DNA from: Leptolyngbya sp. FACHB-261 | GTDB lineage: Bacteria > Cyanobacteriota > Cyanobacteriia > FACHB-261 | Reading direction: 5' to 3' | NCBI RefSeq assembly: GCF_014696065.1 | Contig: NZ_JACJPL010000027.1 | Span: forward strand, 62,001-126,000 | DNA length: 64,000 nt | Part shown: positions 1 through 64,000 of the stretch, in pieces | How positions within the stretch are numbered: position 1 is the first letter of the stretch | How the letters are laid out: the number at the start of each line of letters is the position of its first letter | Made by a program: the position numbers and the translations under genes | The notes under the pieces: model-generated | The model's input: only the letters and a program-made list of their open reading frames with translations | What the model was told of the DNA's origin: nothing | Database searches by the model: none

Positions 1-2
1 CC

Positions 3-125
3 ATTGGCCCACTAGATTTGCAGATTGCTGCAATTGCACTTGCCCACAACGTAACTCTGGTCACTCACAACACACGCGAATTCAGCCGTATTTCACAGCT
101 GCGAATCGAAGACTGGGAGGCTTGA
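3..125 (+). CDS. PIN-domain (VapC-like) toxin, C-terminal end only
   Basis: The reading frame is open from the window edge and ends at TGA 123-125, giving about 40 residues. The order D-L-Q-I-A-A-I-A followed by L-V-T-H-N-T-R-E-F matches the last conserved part of PIN-domain ribonucleases of VapC/FitB type, where the Asp and the T-x-N-x-x-x-F element belong to the acidic active site. VapC proteins are toxins of type II toxin-antitoxin modules that cut RNA. The start and any antitoxin gene lie outside the window. The call rests on the motif alone, but the fit is good. Confidence 0.7.
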
Positions 126-230
126 GCGGGGCGAGTAGCAATAGCTCTGCTCATGCCCAATCTTCCATTAAAGTTAGAGGCTGCTTGTTATGCTATTTCT
201 TTAGGTATTGCACAGCGCCATTGCTTCTGA

Positions 231-326
231 TACCTTGATTCAATCAACAACTTAGGAGGACTTGCTTATTCAAAAAGCCCCGAACAACTTAAGCGCTACC
301 TAGAAGCTAAACCAACTTCTAGATAG
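231..326 (+). pseudogene. Short gene remnant without a start codon
   Basis: An open frame follows a stop codon and reads about 31 residues, including G-G-L-A-Y-S-K-S-P-E-Q-L-K-R-Y-L, before TAG at 324-326. The composition looks protein-like, but there is no ATG, GTG or TTG start in frame. It may be the tail of a small DNA-binding or antitoxin-type protein; I do not recognise the family. Together with the neighbouring toxin tail and repeats it suggests a decayed accessory patch. Confidence 0.25.
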
Positions 327-450
327 CTAACCCCCAAACTGCGACAGAGGCAGTCCGGCGGCTGACAGGTGATTTTAACACCTACTTAGCCACCCCGGCT
401 TGCTATGCAAACCTCTCCGGGGTGGCTAACTCTTTGGCGGCCCGAAGGTA

Positions 451-542
451 GGGCAGGGAAACCCTGCCCCTACCCACGACCGTGAATTGTAAACCCCTCA
501 ATTTTCAATGACCAATTCCGTAGGGGCAGGGTTTCCCTGCCC
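451..542. repeat. MITE-like palindromic element, copy 1
   Basis: The left end (451-473) and right end (520-542) are perfect inverted copies of a 23-base sequence, and each end is itself nearly palindromic (GGGCAGGGAAACCCTGCCC). The 46 bases between them carry no gene. A second copy lies at 602-691. Short non-coding elements with paired GGGCAGGG-type ends are typical of dispersed cyanobacterial repeats, possibly mobilised in trans, but no transposase is present here. Confidence 0.6.
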
Positions 543-601
543 AATGCAACATACCCGCAAACACAAGCAATTAGCCCCTAACAATTCCCATTCTCCCATC
601 A

Positions 602-691
602 GGGCGGGGAAACCCTGCCCCTACCCACACACTGCATTTTGAGGTCCCCAATTTCAACGATCAATTTCGTAGGGGCAGGGTCTCCCTGCCC
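602..691. repeat. MITE-like palindromic element, copy 2
   Basis: It has the same architecture as the copy at 451-542. The left end is 602-624 and the right end 669-691, with one or two base changes in each. The roughly 35 bases after the right end (for example CATACCCGCAAACA) also match the sequence following copy 1, so the duplicated unit is longer than the element and spans about 150 bases in tandem. The following small ORF begins just downstream. Confidence 0.55.
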
Positions 692-743
692 GGTGCAGCA
701 TACCCGCAAACATAAGCAATTCCTTTGCCAATTCTCCTCTCCC

Positions 744-1055
744 ATGCGCCATCTTCTGCACCTAATCAATCTCCGCCAATTCGAGATCTCCCTCAGCTAT
801 CTCGCCACCTATTTAGGCATTATCCAAGACTGTATTTTGCGCTTCGAACAATGGGCCAACGTCCTCTTTGTCCATCGCAAAGATCGCGGCGGCCAGTTCA
901 TTAGTTACCGCAACCTCATCCACTGGCTTGAAGCCTACGTCCAAGCCATTCGCAACAGCCCAACCCATCAAACCCTGAAAGAACTCGGCCAACTCCTCAA
1001 AGCCGAAACCCAACGCTTCACCTACGCTGCCGACACCATCGCTTACCTGCAATGA
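744..1055 (+). CDS. Small hypothetical protein (about 103 aa)
   Basis: The open frame extends upstream to 639, but residues encoded by 639-743 lie inside repeat sequence, so I place the start at the ATG at 744. The product is mainly helical in appearance, with a stretch Y-L-A-T-Y-L-G-I-I-Q-D followed by W-A-N-V-L-F and a basic patch H-R-K-D-R. No family is recognised. It is followed within 15 bases by another open frame lacking a start, so the pair may be pieces of one decayed gene. Whether it is expressed cannot be judged. Confidence 0.4.
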   Translation: MRHLLHLINLRQFEISLSYLATYLGIIQDCILRFEQWANVLFVHRKDRGGQFISYRNLIHWLEAYVQAIRNSPTHQTLKELGQLLKAETQRFTYAADTIAYLQ

Positions 1056-1066
1056 ACCCGTCATAA

Positions 1067-1372
1067 ACCCGACTAATATTCTGGGACTACATCACTCGCA
1101 GCCTCAATCTCTCCTCACCCTCCAAACTCCTGCTCCTCGTCATCGCCAACTACATCGACCCTCGCAGCCTCAAAGCCAGCGTCCCACTCTCCCTGCTTGT
1201 CCTTCAGTGCAACCTCAAAGAGCCTGAAGTTACCCGCCTACTGCTGCCTCCTGAAGGCTGCCACTACACCGAACGCCAGCGTGTGCTCACCGACGCTGGA
1301 CGCTCCGTCACCCTCTGCAACTTGACGCCTCAACTGATTCAGCGAGCCTTGCAGTCAGTTCCAACTAGTTAA
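1067..1372 (+). pseudogene. Open frame without start codon, likely gene fragment
   Basis: A frame of about 100 sense codons runs from just after TAA (1064-1066) to TAA at 1370-1372, encoding a protein-like sequence with W-D-Y-I-T-R-S-L, L-L-L-V-I-A-N-Y-I and a tail L-T-P-Q-L-I-Q-R-A-L. The first possible GTG start lies very late. The length and composition suggest the remainder of a gene whose 5' end was lost or shifted out of frame, perhaps that of the ORF ending at 1055. Function is unknown. Confidence 0.35.
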
Positions 1373-1650
1373 CCCAGAACAGCTAGCCAAACACGATAAA
1401 CATCGACACAAATCCCTCTCAGAATTCAAGTTCCGATGCTGCTAAGCAAAAGACAACGATAGGAATTCTTGCCGATGCTTTTTTGAGCTAGCTTGACTAA
1501 GTACCAGCGCGGCTGTGTTTAAACACACAGCTCAAATCTTGTTGCAAACTTATCAATATTTTCCCTCTAGCCTGTGGCAGAGGAAAAACCATTTTTAGTT
1601 TTCTAATCTAACAGCCGTGCCCGTTACAAAGCGCAAAAAAGGATTAACCC

Positions 1651-2529
1651 ATGACAACTGAAAACGAAAAGAAGAAGCACAACACTGCCGCCAACGACCA
1701 TAAAAACGACCACAAAACAGCATCCAAGCAGGACAACCACCAGCTAGAGATTTCTGAGATTCCAGACCTCGACACTCTGCTGAAGACCGTCCAAGGCAAC
1801 CTCACTGATGTAGATGCAGACACCGCGATTGCCAGTATTGACCAGTGGACCGAAGTCCTCAGTCAGTTCAAAGACAAAGACTTGAAGCAGATCGCCAACG
1901 GTCTCAAAGAACTCAAAAAACTGCTGAGCAGTGGCGAGGCCGAAGCTGCTGATATTGGCGATGTCCTCTCACAACTAGGTCAGGAAACCGCAGGCGCCGC
2001 TTCAGAAGCCGAAGAAGGCACCCAAGACCAGCTCCAGAAAGTGGGCAAGGCCCTCACTAAAGCCGGTCAATCGCTCCACAAATCAGAAGCGCCTCACAAA
2101 GAAGAAGCTCATCCAGCGACCCATAAAAAAGCAGACCATGCAGACCATAAGGACTCAGCCGCCAGCAAAGGCAAAGAGCAAGATCATAGTGGTCCAAACC
2201 TCGATGAGCTACTAGAAGCTGTTGAAGGCGACTTAACTAGCTTAGAAGCCGAGGCAGCCATCAATGTTATTGACCAGTGGCATTCTGCTCTGCACAAGTC
2301 AGAAGACGAAAACCTCAAAGAAATCGCTAACGGCCTCAAAGAACTCAAGAAACTGTTGAAGCCCAAAAAGTCTGATGCCTCTGCCATTGCCGAAGTGCTC
2401 AAGCAGATCGGTGAGCAAACAGTAGAAGCCGCCTCTGATGCTCAACGGGGTAGCAAAGGCGAACTGCAAAAGATTGGCAAAGCTTTAGCCAAAGCCGGTA
2501 AGTCAATCGAAAAAGCTCAAGCAGAATAA
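1651..2529 (+). CDS. Two-repeat acidic/His-Lys-rich protein of unknown function
   Basis: The 292-residue product has two homologous repeats of roughly 105 residues (about 36-145 and 184-290). Each holds a leading L-D-x-L-L-x-x-V-x-G-x-L-T, then an I-D-Q-W element, the shared block I-A-N-G-L-K-E-L-K-K-L-L, and a closing K-x-G-K-A-L-x-K-A-G. They are joined by a His/Lys/Asp-rich linker, and the first 30 residues are also rich in Lys, His and Asn. There is no signal peptide, membrane segment or cysteine. The repeats look alpha-helical and amphipathic. I do not recognise the family; a structural or stress-related soluble protein is possible. The stop faces the convergent SMP-30 gene 186 bases away. 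Confidence 0.75.
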   Translation: MTTENEKKKHNTAANDHKNDHKTASKQDNHQLEISEIPDLDTLLKTVQGNLTDVDADTAIASIDQWTEVLSQFKDKDLKQIANGLKELKKLLSSGEAEAADIGDVLSQLGQETAGAASEAEEGTQDQLQKVGKALTKAGQSLHKSEAPHKEEAHPATHKKADHADHKDSAASKGKEQDHSGPNLDELLEAVEGDLTSLEAEAAINVIDQWHSALHKSEDENLKEIANGLKELKKLLKPKKSDASAIAEVLKQIGEQTVEAASDAQRGSKGELQKIGKALAKAGKSIEKAQAE

Positions 2530-2715
2530 GAGGTCGAGGGTATTAACTACCCAACACCACTAGTTACCTAACACCACTGGGCTACACTGGCAGAGTTTGC
2601 CTGCGCAAATTTAATACCAACAGGTACCAAGCTGCGAAAACAAGCTCTGTGGGTGTAGCCATCCTATCTTTTAGCATCTAGCACAACGCTCACTGCTTGA
2701 GAGAGCTGGAAATTG

Positions 2716-3588
2716 TTAATTAGCCATTGGCCATACCGGTAGACCTGGAATATTAAGCCGAATGCGATAGAGACTAGAGTAGGTGGTGATATAGAGCGTC
2801 TTGTAATCGCTATCTCCCCAAGCTACATTGCTGCAATTCTCAGGTAAGAGAATCTTATCCAGCAGCTCACCAGCAGGCGAAAAAATCCAAATTCCCTCAG
2901 GTCCAGTAGCGTAAAGATTGCCTTGAGAATCTACTGCCAAACCATCGGCAAGCGGCTCCTGATCGGGCAGTTTCAGGTCGGCAAAAATACTGCCATTAGT
3001 CACAGTACCATCCGGCCTAACTTCAAAGACCCAGACATTGCCCTCCTGTGAATCACTCACATACAACTTTTGTTCATCAGGCGTAAAGACCAGTCCATTA
3101 GGACGCATCAAATCGGCAATCAGCAGAGTCAGAGTTCCATCATCTGCCAAATGGTAAACGCCATAAAAGCCAAGCTCTTCAGGTTGCGGCTCCACCGCTG
3201 AGCCTTCAAGAATGCCATAGGGTGGATCGGTGAAATAAATGCTGCCATCCGATTTCACCAAAACGTCATTGGGGCTATTGAGCTTCTTGCCCTCGTAATG
3301 CGAGGCTAAAGTAACAACCATGCCATCTGGTTCAGTGCGCGTTAGTCTGCGGTCATGCTGCGCAGTCACTAATCGCCCCTGACGGTCCCAGGTATTGCCA
3401 TTGGGATAACCCGCAGGACAGCGAAAGATCTCTATTTTGCCCTCGGGAAGCCAGCGATAGATTGTGTCAGCAGACGTATCACTGAATAGCAAAAAACCGT
3501 CCGGATGCCAAACTGGGCCTTCTGCAAATTCGAAACCTACCGCTATCGTTTCTACCTTGGTTTCAGAGTTGCGAATAAGTGGCATCAA
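2716..3588 (-). CDS. SMP-30/gluconolactonase/LRE family protein
   Basis: A 290-residue six-bladed beta-propeller hydrolase of the SMP-30/Gnl/LRE family. The metal-site residues expected for the family are visible: Glu in F-A-E-G-P-V-W near residue 20, Asn in N-S-P-N-D-V, Asn in R-P-N-G-L-V-F and Asp in A-D-G-L-A-V-D. Family members hydrolyse sugar lactones or other cyclic esters, and the substrate cannot be read from sequence. It lies 51 bases after the phosphopantetheinyl transferase on the same strand and is the last gene of the NRPS operon. That makes a lactone- or ester-acting tailoring role thinkable, but co-transcription is only inferred from spacing. Confidence 0.85.
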   Translation of the reverse strand: MMPLIRNSETKVETIAVGFEFAEGPVWHPDGFLLFSDTSADTIYRWLPEGKIEIFRCPAGYPNGNTWDRQGRLVTAQHDRRLTRTEPDGMVVTLASHYEGKKLNSPNDVLVKSDGSIYFTDPPYGILEGSAVEPQPEELGFYGVYHLADDGTLTLLIADLMRPNGLVFTPDEQKLYVSDSQEGNVWVFEVRPDGTVTNGSIFADLKLPDQEPLADGLAVDSQGNLYATGPEGIWIFSPAGELLDKILLPENCSNVAWGDSDYKTLYITTYSSLYRIRLNIPGLPVWPMAN

Positions 3589-3639
3589 CTGACATCTCTA
3601 CTGGCGAATGTTGAGCCATCTAGCCCAGCGATCCCACCA

Positions 3640-4419
3640 TTACAGATCTGCTGCTTCTGGCCATCTCCAGCAAGTTAGAGAGCAGCCATCTCCTTTCACT
3701 ACCAGAGCAGCAGCATAACCAGTTGGCATAGGCAATTCTTGCAGCGACCAGTTCTGAGCCGCTTCCACGCTGCCTGCAATTCGGACTAGCTCTGCTGGTT
3801 CTTGAGGCCACAAATTGACTTCCACTTGGTCCAAGGGAAAAGCCAAACCATCCCCGATTGCCTTGAGATAAGCTTCTTTGCAAGTCCAACCGCGCAGAAA
3901 TGCTGCCTGTTGTTGCTCCCCTGGAAGAGACTGAATAACGGCATATTCCTGCGGCGAAAAGAAGCGTTGAGCCAGTTGCACCACCTGAGCAATGGGACGC
4001 GCACCTTCGAGGTCAATGCCCAGTTCACGCTGCCGGGTTATCGCATACAAAGCCAACCCTTGGGCATGGGATAGGTTGAACTGAATCTCTTCACTGTGAG
4101 CCGTTAAAGCCGGTTTACCACGAGGACCGTAGGTGAATTGCAACTGACCTGGTTCAAGTGCCAGATAGCGGCTCAAAATCGTTCTGAGCAAACCCCGTCC
4201 AGCAATGAAGTGCTGTCGATGCTGCTCAAAATGAAAGCGCTCAGCTCTCTTTAACTCGTCAACGGAAAGGGTTTGCTTGAATCGCTGGATCTGCGAGGCG
4301 GATTGTTCCAGCGAAGCACACCAAACATGAACCTCAGATGCCGACAGCGTTAGCTTGGCAGGTGGCGAATGCCAAACAGAATTAGCGGTGAAATTAGAGT
4401 CAGAGCCTGAACTTGACAT
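3640..4419 (-). CDS. Sfp-type 4'-phosphopantetheinyl transferase
   Basis: Transfers the phosphopantetheine arm of coenzyme A to the conserved serine of carrier-protein domains, converting apo-PCPs to the active holo form. The 259-residue length fits the Sfp/HetI group. Diagnostic motifs are present: G-I-D-L-E near residue 133 (magnesium-binding acidic residues) and W-T-C-K-E-A-Y-L-K-A near residue 180. A characteristic early G-R-G-L-L-R segment precedes them. It sits 88 bases downstream of the mbtH-like gene on the same strand, so its likely clients are the four PCP domains of this cluster, although it may also serve fatty-acid ACP. Confidence 0.93.
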   Translation of the reverse strand: MSSSGSDSNFTANSVWHSPPAKLTLSASEVHVWCASLEQSASQIQRFKQTLSVDELKRAERFHFEQHRQHFIAGRGLLRTILSRYLALEPGQLQFTYGPRGKPALTAHSEEIQFNLSHAQGLALYAITRQRELGIDLEGARPIAQVVQLAQRFFSPQEYAVIQSLPGEQQQAAFLRGWTCKEAYLKAIGDGLAFPLDQVEVNLWPQEPAELVRIAGSVEAAQNWSLQELPMPTGYAAALVVKGDGCSLTCWRWPEAADL

Positions 4420-4507
4420 GAACCTTTTCCTAACGAGCAGGCCACATCCTGGGAGCTACAGGCTAGAAGGAATGTAGAAACCGCAAGGTCCATCTCAAGG
4501 CTAGATT

Positions 4508-4729
4508 TTAGCCTTGAGATGTTTCTTCCATCTGTTTGCGCAAACTCAGAGGCCGCATGTCAGTCCAGACTTCTTTGATGTGAGCCAAACACTCGGCCTT
4601 TAAGCCACGCTTGCCGACATCTCGCCAACCCAGTGGGTTTTTCCGTTCAACTGGCCAAATCGAGTATTGTTCTTCGTGATTGACTACCACTTTGTAAACC
4701 GTGTTGTCTTCCTGATCGTTCAAGCTCAT
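4508..4729 (-). CDS. MbtH-like NRPS accessory protein
   Basis: A 73-residue protein carrying the full MbtH signature: N-x-E-x-Q-Y-S-I-W-P, then P-L-G-W, G-x-x-G-x-K-x-x-C-L-x-H-I, and [12 protein letters not shown]. MbtH-like proteins bind the N-terminal part of adenylation domains and are often needed for their solubility or activity. It is encoded between the cysteine hydrolase and the phosphopantetheinyl transferase, inside the NRPS operon, so one or more of the four A domains upstream are its probable partners. Confidence 0.95.
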
Positions 4730-4829
4730 TCGTTCTCCTTTGACTCCTTGCCTCTAAATCTGTATCTCTGAATTTACCCTGTTAAATCTATATCTTCAAA
4801 CCTGTGTTTCTGAGTGAGCCAACATTTAA

Positions 4830-5363
4830 TTAATCAGGAGCAGCTAGGGTGCCATCACCAACCCCAGCCTCCCGCAGCCGTTTAGCCCCTATGTTGCGGC
4901 TCAACACGGCTAAACCGGCAAGATGGGCTTGTAAACCAGCAGTACTGGCGCAGCAATCAGTCAAGACAACGGGCTCAATGCCAATATCAAACAAATCCAT
5001 CGCGATCTTTAGCACACACATATCTGTGTCGATCCCAGCGACAAAGATTCGCTCAAAATGCTGTTCTTGCAGATAGCGGCAAAGCTCGTCTGGAATGCCA
5101 CAAACTCCGGATTTAGCAAAGACAAAATCTGGTTTGATAAAAGGTTCAAGCTCTGTAGCCAAACGCGTCTCCGGCTCAGATTCGCAACCCTGCCAATTCA
5201 GCAGGCGGTAGTAAGGGCCATCAACCCGGTTGACGAACCGCGTAAACAGAACGGGCTCATGCTGATGCCGCTCTAGCAAACAGGCAATCCGCTGTGGAAT
5301 GTGGTGTGTAAAGTCGTTGATGAAACCGGATTGAACATCAACTACCAGTAATGGCTCAGCCAT
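4830..5363 (-). CDS. Isochorismatase-like cysteine hydrolase in the NRPS operon
   Basis: A 177-residue alpha/beta hydrolase of the isochorismatase-like superfamily. The catalytic triad of the family is visible as Asp9 (V-V-D-V-Q), Lys84 (F-A-K-S-G-V) and Cys116 (D-T-D-M-C-V), so it is a cysteine-type amidohydrolase (nicotinamidase/N-carbamoyl hydrolase-like) rather than a true isochorismatase, which lacks the cysteine. No aryl carrier domain is fused. It starts 40 bases after the last NRPS gene ends, on the same strand. Its substrate is unknown; processing or detoxifying the peptide product, or supplying a precursor, are both possible. Confidence 0.85.
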   Translation of the reverse strand: MAEPLLVVDVQSGFINDFTHHIPQRIACLLERHQHEPVLFTRFVNRVDGPYYRLLNWQGCESEPETRLATELEPFIKPDFVFAKSGVCGIPDELCRYLQEQHFERIFVAGIDTDMCVLKIAMDLFDIGIEPVVLTDCCASTAGLQAHLAGLAVLSRNIGAKRLREAGVGDGTLAAPD

Positions 5364-5403
5364 AGAAAACTTTACCTAACAAACTTATTTAGCAAATTCT
5401 CAT

Positions 5404-8400
5404 TCAAGGCTCTAGCTGAGCCTTCTCAAGGCATTCCTGGAGCTGTTGAGCCAGAACCTGAACCTGAGGCTTTCTCAACAGAGACAGGTGGTTGCCTGGG
5501 ACTGAATAAACTTTCACACCTTCCAAGGCTAATTGCCCCCACCCCAGGGTAGGATCCCGCCTTGCTTGTGGGTCTTGGTCACTGGTTCTAAATAAAGCGA
5601 TTCGGCCTGGATAGACCTGGGGTTGGTAAGCGAGCGCAGCTTGACTATTTGCCCGAAACACCTTCAGCATCGGGGCAATAGTCAGCTCGTTCAGGATACG
5701 ACGCTTGGACTCATTGGGTATGAGGTTGGCCTTAGATTTTTGCTTTTTGCCGGGTGCCCTGATCAGGTGCAAATAGTCTAGAAGAAACCGCCAGGCAAAG
5801 GGCGCTACTGTGGCGAACAAGAATTTGAAAACCTGAAAAACACCCGGTTGATTCCGTTTTGCTGGTACTGGCGTATCTAACAGAGCGAGCAGAGCAACTT
5901 GCTGCCCCTGCCTCCAAAACTGTTGAGCCATTTCAAAAGCAACCAAGCCACCAAACGAGTATCCTCCCAGATAATAGGGGCCCTGGGGCTGAATTTTACG
6001 CAAGGCTTCGATGTAATAGCTTGCCATATCCTCAATCCGGGACTGCGGCGTCTCCCCGCTTAGACCGAGGGGTTGCAAACCATAGAAGGGCTGTTTTTTG
6101 CCTAGATGAAGCGATAGTTCGTAGTAAGGAAAAATCATCCCTAGTACTGGATGCACACAGAAGAAGGGCGGCTTGGCACCTTCAGATTGCGCACCCTCAG
6201 CTTGCAGAGGAACAAGCGGCGACCAAGTTGATGGGCCAGCTTGAGTGACGGCCTTTGCTAGCTCTTCAACCGTTGGTTTTAGAAAAAACGTCGATAGAGA
6301 AAGCGGCTGCTCAAATTGTTGATTCACTTGCGCGATCAAGCGCATTGCCGTGAGGGAATCTCCCCCTAACTCAAAGAAGTTATCTCGAACGCTAATCCGC
6401 TCAATTTTAAGGACTTCAGCCCAAATCTGTGTGAGTTTTGCTTCGGTTGGCGTGCGAGGAGCAACCCAGTTTTTTTCTGATTCAAACCGAGCCGGATTCG
6501 CTACGCTCAACGCCTGACGGTCTATTTTGCCAGCAGATGTTAGAGGCAATGTTGATAGGAACACAAACGCAGATGGCAGCATGTAAACTGGCAGCATCTT
6601 TCTTGACCAAGCCTGCAACTCTGCCTTGTTCAGTTCTTGTCCAGGTTGCAAGACAATATAGGCTATTAAGCGTCTACCTGAATTTTCTTCACAGGCAACC
6701 ACAATAGCCTGTTGTACCTTCGGATGCTGGTTGAGCCGAGTTTCAATCTCCCCTAGCTCAATTCGATATCCTCGCAGTTTGACCTGCTGATCCACTCGCC
6801 CCAAAAACACCAAACGGCCATCGGCTTGATAGCGAGCCAAATCACCTGTCTTGTAGAGCCGTGCACCTGGTTTTGAGCTGAAGGGATGAGGTAGGAATCG
6901 TTCAGCCGTCAAATCAGGCCGATTGAGATAGCCACGGGCCAGCCCCTCGCCACCAATGTATAGATCACCAGTCACGCCAATGGGTACAGGCTGCAATTGA
7001 GCATTCAGAACATAGATTTCTGTGTTAGCAATCGGTCGCCCTAGAGTAGGGGTAGTGTCATTACTCAGTTGATTATTGGATTGGTCATTGAATTGCTCAA
7101 TTGCAGCCCAAACCGTCGCCTCAGTTGGTCCATAGGCATTGAAAAACTCACGACCGAGGGACCATTGTTGCGCCAATTGAGCAGAACAGGCTTCACCAGC
7201 AGATACTACAGTCTGAAGCATCGGTAAGTCTTCGGCTGGTAGCACTGACAACAGTGCTGGTGGTGCCGTCAGGTTGGTAATTCGCCAGGCTTGCAAGCAT
7301 TCCGTTAAACCAGCAATGTCCCTCAGGGTTTCTGGTGCAGGCAAACACAATGTTGCCCCTGAGCATAGAGCCATTACCAGCTCAAAAACAGAGGCGTCAA
7401 AGCTGAGGGAAGCAAACTGTAGAATCCGATGGTGGGGTTGTAGATTGAATTGAATTTGCGCTTTTGCTAGATTACAAAGCCCCTGGTGTTGAATCAAAAC
7501 TCCCTTGGGTCTGCCGGTCGAACCAGAGGTGTAAATGAGGTAAGCCAGGTTGTTGCCTGTCACTGGGCTGGTCGGATTTTCCTGAATCTGCAGAGTAAGT
7601 TTTGACTCCAGAAGATCCAAACAGACCGCCTGGCCCGAATACTCTGGCAATCGTCTCAGTAAGTGTTCCTGTGTGAGCAGGATAGACACTTCTGCATCCT
7701 GGAGCATGAATTCCAAACGCGCTTGAGGATAAGTGGGGTCAAGGGGAACATAGGCTCCTCCAGCCTTAAGAATGGCAAGCAGCGCCACGACAGCCTGTAC
7801 AGAACGTTCCAGATATAGGCCAACCAGAACATCAGGCCCAACGCCAAGCTGCTGCAAATAGTGAGCCAATCGGTTAGCACGGTGGTTCAATTCTCGATAG
7901 GTCAACGGCCCATTTTTAGACAGCAAAGCTGTGGCATTAGGTGCTCGGTCTACTTGGGCCTCAAACACCTGATGAATACAGCAACGAACACAGGTTTCCT
8001 TATGGTAATTTGCCTGAGTCTGATTCCAGCCCAGTAGGATTTGTTGTTCAGCTAGTGTCAGAATCGGCAAACTCAATAAGCGCTGTTTAGGGTCGCGAAC
8101 AATCCCTTCCAACAGGACTTGAAAATGGCCCAGAAGTCTGCTGATTGTGCTGGCTTCAAACAGGTCAGTGCTGTAAACAATTTTACCCCTCAGCCCCTCA
8201 GGGTAATCCCACAAATGCAATTCCAAGTCAAATCGTGCTGTCTTATTCTCAAACGAGAAGGGACTTAGCTTGAGATCCAGTAAATCTAAACCTTCCAGGG
8301 GTGCGTTTTGCAGAGCAAACACCACCTGAAACAAGGGGTTGCTGCTCAGATCGCGCTCTGGCTGCAATGCTTCTACCAGCTTTTCAAATGGCAAATCTTG

Positions 8401-9414
8401 GTGCGTGTAGGCCCCTAAAGTGACTTCTCGCACACGTCCCAACAATTCCTCAAAACTAGGATTGCCAGCAAGGTGAAGCCGTAGCACTAAACTGTTGGCA
8501 AAGAAGCCAATCAACCCCTCAATTTCACTGCGATTGCGGTTGGCAATTGGTGAACCAACTGCAATATCTTCCTGCCCTGAATAGCGGCAGAGCAAAACCT
8601 GGAATGCAGCCAGCAGAGTCATGAACAGTGTCACGCCCATCCTCTGGGAAAGGGCTTCTAAGGCTTGGCTCAACGACTTGGGCAGAATCAGCCACTGCTG
8701 TTCACCCTGATAACTGGGGGCCGATGGCCGAGGTCGATCAGTCGGCAGGTTCAACCTGGAAACACCCTGCAATTGCTGGCGCCAGTAGACTAGCTGTTGC
8801 TCTAAAATCTCACCTTGTAACCATTGGTGTTGCCAATCGGCGAAGTCAGCATATTGCAGGGGTAGCTCCGGCAAAGGCGACGATTGCCCACGCACAAAGG
8901 CTGTATAGAGAGCCGTTAGTTCTCGGATTAAAATGCCACTGGACCAGCCATCAGCAACAATGTGGTGCATGTTCAGCAGCAGCACCTGATCGGCCTCGTC
9001 GAGTTGCAATAGGGTGACTCGTAACAAGGGGCCTTGAGCTAGCTGAAAGGGTCGTTGGCCTTCCTGTGTGGCTAAATGTTGAGCTTCTACCTCGCGTTCA
9101 GCTCTTGGCAACCGCCGCAGATCAATCACTGGCAAGGGCAGGCTCAAGCTGGGCGCAATTACTTGCATCAACTGGCCCTTTACCGGCACGAAAGTTGTGC
9201 GCAGCACTTCATGCCGACGCACGATTTCGTTAAAGGTTTGCTTCAAGGCCCTTTGATTTAGGGTGCCTACCAGACGAATTGCAGCAGGGACATTATAAAA
9301 GGGATGATTGGGAACTAGTTGATCAAGAAACCACAACCGTTGTTGTGCAAATGAGGCTGGAAATACGAAAACCTCCGCTTCTGACTCAGAAACTGCCAAG
9401 CTATCCCCAATCAT
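5404..9414 (-). CDS. NRPS module 4 (C-A-PCP-TE), terminating
   Basis: A 1336-residue termination module. The condensation domain (about 15-450) has the intact H-H-I-V-A-D-G motif. The adenylation domain (about 480-985) has L-I-Y-T-S-G-S-T-G. Its ten specificity positions read by eye are D-A-F-T-V-A-A-V-W-K, close to Phe/Tyr-type codes (for example DAWTVAAVCK) but not an exact known match. The carrier domain has L-G-G-D-S-L (about 1045). The thioesterase (about 1085-1330) has the nucleophile motif G-Y-S-F-G-G, an Asp in L-L-D-T-P and a His in P-G-N-H. The start overlaps the previous stop as ATGA. It lacks an N-methyltransferase and an epimerase. It should add the fourth residue and release the peptide by hydrolysis or cyclisation. 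Confidence 0.93.
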   Translation of the reverse strand: MIGDSLAVSESEAEVFVFPASFAQQRLWFLDQLVPNHPFYNVPAAIRLVGTLNQRALKQTFNEIVRRHEVLRTTFVPVKGQLMQVIAPSLSLPLPVIDLRRLPRAEREVEAQHLATQEGQRPFQLAQGPLLRVTLLQLDEADQVLLLNMHHIVADGWSSGILIRELTALYTAFVRGQSSPLPELPLQYADFADWQHQWLQGEILEQQLVYWRQQLQGVSRLNLPTDRPRPSAPSYQGEQQWLILPKSLSQALEALSQRMGVTLFMTLLAAFQVLLCRYSGQEDIAVGSPIANRNRSEIEGLIGFFANSLVLRLHLAGNPSFEELLGRVREVTLGAYTHQDLPFEKLVEALQPERDLSSNPLFQVVFALQNAPLEGLDLLDLKLSPFSFENKTARFDLELHLWDYPEGLRGKIVYSTDLFEASTISRLLGHFQVLLEGIVRDPKQRLLSLPILTLAEQQILLGWNQTQANYHKETCVRCCIHQVFEAQVDRAPNATALLSKNGPLTYRELNHRANRLAHYLQQLGVGPDVLVGLYLERSVQAVVALLAILKAGGAYVPLDPTYPQARLEFMLQDAEVSILLTQEHLLRRLPEYSGQAVCLDLLESKLTLQIQENPTSPVTGNNLAYLIYTSGSTGRPKGVLIQHQGLCNLAKAQIQFNLQPHHRILQFASLSFDASVFELVMALCSGATLCLPAPETLRDIAGLTECLQAWRITNLTAPPALLSVLPAEDLPMLQTVVSAGEACSAQLAQQWSLGREFFNAYGPTEATVWAAIEQFNDQSNNQLSNDTTPTLGRPIANTEIYVLNAQLQPVPIGVTGDLYIGGEGLARGYLNRPDLTAERFLPHPFSSKPGARLYKTGDLARYQADGRLVFLGRVDQQVKLRGYRIELGEIETRLNQHPKVQQAIVVACEENSGRRLIAYIVLQPGQELNKAELQAWSRKMLPVYMLPSAFVFLSTLPLTSAGKIDRQALSVANPARFESEKNWVAPRTPTEAKLTQIWAEVLKIERISVRDNFFELGGDSLTAMRLIAQVNQQFEQPLSLSTFFLKPTVEELAKAVTQAGPSTWSPLVPLQAEGAQSEGAKPPFFCVHPVLGMIFPYYELSLHLGKKQPFYGLQPLGLSGETPQSRIEDMASYYIEALRKIQPQGPYYLGGYSFGGLVAFEMAQQFWRQGQQVALLALLDTPVPAKRNQPGVFQVFKFLFATVAPFAWRFLLDYLHLIRAPGKKQKSKANLIPNESKRRILNELTIAPMLKVFRANSQAALAYQPQVYPGRIALFRTSDQDPQARRDPTLGWGQLALEGVKVYSVPGNHLSLLRKPQVQVLAQQLQECLEKAQLEP

Positions 9415-12400
9415 TGATGTTTGCTTTCTTGCAGGGAGGACAGTTTCATACGACGAGCCTCCCGAGAAACAGGCACTAGAGCTGGCGTTTGGCTGATCAC
9501 AGCACTGTTTTTAAGAGACTCGATTTCCTGGGATAACTGTGCGATGGTTGGAGCCTCAAATAACGTGAGCAGAGGAAGCTCCACCTGTAGAGCATCCCGC
9601 AACCGAGACACTAACTGTGTTGCTAGTAGCGAATGCCCTCCCAGCGCAAAGAAATTGTCGTGGATGCCCACCTGTCCTCGCCCCAAAACCTCTGCCCACA
9701 ACTGAACTAACACTGTTTCCAGTTCGCTTCTTGGCCCTTGCGCTGTCCCAGCTCTGCCTGTCAGCCCACTTTCCGGCCTAGGCAAAGCTGCCCGGTTCAC
9801 TTTGCCATTGGCGTTCAACGGTAGCTTCTTCAGCACCACCCACTCGGTCGGCAGCATGTACTCCGGCACGCGCTCGGCCAATTGCTGCTGCACCTGACGC
9901 ACCACTGCCCGGCTCAGTTTGCCTTGCAAAGGATTGTTCGTGTATCTCCTTTGCGGCCCTAAAGCTGTAGATACTAGCGTGGGCCAAACCGGATTCACGC
10001 CCTGCTTCACCAAGATCACGTCATAACTGCCATCTTGCCCAGCCGCCCAGCTCACCTGTACCTCGTAGCCCAGTTCCTTGCCCAAATCCCACCAGACCTG
10101 CGGCTCTATGCCTTGCCCCCGCAATCTCTGCACGGCCTCGCGCATCTGCCCAGCAGTTGCCGGTCCCTGGGCACTCGCTAGCCAGGTAGCCACCTGCACC
10201 GCTGCCAAGACTCGGGCGTTCGGCACCCCTCGAATTGCAACTTGGGGCAGTGACTGCACCAACTGCTGACGCACTTGCTCCAGAGTCAACTGCTGCTGCG
10301 CCCACTCTTGCCATATGGGGCCTGCGTCAGCAGGGGGACTTGCCTTAGCCGGAGTGCCGATATGCAGCAGCACATCATAGCGGAACTGGCTCAGCTCGTT
10401 GTGATGCCATCCCCGCTCTAGCTGCACCTCCACTCGCTCCACCCGCTCCCACTGCTCACCCAACCAACTAAACAAGTCTGGGTCTACCAACAGCTCCGCT
10501 TCCTCAAACACCTCCCGTTCCACTCGCTGCTGCAACTGCTCTCGGCTCATTGAGGCTGGCGCTTGCTCCAACTGCACCCACGACTGAAAAGCCTCCAGCA
10601 GTGGCAGGCTCCTCACATCGCCCACAAACACTATCCCTCCCTCGGCTGTCGCTGCCACTGCTCCTGACAGCACCTCCAGCAGATACTCCTGGCTGGGGAA
10701 ATACTGCACTACGGAGTTGAGAATCACAGCATCAAAGCGCCCTGCCTCTATCCCCTCGAACTCGTGCGCTAGCCGGTTCAGCAACTTCACTTGCTCCAGC
10801 CCTCGCAGCTCCAACCGCTGCTGCACGTACTCCAGGCTCTGCTGCGAGAAGTCCGTCCCCCAATACTCTCGGCTCTGCGGCGCTAGCTCGAACAGCAGCA
10901 GACCGGTGCCGCAGCCGAGCTCCAACACTCGCTCCAGCTTGTGCTGACGCAACCGCTCCACTCGGTCTTCCAGCCACTGCTGCATCTGAGCCAGGGGAAT
11001 GGTCTCGCCACTGCTGCTGTTCCAGCCGATGAAGTTGTGCTCTGATTCTGTCGCTGGGGTGAGGGGGCTGGCTTGTGCCTGCTCGTAGACCTGCTCGTAC
11101 AACTGCTGCCACTGCTGGAGTTGCGCCTGGCTCTGGTCCTGATTCTGGTTGAGCGGGTCGAGGTGCAAGCTCAAGTAGGCCACCAACTGCGGCTGACCGG
11201 GCTGGTCTTCGCGCAGCAGTACAGCGGCCTCTCGCACGGCTGACCCTTGCCCTGCCCCTTGCCCTGCCTGCTCCCCTAAATTTTGCAGGAGAAGGCTCTC
11301 CAGTTCACCCGTCTCAATCCGATAGCCCCGCAGCTTCACTTGCTGATCCAGCCGACCGAGGAATTGCAGGCTGCCATCTGGCTGGTAGCAACAGCAGTCG
11401 CCGCTGCGATAGAGGCGAGCGCCGGGTGAGCGGCTGAAGGGGTGAGGGACAAAGCGCTCTGCTGTGAGGTCGGGGCGGTTAAGGTAGCCACGAGCGAGGC
11501 CAGACCCTGCGATGCACAATTCTCCTGGCACGCCTATGGGGACTGGCTGCAACTGCTCATCCAGCACATACACCTCAACATTGCTAATGGGATGACCTAA
11601 TGAAGGGCTTAGCGAAGGGTTGGCAGAGGCCATCTCACTAACAGGAACTAAACCCGAGGTTGTCACTACGGTATTTTCAGTAGGGCCGTAGTTATTGATC
11701 AAGGCAAAAGGTTGGCGAACTTGAGGATATTGATGCAGTTTGTCGCCGCCGGTTAGCAACGTTCGCAAAGCAGCTTGCTCAGGCCAAGCTAAAGTCAGCA
11801 TTTGTTCTGCCAAAGGAGTCGGCAAGAAGCTAATGGTAATGGCATTATCTAGTAGCCAATCGCGCAATTTCTCTGGTGACAGACGAGTTTCCTGATCCGG
11901 CAAGTAAATGCTGGCTCCAGCTGCAAGATAAGGCCAGATTTCCCAGGCGCAGGCATCAAACGCTGTTCCAGCTAACTGAGTGGCTCGGTCGTGAGGCGAA
12001 ACAGCAAAAGTTTGCTGGTGCCAAGAGACTAGATTTAACAAGCCTTGGTGGCAAACCTCAACCCCTTTAGGCTGACCCGTTGAGCCAGAAGTGTAGATGA
12101 CGTAAGCAAGATTATCGAGAGTGATAGAACTCGCAGGATTTGCTTCACTCTGCTGTGTGATCATGCTCCAATCTAGATCCAAATTAATCACTTTTACCGG
12201 CTGTTTAGCCGGTTCAGTCAATAGTTTGGCGAAGGTTTCAGCCCAGCGATCCTGCGTGAGCAAGACAGCAACCTGGGCATCCTGAAGCATAGAATTTAGA
12301 CGCTTTTCAGGATGAGTTGGGTCAAGAGGCACATAGGCCCCACCTGCTTTGAGAACCCCGAGCCAGACAGCAACCATTTCTAAGGAGCGATCCATACAGA

Positions 12401-14192
12401 TGCCCACTAAGCTCTCTGGACCAACGCCCAAGCCCTGTAGATAATGGGCAATTTGATTACTCTGATTATTGAGTTGCTGATAGGTTAGAGAGCGATTTTG
12501 ACTGGCAACTGCAATTGCTTCAGGAGTGCGCCTAGCCTGCGCCTCGAATAAGCAGTGAACGCAGTCATTTTGGAGATAGTTTTTCTGTGTATTGTTCCAT
12601 TCGACCAGCAGTTGCTGCCGCTCGGTGGCCGTTAACAGAGGCAGATCCAAAAGACGTTGTTGCGGATCGGTGACAATACCCAGCAATAAGGTTTGAAAGT
12701 GGCCGATTAGCCGAGTAATAGTGCTGGCATCGAACAGATCGGTACTGTAGACCAACATGCCCCTTAGCCCTTGCCAATCCTCTCCCCATAAGCCATTGAA
12801 TCCCTCGGAGCGCTCCCACAAATGCAGTTCTAAATCGAAGCGAGTTGTATCTGTCTGGGGCTGAATTGGACTGAGGGTTAGACCTGGCAATTTCAGAGCT
12901 TGCATGGGCGCATTCTGTAGCGCAAATACCACTTGAAACAGCGGGTTACGGCTTAGATCCCGCTCCGGCTGCAACTCCTCCACCAACTTCTCAAACGGTA
13001 AGTCCTGGTGGGCATAGGCCCCTAATGCTACCTCCCGCACTCGCTCCAACAACGCCTCAAAGCTAGGATTACCCGCAAGGTCCACTCGCAGCACTAGGCT
13101 ATTGACGAAGAAGCCAATGAGTCCTTCAATCTCACTGCGATTGCGATTAGCAATGGGGCAACCGACAGCAACGTCACTCTGTTGCGTGTAGCGATATAGC
13201 AGGATCTGAAATGCAGCCAGCAGGGTCATGAACAGAGTCACCCCCGCTTTCTGCGATAGCGCCTCTAAAGCAATAGTTAAGCTCTGGGATAGTTCTATCG
13301 CCTGAGTTGCGCCTTGATAACTCTGAACAGCTGGACGTGGCCGATCGGCCGGTAGATTCAGGGCAGGCAGATTATCTAATTGTTGTCGCCAATAGGCCAA
13401 CTGATTGTCTAGAACTTCACCGTGCAACCACTGCCGTTGCCAACAGGCAAAGTCAGCATATTGAAGGGGTAATTCCGGTAAAGGTGAGGCTTGCTGGTCC
13501 GCAAAGGCTGGATATAAGGTCGCCAACTCACGGATAAGCACCCCGAATGACCAGCCATCCGAGACAATATGATGCATGTTCAGCAACAGCACATGCTCTG
13601 TTGCCTTGAGCTGTAACAGGGCGGCTCGAAACAGTGGTCCCTGAACCAAATCAAATGGGCGTTGTGCGTCTGCGGCAGCTAATTTTTGGACCTCAGTTTC
13701 CTGCTCAAGAGCCGGTAATTGCTGCAAATCGATCACCGGTAAAGGCACATTCCAGTTATCAGAAATGACTTGAATGGGTTGCCCCGCTTGCAACGCAAAG
13801 GTAGTCCGCAAAGACTCGTGGCGACGCGCGATTTCGCTAAATGTTTTTGCTAATGCAGAGCGGTTCAGTAAGCCAGTTAAACGCACAGCGGCAGGCATAT
13901 TGTAAAAGGCATTGCCTGGTGCTAACTGGTTGAGGAACCACAGCCGTTGTTGCGCAAAAGAAAGCGGCAGATTTTTGCCACGCCGGTCAACCTTCGAGCT
14001 AAGAGAGGTCGCATTTAAATCAACGCTAGCATTACTAATAAATGCAATGATTTCAGCTTTGCGAGCACCTAACTCAGCTCGAAGCTGTGGCGTGAGAACA
14101 CCCTCAGGCGCATTGCAACGTAACCGCTCGCCCTCAACCAGAATTTGCACATCTAAACTGCGCAGGTAAGTTAAAAATTCAACGGTCTTCAA
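9411..14192 (-). CDS. NRPS module 3 (TubC-type dock-C-A-NMT-PCP), predicted N-methyl-Leu
   Basis: A 1593-residue elongation module. Residues 1-55 match a TubC-like N-terminal docking domain (V-E-F-L-x-Y-L-R-S-L, L-R-C-N-A-P-x-G-V-L-T, R-K-A-E-I-I). Next come a condensation domain with H-H-I-V-S-D-G, and an adenylation domain whose ten specificity positions read D-A-W-F-L-G-N-V-V-K, the standard Leu code. An N-methyltransferase (L-E-L-G-C-G-T-G-L-L) is inserted between late A-domain motifs, then N-A-N-G-K and a carrier domain (L-G-G-H-S-L). TTG is used as start and overlaps the stop of the upstream gene; the complete docking domain supports it. A 1,024-base block covering the methyltransferase is nearly identical to one in module 1. 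Confidence 0.94.
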   Translation of the reverse strand: MKTVEFLTYLRSLDVQILVEGERLRCNAPEGVLTPQLRAELGARKAEIIAFISNASVDLNATSLSSKVDRRGKNLPLSFAQQRLWFLNQLAPGNAFYNMPAAVRLTGLLNRSALAKTFSEIARRHESLRTTFALQAGQPIQVISDNWNVPLPVIDLQQLPALEQETEVQKLAAADAQRPFDLVQGPLFRAALLQLKATEHVLLLNMHHIVSDGWSFGVLIRELATLYPAFADQQASPLPELPLQYADFACWQRQWLHGEVLDNQLAYWRQQLDNLPALNLPADRPRPAVQSYQGATQAIELSQSLTIALEALSQKAGVTLFMTLLAAFQILLYRYTQQSDVAVGCPIANRNRSEIEGLIGFFVNSLVLRVDLAGNPSFEALLERVREVALGAYAHQDLPFEKLVEELQPERDLSRNPLFQVVFALQNAPMQALKLPGLTLSPIQPQTDTTRFDLELHLWERSEGFNGLWGEDWQGLRGMLVYSTDLFDASTITRLIGHFQTLLLGIVTDPQQRLLDLPLLTATERQQLLVEWNNTQKNYLQNDCVHCLFEAQARRTPEAIAVASQNRSLTYQQLNNQSNQIAHYLQGLGVGPESLVGICMDRSLEMVAVWLGVLKAGGAYVPLDPTHPEKRLNSMLQDAQVAVLLTQDRWAETFAKLLTEPAKQPVKVINLDLDWSMITQQSEANPASSITLDNLAYVIYTSGSTGQPKGVEVCHQGLLNLVSWHQQTFAVSPHDRATQLAGTAFDACAWEIWPYLAAGASIYLPDQETRLSPEKLRDWLLDNAITISFLPTPLAEQMLTLAWPEQAALRTLLTGGDKLHQYPQVRQPFALINNYGPTENTVVTTSGLVPVSEMASANPSLSPSLGHPISNVEVYVLDEQLQPVPIGVPGELCIAGSGLARGYLNRPDLTAERFVPHPFSRSPGARLYRSGDCCCYQPDGSLQFLGRLDQQVKLRGYRIETGELESLLLQNLGEQAGQGAGQGSAVREAAVLLREDQPGQPQLVAYLSLHLDPLNQNQDQSQAQLQQWQQLYEQVYEQAQASPLTPATESEHNFIGWNSSSGETIPLAQMQQWLEDRVERLRQHKLERVLELGCGTGLLLFELAPQSREYWGTDFSQQSLEYVQQRLELRGLEQVKLLNRLAHEFEGIEAGRFDAVILNSVVQYFPSQEYLLEVLSGAVAATAEGGIVFVGDVRSLPLLEAFQSWVQLEQAPASMSREQLQQRVEREVFEEAELLVDPDLFSWLGEQWERVERVEVQLERGWHHNELSQFRYDVLLHIGTPAKASPPADAGPIWQEWAQQQLTLEQVRQQLVQSLPQVAIRGVPNARVLAAVQVATWLASAQGPATAGQMREAVQRLRGQGIEPQVWWDLGKELGYEVQVSWAAGQDGSYDVILVKQGVNPVWPTLVSTALGPQRRYTNNPLQGKLSRAVVRQVQQQLAERVPEYMLPTEWVVLKKLPLNANGKVNRAALPRPESGLTGRAGTAQGPRSELETVLVQLWAEVLGRGQVGIHDNFFALGGHSLLATQLVSRLRDALQVELPLLTLFEAPTIAQLSQEIESLKNSAVISQTPALVPVSREARRMKLSSLQESKHQ
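10367..11390. repeat. Methyltransferase block, copy in NRPS module 3
   Basis: This 1,024-base block aligns without any insertion or deletion to 18451-19474 (constant offset 8,084). I count about two dozen mismatches by eye, near 98% identity, and long runs are identical. It spans the end of the A domain and most of the inserted N-methyltransferase. Flanking adenylation sequence is much more diverged, so the block marks a recent duplication or gene conversion. Confidence 0.9.
12883..13240. repeat. Condensation-domain block, copy in NRPS module 3
   Basis: 358 bases aligning without gaps to 16344-16701 (offset 3,461), with about 8 mismatches counted by eye. It encodes the C-domain region with P-I-A-N-R-N-R-S-E-I-E-G-L-I-G-F-F and the following E-R-D-L-S-R-N-P-L-F-Q. 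The matching region of module 4 is visibly more diverged. Confidence 0.88.
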
Positions 14193-17100
14193 AACTCTAT
14201 CTCCTCCCGAGCCTCGGTCGCAGTCTTTGCCACTGCCTCATCAGGCTGACCTCCTCTGAAGGCCCATCCCACTGTCTCGACATAATTCGCTAGACCGGCA
14301 ACACTGGGTGCCTCGAATAAAGTGAGAACCGGCACTTCTACGCCAAGCGCATTGCGCACCCGCGAGATCAGTTGAGTTGCTAGCAGTGAATGCCCCCCTA
14401 ACTCGAAAAAATTGTCATAGATACCAATTTGTTTCTGTTCTAAAACTTCTGCCCAGAGGTTGACTAATATCACCTCAATTGCCGTGCGAGGGGCAACATA
14501 CTCGCTCTGCCTTTCCTGGCGAGATGCAGGTGCTGGTAGAACACGACGGTCTACTTTGCCATTCGGTGTTAGCGGCAACGCCTCCAGCACCACTAAGGCT
14601 GAGGGAAGCATGTATTCCGGCAGTTTTTCCTTGAGCCAATGACGTAGGTTTGGGTAGGTTAAAGTCTGTCCCTGTTTTGACACAGTATTTGGCACAAGAT
14701 AAGCAACTAGTTGTTTGCTTTTAGAGGTGTCTCCGCGAAGCATGACAACCACCGCCTGTACCTCTGGATGTTGAGCTAAAACTGCCTCAATTTCTGCTGG
14801 CTCTACGCGGAATCCCCGCACCTTAACCTGGGTGTCCAGGCGACCTAGAAACTCCAGATTGCCATCTGGTTGGCAGCGGGCCAAATCGCCAGTTCTGTAG
14901 AGACGGGCTCCCGGCACTGAGCTAAACGGATTGGGAATAAAACAGGCGGCCGTCAGCTCAGGTTGATTCAGATAGCCACGAGCCAGGCCATCACCCCCGA
15001 TGTAAACTTCTCCTGGAATTCCAATAGGAACCAGTTGCAGTTGAGTATCGAGAATATAAATTTGGGTGTTGGCAACAGGCTGACCAATGGGTATGGAGCT
15101 AGCGCCTGATAAGGACTCAGGCAGCTTGTACCAGGACGAAAAAGTTGTGCCTTCGGTTGGCCCGTAAAGATGCAATAGCTGCTGAGGTGAGCCACTCTCT
15201 AATACTGACTGCATCCAGCTAGAATCAGTCACCTCACCGCCAAAAAGCAAACAGCGGACCGAAGCAAAAGCCTCAGGCACGATACTTGCAAGCTGCTTAA
15301 ATAAAGCGGTTGTCAAGAACAGGACACTGATTTGCCGTTGACGAATTTGAGCTGCAAAAGTTTGAGGTGAGAGAAGCGTTTCCCTACGCAAACCAATGAG
15401 CTGAGCTCCATGCAGCAACGCAGCCCAAATCTCGAAAATTGCTGCATCAAAAGAGGTATTCGCAGCTTGAACTACCCTGTCAGAAGCTTTGAGCTGAATG
15501 TAATTGCTATTCAACACCAGACGAGTGATCGCCTGATGAGCAATCGCCACTCCTTTAGGCTGTCCTGTGGAGCCAGAAGTGTAGAGAATGTAGGCAAGAT
15601 TGTGAGCCGTAACAGAGCTGAGCAGGTTGCCATTATCCTGTTGGGCGATCGCTGTGCAGTTGTCTAAGCAGATGACTAAAGCCTCAGGTCTGCCCAGATA
15701 TTCAAGCCAGCGGTTTTGGGTGAGTAGTACAGACGGCCGAGCATCTTGAAGCATAAACTTCAAGCGCTCTTGCGGATAGCTAGGATCCAAGGGCAAATAG
15801 GTACCACCTGCTTTGAGGATGGCCAATAACCCAATCACCATCTGCATTGATTGCTCTAGGCAAAGGCCAACTGGCACTTCTGGAGCAACGCCTAGACGTT
15901 GTAGGTAGTGAGCTAATTGGTTAACCCTACAATTCAGTTCTTGGTAGGTAAGTTGTCCATCCTCAAAAGCAACAGCTACTGCGTCAGGAGTGCGTGCAAC
16001 CTGGGCTTCGAATAAATGATGAACACAACTTTCTTGGGGATAATCAGTCTGTGTGTTATTCCATTCAATTAGAATTTGTTGCTGTTCAGCTAGTGTCAGT
16101 AGTGATAATTCCAGCAAGCGTTGTTGCGGATTAGCAACGATACTCTCCAGCAGAGTTTTAAAGTTTTGTAATAAGCGGCGGATAGTGCTGGCGTCGAAGA
16201 GATCAGTGCTGTAAATCAACATGCCCCTCAGCCCCTCTGAGGGTCTACCCCAAAGCCCGCTTAGCGCCTCTGAGCCTTCCCAAAGAAACTCTAGATCGAA
16301 GCGAACTGTCCTCACTTCTAGCGGTAGAGGACTTAGAGTTAAACCTGGCAATTTCAGGGCTTGCATGGGCGCATTCTGCAGCGCAAATACCACTTGAAAC
16401 AGCGGGTTACGGCTTAGATCCCGCTCCGGCTGCAACTCCTCCACTAGCTTCTCAAACGGTAAGTCCTGGTGGGCATAGGCCCCTAATGCTACCTCCCGCA
16501 CTCGCTCCAACAACGCCTCAAAGCTAGGATTACCCGCAAGGTCTACTCGCAGCACTAGGCTATTGACGAAGAAGCCAATGAGTCCTTCAATCTCACTGCG
16601 ATTGCGATTAGCAATGGGGCAGCCGACAGCTACGTCACTCTGTTGCGTGTAGCGATATAGCAGGATCTGAAATGCAGCCAGCAGGGTCATGAACAGGGTC
16701 ACCCCACCCTTCTGTGATAGCGCTTCTAAAGCCGCTGTTAAATCCTGAGGCAAATCTAAGATTTCTGAAGCCCCACGATGGGTCTGTGTAGCCGGACGGG
16801 GCCGATCGGTAGGCAGGTTGAGGGCCGAAAGACCGCTGAGTTGTTGTCGCCAATAGGTCAGCTGATCGTCCAGGATTTCGCCCTGCAACCACTGCCGTTG
16901 CCAGCAGGCAAAATCAGCGTATTGCAGAGGTAATTCGGGTAGAGGCGAGGCTTGCTGATTCGCAAAGGCAGTATAAAGAATTTCTAGCTCCTGAACCAGC
17001 ACACCAATTGACCATTCATCGGAAACAATATGATGCAGGGTCAGTAAAAGTAGGTGTTCTGTCTCTCCTAATCGCAACAGCTTCAAGCGCAACAAAGGGC

Positions 17101-17524
17101 CTTGAGTGAGATCAAAGGAAGATTGTGCTTCAGCCGCAGCTAGCTCTTGGCATTGGACCTCTTGCTCGTTGGAATTCAACGATTGTAAATCAATGACTGG
17201 CAGGGGTAGATTCACCTCTGGCGCAACCACCTGCATCAATTGCTCGTTTACCAAAGTAAAGCTTGTGCGCAGCACTTCATGACGGCGCACAATTTCATTG
17301 AACACCTGATGCAGGGCAGCAACATTTAGTGAACCGCTCAAGCGCAGTGCAGCAGGCATGTTGTAGAAGGGATTGCCAGGCGCAACTTGATTGAGAAACC
17401 ACAGGCGCTGTTGAGCAAATGAAGCAGGAAAAACAAATACTTCTTCCTGACGCTCAACTGAGTCGAGCAACTCCGAACCGTTCCCTAAAGCTGAGAAGGA
17501 ATGCTTAGAAAGAAACTGGGTCAT
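14189..17524 (-). CDS. NRPS module 2 (C-A-PCP), predicted Ile/Val
   Basis: A 1111-residue elongation module. The condensation motif reads H-H-I-V-S-D-E instead of the usual H-H-x-x-x-D-G; the catalytic second His is kept. The adenylation specificity positions read D-A-F-F-L-G-L-T-F-K, resembling codes for Ile or Val in cyanobacterial synthetases (for example DAFFLGVTFK). The carrier domain has L-G-G-H-S-L. The C-terminus ends in a short acidic tail A-R-E-E-I-E-F, very like the E-R-E-E-V-E-F tail of module 1, which may be a docking peptide. The ATG start lies 15 bases after module 1 ends and is preceded by purine-rich AGGAAAAGGGAA. No tailoring domain is present. Confidence 0.93.
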   Translation of the reverse strand: MTQFLSKHSFSALGNGSELLDSVERQEEVFVFPASFAQQRLWFLNQVAPGNPFYNMPAALRLSGSLNVAALHQVFNEIVRRHEVLRTSFTLVNEQLMQVVAPEVNLPLPVIDLQSLNSNEQEVQCQELAAAEAQSSFDLTQGPLLRLKLLRLGETEHLLLLTLHHIVSDEWSIGVLVQELEILYTAFANQQASPLPELPLQYADFACWQRQWLQGEILDDQLTYWRQQLSGLSALNLPTDRPRPATQTHRGASEILDLPQDLTAALEALSQKGGVTLFMTLLAAFQILLYRYTQQSDVAVGCPIANRNRSEIEGLIGFFVNSLVLRVDLAGNPSFEALLERVREVALGAYAHQDLPFEKLVEELQPERDLSRNPLFQVVFALQNAPMQALKLPGLTLSPLPLEVRTVRFDLEFLWEGSEALSGLWGRPSEGLRGMLIYSTDLFDASTIRRLLQNFKTLLESIVANPQQRLLELSLLTLAEQQQILIEWNNTQTDYPQESCVHHLFEAQVARTPDAVAVAFEDGQLTYQELNCRVNQLAHYLQRLGVAPEVPVGLCLEQSMQMVIGLLAILKAGGTYLPLDPSYPQERLKFMLQDARPSVLLTQNRWLEYLGRPEALVICLDNCTAIAQQDNGNLLSSVTAHNLAYILYTSGSTGQPKGVAIAHQAITRLVLNSNYIQLKASDRVVQAANTSFDAAIFEIWAALLHGAQLIGLRRETLLSPQTFAAQIRQRQISVLFLTTALFKQLASIVPEAFASVRCLLFGGEVTDSSWMQSVLESGSPQQLLHLYGPTEGTTFSSWYKLPESLSGASSIPIGQPVANTQIYILDTQLQLVPIGIPGEVYIGGDGLARGYLNQPELTAACFIPNPFSSVPGARLYRTGDLARCQPDGNLEFLGRLDTQVKVRGFRVEPAEIEAVLAQHPEVQAVVVMLRGDTSKSKQLVAYLVPNTVSKQGQTLTYPNLRHWLKEKLPEYMLPSALVVLEALPLTPNGKVDRRVLPAPASRQERQSEYVAPRTAIEVILVNLWAEVLEQKQIGIYDNFFELGGHSLLATQLISRVRNALGVEVPVLTLFEAPSVAGLANYVETVGWAFRGGQPDEAVAKTATEAREEIEF
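16344..16701. repeat. Condensation-domain block, copy in NRPS module 2
   Basis: Partner of the block at 12883-13240, in the same orientation. The flanking parts of the two condensation domains, including the active-site motif, differ, so only this segment was copied or converted recently. Confidence 0.88.
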
Positions 17525-17539
17525 TTCCCTTTTCCTGTT

Positions 17540-20500
17540 TCAAAATTCCACTTCCTCTCGCTCAGCCAACGAGAAGCTCATGGGTGATAAACCGTTGGTG
17601 GCCCACCCGACTGTTTCGATGTGTTCAGCCAAAGCCGCTGCACTGGGAGCCTCAAACAAAGCCTGTAGCGGTATCTCGACCTGAAGCACATCCCGCAGAC
17701 GCGAGATTAGCTGTGTTGCTAGTAGCGAATGTCCGCCCAGAGCAAAGAAATTGTCGTGGATGCCTACTTGACCTTGGCCTAGCACCTCTGCCCACAACTG
17801 CACCAGGACAGCTTCTAATTCACTCTCAGGGACTCTGGCTGCCCCTTTCTCTGGTAGTTCTGAGCGCTCAGGTGCAGGCAAAGCCCGGCGATCGATCTTG
17901 CCATTTGCCGTCAGCGGCAGGGTCGCCAGTACCAACCAGCTACTTGGCAGCATGTACTTTGGCACTTGCTCTGCTAGTCGCTGCTGCAACTGCCGCACGA
18001 CCTCGCGGCTCAGCTTGCCTTGCAAGGGATTGTTTGTGTATCTCTTTTGCTCGCTTCTTGCTGGAGCTGAGATACATACCGGATCCAGCGCTTGGCTTAC
18101 AAAGAGCACATCGTAACTGCCATCAACTCGATCCGCTGTCCAGCTCACCTGCACCTGGTAGCCCAACTCCTCGCCCAGTTCCCACCAAACCTCCGGCTCC
18201 ACCCCAGACTGGCGCAGCTTTTGCAGGGTCTCTCGCATCTGTCCAACTGTCCTGGGTCCCTTTTTAGCAGCTAGCCAGTCTGCCGTCCGAACAGCAGCGG
18301 CAACGCGCGCGTTAGCAACACCTCTGATGACCAACTGCGTTAGCTGTCCTTCGGTTAACTGCTGCCGCACAGCCAATGGGCTGGGCCCTGCTTCAGTCCA
18401 CTGCTGCCATTCGATTTCGACAGAGCTATTCCTTCGGCTGCCAATGTGTAGCAGCACATCGTAGCGGAACTGGCTCAGCTCGTTGTGATGCCACCCCCGC
18501 TCTAGCTGCACCTCCACTCGCTCCACCCGCTCCCACTGCTCACCCAACCAACTAAACAAGTCTGGGTCTACCAACAGCTCCGCTTCCTCAAACACCTCCC
18601 GTTCCACTCGCTGCTGCAACTGCTCTCGGCTCATTGAGGCTGGCGCTTGCTCCAACTGCACCCACGACTGAAAAGCCTCCAGCAGTGGCAGGCTCCTCAC
18701 ATCTCCCACAAACACCACCCCTCCCTCGGCTGTCGCTGCCACCGCTCCTGACAGCACCTCCAGCAGATACTCCTGGCTGGGGAAGTGCTGCACCACCGAG
18801 TTGAGAATCACAGCATCAAAGCGCCCTGCCTCTATCCCCTCGAACTCGTGCGCTAGCCGGTTCAGCAACTTCACTTGCTTCAGCCCTCGCAGCCCCAACC
18901 GCTGCTGCACGTACTCCAGGCTCTGCTGCGAGAAGTCCGTCCCCCAATACTCTCGGCTCTGCGGCGCTAGCTCGAACAGCAGCAGACCGGTGCCGCAGCC
19001 GAGCTCCAACACTCGCTCCAGCTTGTGCTGACGCAACCGCTCCACTCGGTCTTCCAGCCACTGCTGCATCTGAGGCAGGGGAATGGCCTCGCCACTGCTG
19101 CTGTTCCAGCCGATGAAGTTGTGCTCTGATTCTGTCGCTGGGGTGAGGGGGCTGGCTTGTGCCTGCTCGTAGACCTGCTCGTACAACTGCTGCCACTGCT
19201 GTAGCTGCGCCTGGCTCTGGTCCTGATTCTGGCTGAGCGGGTCGAGGTGCAAGCTCAAGTAGGCCACCAACTGCGGCTGACCGGGCTGGTCTTCGCGCAG
19301 CAGCACGGCGGCCTCTCGCACGGCTGACCGTTGCCCTGCCCCTTGCCCTGCCTGCTCCCCTAAGTTTTGCAGGAGAAGGCTCTCTAGCTCGCCCGTCTCA
19401 ATCCGATAGCCCCGCAGCTTCACTTGCTGATCCAGCCGACCGAGGAATTGCAGGCTGCCATCTGGCTGGTAGCAAGCTAAATCACCAGTTCTATACAGAC
19501 GGTCGCCCGGCTCCTGGCTGAAGGGGTGGGGAACGAAGCGCTCTGCTGTGAGGTCAGGGCGGTTGAGGTAACCGCGAGCGAGGCTGGTTCCAGCGATGCA
19601 CAGTTCCCCTGGCATGCCTACCGGTACCGGCTGCAACTGCTCATCCAGCACATATACTTTGACCTTGGCGATAGCTTGCCCCAGCGGTGGCTTGCCGCCA
19701 TTTGGCACAACAGCAACAGTTGACCAAACAGTTGCTTCGGTCGGGCCATAAGCATTGAACAGCCGACGTCCAATAGACCAGCGCTCGGCGATTGCCTCAG
19801 AGCAGGCTTCTCCAGCCACGATCACGGTTTTGAGAGCTGGTAACTCGGCTGCGCTGAGCCGCGACAGGACGGCGGGCGGCAGAGTTACATGGGTGATCTC
19901 CCAAGTTCGCAATCGCTGCGCCAAGTCAGGCCCAGGTAACAGAGTATGTTTTGGCGCTAGGTAAAGTGCCGCGCCTGCGGTCAGGGCCATTGCGACTTCA
20001 AAGATTGAGGCGTCAAAGCTCAGAGAGGCGAATTGCAGAACCCGGTCACCCGGTTGCACCTGAAAAGTTTTCGCCTGAGCTTGAATCAAATTGCTCAAAC
20101 CCTGATGCTGCACCAGAACACCCTTGGGTTTACCCGTTGAACCCGAGGTGTAAATTACATAGGCGAGATTGGCAGTTGTTTCGTTAGCCTCATTGAAAGT
20201 GAGGTTTTGGTTGCTCTGCTGCGCGATGGCCTGCCAGTCAGAATCTAAACAAACAACCTGCGCTCTGCCTGCTGCCTGCGCTTCACATATTGGTAAATGC
20301 TTCAAGTGCTGCTGCGTGAGTAAGAGAGGCACTCGCGCATCCTCAAGCATGAATTTCAAACGCTCTTGAGGGTAGCTGGGATCGAGCGGTACATAGGCAC
20401 CCCCTGCTTTGAGAATGGCTAGTAAAGCCACGATCATCTGGACAGACGGTTCAAGGCAGAGACCAACGAGTACCTCTGGTCCAACTCCTAGCTGTTGTAG

Positions 20501-20728
20501 GTAATGGGCTAGTTGATTGGCGCGCCTATTTAATTCCTGATAGCTGAGTTGCTCATGATCAAAGGGCCCACCTTCAAACCGCACGGCCACAGCTTCGGGT
20601 GCTTGTTCTACCCAGGATTCAAACCAACGGTGCAGCTTCGTCTCTGCGCGCAACTGGGGGGCAATACCAGGGGCAACAATAGTTTCGCTCAAGGAATGGT
20701 CAGCAGAAAGTGCAGAGGCGATATGCAA
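17540..20728 (-). CDS. NRPS module 1 (A-NMT-PCP), initiating, N-methylating
   Basis: About 1062 residues. There is no condensation domain; the protein opens directly into an adenylation domain (V-I-Y-T-S-G-S-T-G-K-P-K-G near residue 195), so it is the loading module. Specificity positions read D-A-F-T-I-A-A-V-W-K, aromatic-like (compare DAWTIAAVCK for Phe). An N-methyltransferase (L-E-L-G-C-G-T-G) is inserted before N-G-K-I-D-R. The carrier domain has L-G-G-H-S-L, and the tail ends E-R-E-E-V-E-F. I choose TTG at 20728 because GGAGGAG lies 4 bases upstream; TTG at 20743 is an alternative and there is no nearby ATG. It is the first gene of the operon. Confidence 0.92.
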   Translation of the reverse strand: MHIASALSADHSLSETIVAPGIAPQLRAETKLHRWFESWVEQAPEAVAVRFEGGPFDHEQLSYQELNRRANQLAHYLQQLGVGPEVLVGLCLEPSVQMIVALLAILKAGGAYVPLDPSYPQERLKFMLEDARVPLLLTQQHLKHLPICEAQAAGRAQVVCLDSDWQAIAQQSNQNLTFNEANETTANLAYVIYTSGSTGKPKGVLVQHQGLSNLIQAQAKTFQVQPGDRVLQFASLSFDASIFEVAMALTAGAALYLAPKHTLLPGPDLAQRLRTWEITHVTLPPAVLSRLSAAELPALKTVIVAGEACSEAIAERWSIGRRLFNAYGPTEATVWSTVAVVPNGGKPPLGQAIAKVKVYVLDEQLQPVPVGMPGELCIAGTSLARGYLNRPDLTAERFVPHPFSQEPGDRLYRTGDLACYQPDGSLQFLGRLDQQVKLRGYRIETGELESLLLQNLGEQAGQGAGQRSAVREAAVLLREDQPGQPQLVAYLSLHLDPLSQNQDQSQAQLQQWQQLYEQVYEQAQASPLTPATESEHNFIGWNSSSGEAIPLPQMQQWLEDRVERLRQHKLERVLELGCGTGLLLFELAPQSREYWGTDFSQQSLEYVQQRLGLRGLKQVKLLNRLAHEFEGIEAGRFDAVILNSVVQHFPSQEYLLEVLSGAVAATAEGGVVFVGDVRSLPLLEAFQSWVQLEQAPASMSREQLQQRVEREVFEEAELLVDPDLFSWLGEQWERVERVEVQLERGWHHNELSQFRYDVLLHIGSRRNSSVEIEWQQWTEAGPSPLAVRQQLTEGQLTQLVIRGVANARVAAAVRTADWLAAKKGPRTVGQMRETLQKLRQSGVEPEVWWELGEELGYQVQVSWTADRVDGSYDVLFVSQALDPVCISAPARSEQKRYTNNPLQGKLSREVVRQLQQRLAEQVPKYMLPSSWLVLATLPLTANGKIDRRALPAPERSELPEKGAARVPESELEAVLVQLWAEVLGQGQVGIHDNFFALGGHSLLATQLISRLRDVLQVEIPLQALFEAPSAAALAEHIETVGWATNGLSPMSFSLAEREEVEF
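18451..19474. repeat. Methyltransferase block, copy in NRPS module 1
   Basis: Partner of the block at 10367-11390, with the same orientation and no gaps. Identity stops abruptly at both ends: upstream in the methyltransferase/A10 linker and downstream in the A8 region just before the substrate-binding half of the adenylation domain. The specificity-determining part of the A domain is therefore outside the homogenised block. Confidence 0.9.
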
Positions 20729-21161
20729 ATGACTCCTCCGCAAAGCTGCAATGAGGCGCTCGGTTTCGTTAGGAGGCTATCCCTTGTCTGCGGCTTAAAC
20801 ATCCATCGCAGAGGGGATGTCTGATATCCAGCATTAACATTGGCCTAGAAGCAGAATATTCTATTAAATTAGATGAATTTTCTACACTTTTTCTAACGTT
20901 TACACCCTTAAATTTCACACAGACTACTGAGGATTAAACCGGTGAAGAGCTGTGCCCTTTATCTGAAGGGTCTATGATATTCGGGTGATTATTTGCATAA
21001 GTTTCAGCTCAAACTAGTTAGCCACTCTTAGATAAGATGATGCTTTTTTGCGCTCAAAATGCTCGTTAGTTTAAGCAAAAATTTTCTAGAAAAATTCATC
21101 AAGCTATTTTCTATAAATTTCTATCTGGACCTGGCCCAGTTTGAAGGGGGAGAACACAGCA
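20729..21161. other. Divergent control region between the NRPS operon and the TldE-like gene
   Basis: About 430 bases, AT-rich in the middle, separate the first NRPS gene (minus) from the TldE-like gene (plus). Promoters for both must lie here or nearby. A TAGAAT hexamer on the minus strand near 20860 could be a -10 box, but no convincing -35 accompanies it. I see no clear palindromic operator. Confidence 0.35.
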
Positions 21162-22526
21162 ATGGTTATTGCAATTGATTCCGCTCAGAGCTTACCGACA
21201 GAAGATCAAGCACTGTCCCTAATCGAAGCAGTTATTGCCCAATCACAAGCCGAGGCAGTAGTGGTGAAGTTGACGGGCGGCGATTCGGCCCTCAGTCGCT
21301 TCTCCAGCAATCAAATGACCCAAAATATTAGCGAAACCAAGCTAACTCTTAGCGTTACCAGCCTCTTTGGTCATCGCAGCGCTACAGCTTCTACCACAGA
21401 TTTAGATCCGGATACCCTTCGAGCAACCTTGAGGCGGTCTGAAGAGCTGGCTCAAGTGGCTCCCGAAGATCCAGAGTTTGTGCCGTTGTTAGAACCGCAA
21501 ACCTACAATGCCGCAGTGCCAGCTTTCGATGCAGCTACTGCTAGTTCTTCGCCTCTAGTACGCGGCGAATGGGTGCAACAGGTCACCGCTTTAAGCAATC
21601 AAGCTGGGGTTGACGGTTCTGGAACCCTGAGTACAGAAGCCCGTTTGCGTGCAATTGGTAATAGCCGCGGTTTACGCGCCTGCGATCGAACAACGCTGGC
21701 TGAGTTTAGCTTTACAGCACGCACAGCAACCGGCTCCGGCTCCAGTTGGGGAACTCGAACCGCTTTTGCACTCGACCAGTTACCAATCACCGAGTTAACC
21801 GAACAACTGATTGAGCGCTCCCTACAATCGCGTCAACCTCGCGAATTGTCGCCGGGTCAATACCCAGTCATTCTTGATCCAGCAGCCTTTAGCTCCTTGC
21901 TACCTTGGGTGGCTTGGAATCTAGATGGGCGAGCAGCAGACGAGGGGCGCTCGTTTATGTCCCGAACCGATGACCAGGGAAAACCCGTGGGTAGCCGGGT
22001 CAGGGAGCCTTTATTCAGCCCTTTGGTCCAGGTTTATCGCGACCCTGCTCACCCCTTACTTCAGCTCGGTCACTTCTTCTTACAGGATGATGGTCTCAAA
22101 GCTGACCGTCTGGCGTTTATTGAGGCTGGCGTACCAGTCACTTTGGCCTACAGCCGCTACTGGGCACAGCAACAAGGCGTTGAAGCCACCGGTCCTTTGG
22201 CACCCCTGGTTATGACGGGGAGTGATCAGAGCCTAAACGACTTGATTGCCCAGACAGAGCGGGCAATTCTGATCAGCCGGGCTTGGTATGTACGCTACGT
22301 CAATCCCCGCACCCTGGTCGTCACAGGAATGACCCGTGATGGCACCTTCTGGATCGAAAATGGCAAGATTGTTTACCCAATCAAGAATCTGCGTTTCAAC
22401 CAGAGCTTGCCCGAGATGTTGCAAGCAGTAGATGCCGTTAGTCAAGCTCAGCGGTTTGACAACAATGTCGTGCCCGGTGTACGGGTCAAAGCTTTCAATT
22501 TCACCAGTATCACCGATAGTATCTGA
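21162..22526 (+). CDS. TldE/PmbA-like protein of the TldD family
   Basis: A protein of 454 residues related to TldD/TldE (PmbA), the pair forming a heteromeric metalloprotease that acts on peptides such as microcin precursors and CcdA. I see no H-E-x-x-x-H zinc motif, so it resembles the non-catalytic TldE/PmbA side. Supporting blocks are an N-terminal region with S-x-N-x-x-x-Q-N-I-S-E, an internal P-V-I-L-D-P-A-A-F and a C-terminal F-W-I-E-N-G-K-I-V-Y-P-I-K-N-L-R-F-N-Q-S. The open frame begins at TTG 21141, but I choose ATG 21162 because GGGGGAG lies about 10 bases before it. No TldD partner is in the window. It is transcribed away from the NRPS operon. Confidence 0.8.
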   Translation: MVIAIDSAQSLPTEDQALSLIEAVIAQSQAEAVVVKLTGGDSALSRFSSNQMTQNISETKLTLSVTSLFGHRSATASTTDLDPDTLRATLRRSEELAQVAPEDPEFVPLLEPQTYNAAVPAFDAATASSSPLVRGEWVQQVTALSNQAGVDGSGTLSTEARLRAIGNSRGLRACDRTTLAEFSFTARTATGSGSSWGTRTAFALDQLPITELTEQLIERSLQSRQPRELSPGQYPVILDPAAFSSLLPWVAWNLDGRAADEGRSFMSRTDDQGKPVGSRVREPLFSPLVQVYRDPAHPLLQLGHFFLQDDGLKADRLAFIEAGVPVTLAYSRYWAQQQGVEATGPLAPLVMTGSDQSLNDLIAQTERAILISRAWYVRYVNPRTLVVTGMTRDGTFWIENGKIVYPIKNLRFNQSLPEMLQAVDAVSQAQRFDNNVVPGVRVKAFNFTSITDSI

Positions 22527-22818
22527 GGCCTACCCTCTCCACCAGCACCGGCTTTTAGGGCTTCAAGCCTTCAGCTCTTGCCTCAAATCTAAAATTTTTG
22601 TTAAAGTTCTGAGAAGTTCGAGTAGCATCGAGCAGCTCAACTGCCACTGGCTCGTTGGTCCTCTCCGGGTTTGCCACAAGGCGAGATCGAGAGGCTAACT
22701 CAGCAGCAGGGGACACGAGCCGAATCTCGCTGGTGCTTGTCCGACCGCCAGCGAACCGCCTCGTTGACTGCTTGAAGCATGTTTTTGACCACCTAGGACT
22801 TCCTAAGAGGAACGCAAC

Positions 22819-23265
22819 ATGAATCTGCATGTCTCTAAGTCCATCCGGCAGATTGTTGCAGGACAGCCGTTGATTCTAGTGGTGGAAGATGAGGAAGATA
22901 ACCTGCTGTTAAGCACTCAGGCACTAGAGGTCTTTGGTTATTCCTACATTGGCGTCACAACTGGACAAGCAGCTCTATCGCTAACCCAGCAGTATCAGCC
23001 GGCTCTAATTCTGCTGGATCTGATTTTGCCTGACCTACATGGATTAGAGGTAGTGCAACGGCTGCGGCACAACCCGAAGACAGCTCACCTCCCCGTTGTC
23101 GCGTTGACTGCAATGGCAATGGTTGGCGATCGGGAGAAAGCCCTCAAAGCGGGGTGTAGTGACTATCTCAGTAAGCCTTATAGCCTGGACGATTTGGAGG
23201 CAGTCATCAACTGCCAACTCCAGCCAATACACTCAGGTCGTCAAGGCTACTTGACTCTCAAATAG
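22819..23265 (+). CDS. Receiver-only response regulator (CheY-like)
   Basis: 148 residues forming a single receiver domain. Acidic residues E23/D24, phospho-acceptor Asp67 (I-L-L-D-L), Thr97 and Lys119 (S-K-P-Y) are all present, so phosphotransfer should be possible. There is no output domain; such proteins act by protein-protein contact or as phosphorelay intermediates. The ATG follows AGAGGAACGCAAC. A close paralogue lies at 25140-25565, and two DUF2294 genes stand between them. The next gene is convergent, with its stop 23 bases away. Confidence 0.9.
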   Translation: MNLHVSKSIRQIVAGQPLILVVEDEEDNLLLSTQALEVFGYSYIGVTTGQAALSLTQQYQPALILLDLILPDLHGLEVVQRLRHNPKTAHLPVVALTAMAMVGDREKALKAGCSDYLSKPYSLDDLEAVINCQLQPIHSGRQGYLTLK

Positions 23266-23287
23266 CGCGCTCAAATAGAGGTCAAGG

Positions 23288-23656
23288 CTAACCCAATTGA
23301 ACTTGAGGGGGCTGAGCTAGAACCACAATTGTAGCGGTGCGCCCTGTCTCCAATGTGGCGTTGCTCAGCAAATCGATGACGGGTACTCCCAAGACCTCTT
23401 CAATGACTGCTTTAAATTGAGGCTCCAATGCTTTTTGCACATCATTGCGAACCTTTTTGGCTAGTTCCTGTTGACCTGCATCAGCTAATAACTGAGTCGA
23501 TGGCGTCAGTGAGTTTTCTAGAACAATTGCAACTTTGTCCTCAAAGAGATTGCAGAACACATTGCTAGGGCAATGCTCCAGATACTTTTGGTAAAAGATC
23601 TGAACACGCTGTGCTAGGAGACTTTCTAGTTGCTCTCGGGTTGGCAAAGATGACAT
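23288..23656 (-). CDS. DUF2294 domain protein, copy A
   Basis: About 122 residues. It belongs to the small DUF2294 family by its overall pattern: an N-terminal R-E-Q-L-E-x-x-L helix, a central V-A-I-V-L-E-N-S-L-T strand, and a C-terminal V-I-E-E-V-L-G-V-x-V-I-D-L-L-S followed by T-L-E-T-G-R-T-A-T-I. The biochemical role is not known to me. The open frame reaches 23713, but alignment with copy B places the start at the ATG at 23656. It is about as long as copy B and lies in the same orientation. Confidence 0.75.
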   Translation of the reverse strand: MSSLPTREQLESLLAQRVQIFYQKYLEHCPSNVFCNLFEDKVAIVLENSLTPSTQLLADAGQQELAKKVRNDVQKALEPQFKAVIEEVLGVPVIDLLSNATLETGRTATIVVLAQPPQVQLG

Positions 23657-23876
23657 AGTTTCCCACGGGGTGCTCCTGAGCGTCCTTCCTTCTGGGGGTT
23701 CAATCAAATACATTCAAACGAGACAGATCCCTAGAATCTTAAGTCTTTTTTGAGAATCGTAAGCTCTTACTAGAGGTAGTAATCAGTTATACAGAAATTA
23801 CCTCTATTGAAGGATGAGGAAGAGTTGTCTGAAACTTACCTCAACCACAAGTTAGACTTCATTCGCGACTAATGAA

Positions 23877-24245
23877 TCAACTGCCTCGCACTTGGGGAGG
23901 AGCCGAAAGAATGGCGATTGTTCCTGTGCGTCCTGTCTCTAAAGTTGCCTTGCTGAGAAGATCAACAACCGATACACCAACGACTTCCTCAATCAGCAAC
24001 TTTAGCTCCGGTTGCAATGCTTCATCCAAGTCTTCGTGAACCTGCTCCGCTAGTTGCTCTTTGCCTGCACTAGCCAAGATCTGCTCAGGCTTAGTTAGTG
24101 AGTCTTCGAGAATGATCGCAATTTTCTCATCAAAAATATTGCAGATCACTTTACTGGGAGTGTGCTCTAGCTGGCTGCGATAGAGTGCCTGGATGCGTTG
24201 GGTTAGGGCCCGTTCAAGTTGGCCACGGGTAGGGGGCGGTTGCAT
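23877..24245 (-). CDS. DUF2294 domain protein, copy B
   Basis: 122 residues, clearly paralogous to copy A along the whole length (T-R-x-Q-L-E at the start, I-A-I-I-L-E-D-S-L-T in the middle, A-T-L-E-T-G-R-T-G-T-I-A near the end). The family function is unknown. It is preceded by a strong consensus-like promoter at 24340-24367 on the same strand. The 220-base gap to copy A shows no clear terminator, so both copies could be read from this promoter. Confidence 0.78.
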   Translation of the reverse strand: MQPPPTRGQLERALTQRIQALYRSQLEHTPSKVICNIFDEKIAIILEDSLTKPEQILASAGKEQLAEQVHEDLDEALQPELKLLIEEVVGVSVVDLLSKATLETGRTGTIAILSAPPQVRGS

Positions 24246-24339
24246 AGGCTATGGCACCGGAGGCGGAAGGGGTTGCATATGCATTTAAGCAGAGGACTGC
24301 ATCTCACCAGAGAAACATATGTACATCCATTTGTAAAGT

Positions 24340-24367
24340 ATTATATCGCGATCTTAGTGAAAGTCAA
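24340..24367 (-). promoter_or_regulatory. Sigma-70-type promoter upstream of DUF2294 copy B
   Basis: On the minus strand TTGACT (24367-24362) and TATAAT (24345-24340) are separated by 16 bases. This is one mismatch from the -35 consensus and an exact -10. It lies about 95 bases before the start codon of copy B. Housekeeping sigma use in cyanobacteria often tolerates weaker -35 boxes, so this looks strong. Confidence 0.6.
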
Positions 24368-25139
24368 TTTCAGGTCATTGTCGCTATGAGCCTAATACCA
24401 AGCCTGATACCAGCCTAAGTGCTAGGAGCCCAACGGGCTTAGCGGGCTTACCGACCTTAGCTATTAATCAGCCTAAAGTTATGTAGTAGTGGTTACTTCT
24501 GACCGACAGAAGAGTTAACGCAGCGTAGCCAAAGTTATCGCTAGGTGGTGGCAATTCTATTAGAGTAATAGCTCAAAGGCAGACGCATACAGCGCTGAGC
24601 CTAAACTCAGAGGGGTAAGCCTTAGTTTCTAATAATTACTTTCGTAATTGCCTGACAGCCCGCTTAACCTCGGACCTAATGGTTAAGACCCAGGCTTAAG
24701 CACGTAGCTTCTGTATGACTCTGCGACCTTACCTGTTTAGAAATCTCTCCTGAAACTGTGTCATTAAATACTTGTTTGATAGGAGATTATGATGCGGGTG
24801 ACACCCCAAGCAGCGCTACCGAGTCATCTCAATGGCTCAATGGATCAGGTGAATGTATTATGAATTAACTACCACATTTCATTGCAAAACTGTTGCAAAA
24901 GCTATTGTAATCTGGCAGTATTGTTACACTGCAAGGACTTTACAGCCGCATCGATAGTTGCTTCACCAGTTTGGGTAGAGTGTCTTCCTGAGAGTGTAAT
25001 CGGAAGCCGAAATAGGTTGAAGCAGAATAAGTCGAGCCCGTCCGCTGACAGCGCCACACTTTGCCGCTCAGGGAATGCCTCGTTGCCTCAAGGTTGCCTC
25101 CACCAACCGTTGATTTCCCGAGTAGAGCATGAGCCGCGC
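24368..25139. other. Long intergenic region before the second response regulator
   Basis: About 770 bases with no convincing gene. An open frame in the last 258 bases is in frame with the receiver protein but has no family-like sequence, so I read it as untranslated leader or chance. Short GGGCTTAGCGGGCTTA-type repeats near 24435 are the only visible structure. Confidence 0.4.
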
Positions 25140-25565
25140 ATGGACTTCCAATCTCTTGTCACTATCCCTAAACAAACTGTGAGTGAGCAGTCGTTGGTCT
25201 TAGTAGTGGATGATGACGAGGACAATCGGCTGCTGAGCATCCACATTTTGGAATTGTTGGGCTACATCTGCATCAGTGCTGACAATGGCCATACAGCGCT
25301 GGAATTGAGCCAGCAGCATCGGCCTGCTTTGATCCTGCTAGACGTTGCCATGCCAGGCATGGACGGCTTGGCAGTGGTCGATCGTTTAAAACAAAACCCG
25401 CAAACGGCCACTATCCCTGTCATCGCTTTGACAGCAATGGCTATGGTCGGTGACCGAGAGCGGATTCTAAGGGCTGGCTTTGATGACTATCTCAGCAAGC
25501 CCTACGACTTAGTTGAATTAGAGCTAACGATCAATCGTCATCTCAGCTCATCCCCTATGCTTTAA
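25140..25565 (+). CDS. Receiver-only response regulator, paralogue
   Basis: 142 residues, one receiver domain with D24/D25, phospho-acceptor Asp68 (L-L-D-V-A-M-P-G-M-D-G) and S-K-P-Y lysine near 120. It aligns with the regulator at 22819-23265 end to end, including the block A-L-T-A-M-A-M-V-G-D-R-E. The frame is open from 24882, but I place the start at ATG 25140 because the paralogue begins equivalently and upstream residues look non-coding. No output domain is present. Its stop lies about 50 bases from the convergent carB stop. Confidence 0.85.
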   Translation: MDFQSLVTIPKQTVSEQSLVLVVDDDEDNRLLSIHILELLGYICISADNGHTALELSQQHRPALILLDVAMPGMDGLAVVDRLKQNPQTATIPVIALTAMAMVGDRERILRAGFDDYLSKPYDLVELELTINRHLSSSPML

Positions 25566-25615
25566 TTGCCAGTTAAGTGTCAAAGAATTACGCAGGGTTA
25601 GCTTTCTGAGCCCTT

Positions 25616-28897
<3,282 letters not shown>

Positions 28898-29503
28898 AGC
28901 AATAGAGGAAAGAATTGAGGCAGGCGTTCAGCACCAGAAGGCACCGTCTATTGTGACACTCGGAAACCGACTTAGGAGTTTCACTGTGTCAGCACTGGTT
29001 GATTTTGGCCGTAGGCTGTGTCATTAACGACCTACTAGTATGCAAAACTCTAAAAATCACGTATAAAACACGTAGGCTTGAAAGCAATTAGCCGGCCCGG
29101 TTTACTTTTTGAAGCGGGCGGGTGGCTGCATTGCTCGCTGGGTCTGGAAGCAGGCCAATGGCCAAACAGAGGTGCATCTCAGATTCGCTACGCCATCTGT
29201 TAGTTAAGTCTCAGCTAACACCACTGCGGAGCAGGGACCCCACGGTAAATGCGAACTGGAGCGTTCATTGACTACCTAAGAGCATCAGCCGCACTGATCG
29301 GTTGCTCGGCTTGGCTGTAAGTGCTCTACCCGTTGTCCATCACCCGTTTCTTGTGCCAGACTCCCACGCATCAGGCTCCATATTGGTTCCCTTCTGATGC
29401 GTTTGGGTGATGGCCCCCTGTGTTCTAAGAGCTTTAGTAATCTAGAAGCTTTTCAAACAAGGTGTTTGAGCCTTGGAAATCCTGCTTTTAAGCCTAGCTG
29501 AGT
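28898..29503. other. Intergenic region between carB and the MshEN/TPR protein
   Basis: About 600 bases between divergent genes. A direct repeat CACGTA...CACGTA stands at 29059-29075, and an imperfect inverted repeat around GCATCAG/CTGATGC lies near 29368-29400. No reading frame looks real and no clear promoter stands out. Confidence 0.35.
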
Positions 29504-31003
29504 ATGAAGTATTCAGGTGCACCCGATCCGAATTTTGTGCCAGAGGGCGACTGGTTTGCTGAAGCAGTCAAGCGACCGCTAAACTACAACCTGCCGATTC
29601 CTTCAGTCGATCGCACGGTCAATATCTTGTTGGCCATGCCACCAGGAGCAATTCAGCGGACCCTAGAGAGCGAACTGGTTCGTCGCGGTTACCGGCCCAT
29701 TTTGGTCAGCAGGGCCGACCAACTGCTGGGACTTCTTCAGGTGTATCCATCGCGATTGTTAATCCTCGACCGGCTGGCAGGAGTAGCCAACCCCTACATT
29801 TTTTGCAAGGAGTGTCTAGCACTTCATCCATCACTGAATATTCTGCTGCTAGTCGATCAGCTGACTAATCCCAAAGATGCACGGCGATTGATGGCTCTGC
29901 GCTTCGGTGCTCTGGACATGGTCAGTCGAGACGAGGCTCACATTGGGCGACTGGTTGAACGCATTGAGGTCTTGATTCAGCCTCCCAATCCAGTTAATGA
30001 GTCAGCCCCTGAAAGCGAAGCTCAGAAAAGCGAAGGAAAAACGGACGATCCAACTCCTGCGCTGCTAGAACCAAACAGGCCAGGACAGGGAAAGCGCTTG
30101 CTCACCTGGTTCTCCAGCATGGTCGAAGCTCTGCAACGTCCCATTCGCAAACGCGAAGGCGATGTGGAGACTTTACCCAATGATGAATCCCAAAAAATTG
30201 GCGCTCGTTTAGTCAACCGCAAATTGATCACCGAAGAGCAACTAGCAATGGCGCTACAGGAGCAAAAAATCCTGGGTCTCAAGCTGGGTGAAGTGTGTAT
30301 CTACGCCGGATGGCTTTCTTATGCGGATTTGCTGTTGGTCCTGGACCGTCCTCAGCATTTGCTGGGCCAAATTTTGGTTTCTAGTGGCTATTTGAGCTTT
30401 GCTCAATTGCGTCTGGCTCTTCAAGAACAGCAGGAGACCCAGCAGCATTTGGCAACGATTATTCATAACCATCACTGGGTCAGCAAAGAAGTATTGGTGC
30501 AAGCGCTGCACGAACAACAACGGTTGCAGCAGCTAGACATCACAAAAGACAAAACGGATTACAAAGTCGCCGAAGACCTGGAAGCTGCGCCGGACCTGAC
30601 TACGCCGCCTCTAGAGGACAAAGACCTTGACGATTGGATTAATCTGACTGCTCGCCGAGCCAGTATTTTGTACAGCCGTAACCAGCTCGACGAAGCCAGC
30701 AAGTTATTGCAAGCAGGTTTGGCCCGCTCCCCGAAACATCCAGGCTTGCTGCTGGGCTACAGCGTAGTTCTGAGCCGTCAGGGACAGTTCGCTCAAGCCG
30801 CTAGACTGCTGGAAACTCTAACCAGAGTACAGCCTGAATCTGCTGCAGCTTTAACTCTACTGGGGACAGTGAGCCTGTCGCTCCAGGATCGGCCTCGGGC
30901 ACGACAAGCCTACGCCAGAGCTTATGTCTTATTGAGTAAGCAAAAGCGGACCGCTGAAGCCAGCCGCATTCGTCAAGTCATTGAGCAGCTTGAGCCCAAG
31001 TGA
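29504..31003 (+). CDS. Receiver-like / MshEN-like / TPR protein
   Basis: 499 residues with three parts. Residues about 38-165 resemble a response-regulator receiver fold (I-L-L-A-M-P, L-L-I-L-D-R, I-L-L-L-V-D), but the phospho-site is not clearly conserved. Residues about 225-345 hold three repeats of the form L-V-x-x-x-x-I-T-x-E-Q-L-x-x-A-L-x-E-Q, as in the N-terminal MshEN/GspE-type domain, some of which bind cyclic-di-GMP. The C-terminus (about 380-499) has tetratricopeptide-like helices. There is no ATPase domain, so it is not a pilus motor. A regulatory adaptor for pili, motility or secretion is a reasonable inference. Confidence 0.7.
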   Translation: MKYSGAPDPNFVPEGDWFAEAVKRPLNYNLPIPSVDRTVNILLAMPPGAIQRTLESELVRRGYRPILVSRADQLLGLLQVYPSRLLILDRLAGVANPYIFCKECLALHPSLNILLLVDQLTNPKDARRLMALRFGALDMVSRDEAHIGRLVERIEVLIQPPNPVNESAPESEAQKSEGKTDDPTPALLEPNRPGQGKRLLTWFSSMVEALQRPIRKREGDVETLPNDESQKIGARLVNRKLITEEQLAMALQEQKILGLKLGEVCIYAGWLSYADLLLVLDRPQHLLGQILVSSGYLSFAQLRLALQEQQETQQHLATIIHNHHWVSKEVLVQALHEQQRLQQLDITKDKTDYKVAEDLEAAPDLTTPPLEDKDLDDWINLTARRASILYSRNQLDEASKLLQAGLARSPKHPGLLLGYSVVLSRQGQFAQAARLLETLTRVQPESAAALTLLGTVSLSLQDRPRARQAYARAYVLLSKQKRTAEASRIRQVIEQLEPK

Positions 31004-31133
31004 TACGGCCCAAGATGCCAGTTTTAAGGGCCAGTTTTGGATGAAAGAAAAAGAAACAGATCCCAGGTACAGAAGGTGCTGTGCTAGCATCTGTAGCAAT
31101 GCCTGACCTGAATAAAGTACCTGTGAAGTATTT

Positions 31134-31649
31134 ATGGGCAAGGTCCTGGTTCTGAACGCCTCTTACGAACCGTTAAACATCACGAATTGGCGTCGAGCCG
31201 TGGTCTTGCTGATTAAAGGTAAGGCAGAGCAGGTTGAGCACAATGGCAAGTACGTCTACCCTGAGTTTCCGATTCCGACCGTAATTCGCTTGCGCGCCTA
31301 TGTGCGGGTGCCCTACAAGGAAATTCCCCTAACCCGGCGCAATCTTTTACACCGCGATAGCCACACCTGTCAGTATTGCAGCTATACCGGGGACGATTTG
31401 ACCCTAGACCATGTCATTCCCCGCTCACGTGGCGGTGGCGATGTCTGGGAGAACGTGGTCACGGCTTGTGTGCGCTGCAATGTCAAGAAAGGCAGCCGCA
31501 CGCCCAAGGAGGCCAATATGCCTCTGTTGACGTCGCCGCGAAGGCCGCATAGTGGTCTCTACTTCGAGGTGACTAAACACTTACGAAGCGGTGTGCATCA
31601 AGAGTGGCGCAAGTACGTGATTGGTATGGACCCCCCGGCAGCAGGATGA
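31134..31649 (+). CDS. HNH endonuclease family protein
   Basis: 171 residues. The C-terminal half has an HNH nuclease core with two Cys pairs for a structural metal (C-Q-Y-C and C-V-R-C-N) and the catalytic D-H-V-I-P-R-S-R-G-G between them. The N-terminal half (V-L-V-L-N-A-S-Y-E-P-L-N-I) is typical of a widespread bacterial and cyanobacterial HNH protein whose biological role is not settled. It is a free-standing gene with no methylase or intron features around it, so a restriction or homing role is not supported. A strong intrinsic terminator overlaps the stop codon. Confidence 0.88.
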   Translation: MGKVLVLNASYEPLNITNWRRAVVLLIKGKAEQVEHNGKYVYPEFPIPTVIRLRAYVRVPYKEIPLTRRNLLHRDSHTCQYCSYTGDDLTLDHVIPRSRGGGDVWENVVTACVRCNVKKGSRTPKEANMPLLTSPRRPHSGLYFEVTKHLRSGVHQEWRKYVIGMDPPAAG

Positions 31650-31663
31650 GCGCGGGGGGTTTT
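31631..31663 (+). terminator. Intrinsic terminator of the HNH gene
   Basis: CCCCCCG at 31631-31637 pairs with CGGGGGG at 31653-31659, and TTTT follows directly. The left arm lies inside the last codons of the HNH gene, so the stop codon sits in the loop. Confidence 0.8.
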
Positions 31664-31845
31664 GCGTTCTAATCCGTGCTTTGTGCAGGCGTTCTCTAAC
31701 GCATGTTCTCTAAGGCAATTAACGCAATTAGAGGTCAGCAGTGCTACAGTCAGCTTCTCCACCTCCAGATACACACTTCGATCGGTTTTCTTGCGAGAAT
31801 TGAATAACCAAGGGTATTCTCCTTCGGTTTCCCTGTTGTTTCTAT

Positions 31846-33117
31846 ATGCCCTCTGATCACTTATTTCAAACTGCAACGCTTATCCACGACCCTGAAGTAG
31901 ACTTGCAAAGCTCAGTTCTTGAGAATTCCCTGCCAACAGCGACTCACGATACAGTCGCTAGCGTGAGCAATGGCAGAGCAATTCGCAAGCCTGATGTCAA
32001 GCAGGAACACTTGCGGGTCGATCAGCTACGCCGCACGCTAGAGCAGCACCAGGGTGACCGACATCTAGTTGTGTTACAGGATTTTCCAGACCCCGATGCG
32101 CTTTCCTGTGCTTGGGCTTACCAGCTGATTGCAGAGCAATTCGATATCAAGTGCGACCTGGTTTACGCTGGTACCGTTAGCCACCAGGAAAACATCGCGC
32201 TAGTCAAGCTGACTGGCTTGCCCGTTCAGCGCTGGAATCTTCAGGTCAACCGCAACCGAGACCTATCGACCTACCAAGGTTGTGTGTTCCTAGATAACCA
32301 GGGCACTACCAGCCAAATTACGCCTTTGATCAAACAGGCAGGGCTGCCAGCAGTGGTGATTGTTGACCACCATGCCCTCCAGAACGAAGTCGAAGCAGAG
32401 TTCACTGACATTCGCCCAAGCAGTCGTGCAACCGCTACAATCTTCGCCCAGTACCTCCAGCTAGGTTTACTAGACCTCAACAGCAGCATCAGTGAGCACA
32501 CCAAGTGTGCAACGGCCTTGATGCACGGTCTGCGCTCCGAAACCAACCAACTGATGTTGGCTCAAGAGGCTGATTTTGCTGCCGCTGCCTATCTCAGTCG
32601 CTTCTACGATGCCCAACTGCTCAACGCTGTTCTGCAATCCCGTCGCTCCAAGCGGGTGATGGATGTGATAGAGCGGGCATTGAAAAATCGGGTACTCCAC
32701 AACAACTTCTCAGTTTCGGGCGTAGGCTACCTGCGCTACGACGACCGGGATGCCATTCCCCAAGCCGCTGATTTCCTGCTCACCGAGGAGAACGTCCACA
32801 CAGCTGTTGTTTATGGCATTGTCCACGATGAGGGCGATGCTGTGGAAGTCGTAATGGGCTCGCTGCGCACTGATAAAATCACGCTCGACCCCGACGAATT
32901 TATCAAAGAGGCGTTCGGGCAAGACACACAGGGCCGCTTCTTTGGAGGAGGCCGTTCTCAAGCCGGTGGTTTTGAGATTCCGACAGGCTTCTTGGCGGGG
33001 AGTAACGACAATCCGAAATATGCCAGCTTGAAGTGGGATGTCTACGATGCTCAAATCAAGCAGTCCTTGGCCCATCTAGTGAACCCAGAGAAAGGCGAAA
33101 TCATCTGGAAGCCCTAG
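31846..33117 (+). CDS. DHH family phosphoesterase
   Basis: 423 residues. The DHH domain shows D-F-P-D-P-D-A near residue 79-85, L-D-N-Q-G near 147 and the signature V-D-H-H near 170. A DHHA1-type C-terminal part ends with G-G-G-R-S-Q-A-G-G-F-E-I-P. Such enzymes use two manganese ions and include nanoRNases, cyclic-dinucleotide phosphodiesterases and RecJ-like nucleases. An extra N-terminal segment of about 70 residues precedes the domain. The substrate cannot be told from sequence. It ends 131 bases before the convergent PlsY/PEP-synthase-like gene. Confidence 0.87.
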   Translation: MPSDHLFQTATLIHDPEVDLQSSVLENSLPTATHDTVASVSNGRAIRKPDVKQEHLRVDQLRRTLEQHQGDRHLVVLQDFPDPDALSCAWAYQLIAEQFDIKCDLVYAGTVSHQENIALVKLTGLPVQRWNLQVNRNRDLSTYQGCVFLDNQGTTSQITPLIKQAGLPAVVIVDHHALQNEVEAEFTDIRPSSRATATIFAQYLQLGLLDLNSSISEHTKCATALMHGLRSETNQLMLAQEADFAAAAYLSRFYDAQLLNAVLQSRRSKRVMDVIERALKNRVLHNNFSVSGVGYLRYDDRDAIPQAADFLLTEENVHTAVVYGIVHDEGDAVEVVMGSLRTDKITLDPDEFIKEAFGQDTQGRFFGGGRSQAGGFEIPTGFLAGSNDNPKYASLKWDVYDAQIKQSLAHLVNPEKGEIIWKP

Positions 33118-33163
33118 TTGCTCCAGGTGCCTGTGCCCTAGTCTGAGACACTTTGCAAAAACT

Positions 33164-33195
33164 AAACTTGCCTTCTAAAGACTGGAGGCAAGTTT
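33164..33195. terminator. Terminator between convergent genes
   Basis: AAACTTGCCT at 33164-33173 pairs perfectly with AGGCAAGTTT at 33186-33195. On the minus strand the stem is followed by AGTTTTTG, so it serves best for the minus-strand gene ending at 33249, and possibly for the plus-strand DHH gene. Confidence 0.7.
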
Positions 33196-33248
33196 GAGTG
33201 CATCTAAGGGCAGCAGAACAGAGTCAGCCTCAAAACTAGAACCTCTTC

Positions 33249-36143
33249 CTAGAGCAGCTCTACAGTGCCACTGGTGCCATCCACGCGCACTTGCTGTCCA
33301 TCTCGGAGGCGCTGCGTTGCTCCGGCGATGTCCATTACGGCTGGAATGCGATACTCGCGAGCCACAATTGCACCGTGGGAGAGGCGCCCCCCCACTTCTG
33401 CGATTAAGGCACCTGCCTGTGCCAGCAAAGGAGCCCAGCCGGAGTCGGTATAGGGCACCACAAGGACGGTTTCGCGACTCACGCTCACTTCCATTGCCTC
33501 GCTTAGATTGCGCAGCACTCGGACTGTGCCCGTAAACTGTCCAGCGCTGGCCCCAATGCCCCGAAGCACTGTTCCCTGGCTCTCAAGGGGTTGGCGCGAA
33601 GCCTCTAGGTCGGGCATTGGAACCGTGTTGCCATAGACCAAATTGGGTGGGGTGAAATGGGCATCCTGCTTGAATTGCTGACGGCGCTCCGCCACCCGTG
33701 CGGTCAAATCTGAGTCTGCCGCCCGTACTGCGGCTCGAACTTCTTCTAGAGTCAGGAAGAAAATGTCCCCCGCTTGCGCCAAACGCCCCTCGCTGAGCCA
33801 CTGAGCTTCTATGGCTACGAAACAGGCCCGCAGGTGGGCCAGCAGACGGCTATAAACCTCAGTGATCCGACCCTTTAGCTGCGAACGAACCTGACCCGTT
33901 TGCCATAGCCAGGAGCCTGATTTTGGCGAAGATGTAGAGCCAGTGGGTGTAGGGGCTGGATTGCGAACCGCGCTGAGGAGAAGTTGACGCAGGGGTTCTG
34001 GCTGCTCACGCCAAGTAGGTACTGCGATATCAGTGCCCACTTCGCTGAGATAGCCATAGCGATTCAGAAAAGCATCAAACTGGCGCAAAACCGCTTGTCC
34101 CTCGGGGTTGTGCTGCAAACGAGCCCAGAGCTTCTGAGCACTGAGATTCTCAGTTAACGCCTCAGAGACCACAGCCAAGTTGCGAATCTCAGCGGCTAAC
34201 TGGGATAACTCTCGCAACGCCATGACCTCTGGCGTTTGGTCACCGCTCAGCTGGTTATCAGGGATGCGCAGGAGCTTGCAGCGGAGCGCCAAACTCAAGG
34301 GGGCCAGGATGCTGTAGTAAGTGGCTCGCTGCAGCACGACCAGAATTTGCTCGACTTGCGCTAGCCAGACCTGAGCTGTTTGCGGACGAGCTTGCTCTAA
34401 TTGCTCCAAAGTGGGTATGAATAAACGGCGGTCATCCCGCTTGAAGTCACGCACTAGAGCCAGCTCGCGGCTCACTAGACGCAGCAGACCTGGTACATTT
34501 CTGAGCGTAGAACCCAGAGGTGGACGGCCGAAGGAAGCGGAGCCCGAACTGCGGGTGAGAAACTCCAGGCTCTCAGCTGGCAGCCCCATGCGCTGAAACA
34601 ACTGCCCTAAGAGCGTGACGTTGAAGTAAGCCTGCGAGCGGTGCAGTGTAGCCGTTTCGTTAAAATCCAGTCCTTGCGCTCGTTCTGCCAAAACCAACGT
34701 GAATAGCTCGCCCCAAACTCCACAGGTGAGGGGTCGGTTCACAGACCAGGTTAGAGGTCGGATCAGACCTGGAATGACTTCAGCGGCAATACGACGAGTC
34801 CAGATCGGCAGCAGTGTCGTCACGGGGCGCGCTTGTAAGACCCAGAGTTGCTGACCATCCCAAGTCCACTCAATGTCCTGCGGCACACCAGAGGCTTGAG
34901 ACTCTAATGCCTGGGCTAGCTGAGCTACTTGTTGCAACAGCTCAGTAGAAGGTTCCTGAATTGTTGGAGGTGTAGCGGTTTGACTGCTCTGGACCTCGCC
35001 TTTAAACACTCGATAGCGCAGGGGAGTTACCTGGCCTGAAACTACCTGGGCTGCACCACCCGGTAAAGTCTCGATCGCTACGCCGTCCCTACCATCTACA
35101 GGATCGCGACTGAAGGCGACCCCGGAGAACTGACCGCGCACCTGCTGTTGCACCAGCAGGGCCATGCTCTCCTCAGCAACCCCGAGATCTTGGCGGTAGC
35201 GCATGGCTTCAGGCTGGTGGTAAGAAGCTAAACAACGAGCCACCGCTTCCCGCAATTCCTGCCGGTTGGTGACGTTGAGGATGCTTTCGTACTGACCAGC
35301 TGCCGAGGCAGATTCAGAGTCTTCACCAACCGCTGAGGAGCGCACCACCAGGGGTGACTGTACGGTGGGCTGCAAGTACTCCACCAACATTTCCACGTCA
35401 TCACCAGGAGCAAGCACCCAGCCCATCGGCACGGCATAGCCCTGACGCTTCAGCTCAGATAATCGAGCCGCTTTTGCTCCTACCTTCTTGGCCTCTAGAG
35501 GCTGATCCAAGGTCTGTAGAGCGCGGCTAGCCTGGAAGAAACGAAAGATCCGGCTAGAGTCGGGCTGACTGTTGTTTGCTTGCAAGTCCAGATCGTCAGG
35601 AAGACGTTGATAAAGCCAATAGATTAAGCCTGCTAGAGCCGCCGCTGCCAGAACTTCCGAGCTAGGGTGAGCCAGCAAAGCCGTTAGCAACGGAAATAGT
35701 ACCAGCACCAGCAGACGTCCTGAGGTGCGCTCACGCACTAAGGTGAAGCCGATGCCGCCAATCACGGTCGTGAGTAGGGCTACTCGCCAGTCATAAGCCA
35801 CATAACCCCAAACCACATTAGTGATGCCTCCCCCCTGACCCAGCCAGTAGCGCCCCATGACTAAGGCAATTAAAGCCAGCAACTCCCAGGTGGGGTCAAG
35901 CCCGAAAGCCCGAGCTAGGAGCACGGCACCCACTCCCTTAAATGCCTCTGCTAAGACGGTCAGGACTCCAGGCAAGGTGCCGCCGTGGTAGAAAGCTGCC
36001 GACACACTGACGTTACCCGTGCCTAATTTGCGCAACTTCTTGCCGCTACACAGTCTCACGGCCCAGGCTGCTGCAGGGATCCCCCCTAGAAGGGGACAGC
36101 CAATTAGTAAAACCAGCGCCCCCCAGACTTGCATCAGTGTCAT
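33249..36143 (-). CDS. PlsY-like membrane domain fused to PEP-synthase-like enzyme
   Basis: 964 residues combining two families. Residues 1-185 resemble the membrane acyltransferase PlsY: L-G-T-G-N-V-S-V-S-A-A-F-Y-H-G-G then A-E-A-F-K-G-V-G-A-V-L-L-A, with several hydrophobic helices. Residues about 215-450 are a PEP-synthase/PPDK-type ATP-grasp (V-G-A-K-A-A-R-L, V-V-R-S-S-A-V-G-E-D, D-I-E-W-T). The C-terminus is the swivelling phosphohistidine domain with catalytic His923 in G-G-R-L-S-H-G-A-I-V-A-R-E. No PEP/pyruvate-binding TIM barrel is obvious, so it may phosphorylate something other than pyruvate. The function of the fusion is inferred only. Confidence 0.82.
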   Translation of the reverse strand: MTLMQVWGALVLLIGCPLLGGIPAAAWAVRLCSGKKLRKLGTGNVSVSAAFYHGGTLPGVLTVLAEAFKGVGAVLLARAFGLDPTWELLALIALVMGRYWLGQGGGITNVVWGYVAYDWRVALLTTVIGGIGFTLVRERTSGRLLVLVLFPLLTALLAHPSSEVLAAAALAGLIYWLYQRLPDDLDLQANNSQPDSSRIFRFFQASRALQTLDQPLEAKKVGAKAARLSELKRQGYAVPMGWVLAPGDDVEMLVEYLQPTVQSPLVVRSSAVGEDSESASAAGQYESILNVTNRQELREAVARCLASYHQPEAMRYRQDLGVAEESMALLVQQQVRGQFSGVAFSRDPVDGRDGVAIETLPGGAAQVVSGQVTPLRYRVFKGEVQSSQTATPPTIQEPSTELLQQVAQLAQALESQASGVPQDIEWTWDGQQLWVLQARPVTTLLPIWTRRIAAEVIPGLIRPLTWSVNRPLTCGVWGELFTLVLAERAQGLDFNETATLHRSQAYFNVTLLGQLFQRMGLPAESLEFLTRSSGSASFGRPPLGSTLRNVPGLLRLVSRELALVRDFKRDDRRLFIPTLEQLEQARPQTAQVWLAQVEQILVVLQRATYYSILAPLSLALRCKLLRIPDNQLSGDQTPEVMALRELSQLAAEIRNLAVVSEALTENLSAQKLWARLQHNPEGQAVLRQFDAFLNRYGYLSEVGTDIAVPTWREQPEPLRQLLLSAVRNPAPTPTGSTSSPKSGSWLWQTGQVRSQLKGRITEVYSRLLAHLRACFVAIEAQWLSEGRLAQAGDIFFLTLEEVRAAVRAADSDLTARVAERRQQFKQDAHFTPPNLVYGNTVPMPDLEASRQPLESQGTVLRGIGASAGQFTGTVRVLRNLSEAMEVSVSRETVLVVPYTDSGWAPLLAQAGALIAEVGGRLSHGAIVAREYRIPAVMDIAGATQRLRDGQQVRVDGTSGTVELL

Positions 36144-36753
36144 GCGTCAGCTCGCTTGTCTGCGTCTACCCTACCCATCACCCTAGCGCTCCCTGAGCGC
36201 CAATGCGCAGCAGCATTGGGTGAGCAAAGACAACTGGAGTCTTCAAATTTTTCCTAAAGCTAATCTCCAGAAGCCGAGCAGGCATTCTAGGAGGTCCAAA
36301 CCCTCGGAATCAGACCTCTTTCTAGAACTCTACTTCGACGAGAAACTTCTCTAGGCAGGAGCGTCAAAGTCCGACGATCCCTAATTTTGAAGCATCACAT
36401 CCTAACAGATTGACTATTGCGTTTCTACACAGTCTTACCGAAATTAGCTTCTGGTTTTTAGCCACGAACTTCTCAATCTCAACCGGCCAAATTCATCTGG
36501 CAATTCACCTGGCCCAAGTCACCGATTTGCACATCCAAGGAAGGTTTTCAAAACAGTTTTTTAGACTGAAATCGAAGTGTTCTGGGCCATCTTGATTACC
36601 TGAGCGGAGGATAACGACGCTGTGTCAAACAGACCCCGAAGCTTCTAGGTCAAACCTGACACAGGCAGTCAAGACAGCGCAAAGAAGTGGCCCAACCGAA
36701 TGACTCGCGGACCACCTGCGCCTGGGTATTCAGTTTTGGGTGGCTGCATGTAG
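36144..36753. other. Intergenic region between the fusion gene and rpsU
   Basis: About 610 bases. A 61-codon frame at 36410-36595 has no recognisable sequence and I do not count it as a gene. An 8-bp inverted repeat CTGTGTCA (36620-36627) / TGACACAG (36657-36664) lies downstream of rpsU and could form a 3' hairpin, but no T-run follows. Confidence 0.4.
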
Positions 36754-36939
36754 CTAGCCGCGACCTGCTCTACTTCGTCGCTGGGCGTTTTTGGCCTTGC
36801 GTCTGCGCTTCTCAGCAGGGGTTTCAAAGTGACGGGTGCGCTTGATATCAGCAAACAAGCCCGCTTTGAGGATTTTGCGCTTGAACCTGCGGAGGGCAGA
36901 TTCAATTCCTTCGTTTTCGCCTACGGTGATTTGAGTCAT
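36754..36939 (-). CDS. rpsU: 30S ribosomal protein bS21
   Basis: 61 residues, very basic, with the family pattern M-T-Q-I[18 protein letters not shown], then a G-L-F-A-D-I-K-R-x-x-H-F-E-T-P segment and a Lys/Arg-rich tail ending R-S-R-A-G-R. bS21 sits at the 30S platform near the anti-Shine-Dalgarno region and helps initiation. Its length is normal. In cyanobacteria it is often a stand-alone gene, as here. Confidence 0.95.
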
Positions 36940-37002
36940 TCCTCATTTTAGCAGGCGTGTTTGAAGCTGGGCAGGGCTTTCAGCCACATTAGAGCAGACA
37001 TA

Positions 37003-37638
37003 TCAAGGCAAAGGTTCTCCGGAACCTGTCTGAGCTAGGTGCTGGCGCCAGCGCGAAACAGCGAGCCAACCGACCACCAGCAACAGAATCAAGCCACCAA
37101 GTTGCGCACTCCAAGCCACCAGCTTCTCTAAGGGCACCAGTGCGCCCACGAAGTAAGCCAGACTTACCGTTAGTGCTCCCCACACCAACGCACCAGCGGC
37201 GTTAAACACGAGGAAGCGACGGTAGGGCATCTGGGCAATGCCGGCCATCGGTCCAGCAAAAATCCGCAGTAACGCAACAAACCGACCAAAGAAGACGGCT
37301 TGGTCGGCATTTTCGTTGAATTTAGTGCGGGCTTTTTCCAGTTCTTCAGGCCCCAACTTAAAGACCCGACCAACTTTGACCAGCAGCGGCCAGCCGCCCC
37401 AGGCTCCCAACCAGTAGCCGACGTTATCACCCAGAATGGCACCAGCCGTGGCGCTAAGCATCACCAGCCAGTAATTGAGATCACCGTTACCGGCTAGGAA
37501 GCCACCCACTAGCGTAATTGTTTCGCCAGGAACGGGAATTCCAGCATTTTCTAGTAGAATGCCGCAGAAGACAGTCCAGTAGCCATATTGCTGAGCAAGT
37601 TCCTGGATGGTTTCTAAAGTCAAAAACTCGAAGGACAT
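37003..37638 (-). CDS. DedA family membrane protein
   Basis: 211 residues with several hydrophobic segments and the DedA/SNARE-associated core: E-N-A-G-I-P-V-P-G-E-T, then G-D-N-V-G-Y-W-L-G, a charged F-x-x-N-A-D-Q-A-V-F-F-G-R-F and a final membrane span near the C-terminus. DedA proteins are inner-membrane proteins involved in lipid carrier (for example undecaprenyl phosphate) flipping and membrane homeostasis. It follows two sRNA-like elements and precedes rpsU on the same strand, with about 60 bases between stop and the rpsU start. Confidence 0.9.
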   Translation of the reverse strand: MSFEFLTLETIQELAQQYGYWTVFCGILLENAGIPVPGETITLVGGFLAGNGDLNYWLVMLSATAGAILGDNVGYWLGAWGGWPLLVKVGRVFKLGPEELEKARTKFNENADQAVFFGRFVALLRIFAGPMAGIAQMPYRRFLVFNAAGALVWGALTVSLAYFVGALVPLEKLVAWSAQLGGLILLLVVGWLAVSRWRQHLAQTGSGEPLP

Positions 37639-37766
37639 TCAGGGCGCCTGCCTTTGAAATGATGGGGGCATTAATAAATTGTTACTTGTCCTCATCTTTG
37701 CCTGAGTACCCTGGTGTGTCAACTGTGTCTTCTGTTACTACTCCCATGATAGTTAACCGCAGAAAC

Positions 37767-37868
37767 AAAAACCCCCCGGAGACCCGGGAAGGGTTTCTGG
37801 GGGTGAATCAGGGTGCATCTACCACTCATTCCTTCTAGGAAGGACCATCTCGTCCGGAAACTCAACAA
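37767..37868 (-). ncRNA. sRNA-like element A with terminator
   Basis: Read on the minus strand, the element runs from about 37868 through a small hairpin (CCTTC-CTA-GAAGG) and a conserved core (37824-37797) to a GC-rich stem that ends CCGGGGGGTTTTTG. The core is identical over 28 bases to that of element B. The terminator stem (CCCCCAG... with ...CTCCGGGGG) differs in its middle part. No good reading frame or Shine-Dalgarno site accompanies it, so a small non-coding RNA is the simplest reading. The transcript start is not determined. Confidence 0.5.
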
Positions 37869-37996
37869 CGGCAGGCCGATTTCTTTGAGGACCGGTTGCG
37901 CCTCAGTTTCTAGGGGACGCGACGGTGGCACAACAGGAGTCCATGTCTCCTACAGCGGCCAACCCACTTAAAGTGCCCAATATCAGCGCCAAAAAA

Positions 37997-38098
37997 TAAA
38001 AACCCCCCGAAAGTCCAAGGACTCTGGGGGTGAATCAGGGTGCATCTACCATTCCTTCCTTCTAGGAGGACAACTCCCATCAGGACGGCTAGCATCCA
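37997..38098 (-). ncRNA. sRNA-like element B with terminator
   Basis: Minus-strand homologue of element A about 230 bases away. Its conserved core is 38051-38024, with a preceding TCCTAGAAGGA-type hairpin and a terminator stem ending TTCGGGGGGTTTTTA. The outer parts align with element A only loosely while the core is identical, as expected for an RNA family in which the core carries function. A TTGCCA hexamer about 45 bases upstream could be part of its promoter. Confidence 0.5.
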
Positions 38099-38370
38099 AA
38101 TTTCAAAAGTTTGGCAAAGACAGGCATCACCCGGTTAGGCATCTCACTAACCAGTCTGGTTATCAATCTAGGATTTTGGCTCTTGACTCTTGATTACGAG
38201 GTGAACCTTCAGGACTGGTCGAATATTTCCTCTGACAGAGGTGTCACCAAACCTAGACCCGTAGGATGCTTGCAGTTTGTTATCCATAACAGACCACCCA
38301 CAGAGCATCCTACTACTTGCTCTTAGCTAAAGATTTCGTGGCAAGAATGGTGAACCTAGGAGTCAACCTA

Positions 38371-38739
38371 ATGCAACAGCTTTTACTGACCTTTGAACAA
38401 ATTTTCCGCCAGAAGGTTTTGATGATTGCTCTGATCAGCCTCATCCAACTATCTGGTCTATTTCTATTCTTGCAGCCTGGCTATGCAGCAGAAACTCCGG
38501 GTCAGTCCTTGAGTGCGGGTGAAAAGGTGGAGCGAGCCTACGATGGCTACAGCCAAAACTCAGGTGTGCGAGAAGAGACTTACCTACAAAAAGTAGATGC
38601 AGGTCAGGATCCTGAAAAGCTCCCCGAGCCTTACAAGCGCATCACTAGTCTCGACGGTAAAGAAGTTCCTAAAACCAGCGCCTTAGAATCAACGGTGAGC
38701 AAAGTACGAAATCTAGTAGACCGAGTAACTGAAGAGTAG
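38371..38739 (+). CDS. Small secreted or membrane-anchored hypothetical protein
   Basis: About 122 residues. I choose ATG 38371 because AGGAG lies 8 bases upstream; the open frame itself reaches 38317. The N-terminus has a hydrophobic span (V-L-M-I-A-L-I-S-L-I-Q-L-S-G-L-F-L-F-L) followed by G-Y-A-A-E, which looks like a signal peptide cut after A-A. The mature part is charged and helical (K-V-E-R-A-Y-D-G-Y, and V-S-K-V-R-N-L-V-D-R-V at the end). I do not recognise the family. A bidirectional terminator follows. Confidence 0.65.
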   Translation: MQQLLLTFEQIFRQKVLMIALISLIQLSGLFLFLQPGYAAETPGQSLSAGEKVERAYDGYSQNSGVREETYLQKVDAGQDPEKLPEPYKRITSLDGKEVPKTSALESTVSKVRNLVDRVTEE

Positions 38740-38809
38740 CCAAAACGCACTCCTAGGCCCAGCCTCGGTCATTCAATCCAAACGGGTCCAAAACGGATGC
38801 AATAAATGA

Positions 38810-38850
38810 GGCGGGTATTACCAGCAAACTTGGTTTACCCGCCTGTTTTC
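38810..38850. terminator. Bidirectional intrinsic terminator
   Basis: GGCGGGTA at 38810-38817 pairs with TACCCGCC at 38836-38843. TGTTTTC follows on the plus strand and TCATTTATT on the minus strand. It lies between the convergent small secreted protein and the DUF3352 gene. Confidence 0.8.
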
Positions 38851-38936
38851 GTTAAAACCTAGCTTTTCTCACGGCTTCTGCTGACAACGGCAATCTCCTA
38901 CAGCACTGTCGCAGTCAGCCACTCTTAACCTTGCGC

Positions 38937-40679
38937 TTAATCTAGGGCAATGAAAGTCTGGGCTCGGCGAACACCAGCAGGTCCCCCATAACTCGACAAT
39001 GCCAGCGTTTGCAGAGGGTCTAGCAGGGGAGCAACGACCTTATGGAGGGCAGCAACCACGGGAAAGCGAGACTCCAGCAATGGTAAATCGGCCTGCCAGT
39101 TCACGTACAAGTAGCCGTCATTGGGTTGGGGCAAGGCAGCAACAGCTTCTCGGAACGCAGGCGTGCTGACCAAGGCGAATTGAGACGCCCGCAGAGCCAG
39201 ATCCATTGCCTCCACAGAGCTACTAAATAGAACATAGTCTCCCAGTTCAGCGTGAACACCGACCACAGGAGCCTGTAGCACGACCGGGTCGGAGAGGGGC
39301 TCACTGTTGTCCTTACGCTTGCTGTTCTTCTGCGGCACTGGCACACTCACTAGGCGCGTCCAGACTGTAACGTTCTGATCTCCCAGTTCCAGTTGACCGA
39401 CAGTGAGCTTAGCTCGATTAAGCGCTAGACCGTCTAAGCGAGTTAGGGCTTCTTGCACCGCAACCGGGTCAGTTCGACGAGCAGCAAACACAAAGTCCGG
39501 CTGGTTATCAGCACGGCTCGGCAGCAGTCCCAGAGCATAGTCTGACGTGACCCAGGCAAAAATGTCTTGAGGCAGGTCCAGCCCCGTTCTCTCTTCTAAA
39601 TTCGTCACCCAACGGTTGAGTACGTCATCTCCTTGAACCGGAGCCAGCTCCGTCGAAACCGATTGCCAGAGCTGATTGAGGTCGCTGCCGGCCAGGGCAA
39701 GCAAGCTATTGGAGGGCAGGTAATTTAGTACAGGCGGCGGCTCAGACAGTTTGGGCGTTGCACTCACCAGAGTGTCCTTGAGTCCAGGGGCAACTAGCAC
39801 GCTTTCAGCCAGAAGGCCCGGAGCTTCGATCCCCAAGCCCACGCCAATGCCACCGGCCCAATCTTTCAGCGAGGCCTCCTCAAGACTAGGCAGAATGCCG
39901 TTGTTGCTCGCCCAGCCTGCTAACTCTGGCAGGTTTAAAAAGGCCAGAGCAACACGCCCCCGCTCCAGATTGTTCACCGCCTGCTGGTAGCTTTCTAGAC
40001 CAGTGAGTGCCAACTCAGGAACCTGCAGGTTGTTGATCGCGGCCCGCAGCACCTTGGGATGGTTGGCGAATAGCACGAAGCGCTCACCCACAACTGCGGT
40101 AGTTAAGCCAGGCTCAAGCTCGGTGCCAGTCTGCTCATAGATTACCGGTACGCCCTGATACTGCTCAAATACCAGTTCAGAACCGCCTACGGCCCGTTGC
40201 TGCCAGAACAATTGCAAAAACTCACGGCTGCGATCTGCGGCTTGAGTGGTCAAGGCCAACAGATAACCAGGCTGTTTGCCATTGTTAGTGTCACGGTCGA
40301 TATCTGGGGTCGTCACCGCGACTGTTAGCTCATCACCCAGCCAGGGGCGGACATCGCGGTCATAGTTCAGCTTGGGACCAATCAGCTGGGCTCGTAAACG
40401 TTGCCATTCCCGTTGGCTGCGGCTGCGTTCGCTGGGCTTGATTGAGAACTGGCGCAGTTGTTGCAGTCGGTCAGGATTCACCAAGAGCGAAACCACCGCA
40501 GGAGCCTGACGAGACACCAAACTGGCTGCTAGGGGAGCGGTTTTTACCCCGGTGCGCAGGGCTAGAGGGCTGCGGTTGAGCAGCCAGTAGATACCACTGC
40601 TACTGATCAGCAGCAGCACCAAGACAACAGCAGCAATTGCTAGGTAAATGGTGCGACGATTAGGGGCGCTTAACTTCAT
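38937..40679 (-). CDS. DUF3352 domain membrane-anchored protein
   Basis: About 580 residues from the ATG at 40679; the frame is open 36 bases further. An N-terminal span (Y-L-A-I-A-A-V-V-L-V-L-L-L-I-S-S-S) anchors a large soluble region likely outside the cytoplasmic membrane. The order of blocks (A-P-A-V-V-S-L-L-V-N-P, W-L-G-D-E-L-T-V-A-V, G-V-P-V-I-Y, then L-P-x-N-S-L-L-A-L-A-G) matches DUF3352, a family common in cyanobacteria with no assigned function. No catalytic motif is evident. Confidence 0.8.
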   Translation of the reverse strand: MKLSAPNRRTIYLAIAAVVLVLLLISSSGIYWLLNRSPLALRTGVKTAPLAASLVSRQAPAVVSLLVNPDRLQQLRQFSIKPSERSRSQREWQRLRAQLIGPKLNYDRDVRPWLGDELTVAVTTPDIDRDTNNGKQPGYLLALTTQAADRSREFLQLFWQQRAVGGSELVFEQYQGVPVIYEQTGTELEPGLTTAVVGERFVLFANHPKVLRAAINNLQVPELALTGLESYQQAVNNLERGRVALAFLNLPELAGWASNNGILPSLEEASLKDWAGGIGVGLGIEAPGLLAESVLVAPGLKDTLVSATPKLSEPPPVLNYLPSNSLLALAGSDLNQLWQSVSTELAPVQGDDVLNRWVTNLEERTGLDLPQDIFAWVTSDYALGLLPSRADNQPDFVFAARRTDPVAVQEALTRLDGLALNRAKLTVGQLELGDQNVTVWTRLVSVPVPQKNSKRKDNSEPLSDPVVLQAPVVGVHAELGDYVLFSSSVEAMDLALRASQFALVSTPAFREAVAALPQPNDGYLYVNWQADLPLLESRFPVVAALHKVVAPLLDPLQTLALSSYGGPAGVRRAQTFIALD

Positions 40680-40987
40680 CGCGGCAAGCTCAAGACAGCA
40701 CAGAGGTTGGCCCACGGAGAACGGATGCCAACCTAGAGCCTATCTGAAAAACGAGCAGAATTGGTTTTTCTAGGGCTCCTGTCGTCATCTTTGGCGCTTA
40801 GCAGCTCAACCTCAGCTGAAACAGGTTCGAGCCAGTCATCAACTAGCCGCGACTGATGTCAATCGGATAAAGTGCCAGCCGGACAATTTGCCAAGTCAGC
40901 GTGCGAAAGCAGCCTGAAGCGGTCACAATCTTGGAGTGGACTCCGCTTGAGGGTTCCACTTGGCTCTTTGTCTGCCGCCCTTTATGT
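40680..40987. other. Intergenic region between divergent genes
   Basis: About 300 bases upstream of both the DUF3352 gene (minus) and the next hypothetical gene (plus). The frame of the plus-strand gene is open to 40901, but I place its start at 40988. No clear promoter or repeat is visible. Confidence 0.3.
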
Positions 40988-41389
40988 ATGACGCAGCAAC
41001 CCAGCACAAGCAGGCCTGAGGCCAGCCCACAGGCCAATCTACAGGTCAATACACAGCTCCCCAACGTCTCTTCCGGGTCAACACGAATGGTCAAGCCAAC
41101 CGATGAAGCAGTGGGAGCCCTACGGCAGGCGGACCAGTCCCTATACAACCAGATGGCGTTGGAGATTTGGTCTCTGCTCAAGACCACCGATAATTCAACT
41201 CCGGGCTTCTGGAACCGTTTTATGCACAATCGGCAAGCGGGACTCAAGCAATTTCTAGATCAAAAATCGCGTCCAGCAGACATTCCGGAGCCAGGTACGC
41301 ACGAGCCTGAGCAGTCTGAGCCCAGCTACTCTGAGCCAGCCAGCGCTCAGCTTGACGCGCAGGGCGAGAACCTACCTAACCAGCATTAG
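40988..41389 (+). CDS. Conserved-looking hypothetical protein (about 133 aa)
   Basis: I start at ATG 40988 (M-T-Q-Q-P-S), although the frame is open upstream. Residues about 32-95 look like a compact helical domain (P-T-D-E-A-V-G-A-L-R-Q-A-D-Q-S-L then L-E-I-W-S-L-L-K and W-N-R-F-M-H-N-R-Q). Both ends are low-complexity, the tail being rich in Glu, Pro and Ser. No membrane span or signal peptide is seen. The family is not recognised. An antisense frame on the minus strand is a shadow. Confidence 0.6.
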   Translation: MTQQPSTSRPEASPQANLQVNTQLPNVSSGSTRMVKPTDEAVGALRQADQSLYNQMALEIWSLLKTTDNSTPGFWNRFMHNRQAGLKQFLDQKSRPADIPEPGTHEPEQSEPSYSEPASAQLDAQGENLPNQH

Positions 41390-41500
41390 CCCAAGTCAAG
41401 CAGGGAGCCAACCAAGGATTGGACAGGGATTCGAGCTAGCGTAGTTTTTAATAGTTCTTGATTGTCTTGTCTCTAGCTTGTCTTAAGCCCTGGTGCCCCC

Positions 41501-41869
41501 ATGTCTGCCGATTCCATTCGTGAAATCAGTGTCGAAGAATTTGCCCAGCGTTATGCTGCCGATAGCTCTGCTACTGGGCAGGAGTCCCAACTACCTCAGT
41601 TAGTTGATGTGCGGGAGCCTGGAGAGTTAGAGCTGGCCCAACTGGACGGCTTCATTAATCTGCCGCTGAGTCAGTTTGCTGAGTGGTCAGGTCAGATTCA
41701 AAACCATCTGGACCCAGCGCGCGAGACGATTGTGATGTGCCATCACGGTATGCGCTCTGCTCAGATGTGCTACTGGCTAGCCAGCCAGGGCTTTACTAAC
41801 GTGCAAAACCTGGCTGGGGGCATTGCTGCCTACTCCCAACGGGTTGATGCTTCAGTGCCCCAGTATTAA
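41501..41869 (+). CDS. Rhodanese-like sulfurtransferase
   Basis: 122 residues, a single rhodanese domain. The opening I-S-V-E-E-F and L-V-D-V-R-E-P-G-E are typical, and the active-site loop M-C-H-H-G-M-R-S carries the catalytic Cys80. Single-domain rhodaneses pass sulfane sulfur between proteins or to cyanide. It is a stand-alone gene, so its partner is not indicated. Confidence 0.93.
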   Translation: MSADSIREISVEEFAQRYAADSSATGQESQLPQLVDVREPGELELAQLDGFINLPLSQFAEWSGQIQNHLDPARETIVMCHHGMRSAQMCYWLASQGFTNVQNLAGGIAAYSQRVDASVPQY

Positions 41870-41952
41870 ACACCATCATTAGGCGAGTATTAGGCGCCTT
41901 AGGCTTAGAACAGGCTTAGAAGAAGTATTAGAAGCCTCTAACTAGAAACTAG

Positions 41953-43014
41953 CTAGCGAGAGCGGCGGACCACGGCACCCGGACAGGCATTGTCAGCCTG
42001 GGGACCTGTAAGCGGAGGCGGTGCAGATTCTTGCCGGTAGTAGATTACTCGGGCATCGACATTTTGGGCACGTAAGTAGTCTTTGACCAATTCGACATCC
42101 CGACGACTACCGGAATCTGCAACCTGGATGAAGGTGCCCAACCGAGAAGTTTGGAAGCAAGCCCGAGGATAGGCGCGTCGCACCCGTGCCAGGGTATCAA
42201 CCGAGCCTGTCGGAACTGCCGTAACGTAGCGATTGGGAGAGCGAGGCGGCGGTGTTGAAGGCTCACTGAGCACGGGCAGGCTCACAGACGTGGGCGAAGG
42301 ACCAGGAGCGCGTGTGGAAGAATAGTAGGCTTCGGTGGGCAGGACGTTACTGGATAGGGGCGGGTTGGTCGAATACAAACTGCTAGGAGTAGCAACCCCA
42401 GCGCCAGCGCCAGCGCCGGCACCCAGGCGGCTGATTTCTATTTCGTTGCCTGACGTCAGTGGCGCAAAGCTGGAATCGGAGCTACCCAAGGCTAAGGGTG
42501 TAGCGGGAATGCTCGTGTTGGCGGTATTCCCGCTAGGGCCTATCGGGATGCCAGGGCCAGGATCGTTGGGCAGAGTTTCAAGTGGCAGGGAGGGCACCGA
42601 CAGAGTTGTGGTGGCGGCGCTAGCGTTGTCGATCTGAGCTGTGAGCCCCTGCCGCTGCAACTGGTCACGCAAAACAAAGGCATTGGATTGCTGCGCAAAA
42701 CGCCCTGCTTGAATCACGGCAGGAAAGCTGCGGCGGTCAATGAAAGCATCTGGCCGGATTTGCCGAACCTGTTGTAGCGTTAACGGGTCAGAGCCAGAGA
42801 CAAAAACTCGATAGGCTCCCACGACGCTGGGCAGAGGTGCGTAGGGCGTGCTGTAGGGAGAAGCAGAAGCAGGCGGCGCTAGATTCTCAGTGCCAGGATA
42901 AAAGGTGGTTTGCGCTAGAAGTGGCTCAGTCGCGCTGGATAACAGCAGGGGAGCTAATGCCAAAGGCAGCATGGTTGCTGCTGATATCGTTGCAGTCTGC
43001 CAATTTCTGGCCAT
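41953..43014 (-). CDS. Exported protein with two SPOR-like repeats
   Basis: About 353 residues from ATG 43014, chosen because GGGGAG lies 7 bases upstream; the frame is open to 43053. A signal peptide (M-L-P-L-A-L-A-P-L-L-L-S-S) precedes a Pro/Ser/Thr-rich protein. Two similar regions (Y-R-V-F-V-S-G... about 68-130 and R-Y-V-T-A-V-P... about 262-330) each have the R-x-x-x-P-x-A-x pattern and an R-D-x-L/V-E-L-V-K helix, as in SPOR-type peptidoglycan-binding repeats. A G-A-G-A-G-A-G run and a Pro-rich linker separate them. It is probably periplasmic. Confidence 0.65.
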   Translation of the reverse strand: MARNWQTATISAATMLPLALAPLLLSSATEPLLAQTTFYPGTENLAPPASASPYSTPYAPLPSVVGAYRVFVSGSDPLTLQQVRQIRPDAFIDRRSFPAVIQAGRFAQQSNAFVLRDQLQRQGLTAQIDNASAATTTLSVPSLPLETLPNDPGPGIPIGPSGNTANTSIPATPLALGSSDSSFAPLTSGNEIEISRLGAGAGAGAGVATPSSLYSTNPPLSSNVLPTEAYYSSTRAPGPSPTSVSLPVLSEPSTPPPRSPNRYVTAVPTGSVDTLARVRRAYPRACFQTSRLGTFIQVADSGSRRDVELVKDYLRAQNVDARVIYYRQESAPPPLTGPQADNACPGAVVRRSR

Positions 43015-43319
43015 GACACATCTCCCCACAAATTGCGTATTGGTTTTGTGCAATTTTTGCAGTCAGTCTATCACGCTCAATCGCAAGCGCAAGCGCAACT
43101 GCGGGCAAAAGTGAAGCCTCTGAAGTTGCGCTTAAATTTGAGCTGTGGATTCGGTTTATGAACTTGAGTCAGGGAATAAACACGGAATAGCCCCACTCAC
43201 CCGAAGCACCCTAACAAACTCAAAGTCTGTCAATGGCACTCCAGCCAGTGGGGCCGAGAACTACGCCAGGAAACAGGGTTGGAACTGCCTCAGAGCACAG
43301 TTGCCTTAAGACGTCAGCC
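43015..43319. other. Intergenic region 3' of apcD with long-armed hairpin
   Basis: About 300 bases between apcD and the SPOR-like gene, both on the minus strand. GCCCCACT near 43191-43198 pairs with AGTGGGGC near 43246-43253. It has no strong T-run, so it may be a weak terminator or a mRNA 3' structure. Confidence 0.35.
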
Positions 43320-43805
43320 CTAAGACATCGACTGAATAATGTAGTCGAAGTAGGGAGCTGTTGCGACCGCATCTTCTTCGCTCAACAGCGCCAATGACGC
43401 CTGTTTTAGACAGCGAATCGCTTCAACCATACCGGGTACTGGTACACCCAGAGAGTTGTACATTTCGCGTACGCCGATCAAACCGATCTTTTCAATCGGT
43501 CCCTTGTCGCCAGCCAGCACGCCGTAGGTGATCAGGCGCATGTACCAACCGTAGTCGCGCAAGCAGAGAGCTCGCTGCCGTTCGCCGTAGGCGTTGCCAC
43601 CTGGCGAGATGAAATCTGGGCGTTTTTTCCAGAGTTCACCGCTAGCCTGCTTGACAATCTTGCTCTCGTTTTCAGCCAGAGTAGACGCAATGCGAATGCG
43701 CTGACTGCCAGTGACTAGGAAGTCCCGGATGTTCTGGAGTTCATCCAGCGTCGGATAACGGAGTTCATCGTCTGCTTGAAGAAGAATTTGGCTAACTACA
43801 CTCAT
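43320..43805 (-). CDS. apcD: Allophycocyanin-B alpha chain
   Basis: 161 residues from ATG 43805 ([10 protein letters not shown]), the family's normal length. The frame upstream begins with TTG at 43817, which I reject. The chromophore Cys81 is in R-A-L-C-L-R-D with the usual G-G-N-A-Y-G-E-R before it, and D-Y-I-I-Q-S-M-S ends the chain. The sequence pattern ([16 protein letters not shown]) fits ApcD rather than ApcA or ApcF. ApcD is a terminal emitter in the phycobilisome core that hands energy mainly to photosystem I. It stands alone, away from an apcAB operon, as is usual for this gene. Confidence 0.95.
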
Positions 43806-43972
43806 GACTATCGACAATGCCTCTTGAGATAGCAGAAGGTACGCGGGTCGTAGAATGATCTACAAGAAATCCCTAAAGCGCTGACGCTACTGTTTTTCGT
43901 CATTCTACCGTTTGCCTTCCCCCTGGAGAAGTGTTCTAGTCCACGGCTTTGTGATGGATGCTGACAACCCGC

Positions 43973-46900
43973 TCAATGTTGGCTAGTTGCACGTCCGGTC
44001 AGACTGGCGATTAGCTCAACGAGCTCAGTAGGGTTGACGGGTTTGGCCAAATGACTTTGAAAACCAGCCTGCAAAGCGCGTTCTCGATCTTGTTTACGGG
44101 TGTAAGCAGTTAGAGCTACTGCTGGGATTTTACCGCCCTGGCCCAACTCCAGAGCCCGTACCTTGTGAATTAGGGCATAGCCATCTTCATTGGGCATGCC
44201 AATATCGCTAAGTAAGATGTCAGGGGGAACTCGCTTCAGAGCAGATAGCGCTTCAACGACAGAAGCAGCAGCTATCACCTCAGCGCCATTCACCGTTAAG
44301 GCTGTAACCAGCAAGTCTCGGGCATCGGCTTCATCGTCGACTACTAATACTCGCAAGCCGCTCAAGGAAGGGGCTTTGTCATAGCTAAGACTAAGCTCAG
44401 GCTCAGGTTGAGCTAGCTGCGCTGGCTGTGTTGTGGCCAGGCATGGCAGTTGTACGCTAAAAGTTGTCCCCTGACCCGGCCCTGCGCTATCGACCGCAAC
44501 GGTACCGCCGTGAAGTTCGACCAAGTGGCGGACAATTGCTAACCCCAAGCCCAAACCGCCGTGGTTACGAGTTGTGGCACTATCCGCCTGTCGAAAGCGG
44601 TCGAAGACGAACGGCAAGAACTCGCTTGGGATGCCAATGCCAGTGTCTTGAACCTGAATCTGCACTTGCGAGGCCAAACGCCCTAACCGGACCTCAACCC
44701 ACCCACCTTGGGGCGTGAACTTTACGGCATTAGAGAGCAGATTCCACACGACCTGTTGTAAGCGGCTAGCGTCGCCTCGGACCAGAAGGACTTCTGCTTG
44801 ACGTTGATAACTCAGGGTAATTTGTTTGGCTTCTGCTGTGGGGCGAATGGTTTCAATGGCTGTTTCTAAAACCGAACTTAAATTGCAGGGCTGAATCTCC
44901 AAGCGGAGCTGGCCCTGAATAATGCGTGAGACGTCGAGCAAGTCGTCGATCAATTGAGCTTGCGCCCGAGCATTGCGTTCGATCGTTTCCAGCGCGCGGG
45001 CAGTGGTATCAGGATTCAGCCTGCCGCGACGCAACAGTTGCGCCCAGCCCAACATGCCATTCAGAGGCGTGCGAATTTCGTGGGAGAGCACCGAGAGAAA
45101 TTCATCCTTCAAGCGATTGGCGGCTTCTGCTTCTCGACGGGCGGCTTGCTCACGCACCAGTAGTTGATCTTTTTGCTGATTGGCGGCTTCAAGTTGGGCG
45201 GTGCGCTCGTTGATGCGTTGCTCCAATTGGGCGTTGAGGGTTTGAATTTCAGCCTCAGCCGCTTTGCGCTGGGTAATATCTTGAACTAGGGCAACGAAGT
45301 AATCAATGGAACCGTCAAGATTGCGCAGACAGCGCGTAGAGATGCTGGCGTAAACCGCGGTGCCATCTTTGCGAATGAATCGTTTATCGATTGAGTAGCC
45401 TTCCTGCTCGCCGCTCAAAACCCGATTGAACTGGGCGACATCGGCTTCCATGTCTTCAGGATGCGTCAGTTCCACCCAGGTCATCCGCATGAGTTCGGAG
45501 CGGGAATAACCGAAAAACTCGCACAGTTTGTCATTCACCTCGATCCAGCCCTTCTCCAGGGAGGTGATTGCAATGCCAATCAGCGGCAGTTCAAAGTAAC
45601 TGCGGAAGCGTTCTTCACTGCGGCGCAGGGCTTGCTCTGCTCGTATTTGCTCGGCAATTCGCTGCTCCAGGCTGGTGTTAACGGTCTGCAGCTCAGCCGT
45701 TCGCGCTTCGACTCGCTGTTCTAACTCGGCCTGCACCCGTTGCAAGGCTTGCTCAATCTGCTTGCGTTCGCTGATGTCGTAGAACGTCACGACCCCTGCA
45801 ACGATTTGCCCTTCCTGGTCCCGGATGGGAGCTGAATTCACATGCAGGGTTGCGTAGGTGCCGTCCCCACGCAGAATCGTGATCTCCTCGCCAAGCACCA
45901 CCTCGCCTCTCTGAATGGAACGGCTCAGTGGCCACTCGTCGGGGTGATAGGGCTGCCCATCGTCATGAAAGCCCGGGTAGACCGAATATTGCTCGACCCC
46001 TGTGGCGGCTAGAAACGAACGTCGCCAAATCTGCTCGACCTGGTCATTACCCAAAATCAGCCTGCCCGAGGGGGCTTCAGCAAGCATCACGCCAGCTGGC
46101 ATCTGCTGCAACACCGCTTGCAGTAAACGGCGTTCGTCTTGCCATTGCTTCAGTAAGTGCTCGCGTTCGGCTTCGGCCCGCTTTTGTTGGGTGATGTTGA
46201 TCGAGGTACCGGCCAGCAAGCGCCGCCCTAGAGCATCTTGCATTGGAAATTTGAAAGACAGCCAGTAATGCTCACCGTCCTCACTGCGCGAAGTTTCTAA
46301 GCGCTCAATCGCTTGTTCTCCAGCCAGGGCTGCTAGGTCGTTGTCCCGAACTTGCTGTGCGGTTTCACTCGGAAAAAAGTCAAAATCTGTTTTGCCCAGC
46401 CATTCTCCTGCCGGTCGGTTGAACAAATGCTCAGCCAGACGATTGACATAGAGATAACGCCCTGCTTCATCCTTGATGAAAGCGGTAGCAGGGATATTGC
46501 TCATGAAGTTCTGGAATAGTTTCTGACTTTCCCGCAAAGCAGTTTCAGCCCGTTTGCGTTCGGTCAGGTTCAAAGTAAAGCAAACTGTGAGGCTCGATGA
46601 GGTTTCTAAACGGGCACCGCCAATTAGCACCGGTACCCGGCTACCATCCTTACGGACAAACTCTTTCTCAAAGGGTCTGAATGCCCCCGTGCGCTCTATT
46701 TCTCGTTGGGCTCGCTCATCTAGTTGCAGATGTTCTTGGGGCGTGATTGCGGCCCACTGCACTTTGCCAGAACACAGTTCTGCACGGCTATAGCCCACGA
46801 TGGCGAGGAAGGCGTCGTTGGCGTCAGTGATATAACCCTTAGAATCCGAAAAGTTGATGCCAATAATGTTGGACTCCACTACGCACCGAAAACGGGCTTC

Positions 46901-47662
46901 ACTAGCCCTTAGCGCATCCTCAGCCTGCTTACGCTCGGTGACATCAGTGAGCATGGCCAGTACGCCTAAAAACTCACCGCTACTGCTGAGGATCGGATTG
47001 GAAGAAACAATCGCCCAAAAATCAGAGCCGTCTTTGTGACGATAGCGAAAATCAAATTGCTCCCTGATGCCCTGCTGACGGCGTTTTAGATTGCGTTGTG
47101 CTTGAGGCTGAACTGCCTCATCCATAAAGTCAAAGATCGAGCGGCCCAGCATTTCTTCGACGCGGTAGCCCAACATCTGAGCCAAGCGTTGATTGACATA
47201 CTCGGTGTATCCCTGAGCGTCAAAAGCCCAGATTCCTTCATAAGCAGTGTCAATAATGCGGCGATAGCGTTCTTCACTTAACTGCAGTGATTTCAAACTG
47301 GCCTGTGAGCGCTGTTGGCCCCTGCGAGCCCGGGCATTGAGCAAGCTCAGCAGCAACGTCACCAGCACAAATAAGCCCAAACGAACCCAGTCAGTCAAAC
47401 GCAACTGGCTGAGGCCAGCTAGCCCGGCATCAGGGGCAACGACAAAACAAAGCGTTGCCAGCGTTGACAACCCAATTGCTAGCAAGGCCGATCTTAAGCC
47501 GCCGTACCCAGTCGAGACCGCAACAGCTGTATAGAACAGAGCAAATGTGGTCAGGTCCAGCAGGCGTTGGAGCAGCAGCGTCAGCAACAGCGCTAGCCCA
47601 ACGGTCAGCACTGCAATACCGGATTGCAGTAGCTGAGAGCGGATCAGTCTGAGCATATTCAA
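43973..47662 (-). CDS. Hybrid sensor histidine kinase (DUF4118-5xPAS-HK-REC)
   Basis: 1229 residues. N-terminal membrane part (1-110) of four hydrophobic spans resembles the KdpD-type DUF4118 region. Five PAS domains follow at about 130-245, 255-370, 375-490, 505-630 and 680-800. A coiled helix leads to the HisKA box (S-H-E-I-R-T-P, His near 860), the ATPase with N-x-x-x-N-A-V-K-F-T and G-L-G-L-G-L-A-I-V, and a C-terminal receiver with phospho-acceptor Asp near 1152 (L-L-S-D-I-G-M-P) and Lys in A-K-P-V. All catalytic residues look intact. No cognate output gene is adjacent. The number of PAS domains suggests several inputs, but the ligands cannot be read. Confidence 0.9.
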   Translation of the reverse strand: MNMLRLIRSQLLQSGIAVLTVGLALLLTLLLQRLLDLTTFALFYTAVAVSTGYGGLRSALLAIGLSTLATLCFVVAPDAGLAGLSQLRLTDWVRLGLFVLVTLLLSLLNARARRGQQRSQASLKSLQLSEERYRRIIDTAYEGIWAFDAQGYTEYVNQRLAQMLGYRVEEMLGRSIFDFMDEAVQPQAQRNLKRRQQGIREQFDFRYRHKDGSDFWAIVSSNPILSSSGEFLGVLAMLTDVTERKQAEDALRASEARFRCVVESNIIGINFSDSKGYITDANDAFLAIVGYSRAELCSGKVQWAAITPQEHLQLDERAQREIERTGAFRPFEKEFVRKDGSRVPVLIGGARLETSSSLTVCFTLNLTERKRAETALRESQKLFQNFMSNIPATAFIKDEAGRYLYVNRLAEHLFNRPAGEWLGKTDFDFFPSETAQQVRDNDLAALAGEQAIERLETSRSEDGEHYWLSFKFPMQDALGRRLLAGTSINITQQKRAEAEREHLLKQWQDERRLLQAVLQQMPAGVMLAEAPSGRLILGNDQVEQIWRRSFLAATGVEQYSVYPGFHDDGQPYHPDEWPLSRSIQRGEVVLGEEITILRGDGTYATLHVNSAPIRDQEGQIVAGVVTFYDISERKQIEQALQRVQAELEQRVEARTAELQTVNTSLEQRIAEQIRAEQALRRSEERFRSYFELPLIGIAITSLEKGWIEVNDKLCEFFGYSRSELMRMTWVELTHPEDMEADVAQFNRVLSGEQEGYSIDKRFIRKDGTAVYASISTRCLRNLDGSIDYFVALVQDITQRKAAEAEIQTLNAQLEQRINERTAQLEAANQQKDQLLVREQAARREAEAANRLKDEFLSVLSHEIRTPLNGMLGWAQLLRRGRLNPDTTARALETIERNARAQAQLIDDLLDVSRIIQGQLRLEIQPCNLSSVLETAIETIRPTAEAKQITLSYQRQAEVLLVRGDASRLQQVVWNLLSNAVKFTPQGGWVEVRLGRLASQVQIQVQDTGIGIPSEFLPFVFDRFRQADSATTRNHGGLGLGLAIVRHLVELHGGTVAVDSAGPGQGTTFSVQLPCLATTQPAQLAQPEPELSLSYDKAPSLSGLRVLVVDDEADARDLLVTALTVNGAEVIAAASVVEALSALKRVPPDILLSDIGMPNEDGYALIHKVRALELGQGGKIPAVALTAYTRKQDRERALQAGFQSHLAKPVNPTELVELIASLTGRATSQH

Positions 47663-47845
47663 TCGTTGGCCACTTCTTTGGCTGTGTCTTGCGCTGTATC
47701 TCTCTTAGTAGAAATCAGGAAGTGCTAACCCAAGCAAGTGTCCTTAGGAGGATCCGCAATTGAATTCACCCCGCTTCAGAAAGATTTAGCCGCTTGCTGG
47801 GACAGACTTGTTGAGACAGTCTTTTGGGATAGAGCATTATTGCCT

Positions 47846-48730
47846 CTACGGCTTGCTGATCGGTGCAAAGCTATTAACGAACTGGTCAAACGCTTCGTCA
47901 AAGCGCTGGTCGTTGCTTGGGGCTTGATAGGTCAACCGGTAAGACTTGCTGCCACCCCTGACATAAACACTGCGCACACGGTAGGACTGTCCTGATTGCG
48001 TTAAAACTAGCGTCTGAATTACCCTTGGCCCCTTGGTATCCGCCTTGGGGGTTTCTAGCTGAACATCTTGCACAGAGTCAGCCGTTTTCTTTAGAGCCGT
48101 TAAAGTCGCCTGTGCTGCTGCCTCAGGCTCAGCCTGGGCTTGCCGCTCAATCAGAAAAAATAAACTTGCCGCCGAGGGGTCAGCAGGAGCGTCTCCAGGC
48201 AAAAAGCGTACTCGGCTGAGCTGGCCTGGCGCTAATCCCTCATCCAATACCTGCCAGCCCACAGGATAATCAACCTTGTAGCCCGGCCCAGTGTAGGCAG
48301 CGCTGCTGAGGCTATCGAGCTCCGCCTGACAAATCTGAATCTGACTGCCGTCCTGGTTGGTGTGGACCTGATAGGTGCTGGCTTCCGCTTTGAACCGAAT
48401 CGCGTAGCCGGGCTCTGTGGGAGTTGGTGTTTGGCAAAGATCGGCAGTATTCCAGGCAGCGGCGTTACTTTCAACCACCTCAGGCACCTGGACTAACCCC
48501 TCTTCTTTTTGCAAATAGTCTTTGGCGATCTGAATAACAGCGGTGGGTGCTGCAGTCATTCCAGGGGTGGCAGAACTTACAGCGGCAGAGTTTGGGGCAT
48601 CCGGAGCAGTAGCAGAACGGCAACCAGATAAGCCCAGCAAAAGCAGTGGCCAAAAAAGCAGTGACCAAAAAAGCAGCGGCCGACTCTCTTCTCTCCCCCA
48701 GGAGTGGCTCCAATCACTTGAATGACTCAT
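47846..48730 (-). CDS. Predicted lipoprotein with PsbP-like C-terminal domain
   Basis: 294 residues. The N-terminus has a hydrophobic span ending in lipobox L-S-G-C (Cys37), so it should be lipid-anchored at a membrane surface. The middle is low-complexity; the last 160 residues have a pattern Y-K-V-D-Y-P-V-G-W then R-V-R-F-L-P and Y-R-L-T-Y-Q-A-P, resembling PsbP-like/DUF1795 folds found in cyanobacterial photosystem-associated proteins. The exact role is not known. The length before the lipobox is longer than typical, so a later start is possible. Confidence 0.72.
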   Translation of the reverse strand: MSHSSDWSHSWGREESRPLLFWSLLFWPLLLLGLSGCRSATAPDAPNSAAVSSATPGMTAAPTAVIQIAKDYLQKEEGLVQVPEVVESNAAAWNTADLCQTPTPTEPGYAIRFKAEASTYQVHTNQDGSQIQICQAELDSLSSAAYTGPGYKVDYPVGWQVLDEGLAPGQLSRVRFLPGDAPADPSAASLFFLIERQAQAEPEAAAQATLTALKKTADSVQDVQLETPKADTKGPRVIQTLVLTQSGQSYRVRSVYVRGGSKSYRLTYQAPSNDQRFDEAFDQFVNSFAPISKP

Positions 48731-48827
48731 GGCTCCCCCACTTTGACTGTTTGGATTTTACGGCAGTCGGCGCCAGCTCCCAGGCCAACACAGGCAAACC
48801 TTAAAGGCGACAAAGAACGCAGACCAT

Positions 48828-48863
48828 AAAAACAAGCGACCCTGGAAATCTCCAAGGCCGCTT
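48828..48863 (-). terminator. Intrinsic terminator of the first HLIP gene
   Basis: On the minus strand AAGCGG...GGAGATTTCC...TCGCTT forms a long stem followed by GTTTTT. It lies about 100 bases downstream of the HLIP stop at 48966. Confidence 0.7.
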
Positions 48864-48965
48864 ATTCAAAATGTCTCAATAGATTAATGAGTTCACGAAC
48901 TAGTTCAAGAGGCTAGTTCAATCAAGCAAATTCAACCGAGCAAAGTTAGCTTAGCTAATTGGGGC

Positions 48966-49184
48966 TTAGCTAACTGGGGAAGAGTAGCTCATCAGGTTGA
49001 GCACATCGCGCACAACACTATAACCAGCCAAATCCCACAGCAGGTAGGCTACAAAGCCAACCATGGCAAAGCGAGAGTTCCAAATTTCAGTTTGAGGTGT
49101 CCAGCCCCAGCGCCACTCGTTGCGGCTATGAGTTGGATCTAGGGGATCAATTGCAGGAGTAACGTCAGCAGTTTTGAGAGTCAT
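48966..49184 (-). CDS. High-light-inducible protein (HLIP), short form
   Basis: 72 residues with one chlorophyll a/b-binding-like helix: E-I-W-N-S-R-F-A-M-V-G-F-V-A-Y, carrying the E-x-x-N-x-R-x-A-M-x-G-F motif in which Glu, Asn and Arg bind chlorophyll and pair helices. HLIPs protect chlorophyll and assist photosystem assembly under strong light. AGAGGA precedes the ATG by about 8 bases. It follows the longer HLIP gene in the same orientation, 230 bases away. Regulation by light is known of the family but no HLR1 element is evident here. Confidence 0.92.
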   Translation of the reverse strand: MTLKTADVTPAIDPLDPTHSRNEWRWGWTPQTEIWNSRFAMVGFVAYLLWDLAGYSVVRDVLNLMSYSSPVS

Positions 49185-49414
49185 GTCCCAGTTCCTCTAA
49201 ATAATGTTTTGTTGGTTGCTTGGTTGGTTGACCGTCGTTAGTTAATAGAAGTCACCACCGTACGGCGAAGCCAGTTGCTGAATTTCAGGGTTGAGTTCCA
49301 GCGCCAACACGCAAATGTAGAATTTAAACGTTTGAAGCACGCTGAAGGCAAAAGACGCCAAGCCTAGAAAGTTGAATTAGAAGCTAAATCAGCTCAGGCT
49401 GTTTTGGCTATGTC

Positions 49415-49723
49415 TTAGGCGTTTTCCGCTGCAAACTTCAGACGAATAGCGACGCCAATACCAGCCAGAAGACCCACAATACCGATGATTAAAGCGGGAG
49501 GGATGGCGATGGGCTGATCAGCAACGTTCAACACATCCTGAACTACGCTGTAACCGGCAATATCCCACAGCAGATAGGCAACAAAGCCAATCATGGCGAA
49601 ACGGCCATTCCAGATTTCAGCTTGGGGAGTCCAGCCAAACAGGAAAGCGTTGCGGTCGTAGGAAACGATATTGGCGGCGTCGGTGGTAGGGGTAGCCGAC
49701 TTTATCGGGGATTCAGTAGCCAT
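49415..49723 (-). CDS. HLIP with extra C-terminal transmembrane segment
   Basis: 102 residues. The HLIP helix (E-I-W-N-G-R-F-A-M-I-G-F) is followed by a second hydrophobic stretch (L-I-I-G-I-V-G-L-L-A-G-I-G-V-A-I) not seen in the short paralogue, so the protein should have two membrane spans. TAGGAG lies 10 bases before ATG. The family role is chlorophyll binding and photoprotection; the added helix may change partner choice. A tandem duplicate of the short HLIP gene is likely, because W-G-W-T-P-Q-T/A-E-I-W-N and A-Y-L-L-W-D-x-A-G-Y-S-V-V-x-D-V-L-N are shared. Confidence 0.9.
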   Translation of the reverse strand: MATESPIKSATPTTDAANIVSYDRNAFLFGWTPQAEIWNGRFAMIGFVAYLLWDIAGYSVVQDVLNVADQPIAIPPALIIGIVGLLAGIGVAIRLKFAAENA

Positions 49724-50067
49724 TGCTTAATACTCCTAAACAAAATCGCTATGCCCCTATCCTATTGACCTCACCTGGGTCTGCTGTCTACCTATAGGCA
49801 CAACAGTCCTATCCATCTACAGAGATAGCCTGGGCTTGATAACTCTCGCTGGGATCCCCCCTAGTGCAGCTAAGCCTAATCACTCAGCGCTAAGTTTTAT
49901 TACTGGAGTCCGGGTCAGTCACTGGAAGTCTACGCTCAAACAGTCTGATTTCGGACACCTCTGCAACGCCACTGCAACGCCACTGCAACGCCCAAGTTCT
50001 GCCTCAGTTCAGGGAGCATAACTCACCGTGTTTGCGGCACTCGTTGCCTGAGACCTGAGGCTTAATC
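49724..50067. other. Intergenic region upstream of HLIP genes
   Basis: About 340 bases between the HLIP gene and the pilin-like gene, both minus. An 11-base unit containing TGCAACGCC is repeated three times at 49960-49992. The HLIP promoter should lie near 49740-49820, but no consensus boxes are clear. Confidence 0.35.
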
Positions 50068-50559
50068 CTAGCGATTAGGATTGCGATCGATGTACAGGTC
50101 ACTGCTGGTTAACCCGCCATCGAAGTAGACTCCCAAGAACTCAGTGGGCATTCCAGCTCTGCCTTCAATTGCGATCTTGAGCTTGGTGGGGTCAGCAGTC
50201 GGATGGGTAGCAATTTTCCAGCGCTCACACATAGCACGGGGGCCAGTTTCTAACCGTGACAACCCCGTTTGGCTACAGCCATCTTGCAGAACAATACCCT
50301 GGGAGTTGCCGTCCTCCACCTGAGTTTCGCCATTGGCAAGCACACCACCAGCGGCAATGTAAGTGGAGTTCTCAGTCCAATGGATTTCTTGTCCCTTACG
50401 CACAGCCCCCATAATCGTTAGAGCCTCAGCGGTACGAGCCCGAGTTACCTGCCCTAGAAGGGTTGGTAGAACTAGCGCCCCCAAAATCCCGGTTATTAGA
50501 ATAACCACCAGCAACTCGATCAGCGTGAATCCTGCAGACCTCTCACGGTGAGTGTACAT
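50068..50559 (-). CDS. Type IV pilin-like protein (prepilin)
   Basis: About 163 residues from ATG 50559, preceded by AGAGG; the frame is open upstream. The prepilin signature is plain: G-F-T-L-I-E-L-L-V-V-I, with cleavage after the Gly and Glu at position 5 of the mature protein, followed by a hydrophobic helix. The remainder has two Cys in C-S-Q... and ...M-C-E-R that could form a disulfide, as in major or minor pilins. It is not in a pilus operon here; a minor pilin is the conservative call. Pre-pilin peptidase processing is known of the family. Confidence 0.85.
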   Translation of the reverse strand: MYTHRERSAGFTLIELLVVILITGILGALVLPTLLGQVTRARTAEALTIMGAVRKGQEIHWTENSTYIAAGGVLANGETQVEDGNSQGIVLQDGCSQTGLSRLETGPRAMCERWKIATHPTADPTKLKIAIEGRAGMPTEFLGVYFDGGLTSSDLYIDRNPNR

Positions 50560-50619
50560 TTGGCCTCTAATCGTGCACAAAGGGTAGTCATTACCGAGAC
50601 ACATACGGAACTGTTTCAT

Positions 50620-50923
50620 GTGTCTTATAAACCCAGGCTACAGTGATTGCACGGAGGTCTTATCCGTAGAACCACAGCTTTCACAATATCTTGATGAGAA
50701 CAGAGCCTAAAGTTAGCGCGACATTAATGACAGCGGTTTCAGTACAACTACGCAAATAGCAGCAGAGTCACCCACCCTGCCTGCATCTCAACGCGGCCAC
50801 TCCAACACTGGTAAAATCACGGTCTGTGTCGGTGTCATGTGTTGGTACCAGTGTCTTAAGCAGCCACTTGTCGTTCAGGGGATGATCAATTGGCCTCAGT
50901 TCTAGCGAGTATCCAGCAGTTGG
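50620..50923. other. Intergenic region upstream of recF and the pilin gene
   Basis: About 300 bases. Divergent promoters are expected for the pilin-like gene (minus) and recF (plus). A 66-codon frame on the minus strand at 50768-50968 overlaps the recF start and looks like a shadow. No repeat or clear motif is seen. Confidence 0.3.
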
Positions 50924-52039
50924 GTGTACCTTAAGTCGCTGCATCTGAGACAGTTTCGCAACTACCAAGACCAGGCAGTGCGCTTCTTTGCACCCAAGAC
51001 GGTTTTGGTAGGTGACAATGCCCAGGGCAAGTCCAACCTCTTAGAGGCAGTGGAATTGCTGGCGACCTTGCGCTCCCACCGTTGCACCCGGGATCGGGAT
51101 TTGGTGCGTCAGGAAGAGGAAGCTGCACAACTACAGGCAGAGCTTGAGCGTTTGGGCAGTGCCATGGAGTTAGGGCTGATCTTGCGCAGCAATGGGCGGC
51201 GCACAGCCCGTCTCAATGGTGAAACCTTACGCCGTCAGCTCGACTTTCTCGGCAATCTGAATGCGGTTTTGTTCTCTAGCCTGGACCTCGACTTGGTGCG
51301 CGGTGGCCCTGAGGGTCGTCGCGTTTGGTTAGATACAGTTTTGGTGCAACTGGAGCCCATCTACGCGCACATTTTGCAGCAGTATGCTCAGGCCTTACGC
51401 CAGCGCAACGCCCTGCTACGACAGGGCGAAACCGACCGCTCACAGCTCGTGTTATGGGATGCACAGTTGGCAACAACAGGGGCTCGTGTTACCCGCCGTC
51501 GGGCCCGCTTACTGACCCGCCTGGCGCCGCTGGCCTGTCGTTGGCATGCTTCGATCAGTGGCCAAAGCGAAGCCCTAACCGTGCAATATACACCCCGGAT
51601 CTTGCACAGCCAACCGGAGCTCAACTTGGACGATCCTGTCGTTGTGCAACAGGCTTTTCTGGACGAGATGCAATCCAAAGCCGAGGCTGAATGGGCTAGG
51701 GGCACTAGCTTAGTTGGTCCTCACCGCGATGAGGTCACGCTGACGATTAATGAAACGCCTGCACGGGCCTATGGCTCCCAAGGCCAACAGCGAACTCTGG
51801 TTTTAGCGTTGAAATTAGCAGAGCTGGAACTGATTGAAGCAGTAGTTGGTGAACCACCTTTGTTGCTGCTTGATGATGTGCTGGCAGAACTTGATCTGCG
51901 CCGTCAGAACCAACTGCTGGATGCCATTCAAGACCGGGTGCAAACGATTATTACAACTACACACCTCGGTTCTTTTGACGCCCAGTGGCTAACCAGCGCC
52001 CAAGTGATGCATGTACAAGCGGGTCGGATTCTGGCCTAA
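50924..52039 (+). CDS. recF: DNA replication and repair protein RecF
   Basis: 371 residues, normal length, GTG start (Y-L-K-S-L-H-L-R-Q-F-R-N-Y). Walker A is G-D-N-A-Q-G-K-S-N near residue 35, and Walker B with the signature is near residue 314 (L-L-L-L-D-D-V-L-A-E-L-D). The loop G-S-Q-G-Q-Q-R-T precedes Walker B. RecF binds gapped DNA with RecO and RecR and loads RecA at stalled forks. It is not beside dnaA or dnaN here, which is common in cyanobacteria. Confidence 0.95.
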   Translation: MYLKSLHLRQFRNYQDQAVRFFAPKTVLVGDNAQGKSNLLEAVELLATLRSHRCTRDRDLVRQEEEAAQLQAELERLGSAMELGLILRSNGRRTARLNGETLRRQLDFLGNLNAVLFSSLDLDLVRGGPEGRRVWLDTVLVQLEPIYAHILQQYAQALRQRNALLRQGETDRSQLVLWDAQLATTGARVTRRRARLLTRLAPLACRWHASISGQSEALTVQYTPRILHSQPELNLDDPVVVQQAFLDEMQSKAEAEWARGTSLVGPHRDEVTLTINETPARAYGSQGQQRTLVLALKLAELELIEAVVGEPPLLLLDDVLAELDLRRQNQLLDAIQDRVQTIITTTHLGSFDAQWLTSAQVMHVQAGRILA

Positions 52040-52432
52040 TTCTGGCCCAAGTCTGGCGTAATTTAGACACCGCATATCTAGCACCCTATCAGGGCTAGAT
52101 CCGTGCTGAAGCGTTTCCTGAAAAGTGTCCTGAAGTGTAGAGGCTATCCGAGAAAAGAACCAATAACTTATCTAAAAACTTATCCACGAATTCATCTAAA
52201 GGTTCAACAATAAGAATTTAAGAATAAGGGTTCGGGAGCTGGCAGCTTTTAAGACAAAGTAAGACAAAGCTGCTTGCTGAAGTGCCTGAAGGACCAGCGC
52301 AAAATCAGCAACTTATGGGTTCGCCCCAAAGATTTGCGAGAGATTTGCGCAGTAGCCCACAGAGCTTTAAAGTTCTTGAACACTCGCGGATCGCAGGGAA
52401 GCGACATTACCACCTAGGGGCATCGGGCAGCT
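52040..52432. other. Intergenic region between recF and the CHAT cassette
   Basis: About 390 bases. The middle is AT-rich with repeated ACTTATC words. One near-match to a DnaA box (TTATCCACG, 52180-52188) occurs alone. The promoter of the downstream cassette is expected here but is not clear. Confidence 0.35.
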
Positions 52433-53071
52433 ATGGATGAATTAGAGGCACGACTCCATCAACTCGTAATCACAACCTGTCAAGAAAAACCAGGCAGCCT
52501 GAAGCGCAGCCGAGGTTTAACCCAGCTCATTCGGCTTGTGCTCCGGTCGGGCAAGCTCTGGAAGGAGTACGCCCCCTACTACGAAGATGCCTTGCAACAA
52601 ACCTGGTTATACTTCTGCCGCAACCTCTGTGAGGCCACCACTGGCGAAGCCTATGACCCCAACCGCAGCAGTATTAGCACCTGGCTGAACGCTTACCTCA
52701 AACGTCGGCTGCAAGATTACCGGATCCAGACTGAGCAAGCCCGCAGAACGCAAGCGAGTAGTCACGGTGACGCTGACGATCTGCTCGATCCGTTGGATCT
52801 GTTAGAGGCGCCTGCTGATATTCCACCGATTCTGGAAGCGACCCAGCGCTGGGCTGAGTACGATGCCACTGATGAACTACGCCGCACCCACATTCAGGGG
52901 CACCCTCGAGTGAATTGCCAAGTCTTGATCCTACGGCGCTTGCCTCCAGAAACCAGTTGGAAGGATCTATCTATAGAATTCAACTTGCCAATTCCCACGT
53001 TGAGCAGCTTTTATCAACGGCAATGTTTGCCGCGTCTGCGTAAATTTGGTGAATTGCAAGGATATCTATAG
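52433..53071 (+). CDS. Sigma-factor-like protein of the CHAT cassette
   Basis: 212 residues resembling small sigma-70-family proteins. Residues about 45-105 have a region-2-like pattern: E-D-A-L-Q-Q-T-W-L-Y-F, then S-I-S-T-W-L-N-A-Y-L-K-R-R-L-Q-D-Y. The C-terminal third (V-L-I-L-R-R-L, W-K-D-L-S-I-E-F-N-L-P-I-P-T-L-S-S-F-Y-Q-R) looks like a region-4 helix-turn-helix. The middle is an acidic linker. It would direct RNA polymerase to a regulon, but no anti-sigma domain is adjacent; the DUF1822 gene follows after only 18 bases. The cassette partnership is inference. Confidence 0.72.
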   Translation: MDELEARLHQLVITTCQEKPGSLKRSRGLTQLIRLVLRSGKLWKEYAPYYEDALQQTWLYFCRNLCEATTGEAYDPNRSSISTWLNAYLKRRLQDYRIQTEQARRTQASSHGDADDLLDPLDLLEAPADIPPILEATQRWAEYDATDELRRTHIQGHPRVNCQVLILRRLPPETSWKDLSIEFNLPIPTLSSFYQRQCLPRLRKFGELQGYL

Positions 53072-53089
53072 CAGAGTGGTAGGCCCAGT

Positions 53090-54115
53090 ATGGCTAACAG
53101 GACAAATGGAAATCTTGACGGAATATCCTTGCCGATTACACAGACAGCTCGTCGTACAGCTCAGCAATTTGCGGCACAGCAACCCACATCGGAAAAAGCA
53201 GAGCAGGTTCGTCTGAACACCCTGGCAGTTTGGGTCGTGAATGACTATTTGCAAATGCTGGGCATGGCCACAGACCTGCAACAGAGCGACCTTTGCAATC
53301 CAGTCGTGCGCCTGTGTGCTAACACCGCCGATCTGCCAGTCGTCGGCACTGGACGGTTAGAATGCCGACCGCTGCGAGCCCAGGAGCAAATCTGCCAGAT
53401 TCCCGAGGAGGTTTGGCAGGATCGCATCGGTTATGTATTTGTTCAAATGCAGGACTCACTGCGGGAGGCAACCCTATTAGGCTTTGTGCCAAGGGCAGTC
53501 GCTGCGCTACCGATTAGTCAGTTGCAATCGCTCGACGCTCTCTTGGTTCACCTCGATCGACTTCAGCAGGCTCGCTTAACTTCTGGGAACCAGATCAATT
53601 TGAGCCCAGTGAGTTTGAGTCCAGTAAATTTGAGCCAGTGGTTGCAGAATATCCAAAATACTTTTGAAGAGGGTTGGCAAACGATTGAGACAATTTTTCA
53701 GTCCTCAGCAGCCAACTTAGCCTTTAGAAGATCTAGAAGCATTGAGCCACCCTTTGAACCGGACCCAGAGCAGGCTGAGCTTTGGATTGGGCGCGCCAAA
53801 TTGATTGACTTTGGCATTCAACTGGCAGAACATCCCCTCGCTTTAGTCGTTGAACTGCGACCGCCTGTAGATTCCTCAATTCAGACCCTAAAGGTAGAGG
53901 TTCGCCTACAGGTTCATCCAACTGGCGAGCATCCTTATCTACCCACTAACCTGCGGCTGATTGTGCTGGACGAGTTTGGCACCGTTTTTTTAGAGGCCCA
54001 ATCCAGAAGCACTGATAACTACATTCAATTGCAGTTTCGGGGTAGTCCTGGCGAACGCTTTAGTGCTGAGCTGGTACTGGATGAAGTCAGTATCACCGAA
54101 GCATTTTTGCTCTAA
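53090..54115 (+). CDS. DUF1822 family protein
   Basis: 341 residues. The start (L-P-I-T-Q-T-A-R-R-T-A-Q-Q-F-A-A-Q-Q), the block L-N-T-L-A-V-W-V-V-N-D-Y-L-Q-M-L-G, and G-R-L-E-C-R-P-L-R match DUF1822, a family found mainly in cyanobacteria, usually with a CHAT/CHASE2 protein. No enzyme motif is seen and there is no membrane span. The neighbours on both sides are 18 and 19 bases away on the same strand, so co-transcription is likely. A scaffold or sensor partner of the sigma-like protein is a hypothesis. Confidence 0.82.
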   Translation: MANRTNGNLDGISLPITQTARRTAQQFAAQQPTSEKAEQVRLNTLAVWVVNDYLQMLGMATDLQQSDLCNPVVRLCANTADLPVVGTGRLECRPLRAQEQICQIPEEVWQDRIGYVFVQMQDSLREATLLGFVPRAVAALPISQLQSLDALLVHLDRLQQARLTSGNQINLSPVSLSPVNLSQWLQNIQNTFEEGWQTIETIFQSSAANLAFRRSRSIEPPFEPDPEQAELWIGRAKLIDFGIQLAEHPLALVVELRPPVDSSIQTLKVEVRLQVHPTGEHPYLPTNLRLIVLDEFGTVFLEAQSRSTDNYIQLQFRGSPGERFSAELVLDEVSITEAFLL

Positions 54116-54134
54116 CTAGCTCAGGGAGACAGCC

Positions 54135-56471
54135 GTGGGTAAGTTAGTCATTTTGAAGCTGGGCGGCAAGATTGAACAGGGCTTTTCCGTAACACTGCAA
54201 ATTGGCGAGGAGGGCGAGCGTCCTACCTCAGAAATCAATGGCAAATTGCCACCAGCCACCGAGTTGCTCTTGCTCTATGGTCAGTGGCAAGCCGCCTACC
54301 GTCGCTTAGATTTACGACCTCGTTTAGAGGCACCGGCAGCTCAAGTCACCAATGTTTCTGTCTTGGAAAACTGCACCAATGCCGCTGGGAAACTGCTGGA
54401 GCATCTAAATATTTGGCTCAATAGCGAATCGTTCCGTCCAGTGCGCGAGAAGTGGCTAGAAAAGCTCACGCCCCAGGATGAAGTGCGCATTATTCTGCAA
54501 ACCGAAGACCAGCGGCTTCAACGTTTGCCCTGGCATCTTTGGGATTTAATCGAGCGTTATCCCAAGGCAGAATTGGCTTTGGGTGCGCCCGTTTATGAAC
54601 AGCTACAACGGCCCTCAGCAACCACAGAACAAGCCACAATCCTGGCGATTTTAGGCAATAGCATTGGCATCAATACTCAAGCTGATCGCACCTTATTAGA
54701 GCAGCTACCTCAAGCGAAGCTGCACTTTCTCGTCGAACCTCAACGCCAAGATTTGACCGATCAGCTCTGGGCAACTGATGGCTGGGATATTCTCTTTTTT
54801 GCCGGCCACAGTTCAAGCCTTGCCAATGGGGATGGCTGCATTGCGATCAACCCAACCGAGCATTTAACCATTGCCCAACTCAAATACGGGCTAAAAAAAG
54901 CGGTCGAGCGTGGCTTAAAAATTGCCATTTTCAACTCCTGTGATGGCCTGGGATTGGCGCAAGCACTGGCGGAGCTACAGATTCCGCAGTTGATTGTGAT
55001 GCGTGAGCCAGTGCCAGACCGAGTCGCCCAAGCCTTTCTGAAGTATTTTCTAGCAGCCTTTGCCGACGGCCAACCCTTCTATTTAGCCGTGCGCGAGGCT
55101 CGGGAACGTTTGCAGGGCATGGAAGACCAGTTTCCCTGTGCCACCTGGTTACCAATCATTTACCAGAATCCGGCAGAAGCTCCCCCCACCTGGCAGTCGC
55201 TCTGCTCGGCTCCCGCTAAACCTCAGCTCAGACCCCCAAAACCAGAACTCAAGTGGCGCACGGCTCTGCTCATCAGCCTGGGGATTACTGCTGTTTTGTT
55301 AGGTCTGCGGCATGGGGGTTGGCTGCAATCCCTAGAACTGAAAACCTTTGACCAACTAATCCAGTTGCGTCCAGACGAAGCTCCAGACGCTCGCCTGCTC
55401 GTGGTCACGATTACCGAAGCCGACGTTCAGGCCCAGAATCCAGATCAGCGACGCGGTTCCCTCTCCGATCAAACGCTCGACCGGTTATTGCAGAAGATTG
55501 AGCAGTATCAGCCACGAGCTATTGGTTTGGATGTCTATCGCGACTTTCCGGTGGCGGACAAGATGACGAAGTTAGCTTACCGTCTGGAGCGCAACCCGCA
55601 TTTCATCGCCGTTTGTAAGGTCAGCGATTCAGACAGTAGCAACCCTGGGGTGCCGCCGCCGCCAGAAGTGCCATCAGAGCGGTTAGGCTTCAGTGATGTG
55701 GTGGTCGATGACGATGGCATTCTCCGCCGGCACCTACTCACGCTGACTCCCGACCCCGCTTCACCCTGCACGACACCCTACGCGTTCAGCACCCAGTTGG
55801 CTTTTCGCTACCTGGCGGTTGAGGGTAAACTGCCCCAGTTTACGCCGGAGGGCAACTTGCAGTTGGGCAACACAGTTCTGAAGCGCTTGCGGCCCCATCA
55901 AGGCGGCTACCAGCAGATCGATGCTTGGGGCAACCAGATTTTGCTCAACTACCGCTCCTACCGGTCCCCTCAAAACTTTGCTCCCCAGGTCACCCTCAGC
56001 GAAATTTTGGCTGGGCAACTTCGACCGGACCAGGTGAAAGACCGCATTGTCCTAATTGGCGTCACTGCCCAAAGTTTCAATGACTACTGGGCCACACCCT
56101 ACAGCCAGGGACCCCAGCAAAAAATCCCAGGTGTGTTAATTCAGGCGCAGATGGTCAGCCAACTGCTGAGTGCCGTTCTCGACCAGCGACCGCTATTAGG
56201 AACCTGGCCACTCTGGGGCGATATTCTCTGGATTTGGAGCTGGTCGCTATTGGGCAGTGGGCTAGCCGTTTGGGGTAGCCACCGTTCAGTGCGACATCTA
56301 GCTCTGGCTGTCAGCCTAGCAGGCGGTGTCTTATTGACCGCCTGCTGGGGGCTCTTAATTGGCGGCATTTGGGTTCCCCTAGTACCGTCAGCTCTGGCGC
56401 TGCTGGCAGGGAGCAGTAGTGCGAGGGCTCATCGCCTTTCACCAACGAAGCTTTCTCAATCTCTTGAATGA
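54135..56471 (+). CDS. CHAT-CHASE2 membrane protein
   Basis: 778 residues. The N-terminal half (about 100-350) is a CHAT domain, a caspase-like peptidase fold: catalytic His225 in F-F-A-G-H-S-S and Cys269 in F-N-S-C-D-G are both present. A membrane span follows near 375-390 (A-L-L-I-S-L-G-I-T-A-V-L-L), then a CHASE2 sensory region outside the membrane (about 395-690, with F-D-Q-L-I-Q-L-R-P and I-G-L-D-V-Y-R-D), then C-terminal hydrophobic spans. No kinase or cyclase output follows, so the CHAT domain must be the output. GTG start after AGGGAGA. The ligand and protease target are unknown. Confidence 0.85.
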   Translation: MGKLVILKLGGKIEQGFSVTLQIGEEGERPTSEINGKLPPATELLLLYGQWQAAYRRLDLRPRLEAPAAQVTNVSVLENCTNAAGKLLEHLNIWLNSESFRPVREKWLEKLTPQDEVRIILQTEDQRLQRLPWHLWDLIERYPKAELALGAPVYEQLQRPSATTEQATILAILGNSIGINTQADRTLLEQLPQAKLHFLVEPQRQDLTDQLWATDGWDILFFAGHSSSLANGDGCIAINPTEHLTIAQLKYGLKKAVERGLKIAIFNSCDGLGLAQALAELQIPQLIVMREPVPDRVAQAFLKYFLAAFADGQPFYLAVREARERLQGMEDQFPCATWLPIIYQNPAEAPPTWQSLCSAPAKPQLRPPKPELKWRTALLISLGITAVLLGLRHGGWLQSLELKTFDQLIQLRPDEAPDARLLVVTITEADVQAQNPDQRRGSLSDQTLDRLLQKIEQYQPRAIGLDVYRDFPVADKMTKLAYRLERNPHFIAVCKVSDSDSSNPGVPPPPEVPSERLGFSDVVVDDDGILRRHLLTLTPDPASPCTTPYAFSTQLAFRYLAVEGKLPQFTPEGNLQLGNTVLKRLRPHQGGYQQIDAWGNQILLNYRSYRSPQNFAPQVTLSEILAGQLRPDQVKDRIVLIGVTAQSFNDYWATPYSQGPQQKIPGVLIQAQMVSQLLSAVLDQRPLLGTWPLWGDILWIWSWSLLGSGLAVWGSHRSVRHLALAVSLAGGVLLTACWGLLIGGIWVPLVPSALALLAGSSSARAHRLSPTKLSQSLE

Positions 56472-56540
56472 GTGTCTTTTGAATAGGTTGCACAAATTAC
56501 TTCAACGCTTCTCTCTAGGCCCTTTAGCTGCCTCAGTCAT

Positions 56541-57356
56541 ATGAAAACTCTTTTAGTCTCGCCCTTGACCTTGGCCCTAGCTATAGGGCTATTGGCCGGT
56601 CTGCCCTTGATTGCCCTAAGTTCTCCAACGCCCACGACAAGATTGGCGCAGTTTGTGCCGCCGCCAGTGCCGCCACAAGGGGCCCCCGGCCAACGCCAGG
56701 GTGCTGCCAGCCGCGGCCAGTGTCCAAGCACAACCAAGCCACTGACGGCGCTGGTGCCTTTGTTTTCAGGCAATAATCCAGGCCGGAGCAATATACCAAG
56801 CCAAAGTAATCCAATACTTCAAAGCAATCCAGAATCAATCACCAGCTTGGTTTGGGGGTCAACGGCGTCTGCGCGACCCGGCTTTTGGTTTTATGTGCCC
56901 TACGCGGTGCAACCTCAGCCAACGCTTGAGTTTGTGCTGCAAGATGACCAGGGCAACACTATCTACAAGACCGAGCTTGCAGGAACTTTGCCCGGTGTGG
57001 TTGGGGTTCAGTTGCCTGAGACTGCGGCGCCACTCAGTCCAGATAAGCCTTATCACTGGTACTTTCTGGTGTACTGCAACCCTAATGAGCCTGTGTTCGT
57101 TGATGGCTGGATCCAACGCTCCAACCTCAGCTCTGCCCTGCAGAGGCAGCTCGCCACTGCTCCGCCTCGTCAGAAGTTGGCTCTTTACCGGGCCAACGGC
57201 TTCTGGTATGACACGCTCACGATAGCTGCCGAACTACGCCGTACAAACCCCACTGACCCCAGCCTACTGACGGCTTGGACCGACCTGCTGCGGAGCATCG
57301 GGCTAGAAGCGCTCAATGCCGAACCAGTCGTGCCTTGCTGTACAGCCAAACCTTAA
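56541..57356 (+). CDS. DUF928 family exported protein
   Basis: 271 residues with an N-terminal signal peptide (L-A-L-A-I-G-L-L-A-G-L-P-L-I-A). The mature part carries DUF928 features: L-T-A-L-V-P near the start, F-W-F-Y-V-P-Y, L-x-F-V-L-Q-D-D, and Y-H-W-Y-F-L-V-Y-C. The family is cyanobacterial and exported, with unknown function. It is the fourth gene of the sigma-like/DUF1822/CHAT-CHASE2 group, 69 bases after the third, so it may be the extracytoplasmic effector or ligand carrier of that group. Two Cys near the C-terminus may bond. Confidence 0.85.
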   Translation: MKTLLVSPLTLALAIGLLAGLPLIALSSPTPTTRLAQFVPPPVPPQGAPGQRQGAASRGQCPSTTKPLTALVPLFSGNNPGRSNIPSQSNPILQSNPESITSLVWGSTASARPGFWFYVPYAVQPQPTLEFVLQDDQGNTIYKTELAGTLPGVVGVQLPETAAPLSPDKPYHWYFLVYCNPNEPVFVDGWIQRSNLSSALQRQLATAPPRQKLALYRANGFWYDTLTIAAELRRTNPTDPSLLTAWTDLLRSIGLEALNAEPVVPCCTAKP

Positions 57357-57657
57357 CTTCTATCTTTAGGCATAGAACTGAGCGCCAAATCAAGCTGAGA
57401 CTTGAGCAGGTCTAAAAAATCCAAAAACCCGGACAGCCAAGCTGAACCGGGTGGAGCGATGTTTGGTGGTTGGGAAGAGGAAACCCGGATGGCAGGCATC
57501 CGTCCGGGAACGTTAGTTTGGCTTTAGTGTTAAGCTCCTAAAGCTTAATTTGTTTGCTCAGGCTTCAACTTCGCCCGATGAGGCTAAGCCGCATCACCCG
57601 ACCGGGTGAGTGACTTAATTGGCTTTCTCTGTCTGGCATGCCCTTTAGCCTTCAGCG
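57357..57657. other. Hairpin-rich region downstream of HerA-like gene
   Basis: About 300 bases between the convergent DUF928 and HerA-like genes. Three stem-loops are seen: CACCCG/CGGGTG near 57596, a CCCGGA...TCCGGG hairpin near 57484-57508, and a terminator at 57422-57455. No reading frame is convincing. A 3' UTR of the minus-strand gene or a small RNA is possible. Confidence 0.4.
57422..57455 (-). terminator. Intrinsic terminator, minus strand
   Basis: On the minus strand ACCCGG...CCGGGT with a loop of about 14 bases is followed by TTTTTGGATTTTTT. It lies about 200 bases after the stop of the HerA-like gene and could end either that transcript or a small RNA in this interval. Confidence 0.7.
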
Positions 57658-59514
57658 CTAGTCGATACTGAGGCCACCGACAACCCTGGGGCGTTCTCGC
57701 TTAGCCACAGGAGCAGTGCGAGCTTCGCGCTCTTGCTTGTTATGTCCTTGAAAGTATTCCAGCCACATACCGGGTGCGTTTAGCGTCTCGCCGCCGTGCT
57801 TGGTTGCTCGCTGTCGGACTTTGCACAGAACCGGCGTGTTCACGCAGAGTCCCGAGATAATCACCTGTCCTTTGGTGAGGGCCGGTAGCTCCTTAAGCAG
57901 GTCGCGGCCCGCTGCTTCTACGCCGTATTTGAGGCTGTCCTGGTCCACCGGGTTGACGATGCGCATGATGAACTGGCTCATGCACTGCGACAGCACATCA
58001 GAATCGAGCTTGCCGGGACGCTGCGTAATCAGACCAACGCCCAGACCAAACTTGCGCCCTTCGCTGAGAATTGTGCGTAACACTTGCTTACAGCGGGAGG
58101 GTTCGCCTGCTGGCGCGAAGCGATGAGCTTCCTCTAGCAAAACGAACACTGGATAGGGCAAAAAGTTCTCGTCGGACTCCTCCAGATTGCCTTTGTGGGT
58201 GTTCATGCGAGCGTGGTTCGTCTGCCGCAAAATTGCAGCACAAATGACCTGCTGCTCTTCTTGCGAGATTTCGTTCATTTGCAGGACGGTAACCTGTCCC
58301 GGCTGAAACAAGTCTTTAGGAGCCAAGTGCTCCTGGACATGGAAGTAGGATGAGCGAGCCAGTTTTTCTAATTTCCACTCCAGGGCGGGAGCCGAGGAGC
58401 CTGGTTTTTCATTGCCCTCATCATCCACCGAACGGTCGACATCGAAGATCATGCCGATCAAATCCTGGATGTCCCAACGCTTGGAGCCACCGCGACTTTT
58501 GATCAACTGAGCATGAGCTTTACTCAAAATTGATTGCTGCCGGTCGCTCATCGGCGGCAACAGGGTTAGCAAGTCGTAGTAGTCCAGCGAGGAAATGCGA
58601 ATTTTGACTTCGCTAGGAGCCAACACTTTCACGAGCGGAGCGTAGCCGTCGTCTGTGGCAAAGGCGGGATGTCCTCGCAACTCTGTGAGGGTTCCATATT
58701 CACCATGTGGGTCGAAAATTAGAACGGCAGCGCGGTTGTAGGGACGGAGCAGTTCTTCAATGAGTACGCCAGCGGTATAGGACTTACCCGAGCCAGTTCC
58801 AGCCAGAATTGCCATGTGGGTGCTAACCAGTTCTTTAACGTCCAGCACTACAGGCACAGCTCCAGACTCACGCAGCAAAATTGAGCCAATGGTGGCGGAG
58901 CCGACTTCTCCCGACTGTTTTTTGCAAAGAATTTGTCGCAGTGTTAGGTCACTACAGAGATAAACTTTGGCCCCTGGGTCTGGGCTTTTGCGAGGGTTCA
59001 TAAACCCTAAGCTGGGGCTGAAGTAGCCAATGACATCCACCACTACTTCGTAGATTTCAGGATTGGAGTAGTGAAAGCCAATCAGAGCAGCAATGGCTTC
59101 GGGGCTGATTGTGGTGTCAGCAAAAATACGGTCCGGCAGATGCTCAATGAGTTTGAGGGCGGAAATCTTGCCCAGGATTTCTAATGGTTCCTGTCCAGGC
59201 TGGGGAACACAGTAATAGACAAACTCACCAATTTTGACCAGCCGATTGTTGGAGGTGATAAACACATACTGACTGGCATTTTCCCCTGGCCCCTTGACCG
59301 TGCCAATCACCTGCTGCTCAGCCGCCTCAGTGGCTAGGGAGGCCGGAGGAATTGAACCTGTTTTGGGTTCTGCCTCAGTTCTTGCGACTGCAAATAGCTC
59401 ACGCTGAGCAGCACCGTTCTGGCTGCTGCGAGCCACCACTTTTTCCACCATTGTCTGCCGGGTCCTTCCCCACAATTGGGCGTACCTTGCTTTAAGACAC
59501 TCTAATGCTTTCAC
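57658..59514 (-). CDS. HerA-like hexameric ATPase (HAS-barrel/DUF87)
   Basis: 618 residues. A HAS-barrel-like N-terminal part (I-G-T-V-K-G-P-G...V-K-I-G-E-F-V-Y-Y) leads to a RecA-type motor: Walker A G-T-G-S-G-K-S-Y near residue 240 and Walker B V-F-V-L-L-E-E-A-H-R-F-A near 460, then R-x-I-L-S-E-G-R-K and L-I-T-Q-R-P. HerA relatives translocate DNA and work with NurA nucleases; no nurA is nearby here. Several Met codons near the N-terminus (including M22) leave the exact start open. A terminator at 57422-57455 may end its transcript. Confidence 0.87.
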   Translation of the reverse strand: MKALECLKARYAQLWGRTRQTMVEKVVARSSQNGAAQRELFAVARTEAEPKTGSIPPASLATEAAEQQVIGTVKGPGENASQYVFITSNNRLVKIGEFVYYCVPQPGQEPLEILGKISALKLIEHLPDRIFADTTISPEAIAALIGFHYSNPEIYEVVVDVIGYFSPSLGFMNPRKSPDPGAKVYLCSDLTLRQILCKKQSGEVGSATIGSILLRESGAVPVVLDVKELVSTHMAILAGTGSGKSYTAGVLIEELLRPYNRAAVLIFDPHGEYGTLTELRGHPAFATDDGYAPLVKVLAPSEVKIRISSLDYYDLLTLLPPMSDRQQSILSKAHAQLIKSRGGSKRWDIQDLIGMIFDVDRSVDDEGNEKPGSSAPALEWKLEKLARSSYFHVQEHLAPKDLFQPGQVTVLQMNEISQEEQQVICAAILRQTNHARMNTHKGNLEESDENFLPYPVFVLLEEAHRFAPAGEPSRCKQVLRTILSEGRKFGLGVGLITQRPGKLDSDVLSQCMSQFIMRIVNPVDQDSLKYGVEAAGRDLLKELPALTKGQVIISGLCVNTPVLCKVRQRATKHGGETLNAPGMWLEYFQGHNKQEREARTAPVAKRERPRVVGGLSID

Positions 59515-59795
59515 ACAAGAGTTGCGCTATTTTTCAGGGTGGAATTGGGGTGAATTAGGTGTTGGGGATTGAAGGTTGAGGGTTAGATGGGTCTTCTGAC
59601 CTGTAATTGCTATTGTCCCAAGCTAGAGCATCCGCCAGCTAGTGACGGCTGAGTAGGTATGAGCACAACTGGCACTCTGTAGGATCGTCCCGGTCCCTGA
59701 GCAGGCTAGTATGGAACGCTGAGCTCAACGTCCTACTAGCTGCCGGTTAGCGAGCTAAGCACAAGATGGCAAAAGCTCTGACCTAACTTAACGAC

Positions 59796-62711
59796 CTATT
59801 TCGCCTCCATCAGATTGTCACCGGCGTGGACATCGGCTACTAGGGGAACAGAGAGAGTCACAGCTGATTCCATGATCTGCTTAATCTGCGGCTCTAAACT
59901 CGGCCACTCGTCACGGGGCACTTCCAGAACCAATTCGTCGTGAATCTGCAAGAGCAACCGCGCCTGACAACCCTCGGCTTGGAGGTAACGGTGCAAATTC
60001 ACCATGGCGATTTTGACAATATCAGCACTCGTGCCTTGGATCGGTGCGTTAACCGCTGCCCGCAGTAGCGCTGCTCGTTGCCCTGGCCCTAGGGAATTGA
60101 GGTTACGGAAATAGCGACGGCGGCCCAAAATCGTCTCGACATAACCACGGTCTTGCGCCTGATCTTCGATGCGCTTCATGTATTCAAAGATGGCAGGATA
60201 GCGCAGTTTGAAGGCATCAATAAACGCTTTGGCATCCCGGATAGAAATGCCAGACTCTCGGGCAAAGCGCTGAGCACCAATCCCGTAGATCACACCGTAG
60301 TTGATCACCTTAGCCAGACGCCGTTCTTCGGAATTCACTTCTTGCTTGCCCAGCAATAATTGGGCCGTCAGGGTGTGAACGTCCTCATTCTGGTTGTAGG
60401 TCTTAATCAGCAGTGGTTCCTGGGTGAGGTGGGCCAGAATTCGCAGTTCGATTTGTGAGTAGTCAGCTGCGACTAGCAGCCAGCCCGGCTCAGGAATAAA
60501 AGCCTTGCGAATCTGGCGACTAAAGGCCGTTCGAATCGGAATGTTTTGTAAGTTGGGATTGGAGCTGGACAGCCGACCAGTTGCGGTAATCGCCTGATTA
60601 AAGTCAGTGTGAACCCGATGCGTATCTGGACGCACCAGGGTTGGTAAGGTGTCTACATAGGTTGATTTCAGCTTGGCCAGAGTGCGGTGCTCTAAAATCG
60701 TGTCGATCAGCGGATGGTCACCCTGCAGCTTGTCCAGAACAGCGGCATCGGTTGAGTAGCCACTGGCCATGCGGCGCGACTTTTTCTTGTCTAGGTTTAG
60801 CTTTTCAAAAAACAGTTTGCTGAGCTGCTGCGGCGAGTTGAGATTGAAGCTCTCGCCAGCTTGCTCGTAGGCCCGAATCTCAATTTTCTTGAGGTCTTCT
60901 TCTAGCGCCTTAGAGAACTCGGCCAGATAGGCACTGTCGATGCGGATGCCCTGCCACTCCATGTCTGCCAGAACTGCCTCTAGCGGCAATTCGACCTGGC
61001 TCAGTAGTTGCTTCAGTTCTGTAAACTCTGCCAGCTTTTCGCGCAGGATGGGAACCAAGCGGTAGGTCGTATGTACATCCATGCCGCAGTAGTCAGCGAC
61101 GGCTGGAATAGAAATATCGGCAATGGTTTGCTTTTTGTCTTTGACCAGATCTTTGTAACTCAGCGCTTGGATGCCCAAGTAACGCAGAGATAGCTCGCTC
61201 AAGCTGTGGCCTGTTTCTGGATCGAGCAGGTAGCTCGCCAACATCGGGTCGAATACCACCCCGCGTAGTTCAATACCCTGACCGCGCAGAATCAAACGGT
61301 CGAACTTGGCATTTTGCAAGACTTTGGGATAAACATCGCTCTCCAAAATCTCGCGCAGTTCCGAGCGCACTAGATCGAGATCTAGGGTTTGACCGGCAGT
61401 ATGGGCAATGGGAATATAGGCCAGCTCCGTAGCTGTCTCTCCCCAACAGCAACCTAAGCCAACCAGGGTGGCATCGAAAGGGCTCAGCGCTGTCGTTTCG
61501 GTGTCCCAGGCAATGGGCGTCTCAGGATCTTGATGCTTGAGTAACCGTGCTTTTAGCGCTGCTAATTTCTCAGGCGTATCAATAATTTGCGGCTCAATTT
61601 TGACCACAGGCTCCGCCTGTGACTGCTCCGTTTCTTCCGCACTGAAGAAGCTCAAATCATCGTCATCAAACTGCGGCACAAAGGCTGGCTGAGCCTGACG
61701 TTTGGCTTGGGGGCGAGGCGCAACTTCAATCGGTATCTCAGCCCCACCAAATACAGATTGCAGGCGCTGAATCTGATTGACAAAGGTCTGGAATTCTAGC
61801 TTCTCTAAACTGTCGATGACTTCTTGGGCATTGAAACCCGTTAGCTTGCATTCATCCAGCGACAAAGCCAGGGGCACATCCTGCACAATCCGGGCGAGGT
61901 GCTGCGAGTGACGGGCGCTCTCGATGCCTTCCTCTAGTTTCTTTTTGACTGCCCCTTTCATCTCAGGCAGCGCTGCCAAAATATTGTCTAGAGAGCCATA
62001 CTCACTTAGTAGCTTTACCGCCGTTTTTTCGCCAATGCCCTTGACGCCGGGAATGCGGTCTGAACTATCGCCGCACAGGGCTTTGTAGTCCACAACCTGG
62101 TCGGGCCGGATGCCAAGTTTGGCTTGCACTTGCTCAGGACCATATTCGGCAATTCGGTCTTTGCTACTGAGGTGCAGCACACTAATCCGGCGATCAGGAT
62201 CCACTAACTGGAACATGTCCTGGTCGCCGCTCAGCACCTTCACCTGATAGCCCGCCGCGCTGCCTTGAGCCGACAGAGTGCCCAGCACATCATCCGCTTC
62301 AAAGCCAGGTGCCGAGCAGGTGGCCAGGTTCAAGCTCCTCAGCAACTCCTTGAGATTGGCCAGGTCACTGATGAACTCCTGAGGCGTCTCAGCCCGCCCT
62401 TCTTTGTAGGTGGCGTCCGCTTCGTGACGGAACGTGGGCGTCGACAGGTCAAAGGCAACCGCAACCGCTTTGGGCTTCTCGCGCTCCAACACTTCCAACA
62501 GAGCCTTGAGAAAGCCGAAGCAAACGCTGGTGGGAATGCCAGTGGAGGTGCGCAATCCCCCCTCTCGCCCATAGGCAAAGGCAAAGAAGGAGCGGAAGGC
62601 CAGGGAATGCCCATCCACCAGCAGCAGAACATCGGAGTTTGCGGCAGGGGTGACGGGGGGCTGTGCCGTAGACGCAGCCGTCAGAGCAGCATCAGAGGAA
62701 GATTGGAGCAT
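59796..62711 (-). CDS. polA: DNA polymerase I
   Basis: 971 residues, normal length. The 5' nuclease (about 25-340), the 3'-5' exonuclease (about 385-575) with its acidic residues intact (W-D-T-E-T, N-A-K-F-D, Y-C-G-M-D), and the polymerase (about 590-971) are all present. Motif A is D-Y-S-Q-I-E-L-R, motif B K-V-I-N-Y-G-V-I-Y-G, motif C L-Q-I-H-D-E-L-V. Tyr805 occupies the position of E. coli Phe762. It removes RNA primers, fills gaps and aids repair. The N-terminus is extended by about 25 Ala/Thr/Ser-rich residues before V-L-L-L-V-D-G-H-S. Confidence 0.96.
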   Translation of the reverse strand: MLQSSSDAALTAASTAQPPVTPAANSDVLLLVDGHSLAFRSFFAFAYGREGGLRTSTGIPTSVCFGFLKALLEVLEREKPKAVAVAFDLSTPTFRHEADATYKEGRAETPQEFISDLANLKELLRSLNLATCSAPGFEADDVLGTLSAQGSAAGYQVKVLSGDQDMFQLVDPDRRISVLHLSSKDRIAEYGPEQVQAKLGIRPDQVVDYKALCGDSSDRIPGVKGIGEKTAVKLLSEYGSLDNILAALPEMKGAVKKKLEEGIESARHSQHLARIVQDVPLALSLDECKLTGFNAQEVIDSLEKLEFQTFVNQIQRLQSVFGGAEIPIEVAPRPQAKRQAQPAFVPQFDDDDLSFFSAEETEQSQAEPVVKIEPQIIDTPEKLAALKARLLKHQDPETPIAWDTETTALSPFDATLVGLGCCWGETATELAYIPIAHTAGQTLDLDLVRSELREILESDVYPKVLQNAKFDRLILRGQGIELRGVVFDPMLASYLLDPETGHSLSELSLRYLGIQALSYKDLVKDKKQTIADISIPAVADYCGMDVHTTYRLVPILREKLAEFTELKQLLSQVELPLEAVLADMEWQGIRIDSAYLAEFSKALEEDLKKIEIRAYEQAGESFNLNSPQQLSKLFFEKLNLDKKKSRRMASGYSTDAAVLDKLQGDHPLIDTILEHRTLAKLKSTYVDTLPTLVRPDTHRVHTDFNQAITATGRLSSSNPNLQNIPIRTAFSRQIRKAFIPEPGWLLVAADYSQIELRILAHLTQEPLLIKTYNQNEDVHTLTAQLLLGKQEVNSEERRLAKVINYGVIYGIGAQRFARESGISIRDAKAFIDAFKLRYPAIFEYMKRIEDQAQDRGYVETILGRRRYFRNLNSLGPGQRAALLRAAVNAPIQGTSADIVKIAMVNLHRYLQAEGCQARLLLQIHDELVLEVPRDEWPSLEPQIKQIMESAVTLSVPLVADVHAGDNLMEAK

Positions 62712-62812
62712 ACCTCTATTGTATTAGCGCAGCGTACTGGTGTATTCACACGGCGTACTGGCGGCTGTGCCTCTGCGAACCAGGCGCAGCAAGGCTGTTC
62801 AGCTTTGAAAAG

Positions 62813-64000
62813 CTAGGGAACCAACTGCCAGAGGTCCTTCAGCTTGGCAACAGGCTTGAGCTGATAATTCTGCTCAGTCAACTGCGAACGCATCAGCTTA
62901 GAGGGCTGATATAGAAACACCGAGCTGAATGTGTCTAGACCGTCGAGTAGATCCGGTTGGAGCTGCCTAGACTCTAAGGTACAGGTATGACAGGTGGGTT
63001 GTAAGCGCAGGCGGACATGTGGGTCTAGGAGGTAGCTCAGCGAGAGCAACTGGCCCATGCGAGCGTCGCTCAAGATCAGGGGGTTGCTACCCTGATTCAC
63101 GTGTTGCGCCACTTGAGGATTGTCATAACTCTTGCCTTTATTCCACCAAGTTTGGGATTGCGAGTTGACAACACAGGAGAGCAAGCCACCGCTGAGAACC
63201 AGCACCAACATGAGCTGACCCAGCCGCTGTTGCCATTGGCCCCACGGCGACTGATGCCAGGTCGTTAAGTGAGCAGCAATACAGTAGGCCACAGCCAAGC
63301 GAATGCCCAGAAAACAGGGAGCTAAATAGCGGGCAACGCTAGAGCGTCTGCCACCTAAAATCAGATCGGGCAACGCTAGAGCTAGGGCGGTTGTGCCGAT
63401 CAAGGTTAGAACAAACAGCCAAGTCGTTTTAGGGCTAGTTCGGACTAGAACGAAGAGCGAATAGCCCACCAACAGGACAGCGAGCGGGATTAAGAATTTC
63501 AGAGCTGGATCCCGGCCCAGTTCTAGATCAAAATCCACAAAAATCAGGCTCAGATTTAAGGCCCAGCGCTTGACCAAATAGCTCAATTCAAAACTCTTAG
63601 TCTGGGCTTCAGTCGCAACCAGAGCCTGGGACCAATTGCCCAGTAAGACCAGCAACCAGGGTAGAAACGTCAGCGACCCAGCCAGCGAAGCCAGCAAGTA
63701 AGCCCGTGTCGTTTTGCCGCGCAATCCCTGGGTCGCCAGGACATATAGGCCATGCCCTGCGGCAACCAACACCGAGAAAAGATAGGTGTAAAGAGCCAAA
63801 CTTAAGGTGGCAGCATAAAGCCCCCAAGCCAGCAAAGTCTGCAACCTGAGCGCTCGCAACAGGGCTGCACTCGACAGCAAAATAGTCGCCACCCACAGAC
63901 TGTACTGCCGCGACTCCTGGGCCAGGAGTAATTGGAACGGCGAGAGCGCCATCAGCGCCACTGCCAGCCCAGATACCCAGGGCGAATCGAACAGCTCCTG
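62813..64000 (-). CDS. Membrane glycosyltransferase (GT39-like), 5' end outside window
   Basis: The frame is open to the window edge at 64000, so the N-terminus and first helices are missing; about 395 residues are visible. Multiple hydrophobic helices alternate with short loops. The sequence P-F-Q-L-L-L-A-Q-E-S-R-Q-Y-S-L-W near the edge matches the A-Q-E-x-R-x-Y element of family 39/83-type glycosyltransferases, which use polyprenyl-phosphate sugars. The last 130 residues are soluble and contain two Cys (C-H-T-C). Downstream is polA in the same orientation. The donor sugar and target cannot be told. Confidence 0.8.
   Translation of the reverse strand, partial: QELFDSPWVSGLAVALMALSPFQLLLAQESRQYSLWVATILLSSAALLRALRLQTLLAWGLYAATLSLALYTYLFSVLVAAGHGLYVLATQGLRGKTTRAYLLASLAGSLTFLPWLLVLLGNWSQALVATEAQTKSFELSYLVKRWALNLSLIFVDFDLELGRDPALKFLIPLAVLLVGYSLFVLVRTSPKTTWLFVLTLIGTTALALALPDLILGGRRSSVARYLAPCFLGIRLAVAYCIAAHLTTWHQSPWGQWQQRLGQLMLVLVLSGGLLSCVVNSQSQTWWNKGKSYDNPQVAQHVNQGSNPLILSDARMGQLLSLSYLLDPHVRLRLQPTCHTCTLESRQLQPDLLDGLDTFSSVFLYQPSKLMRSQLTEQNYQLKPVAKLKDLWQLVP

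Follow-up and report, generated by a model that had tools for sequence, protein, structure and literature searches.

The window (the whole 64-kb stretch of DNA that was analysed) carries a tandem pair of NsiR1 small RNA (sRNA) genes on its minus strand, spaced 227 nt apart, each with its own DIF1-type promoter and terminator. NsiR1 is a known family of cyanobacterial regulatory RNAs, whose name refers to nitrogen-fixing heterocyst cells, and the open interest lies in the host and in the distribution of the family, that is, in a HetR-linked sRNA circuit without detectable nitrogenase. Genome surveys suggest that most cyanobacteria with HetR also carry NsiR1, whether or not they fix nitrogen. 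The features of the pair are as follows:

37765..37824, minus strand: NsiR1 copy 1, sRNA of about 60 nt including the terminator (RF02399, 45.0 bits)
37796..37824, minus strand: identical 29-nt 5' part of copy 1, containing the 17-nt family core GGTAGATGCACCCTGAT (from the sequence)
37772..37791, minus strand: intrinsic terminator hairpin of copy 1, then TTTTTG (terminator-like stem and T-run)
37828..37842, minus strand: -10 region for copy 1 (around CCTTCCTAGAAGGAA), downstream of the DIF1 box and upstream of the RNA 5' end; this is the "CCTTC/GAAGG hairpin" discussed below
37853..37858, minus strand: DIF1 box TCCGGA, palindromic, -35 element of copy 1 (exact, 35 nt before the core)
37996..38051, minus strand: NsiR1 copy 2, sRNA of about 56 nt including the terminator (RF02399, 46.8 bits)
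38023..38051, minus strand: identical 29-nt 5' part of copy 2 (from the sequence and the core search)
38004..38021, minus strand: intrinsic terminator hairpin of copy 2, then a T-run (terminator-like stem and T-run)
38080..38085, minus strand: DIF1-like box TCCTGA, -35 element of copy 2 (one mismatch, same offset; position counted from the sequence and the alignment)

The two elements share 29 identical minus-strand bases, TGGTAGATGCACCCTGATTCACCCCCAGA, at 37824-37796 and 38051-38023, one more than the 28 claimed in the original prediction, which had correctly described them as paralogous. A search with a 24-nt piece of this core, allowing up to three mismatches, returned only these two sites in the 64 kb and none in 100 shuffles. 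The terminators are free-standing and different, as had also been described, with GC-rich hairpins at 37791-37772 and 38021-38004 whose stem sequences are unlike each other. Scanning the window with Rfam 15 gave two gathering-level matches, which are the two elements described here, both to RF02399 (NsiR1) on the minus strand and both covering the full model (1-60), with copy 2 at 46.8 bits and copy 1 at 45.0 bits against a gathering score of 39 bits. NsiR1 is a characterised base-pairing sRNA, which bears out the reading of the elements as regulatory RNAs; the suggestion that they were new is refuted by these matches, an Rfam search having been named in advance as the check. The small CCTTC/GAAGG hairpin with its AGGA is present as predicted (about 37828-37842 in copy 1 and 38055-38066 in copy 2), but it is not part of the RNA: it lies upstream of the 5' end defined by the Rfam model and thus belongs to the -10 region rather than being a ribosome site within the RNA. 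AGGA as a ribosome site was accordingly rejected, this being promoter DNA. A short reading frame or minigene in the core (ATG/TTG-GTA-GAT-GCA-CCC-TGA) was also rejected, because its wobble positions vary no more than its other positions and its start codon falls at or before the expected 5' end.

The pair sits between a DedA/VTT-domain gene (37003-37638, minus strand, downstream) and a divergent gene (38371-38739, plus strand) whose product is a small protein with a signal-peptide-like start. A DUF3352 gene follows farther out. Genes for DedA/VTT, small secreted and DUF3352 proteins were absent near NsiR1 in the other fetched loci, and these neighbours were therefore rejected as functional partners.

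In Nostoc sp. PCC 7120 a DIF1 box (TCCGGA) is located at -35 of each NsiR1 copy (PMC6133370), and in Nostoc DIF1 promoters have been shown to depend on HetZ, through which they respond to HetR (PMC7377430). No sigma-70 consensus promoter was found at either window copy, and a DIF1-type -35 box was. Upstream regions were compared at 290 NsiR1 sites with full flanks from 135 fetched loci, with offsets counted to the first G of GGTAGATG; the loci had been found mostly via the core sequence alone, and the promoter was not a selection criterion. Exact TCCGGA was present at 172 of the 290 sites, every time at -37 to -35 and never elsewhere in the upstream 70 nt, and AGAA.A is the conserved pattern in the columns from about -13 to -8. 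When loci were split by their titles (23 loci of unclear origin left out), the box was exact in 91 of 139 copies from heterocystous genera and had one mismatch in a further 34. Copies from named non-heterocystous lineages had the exact box in 54 of 102 cases and one mismatch in 45, together 99 of 102 at -35, compared to random-position backgrounds of 0.001 (exact) and 0.013 (up to one mismatch). Among the non-heterocystous copies, the DIF1 variant seen most often is TCCTGA (26 of 102 sites).

On comparative and folding evidence, the 5' part of the RNA is kept in sequence and the 3' part in predicted shape only, as expected for a base-pairing sRNA with a terminator. Each column of the 17-nt core has one base in at least 90% of the 290 sites, and at least 97% at all but three columns. 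Taking one copy per locus, 121 loci have 9 distinct 18-nt cores vs 119 distinct tails, a low core count that is partly built in because loci were mostly selected by exact core; every genome nevertheless has copies of this kind, and copies found by Rfam, not by the core pattern, show the same core. The 3' parts of these 121 loci, folded singly, form hairpins averaging -14.9 kcal/mol vs -5.7 kcal/mol for shuffles. RNAalifold on a MAFFT alignment of the same loci yielded no consensus stem, probably owing to misalignment of the variable stems.

In a set of 59 genomes, made up of the host plus relatives, all 32 with HetR carry NsiR1, two have NsiR1 with no detectable HetR, and 25 have neither. In this set nifH exceeds the cut-off in only 10 of the 34 NsiR1-bearing genomes, with a partial match in an eleventh, and thus NsiR1 tracks HetR, not nitrogen fixation; a tie between NsiR1 and nitrogen fixation was rejected for this reason. 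An even draw of 232 genomes from the class, overlapping the 59-genome set, gave 115 with both NsiR1 and HetR, 4 with NsiR1 only (including one that is 62% complete and one in 1200 contigs), 1 with HetR only, and 112 with neither (Fisher's test, p = 5e-60, a value not to be read literally since genomes were treated as independent, which they are not). The two exceptions examined (G006 and G020; loci L149-L152) have an intact NsiR1 core and a DIF1 box or its TCCTGA variant, with no detectable HetR, and the Chamaesiphon loci (L022, L096, L100) have NsiR1 with TCCTGA or TCCCGA boxes; HetR may have been lost secondarily, its place at DIF1 being taken by some other factor. In the literature searched, which is later work than the first descriptions (Ionescu 2010; Muro-Pastor 2014; Elhai & Khudyakov 2018), no statement was found that NsiR1 and HetR share the same distribution phylum-wide, and this coextension may already be known.

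The host is a cyanobacterium with a 6.95 Mb genome (97.7% complete) in which NsiR1 is multi-copy and partly tandem, comprising the window pair and at least three further loci. Five host loci reach E<=1.8e-5, four are above the cut-off, and there are weaker ones in addition. The host HetR gene is full length (S48 domain, 234.6 bits, with the HetR_C domain also found), and a HetP-family gene scores 103.6 bits. The best host matches to nifH (218.6 bits vs a cut-off of 394.35, the level of other NifH-like proteins) and nifD (47.7 bits vs 653.55) both fall below cut-off, and there is thus no sign of nitrogenase in the host, making heterocysts unlikely.

Several minor observations concern the same genome. 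Two diverged NsiR1 copies (L143, about 6350-6405, and L144:5867; 38 and 27 bits) have the core ATGCACCCTGATT and the terminator intact but lack a DIF1 box, and are possibly driven by other promoters. Another HetR homologue, with 51% identity to the full-length one, is truncated at a contig end (L147:2-541, the first bases of contig C18). Just upstream of hetR are two short frames with an RGSGR motif (L146:5039-5053 and 5504-5673; contig C4), one after a TCCGGA box at 5504 and the other ending exactly in RGSGR behind a hydrophobic stretch, and both are candidate patX genes.

The NsiR1 array of Nostoc sp. PCC 7120 lies upstream of hetF and comprises 12 tandem copies; the base-pairing sRNA they encode is roughly 60 nt long, depends on HetR and appears at an early stage, specifically in cells developing into heterocysts (PMC9045159). 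Nitrogen deprivation as the inducing signal, with dependence on HetR, is a hallmark of the family. There, NsiR1.1 is antisense to the hetF 5' UTR and inhibits hetF translation, and NsiR1.4 represses the hetP-like alr3234 (PMC9045159). The strongest NsiR1 of the host (L141, 61.5 bits) is likewise divergent to a CHAT-domain, hetF-like gene, whose product scores 588 bits against the HetF model, below the NCBIfam equivalog cut-off of 1200. Its 5' end is 178 nt from the start of the HetF similarity, and the fetched Nostocales arrays mostly have 176-189 nt. The window pair is not adjacent to hetF, the divergent position being occupied by this L141 copy of the same genome. Non-heterocystous lineages also have this divergent NsiR1/hetF pair, at other distances: Symploca (L037), Leptolyngbyaceae (L114), Phormidesmis (L040), Kaiparowitsia (L103) and Oscillatoriaceae (L085).

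Transcription of hetF in Anabaena starts at -256, which places nsiR1.1 within the hetF leader (PMC8406250). If the host start is as in Anabaena, the host leader would contain a stretch of 21 nt perfectly complementary to both window copies; a start within 178 nt of the start codon would leave no pairing site. The predicted duplex between the window core and this leader is -48.4 kcal/mol, compared to -29.0 kcal/mol for the best of 97 other host genes. This strength arises because a paralogous NsiR1 copy lies there and is not independent evidence for a trans target, so that the modelled duplex would indicate what is possible and not what happens. The HetP-like mRNA, considered by analogy with alr3234, was not supported as a target because its predicted pairing (-11.9 kcal/mol) is at background level, with 95 of the 97 background genes pairing equally well or better. 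When nsiR1.1 was taken out of a transcriptional fusion of hetF in Anabaena, expression altered only slightly (PMC8406250), and any effect would therefore be translational.

We consider it likely that HetR/HetZ-dependent NsiR1 copies repress hetF, and probably other mRNAs too, by base pairing, with expression and targets in the host inferred. When nitrogen is short, or in some other state that activates HetR, HetR/HetZ would turn on every DIF1 copy, perhaps in only some cells of the filament. The resulting NsiR1 RNAs would pair with the hetF leader via their shared unpaired 5' core, and lower HetF would then alter the level of HetR or cell division. In the host lineage the circuit would be part of a HetR programme distinct from heterocyst formation. 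The role of HetR in filamentous cyanobacteria that lack heterocysts has been described as a mystery (PMC11298460); deletions of hetR and of patX are available in one non-heterocystous laboratory strain, Leptolyngbya sp. BL0902 (PMC11298460). By a slight preference, we favour the broader view that NsiR1 is at root no heterocyst RNA: along with DIF1 promoters and patX, it would accompany HetR in all HetR-bearing cyanobacteria, would be older than heterocysts and, where nitrogenase is lacking, would act as a HetR-controlled brake on hetF and cell division.

Coming a little short of an even chance is a different account, in which both elements are NsiR1 but their targets are other mRNAs bound through the 17-nt core, hetF being regulated in cis only by its adjacent copy and the window pair doing separate work. 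The core is conserved far beyond what overlap with hetF needs (the 9 cores vs 119 tails at 121 loci), sibling NsiR1 copies in Nostoc hit different targets (PMC9045159), and most of the non-heterocystous NsiR1 loci found do not adjoin hetF. However, no target rose above background, the best background duplexes (-29.0 kcal/mol and weaker) being with unrelated genes.

It is very improbable that the copies are decaying, functionless remnants of a lost heterocyst programme, an idea suggested by a host without nifH or nifD above cut-off and by some of its further copies being without a DIF1 box (L005, L006). The window copies keep an intact core, a terminator and a correctly spaced -35 box, NsiR1 is kept in nearly all sampled HetR-bearing genomes, most of them without nifH, and the same 17 nt across so many lineages is not expected of remnants. 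Intergenic repeats that share a core would also be expected of a novel sRNA family distinct from NsiR1, or of a mobile or REP-like DNA element, but this reading can be practically dismissed, as the gathering-level matches to RF02399 refute it on the family question, promoter and terminator architecture is conserved around the copies, and no mobility features were seen.

The host copies resemble the array of PCC 7120 (PMC9045159, PMC8406250) in size, in the invariant 5' core UGGUAGAUGCACCCUGAU and variable terminator hairpin, in having a DIF1 promoter per copy and several copies per genome, and in the divergent placement of one copy relative to hetF, with equal spacing. They differ in that the host lacks nifH and nifD above cut-off and that the window pair, two copies 227 nt apart vs twelve, lies away from hetF. 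An NsiR1-like RNA is already reported from the non-heterocystous Limnospira: RNA162 of Limnospira indica PCC 8005 is an NsiR1-type sRNA of a filamentous organism that has hetR, forms no heterocysts and fixes no nitrogen, and is known from a radiation transcriptome, the passages that deal with it containing no survey of a tie to HetR (PMC8400943). Another DIF1-driven companion of HetR is the RGSGR gene patX, stated to occur wherever HetR does, behind a DIF1 promoter, including in species without heterocysts (Elhai & Khudyakov 2018, as cited in PMC11298460 and PMC7761841); unlike NsiR1, which is a non-coding RNA, patX encodes a HetR-inhibiting peptide.

Nearly every HetR genome sampled has NsiR1, which is easily recognised by its sequence tag and DIF1 promoter and for which hetF is a probable target. 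It could serve as a direct readout of the timing and cellular location of HetR activity in non-heterocystous species, and it offers a simple test of whether the heterocyst circuit arose from an older one.

Elsewhere in the window, a large non-ribosomal peptide synthetase cluster with three synthetases was read from the translations at 3640-20743; its parts include condensation, adenylation and methyltransferase-like domains, a thioesterase end and a phosphopantetheinyl transferase-like gene. Two near-identical stretches in neighbouring synthetase genes (10732-11112 and 18816-19196, minus strand, inside frames 9411-14192 and 17540-20743) suggest a recent module duplication or gene conversion.
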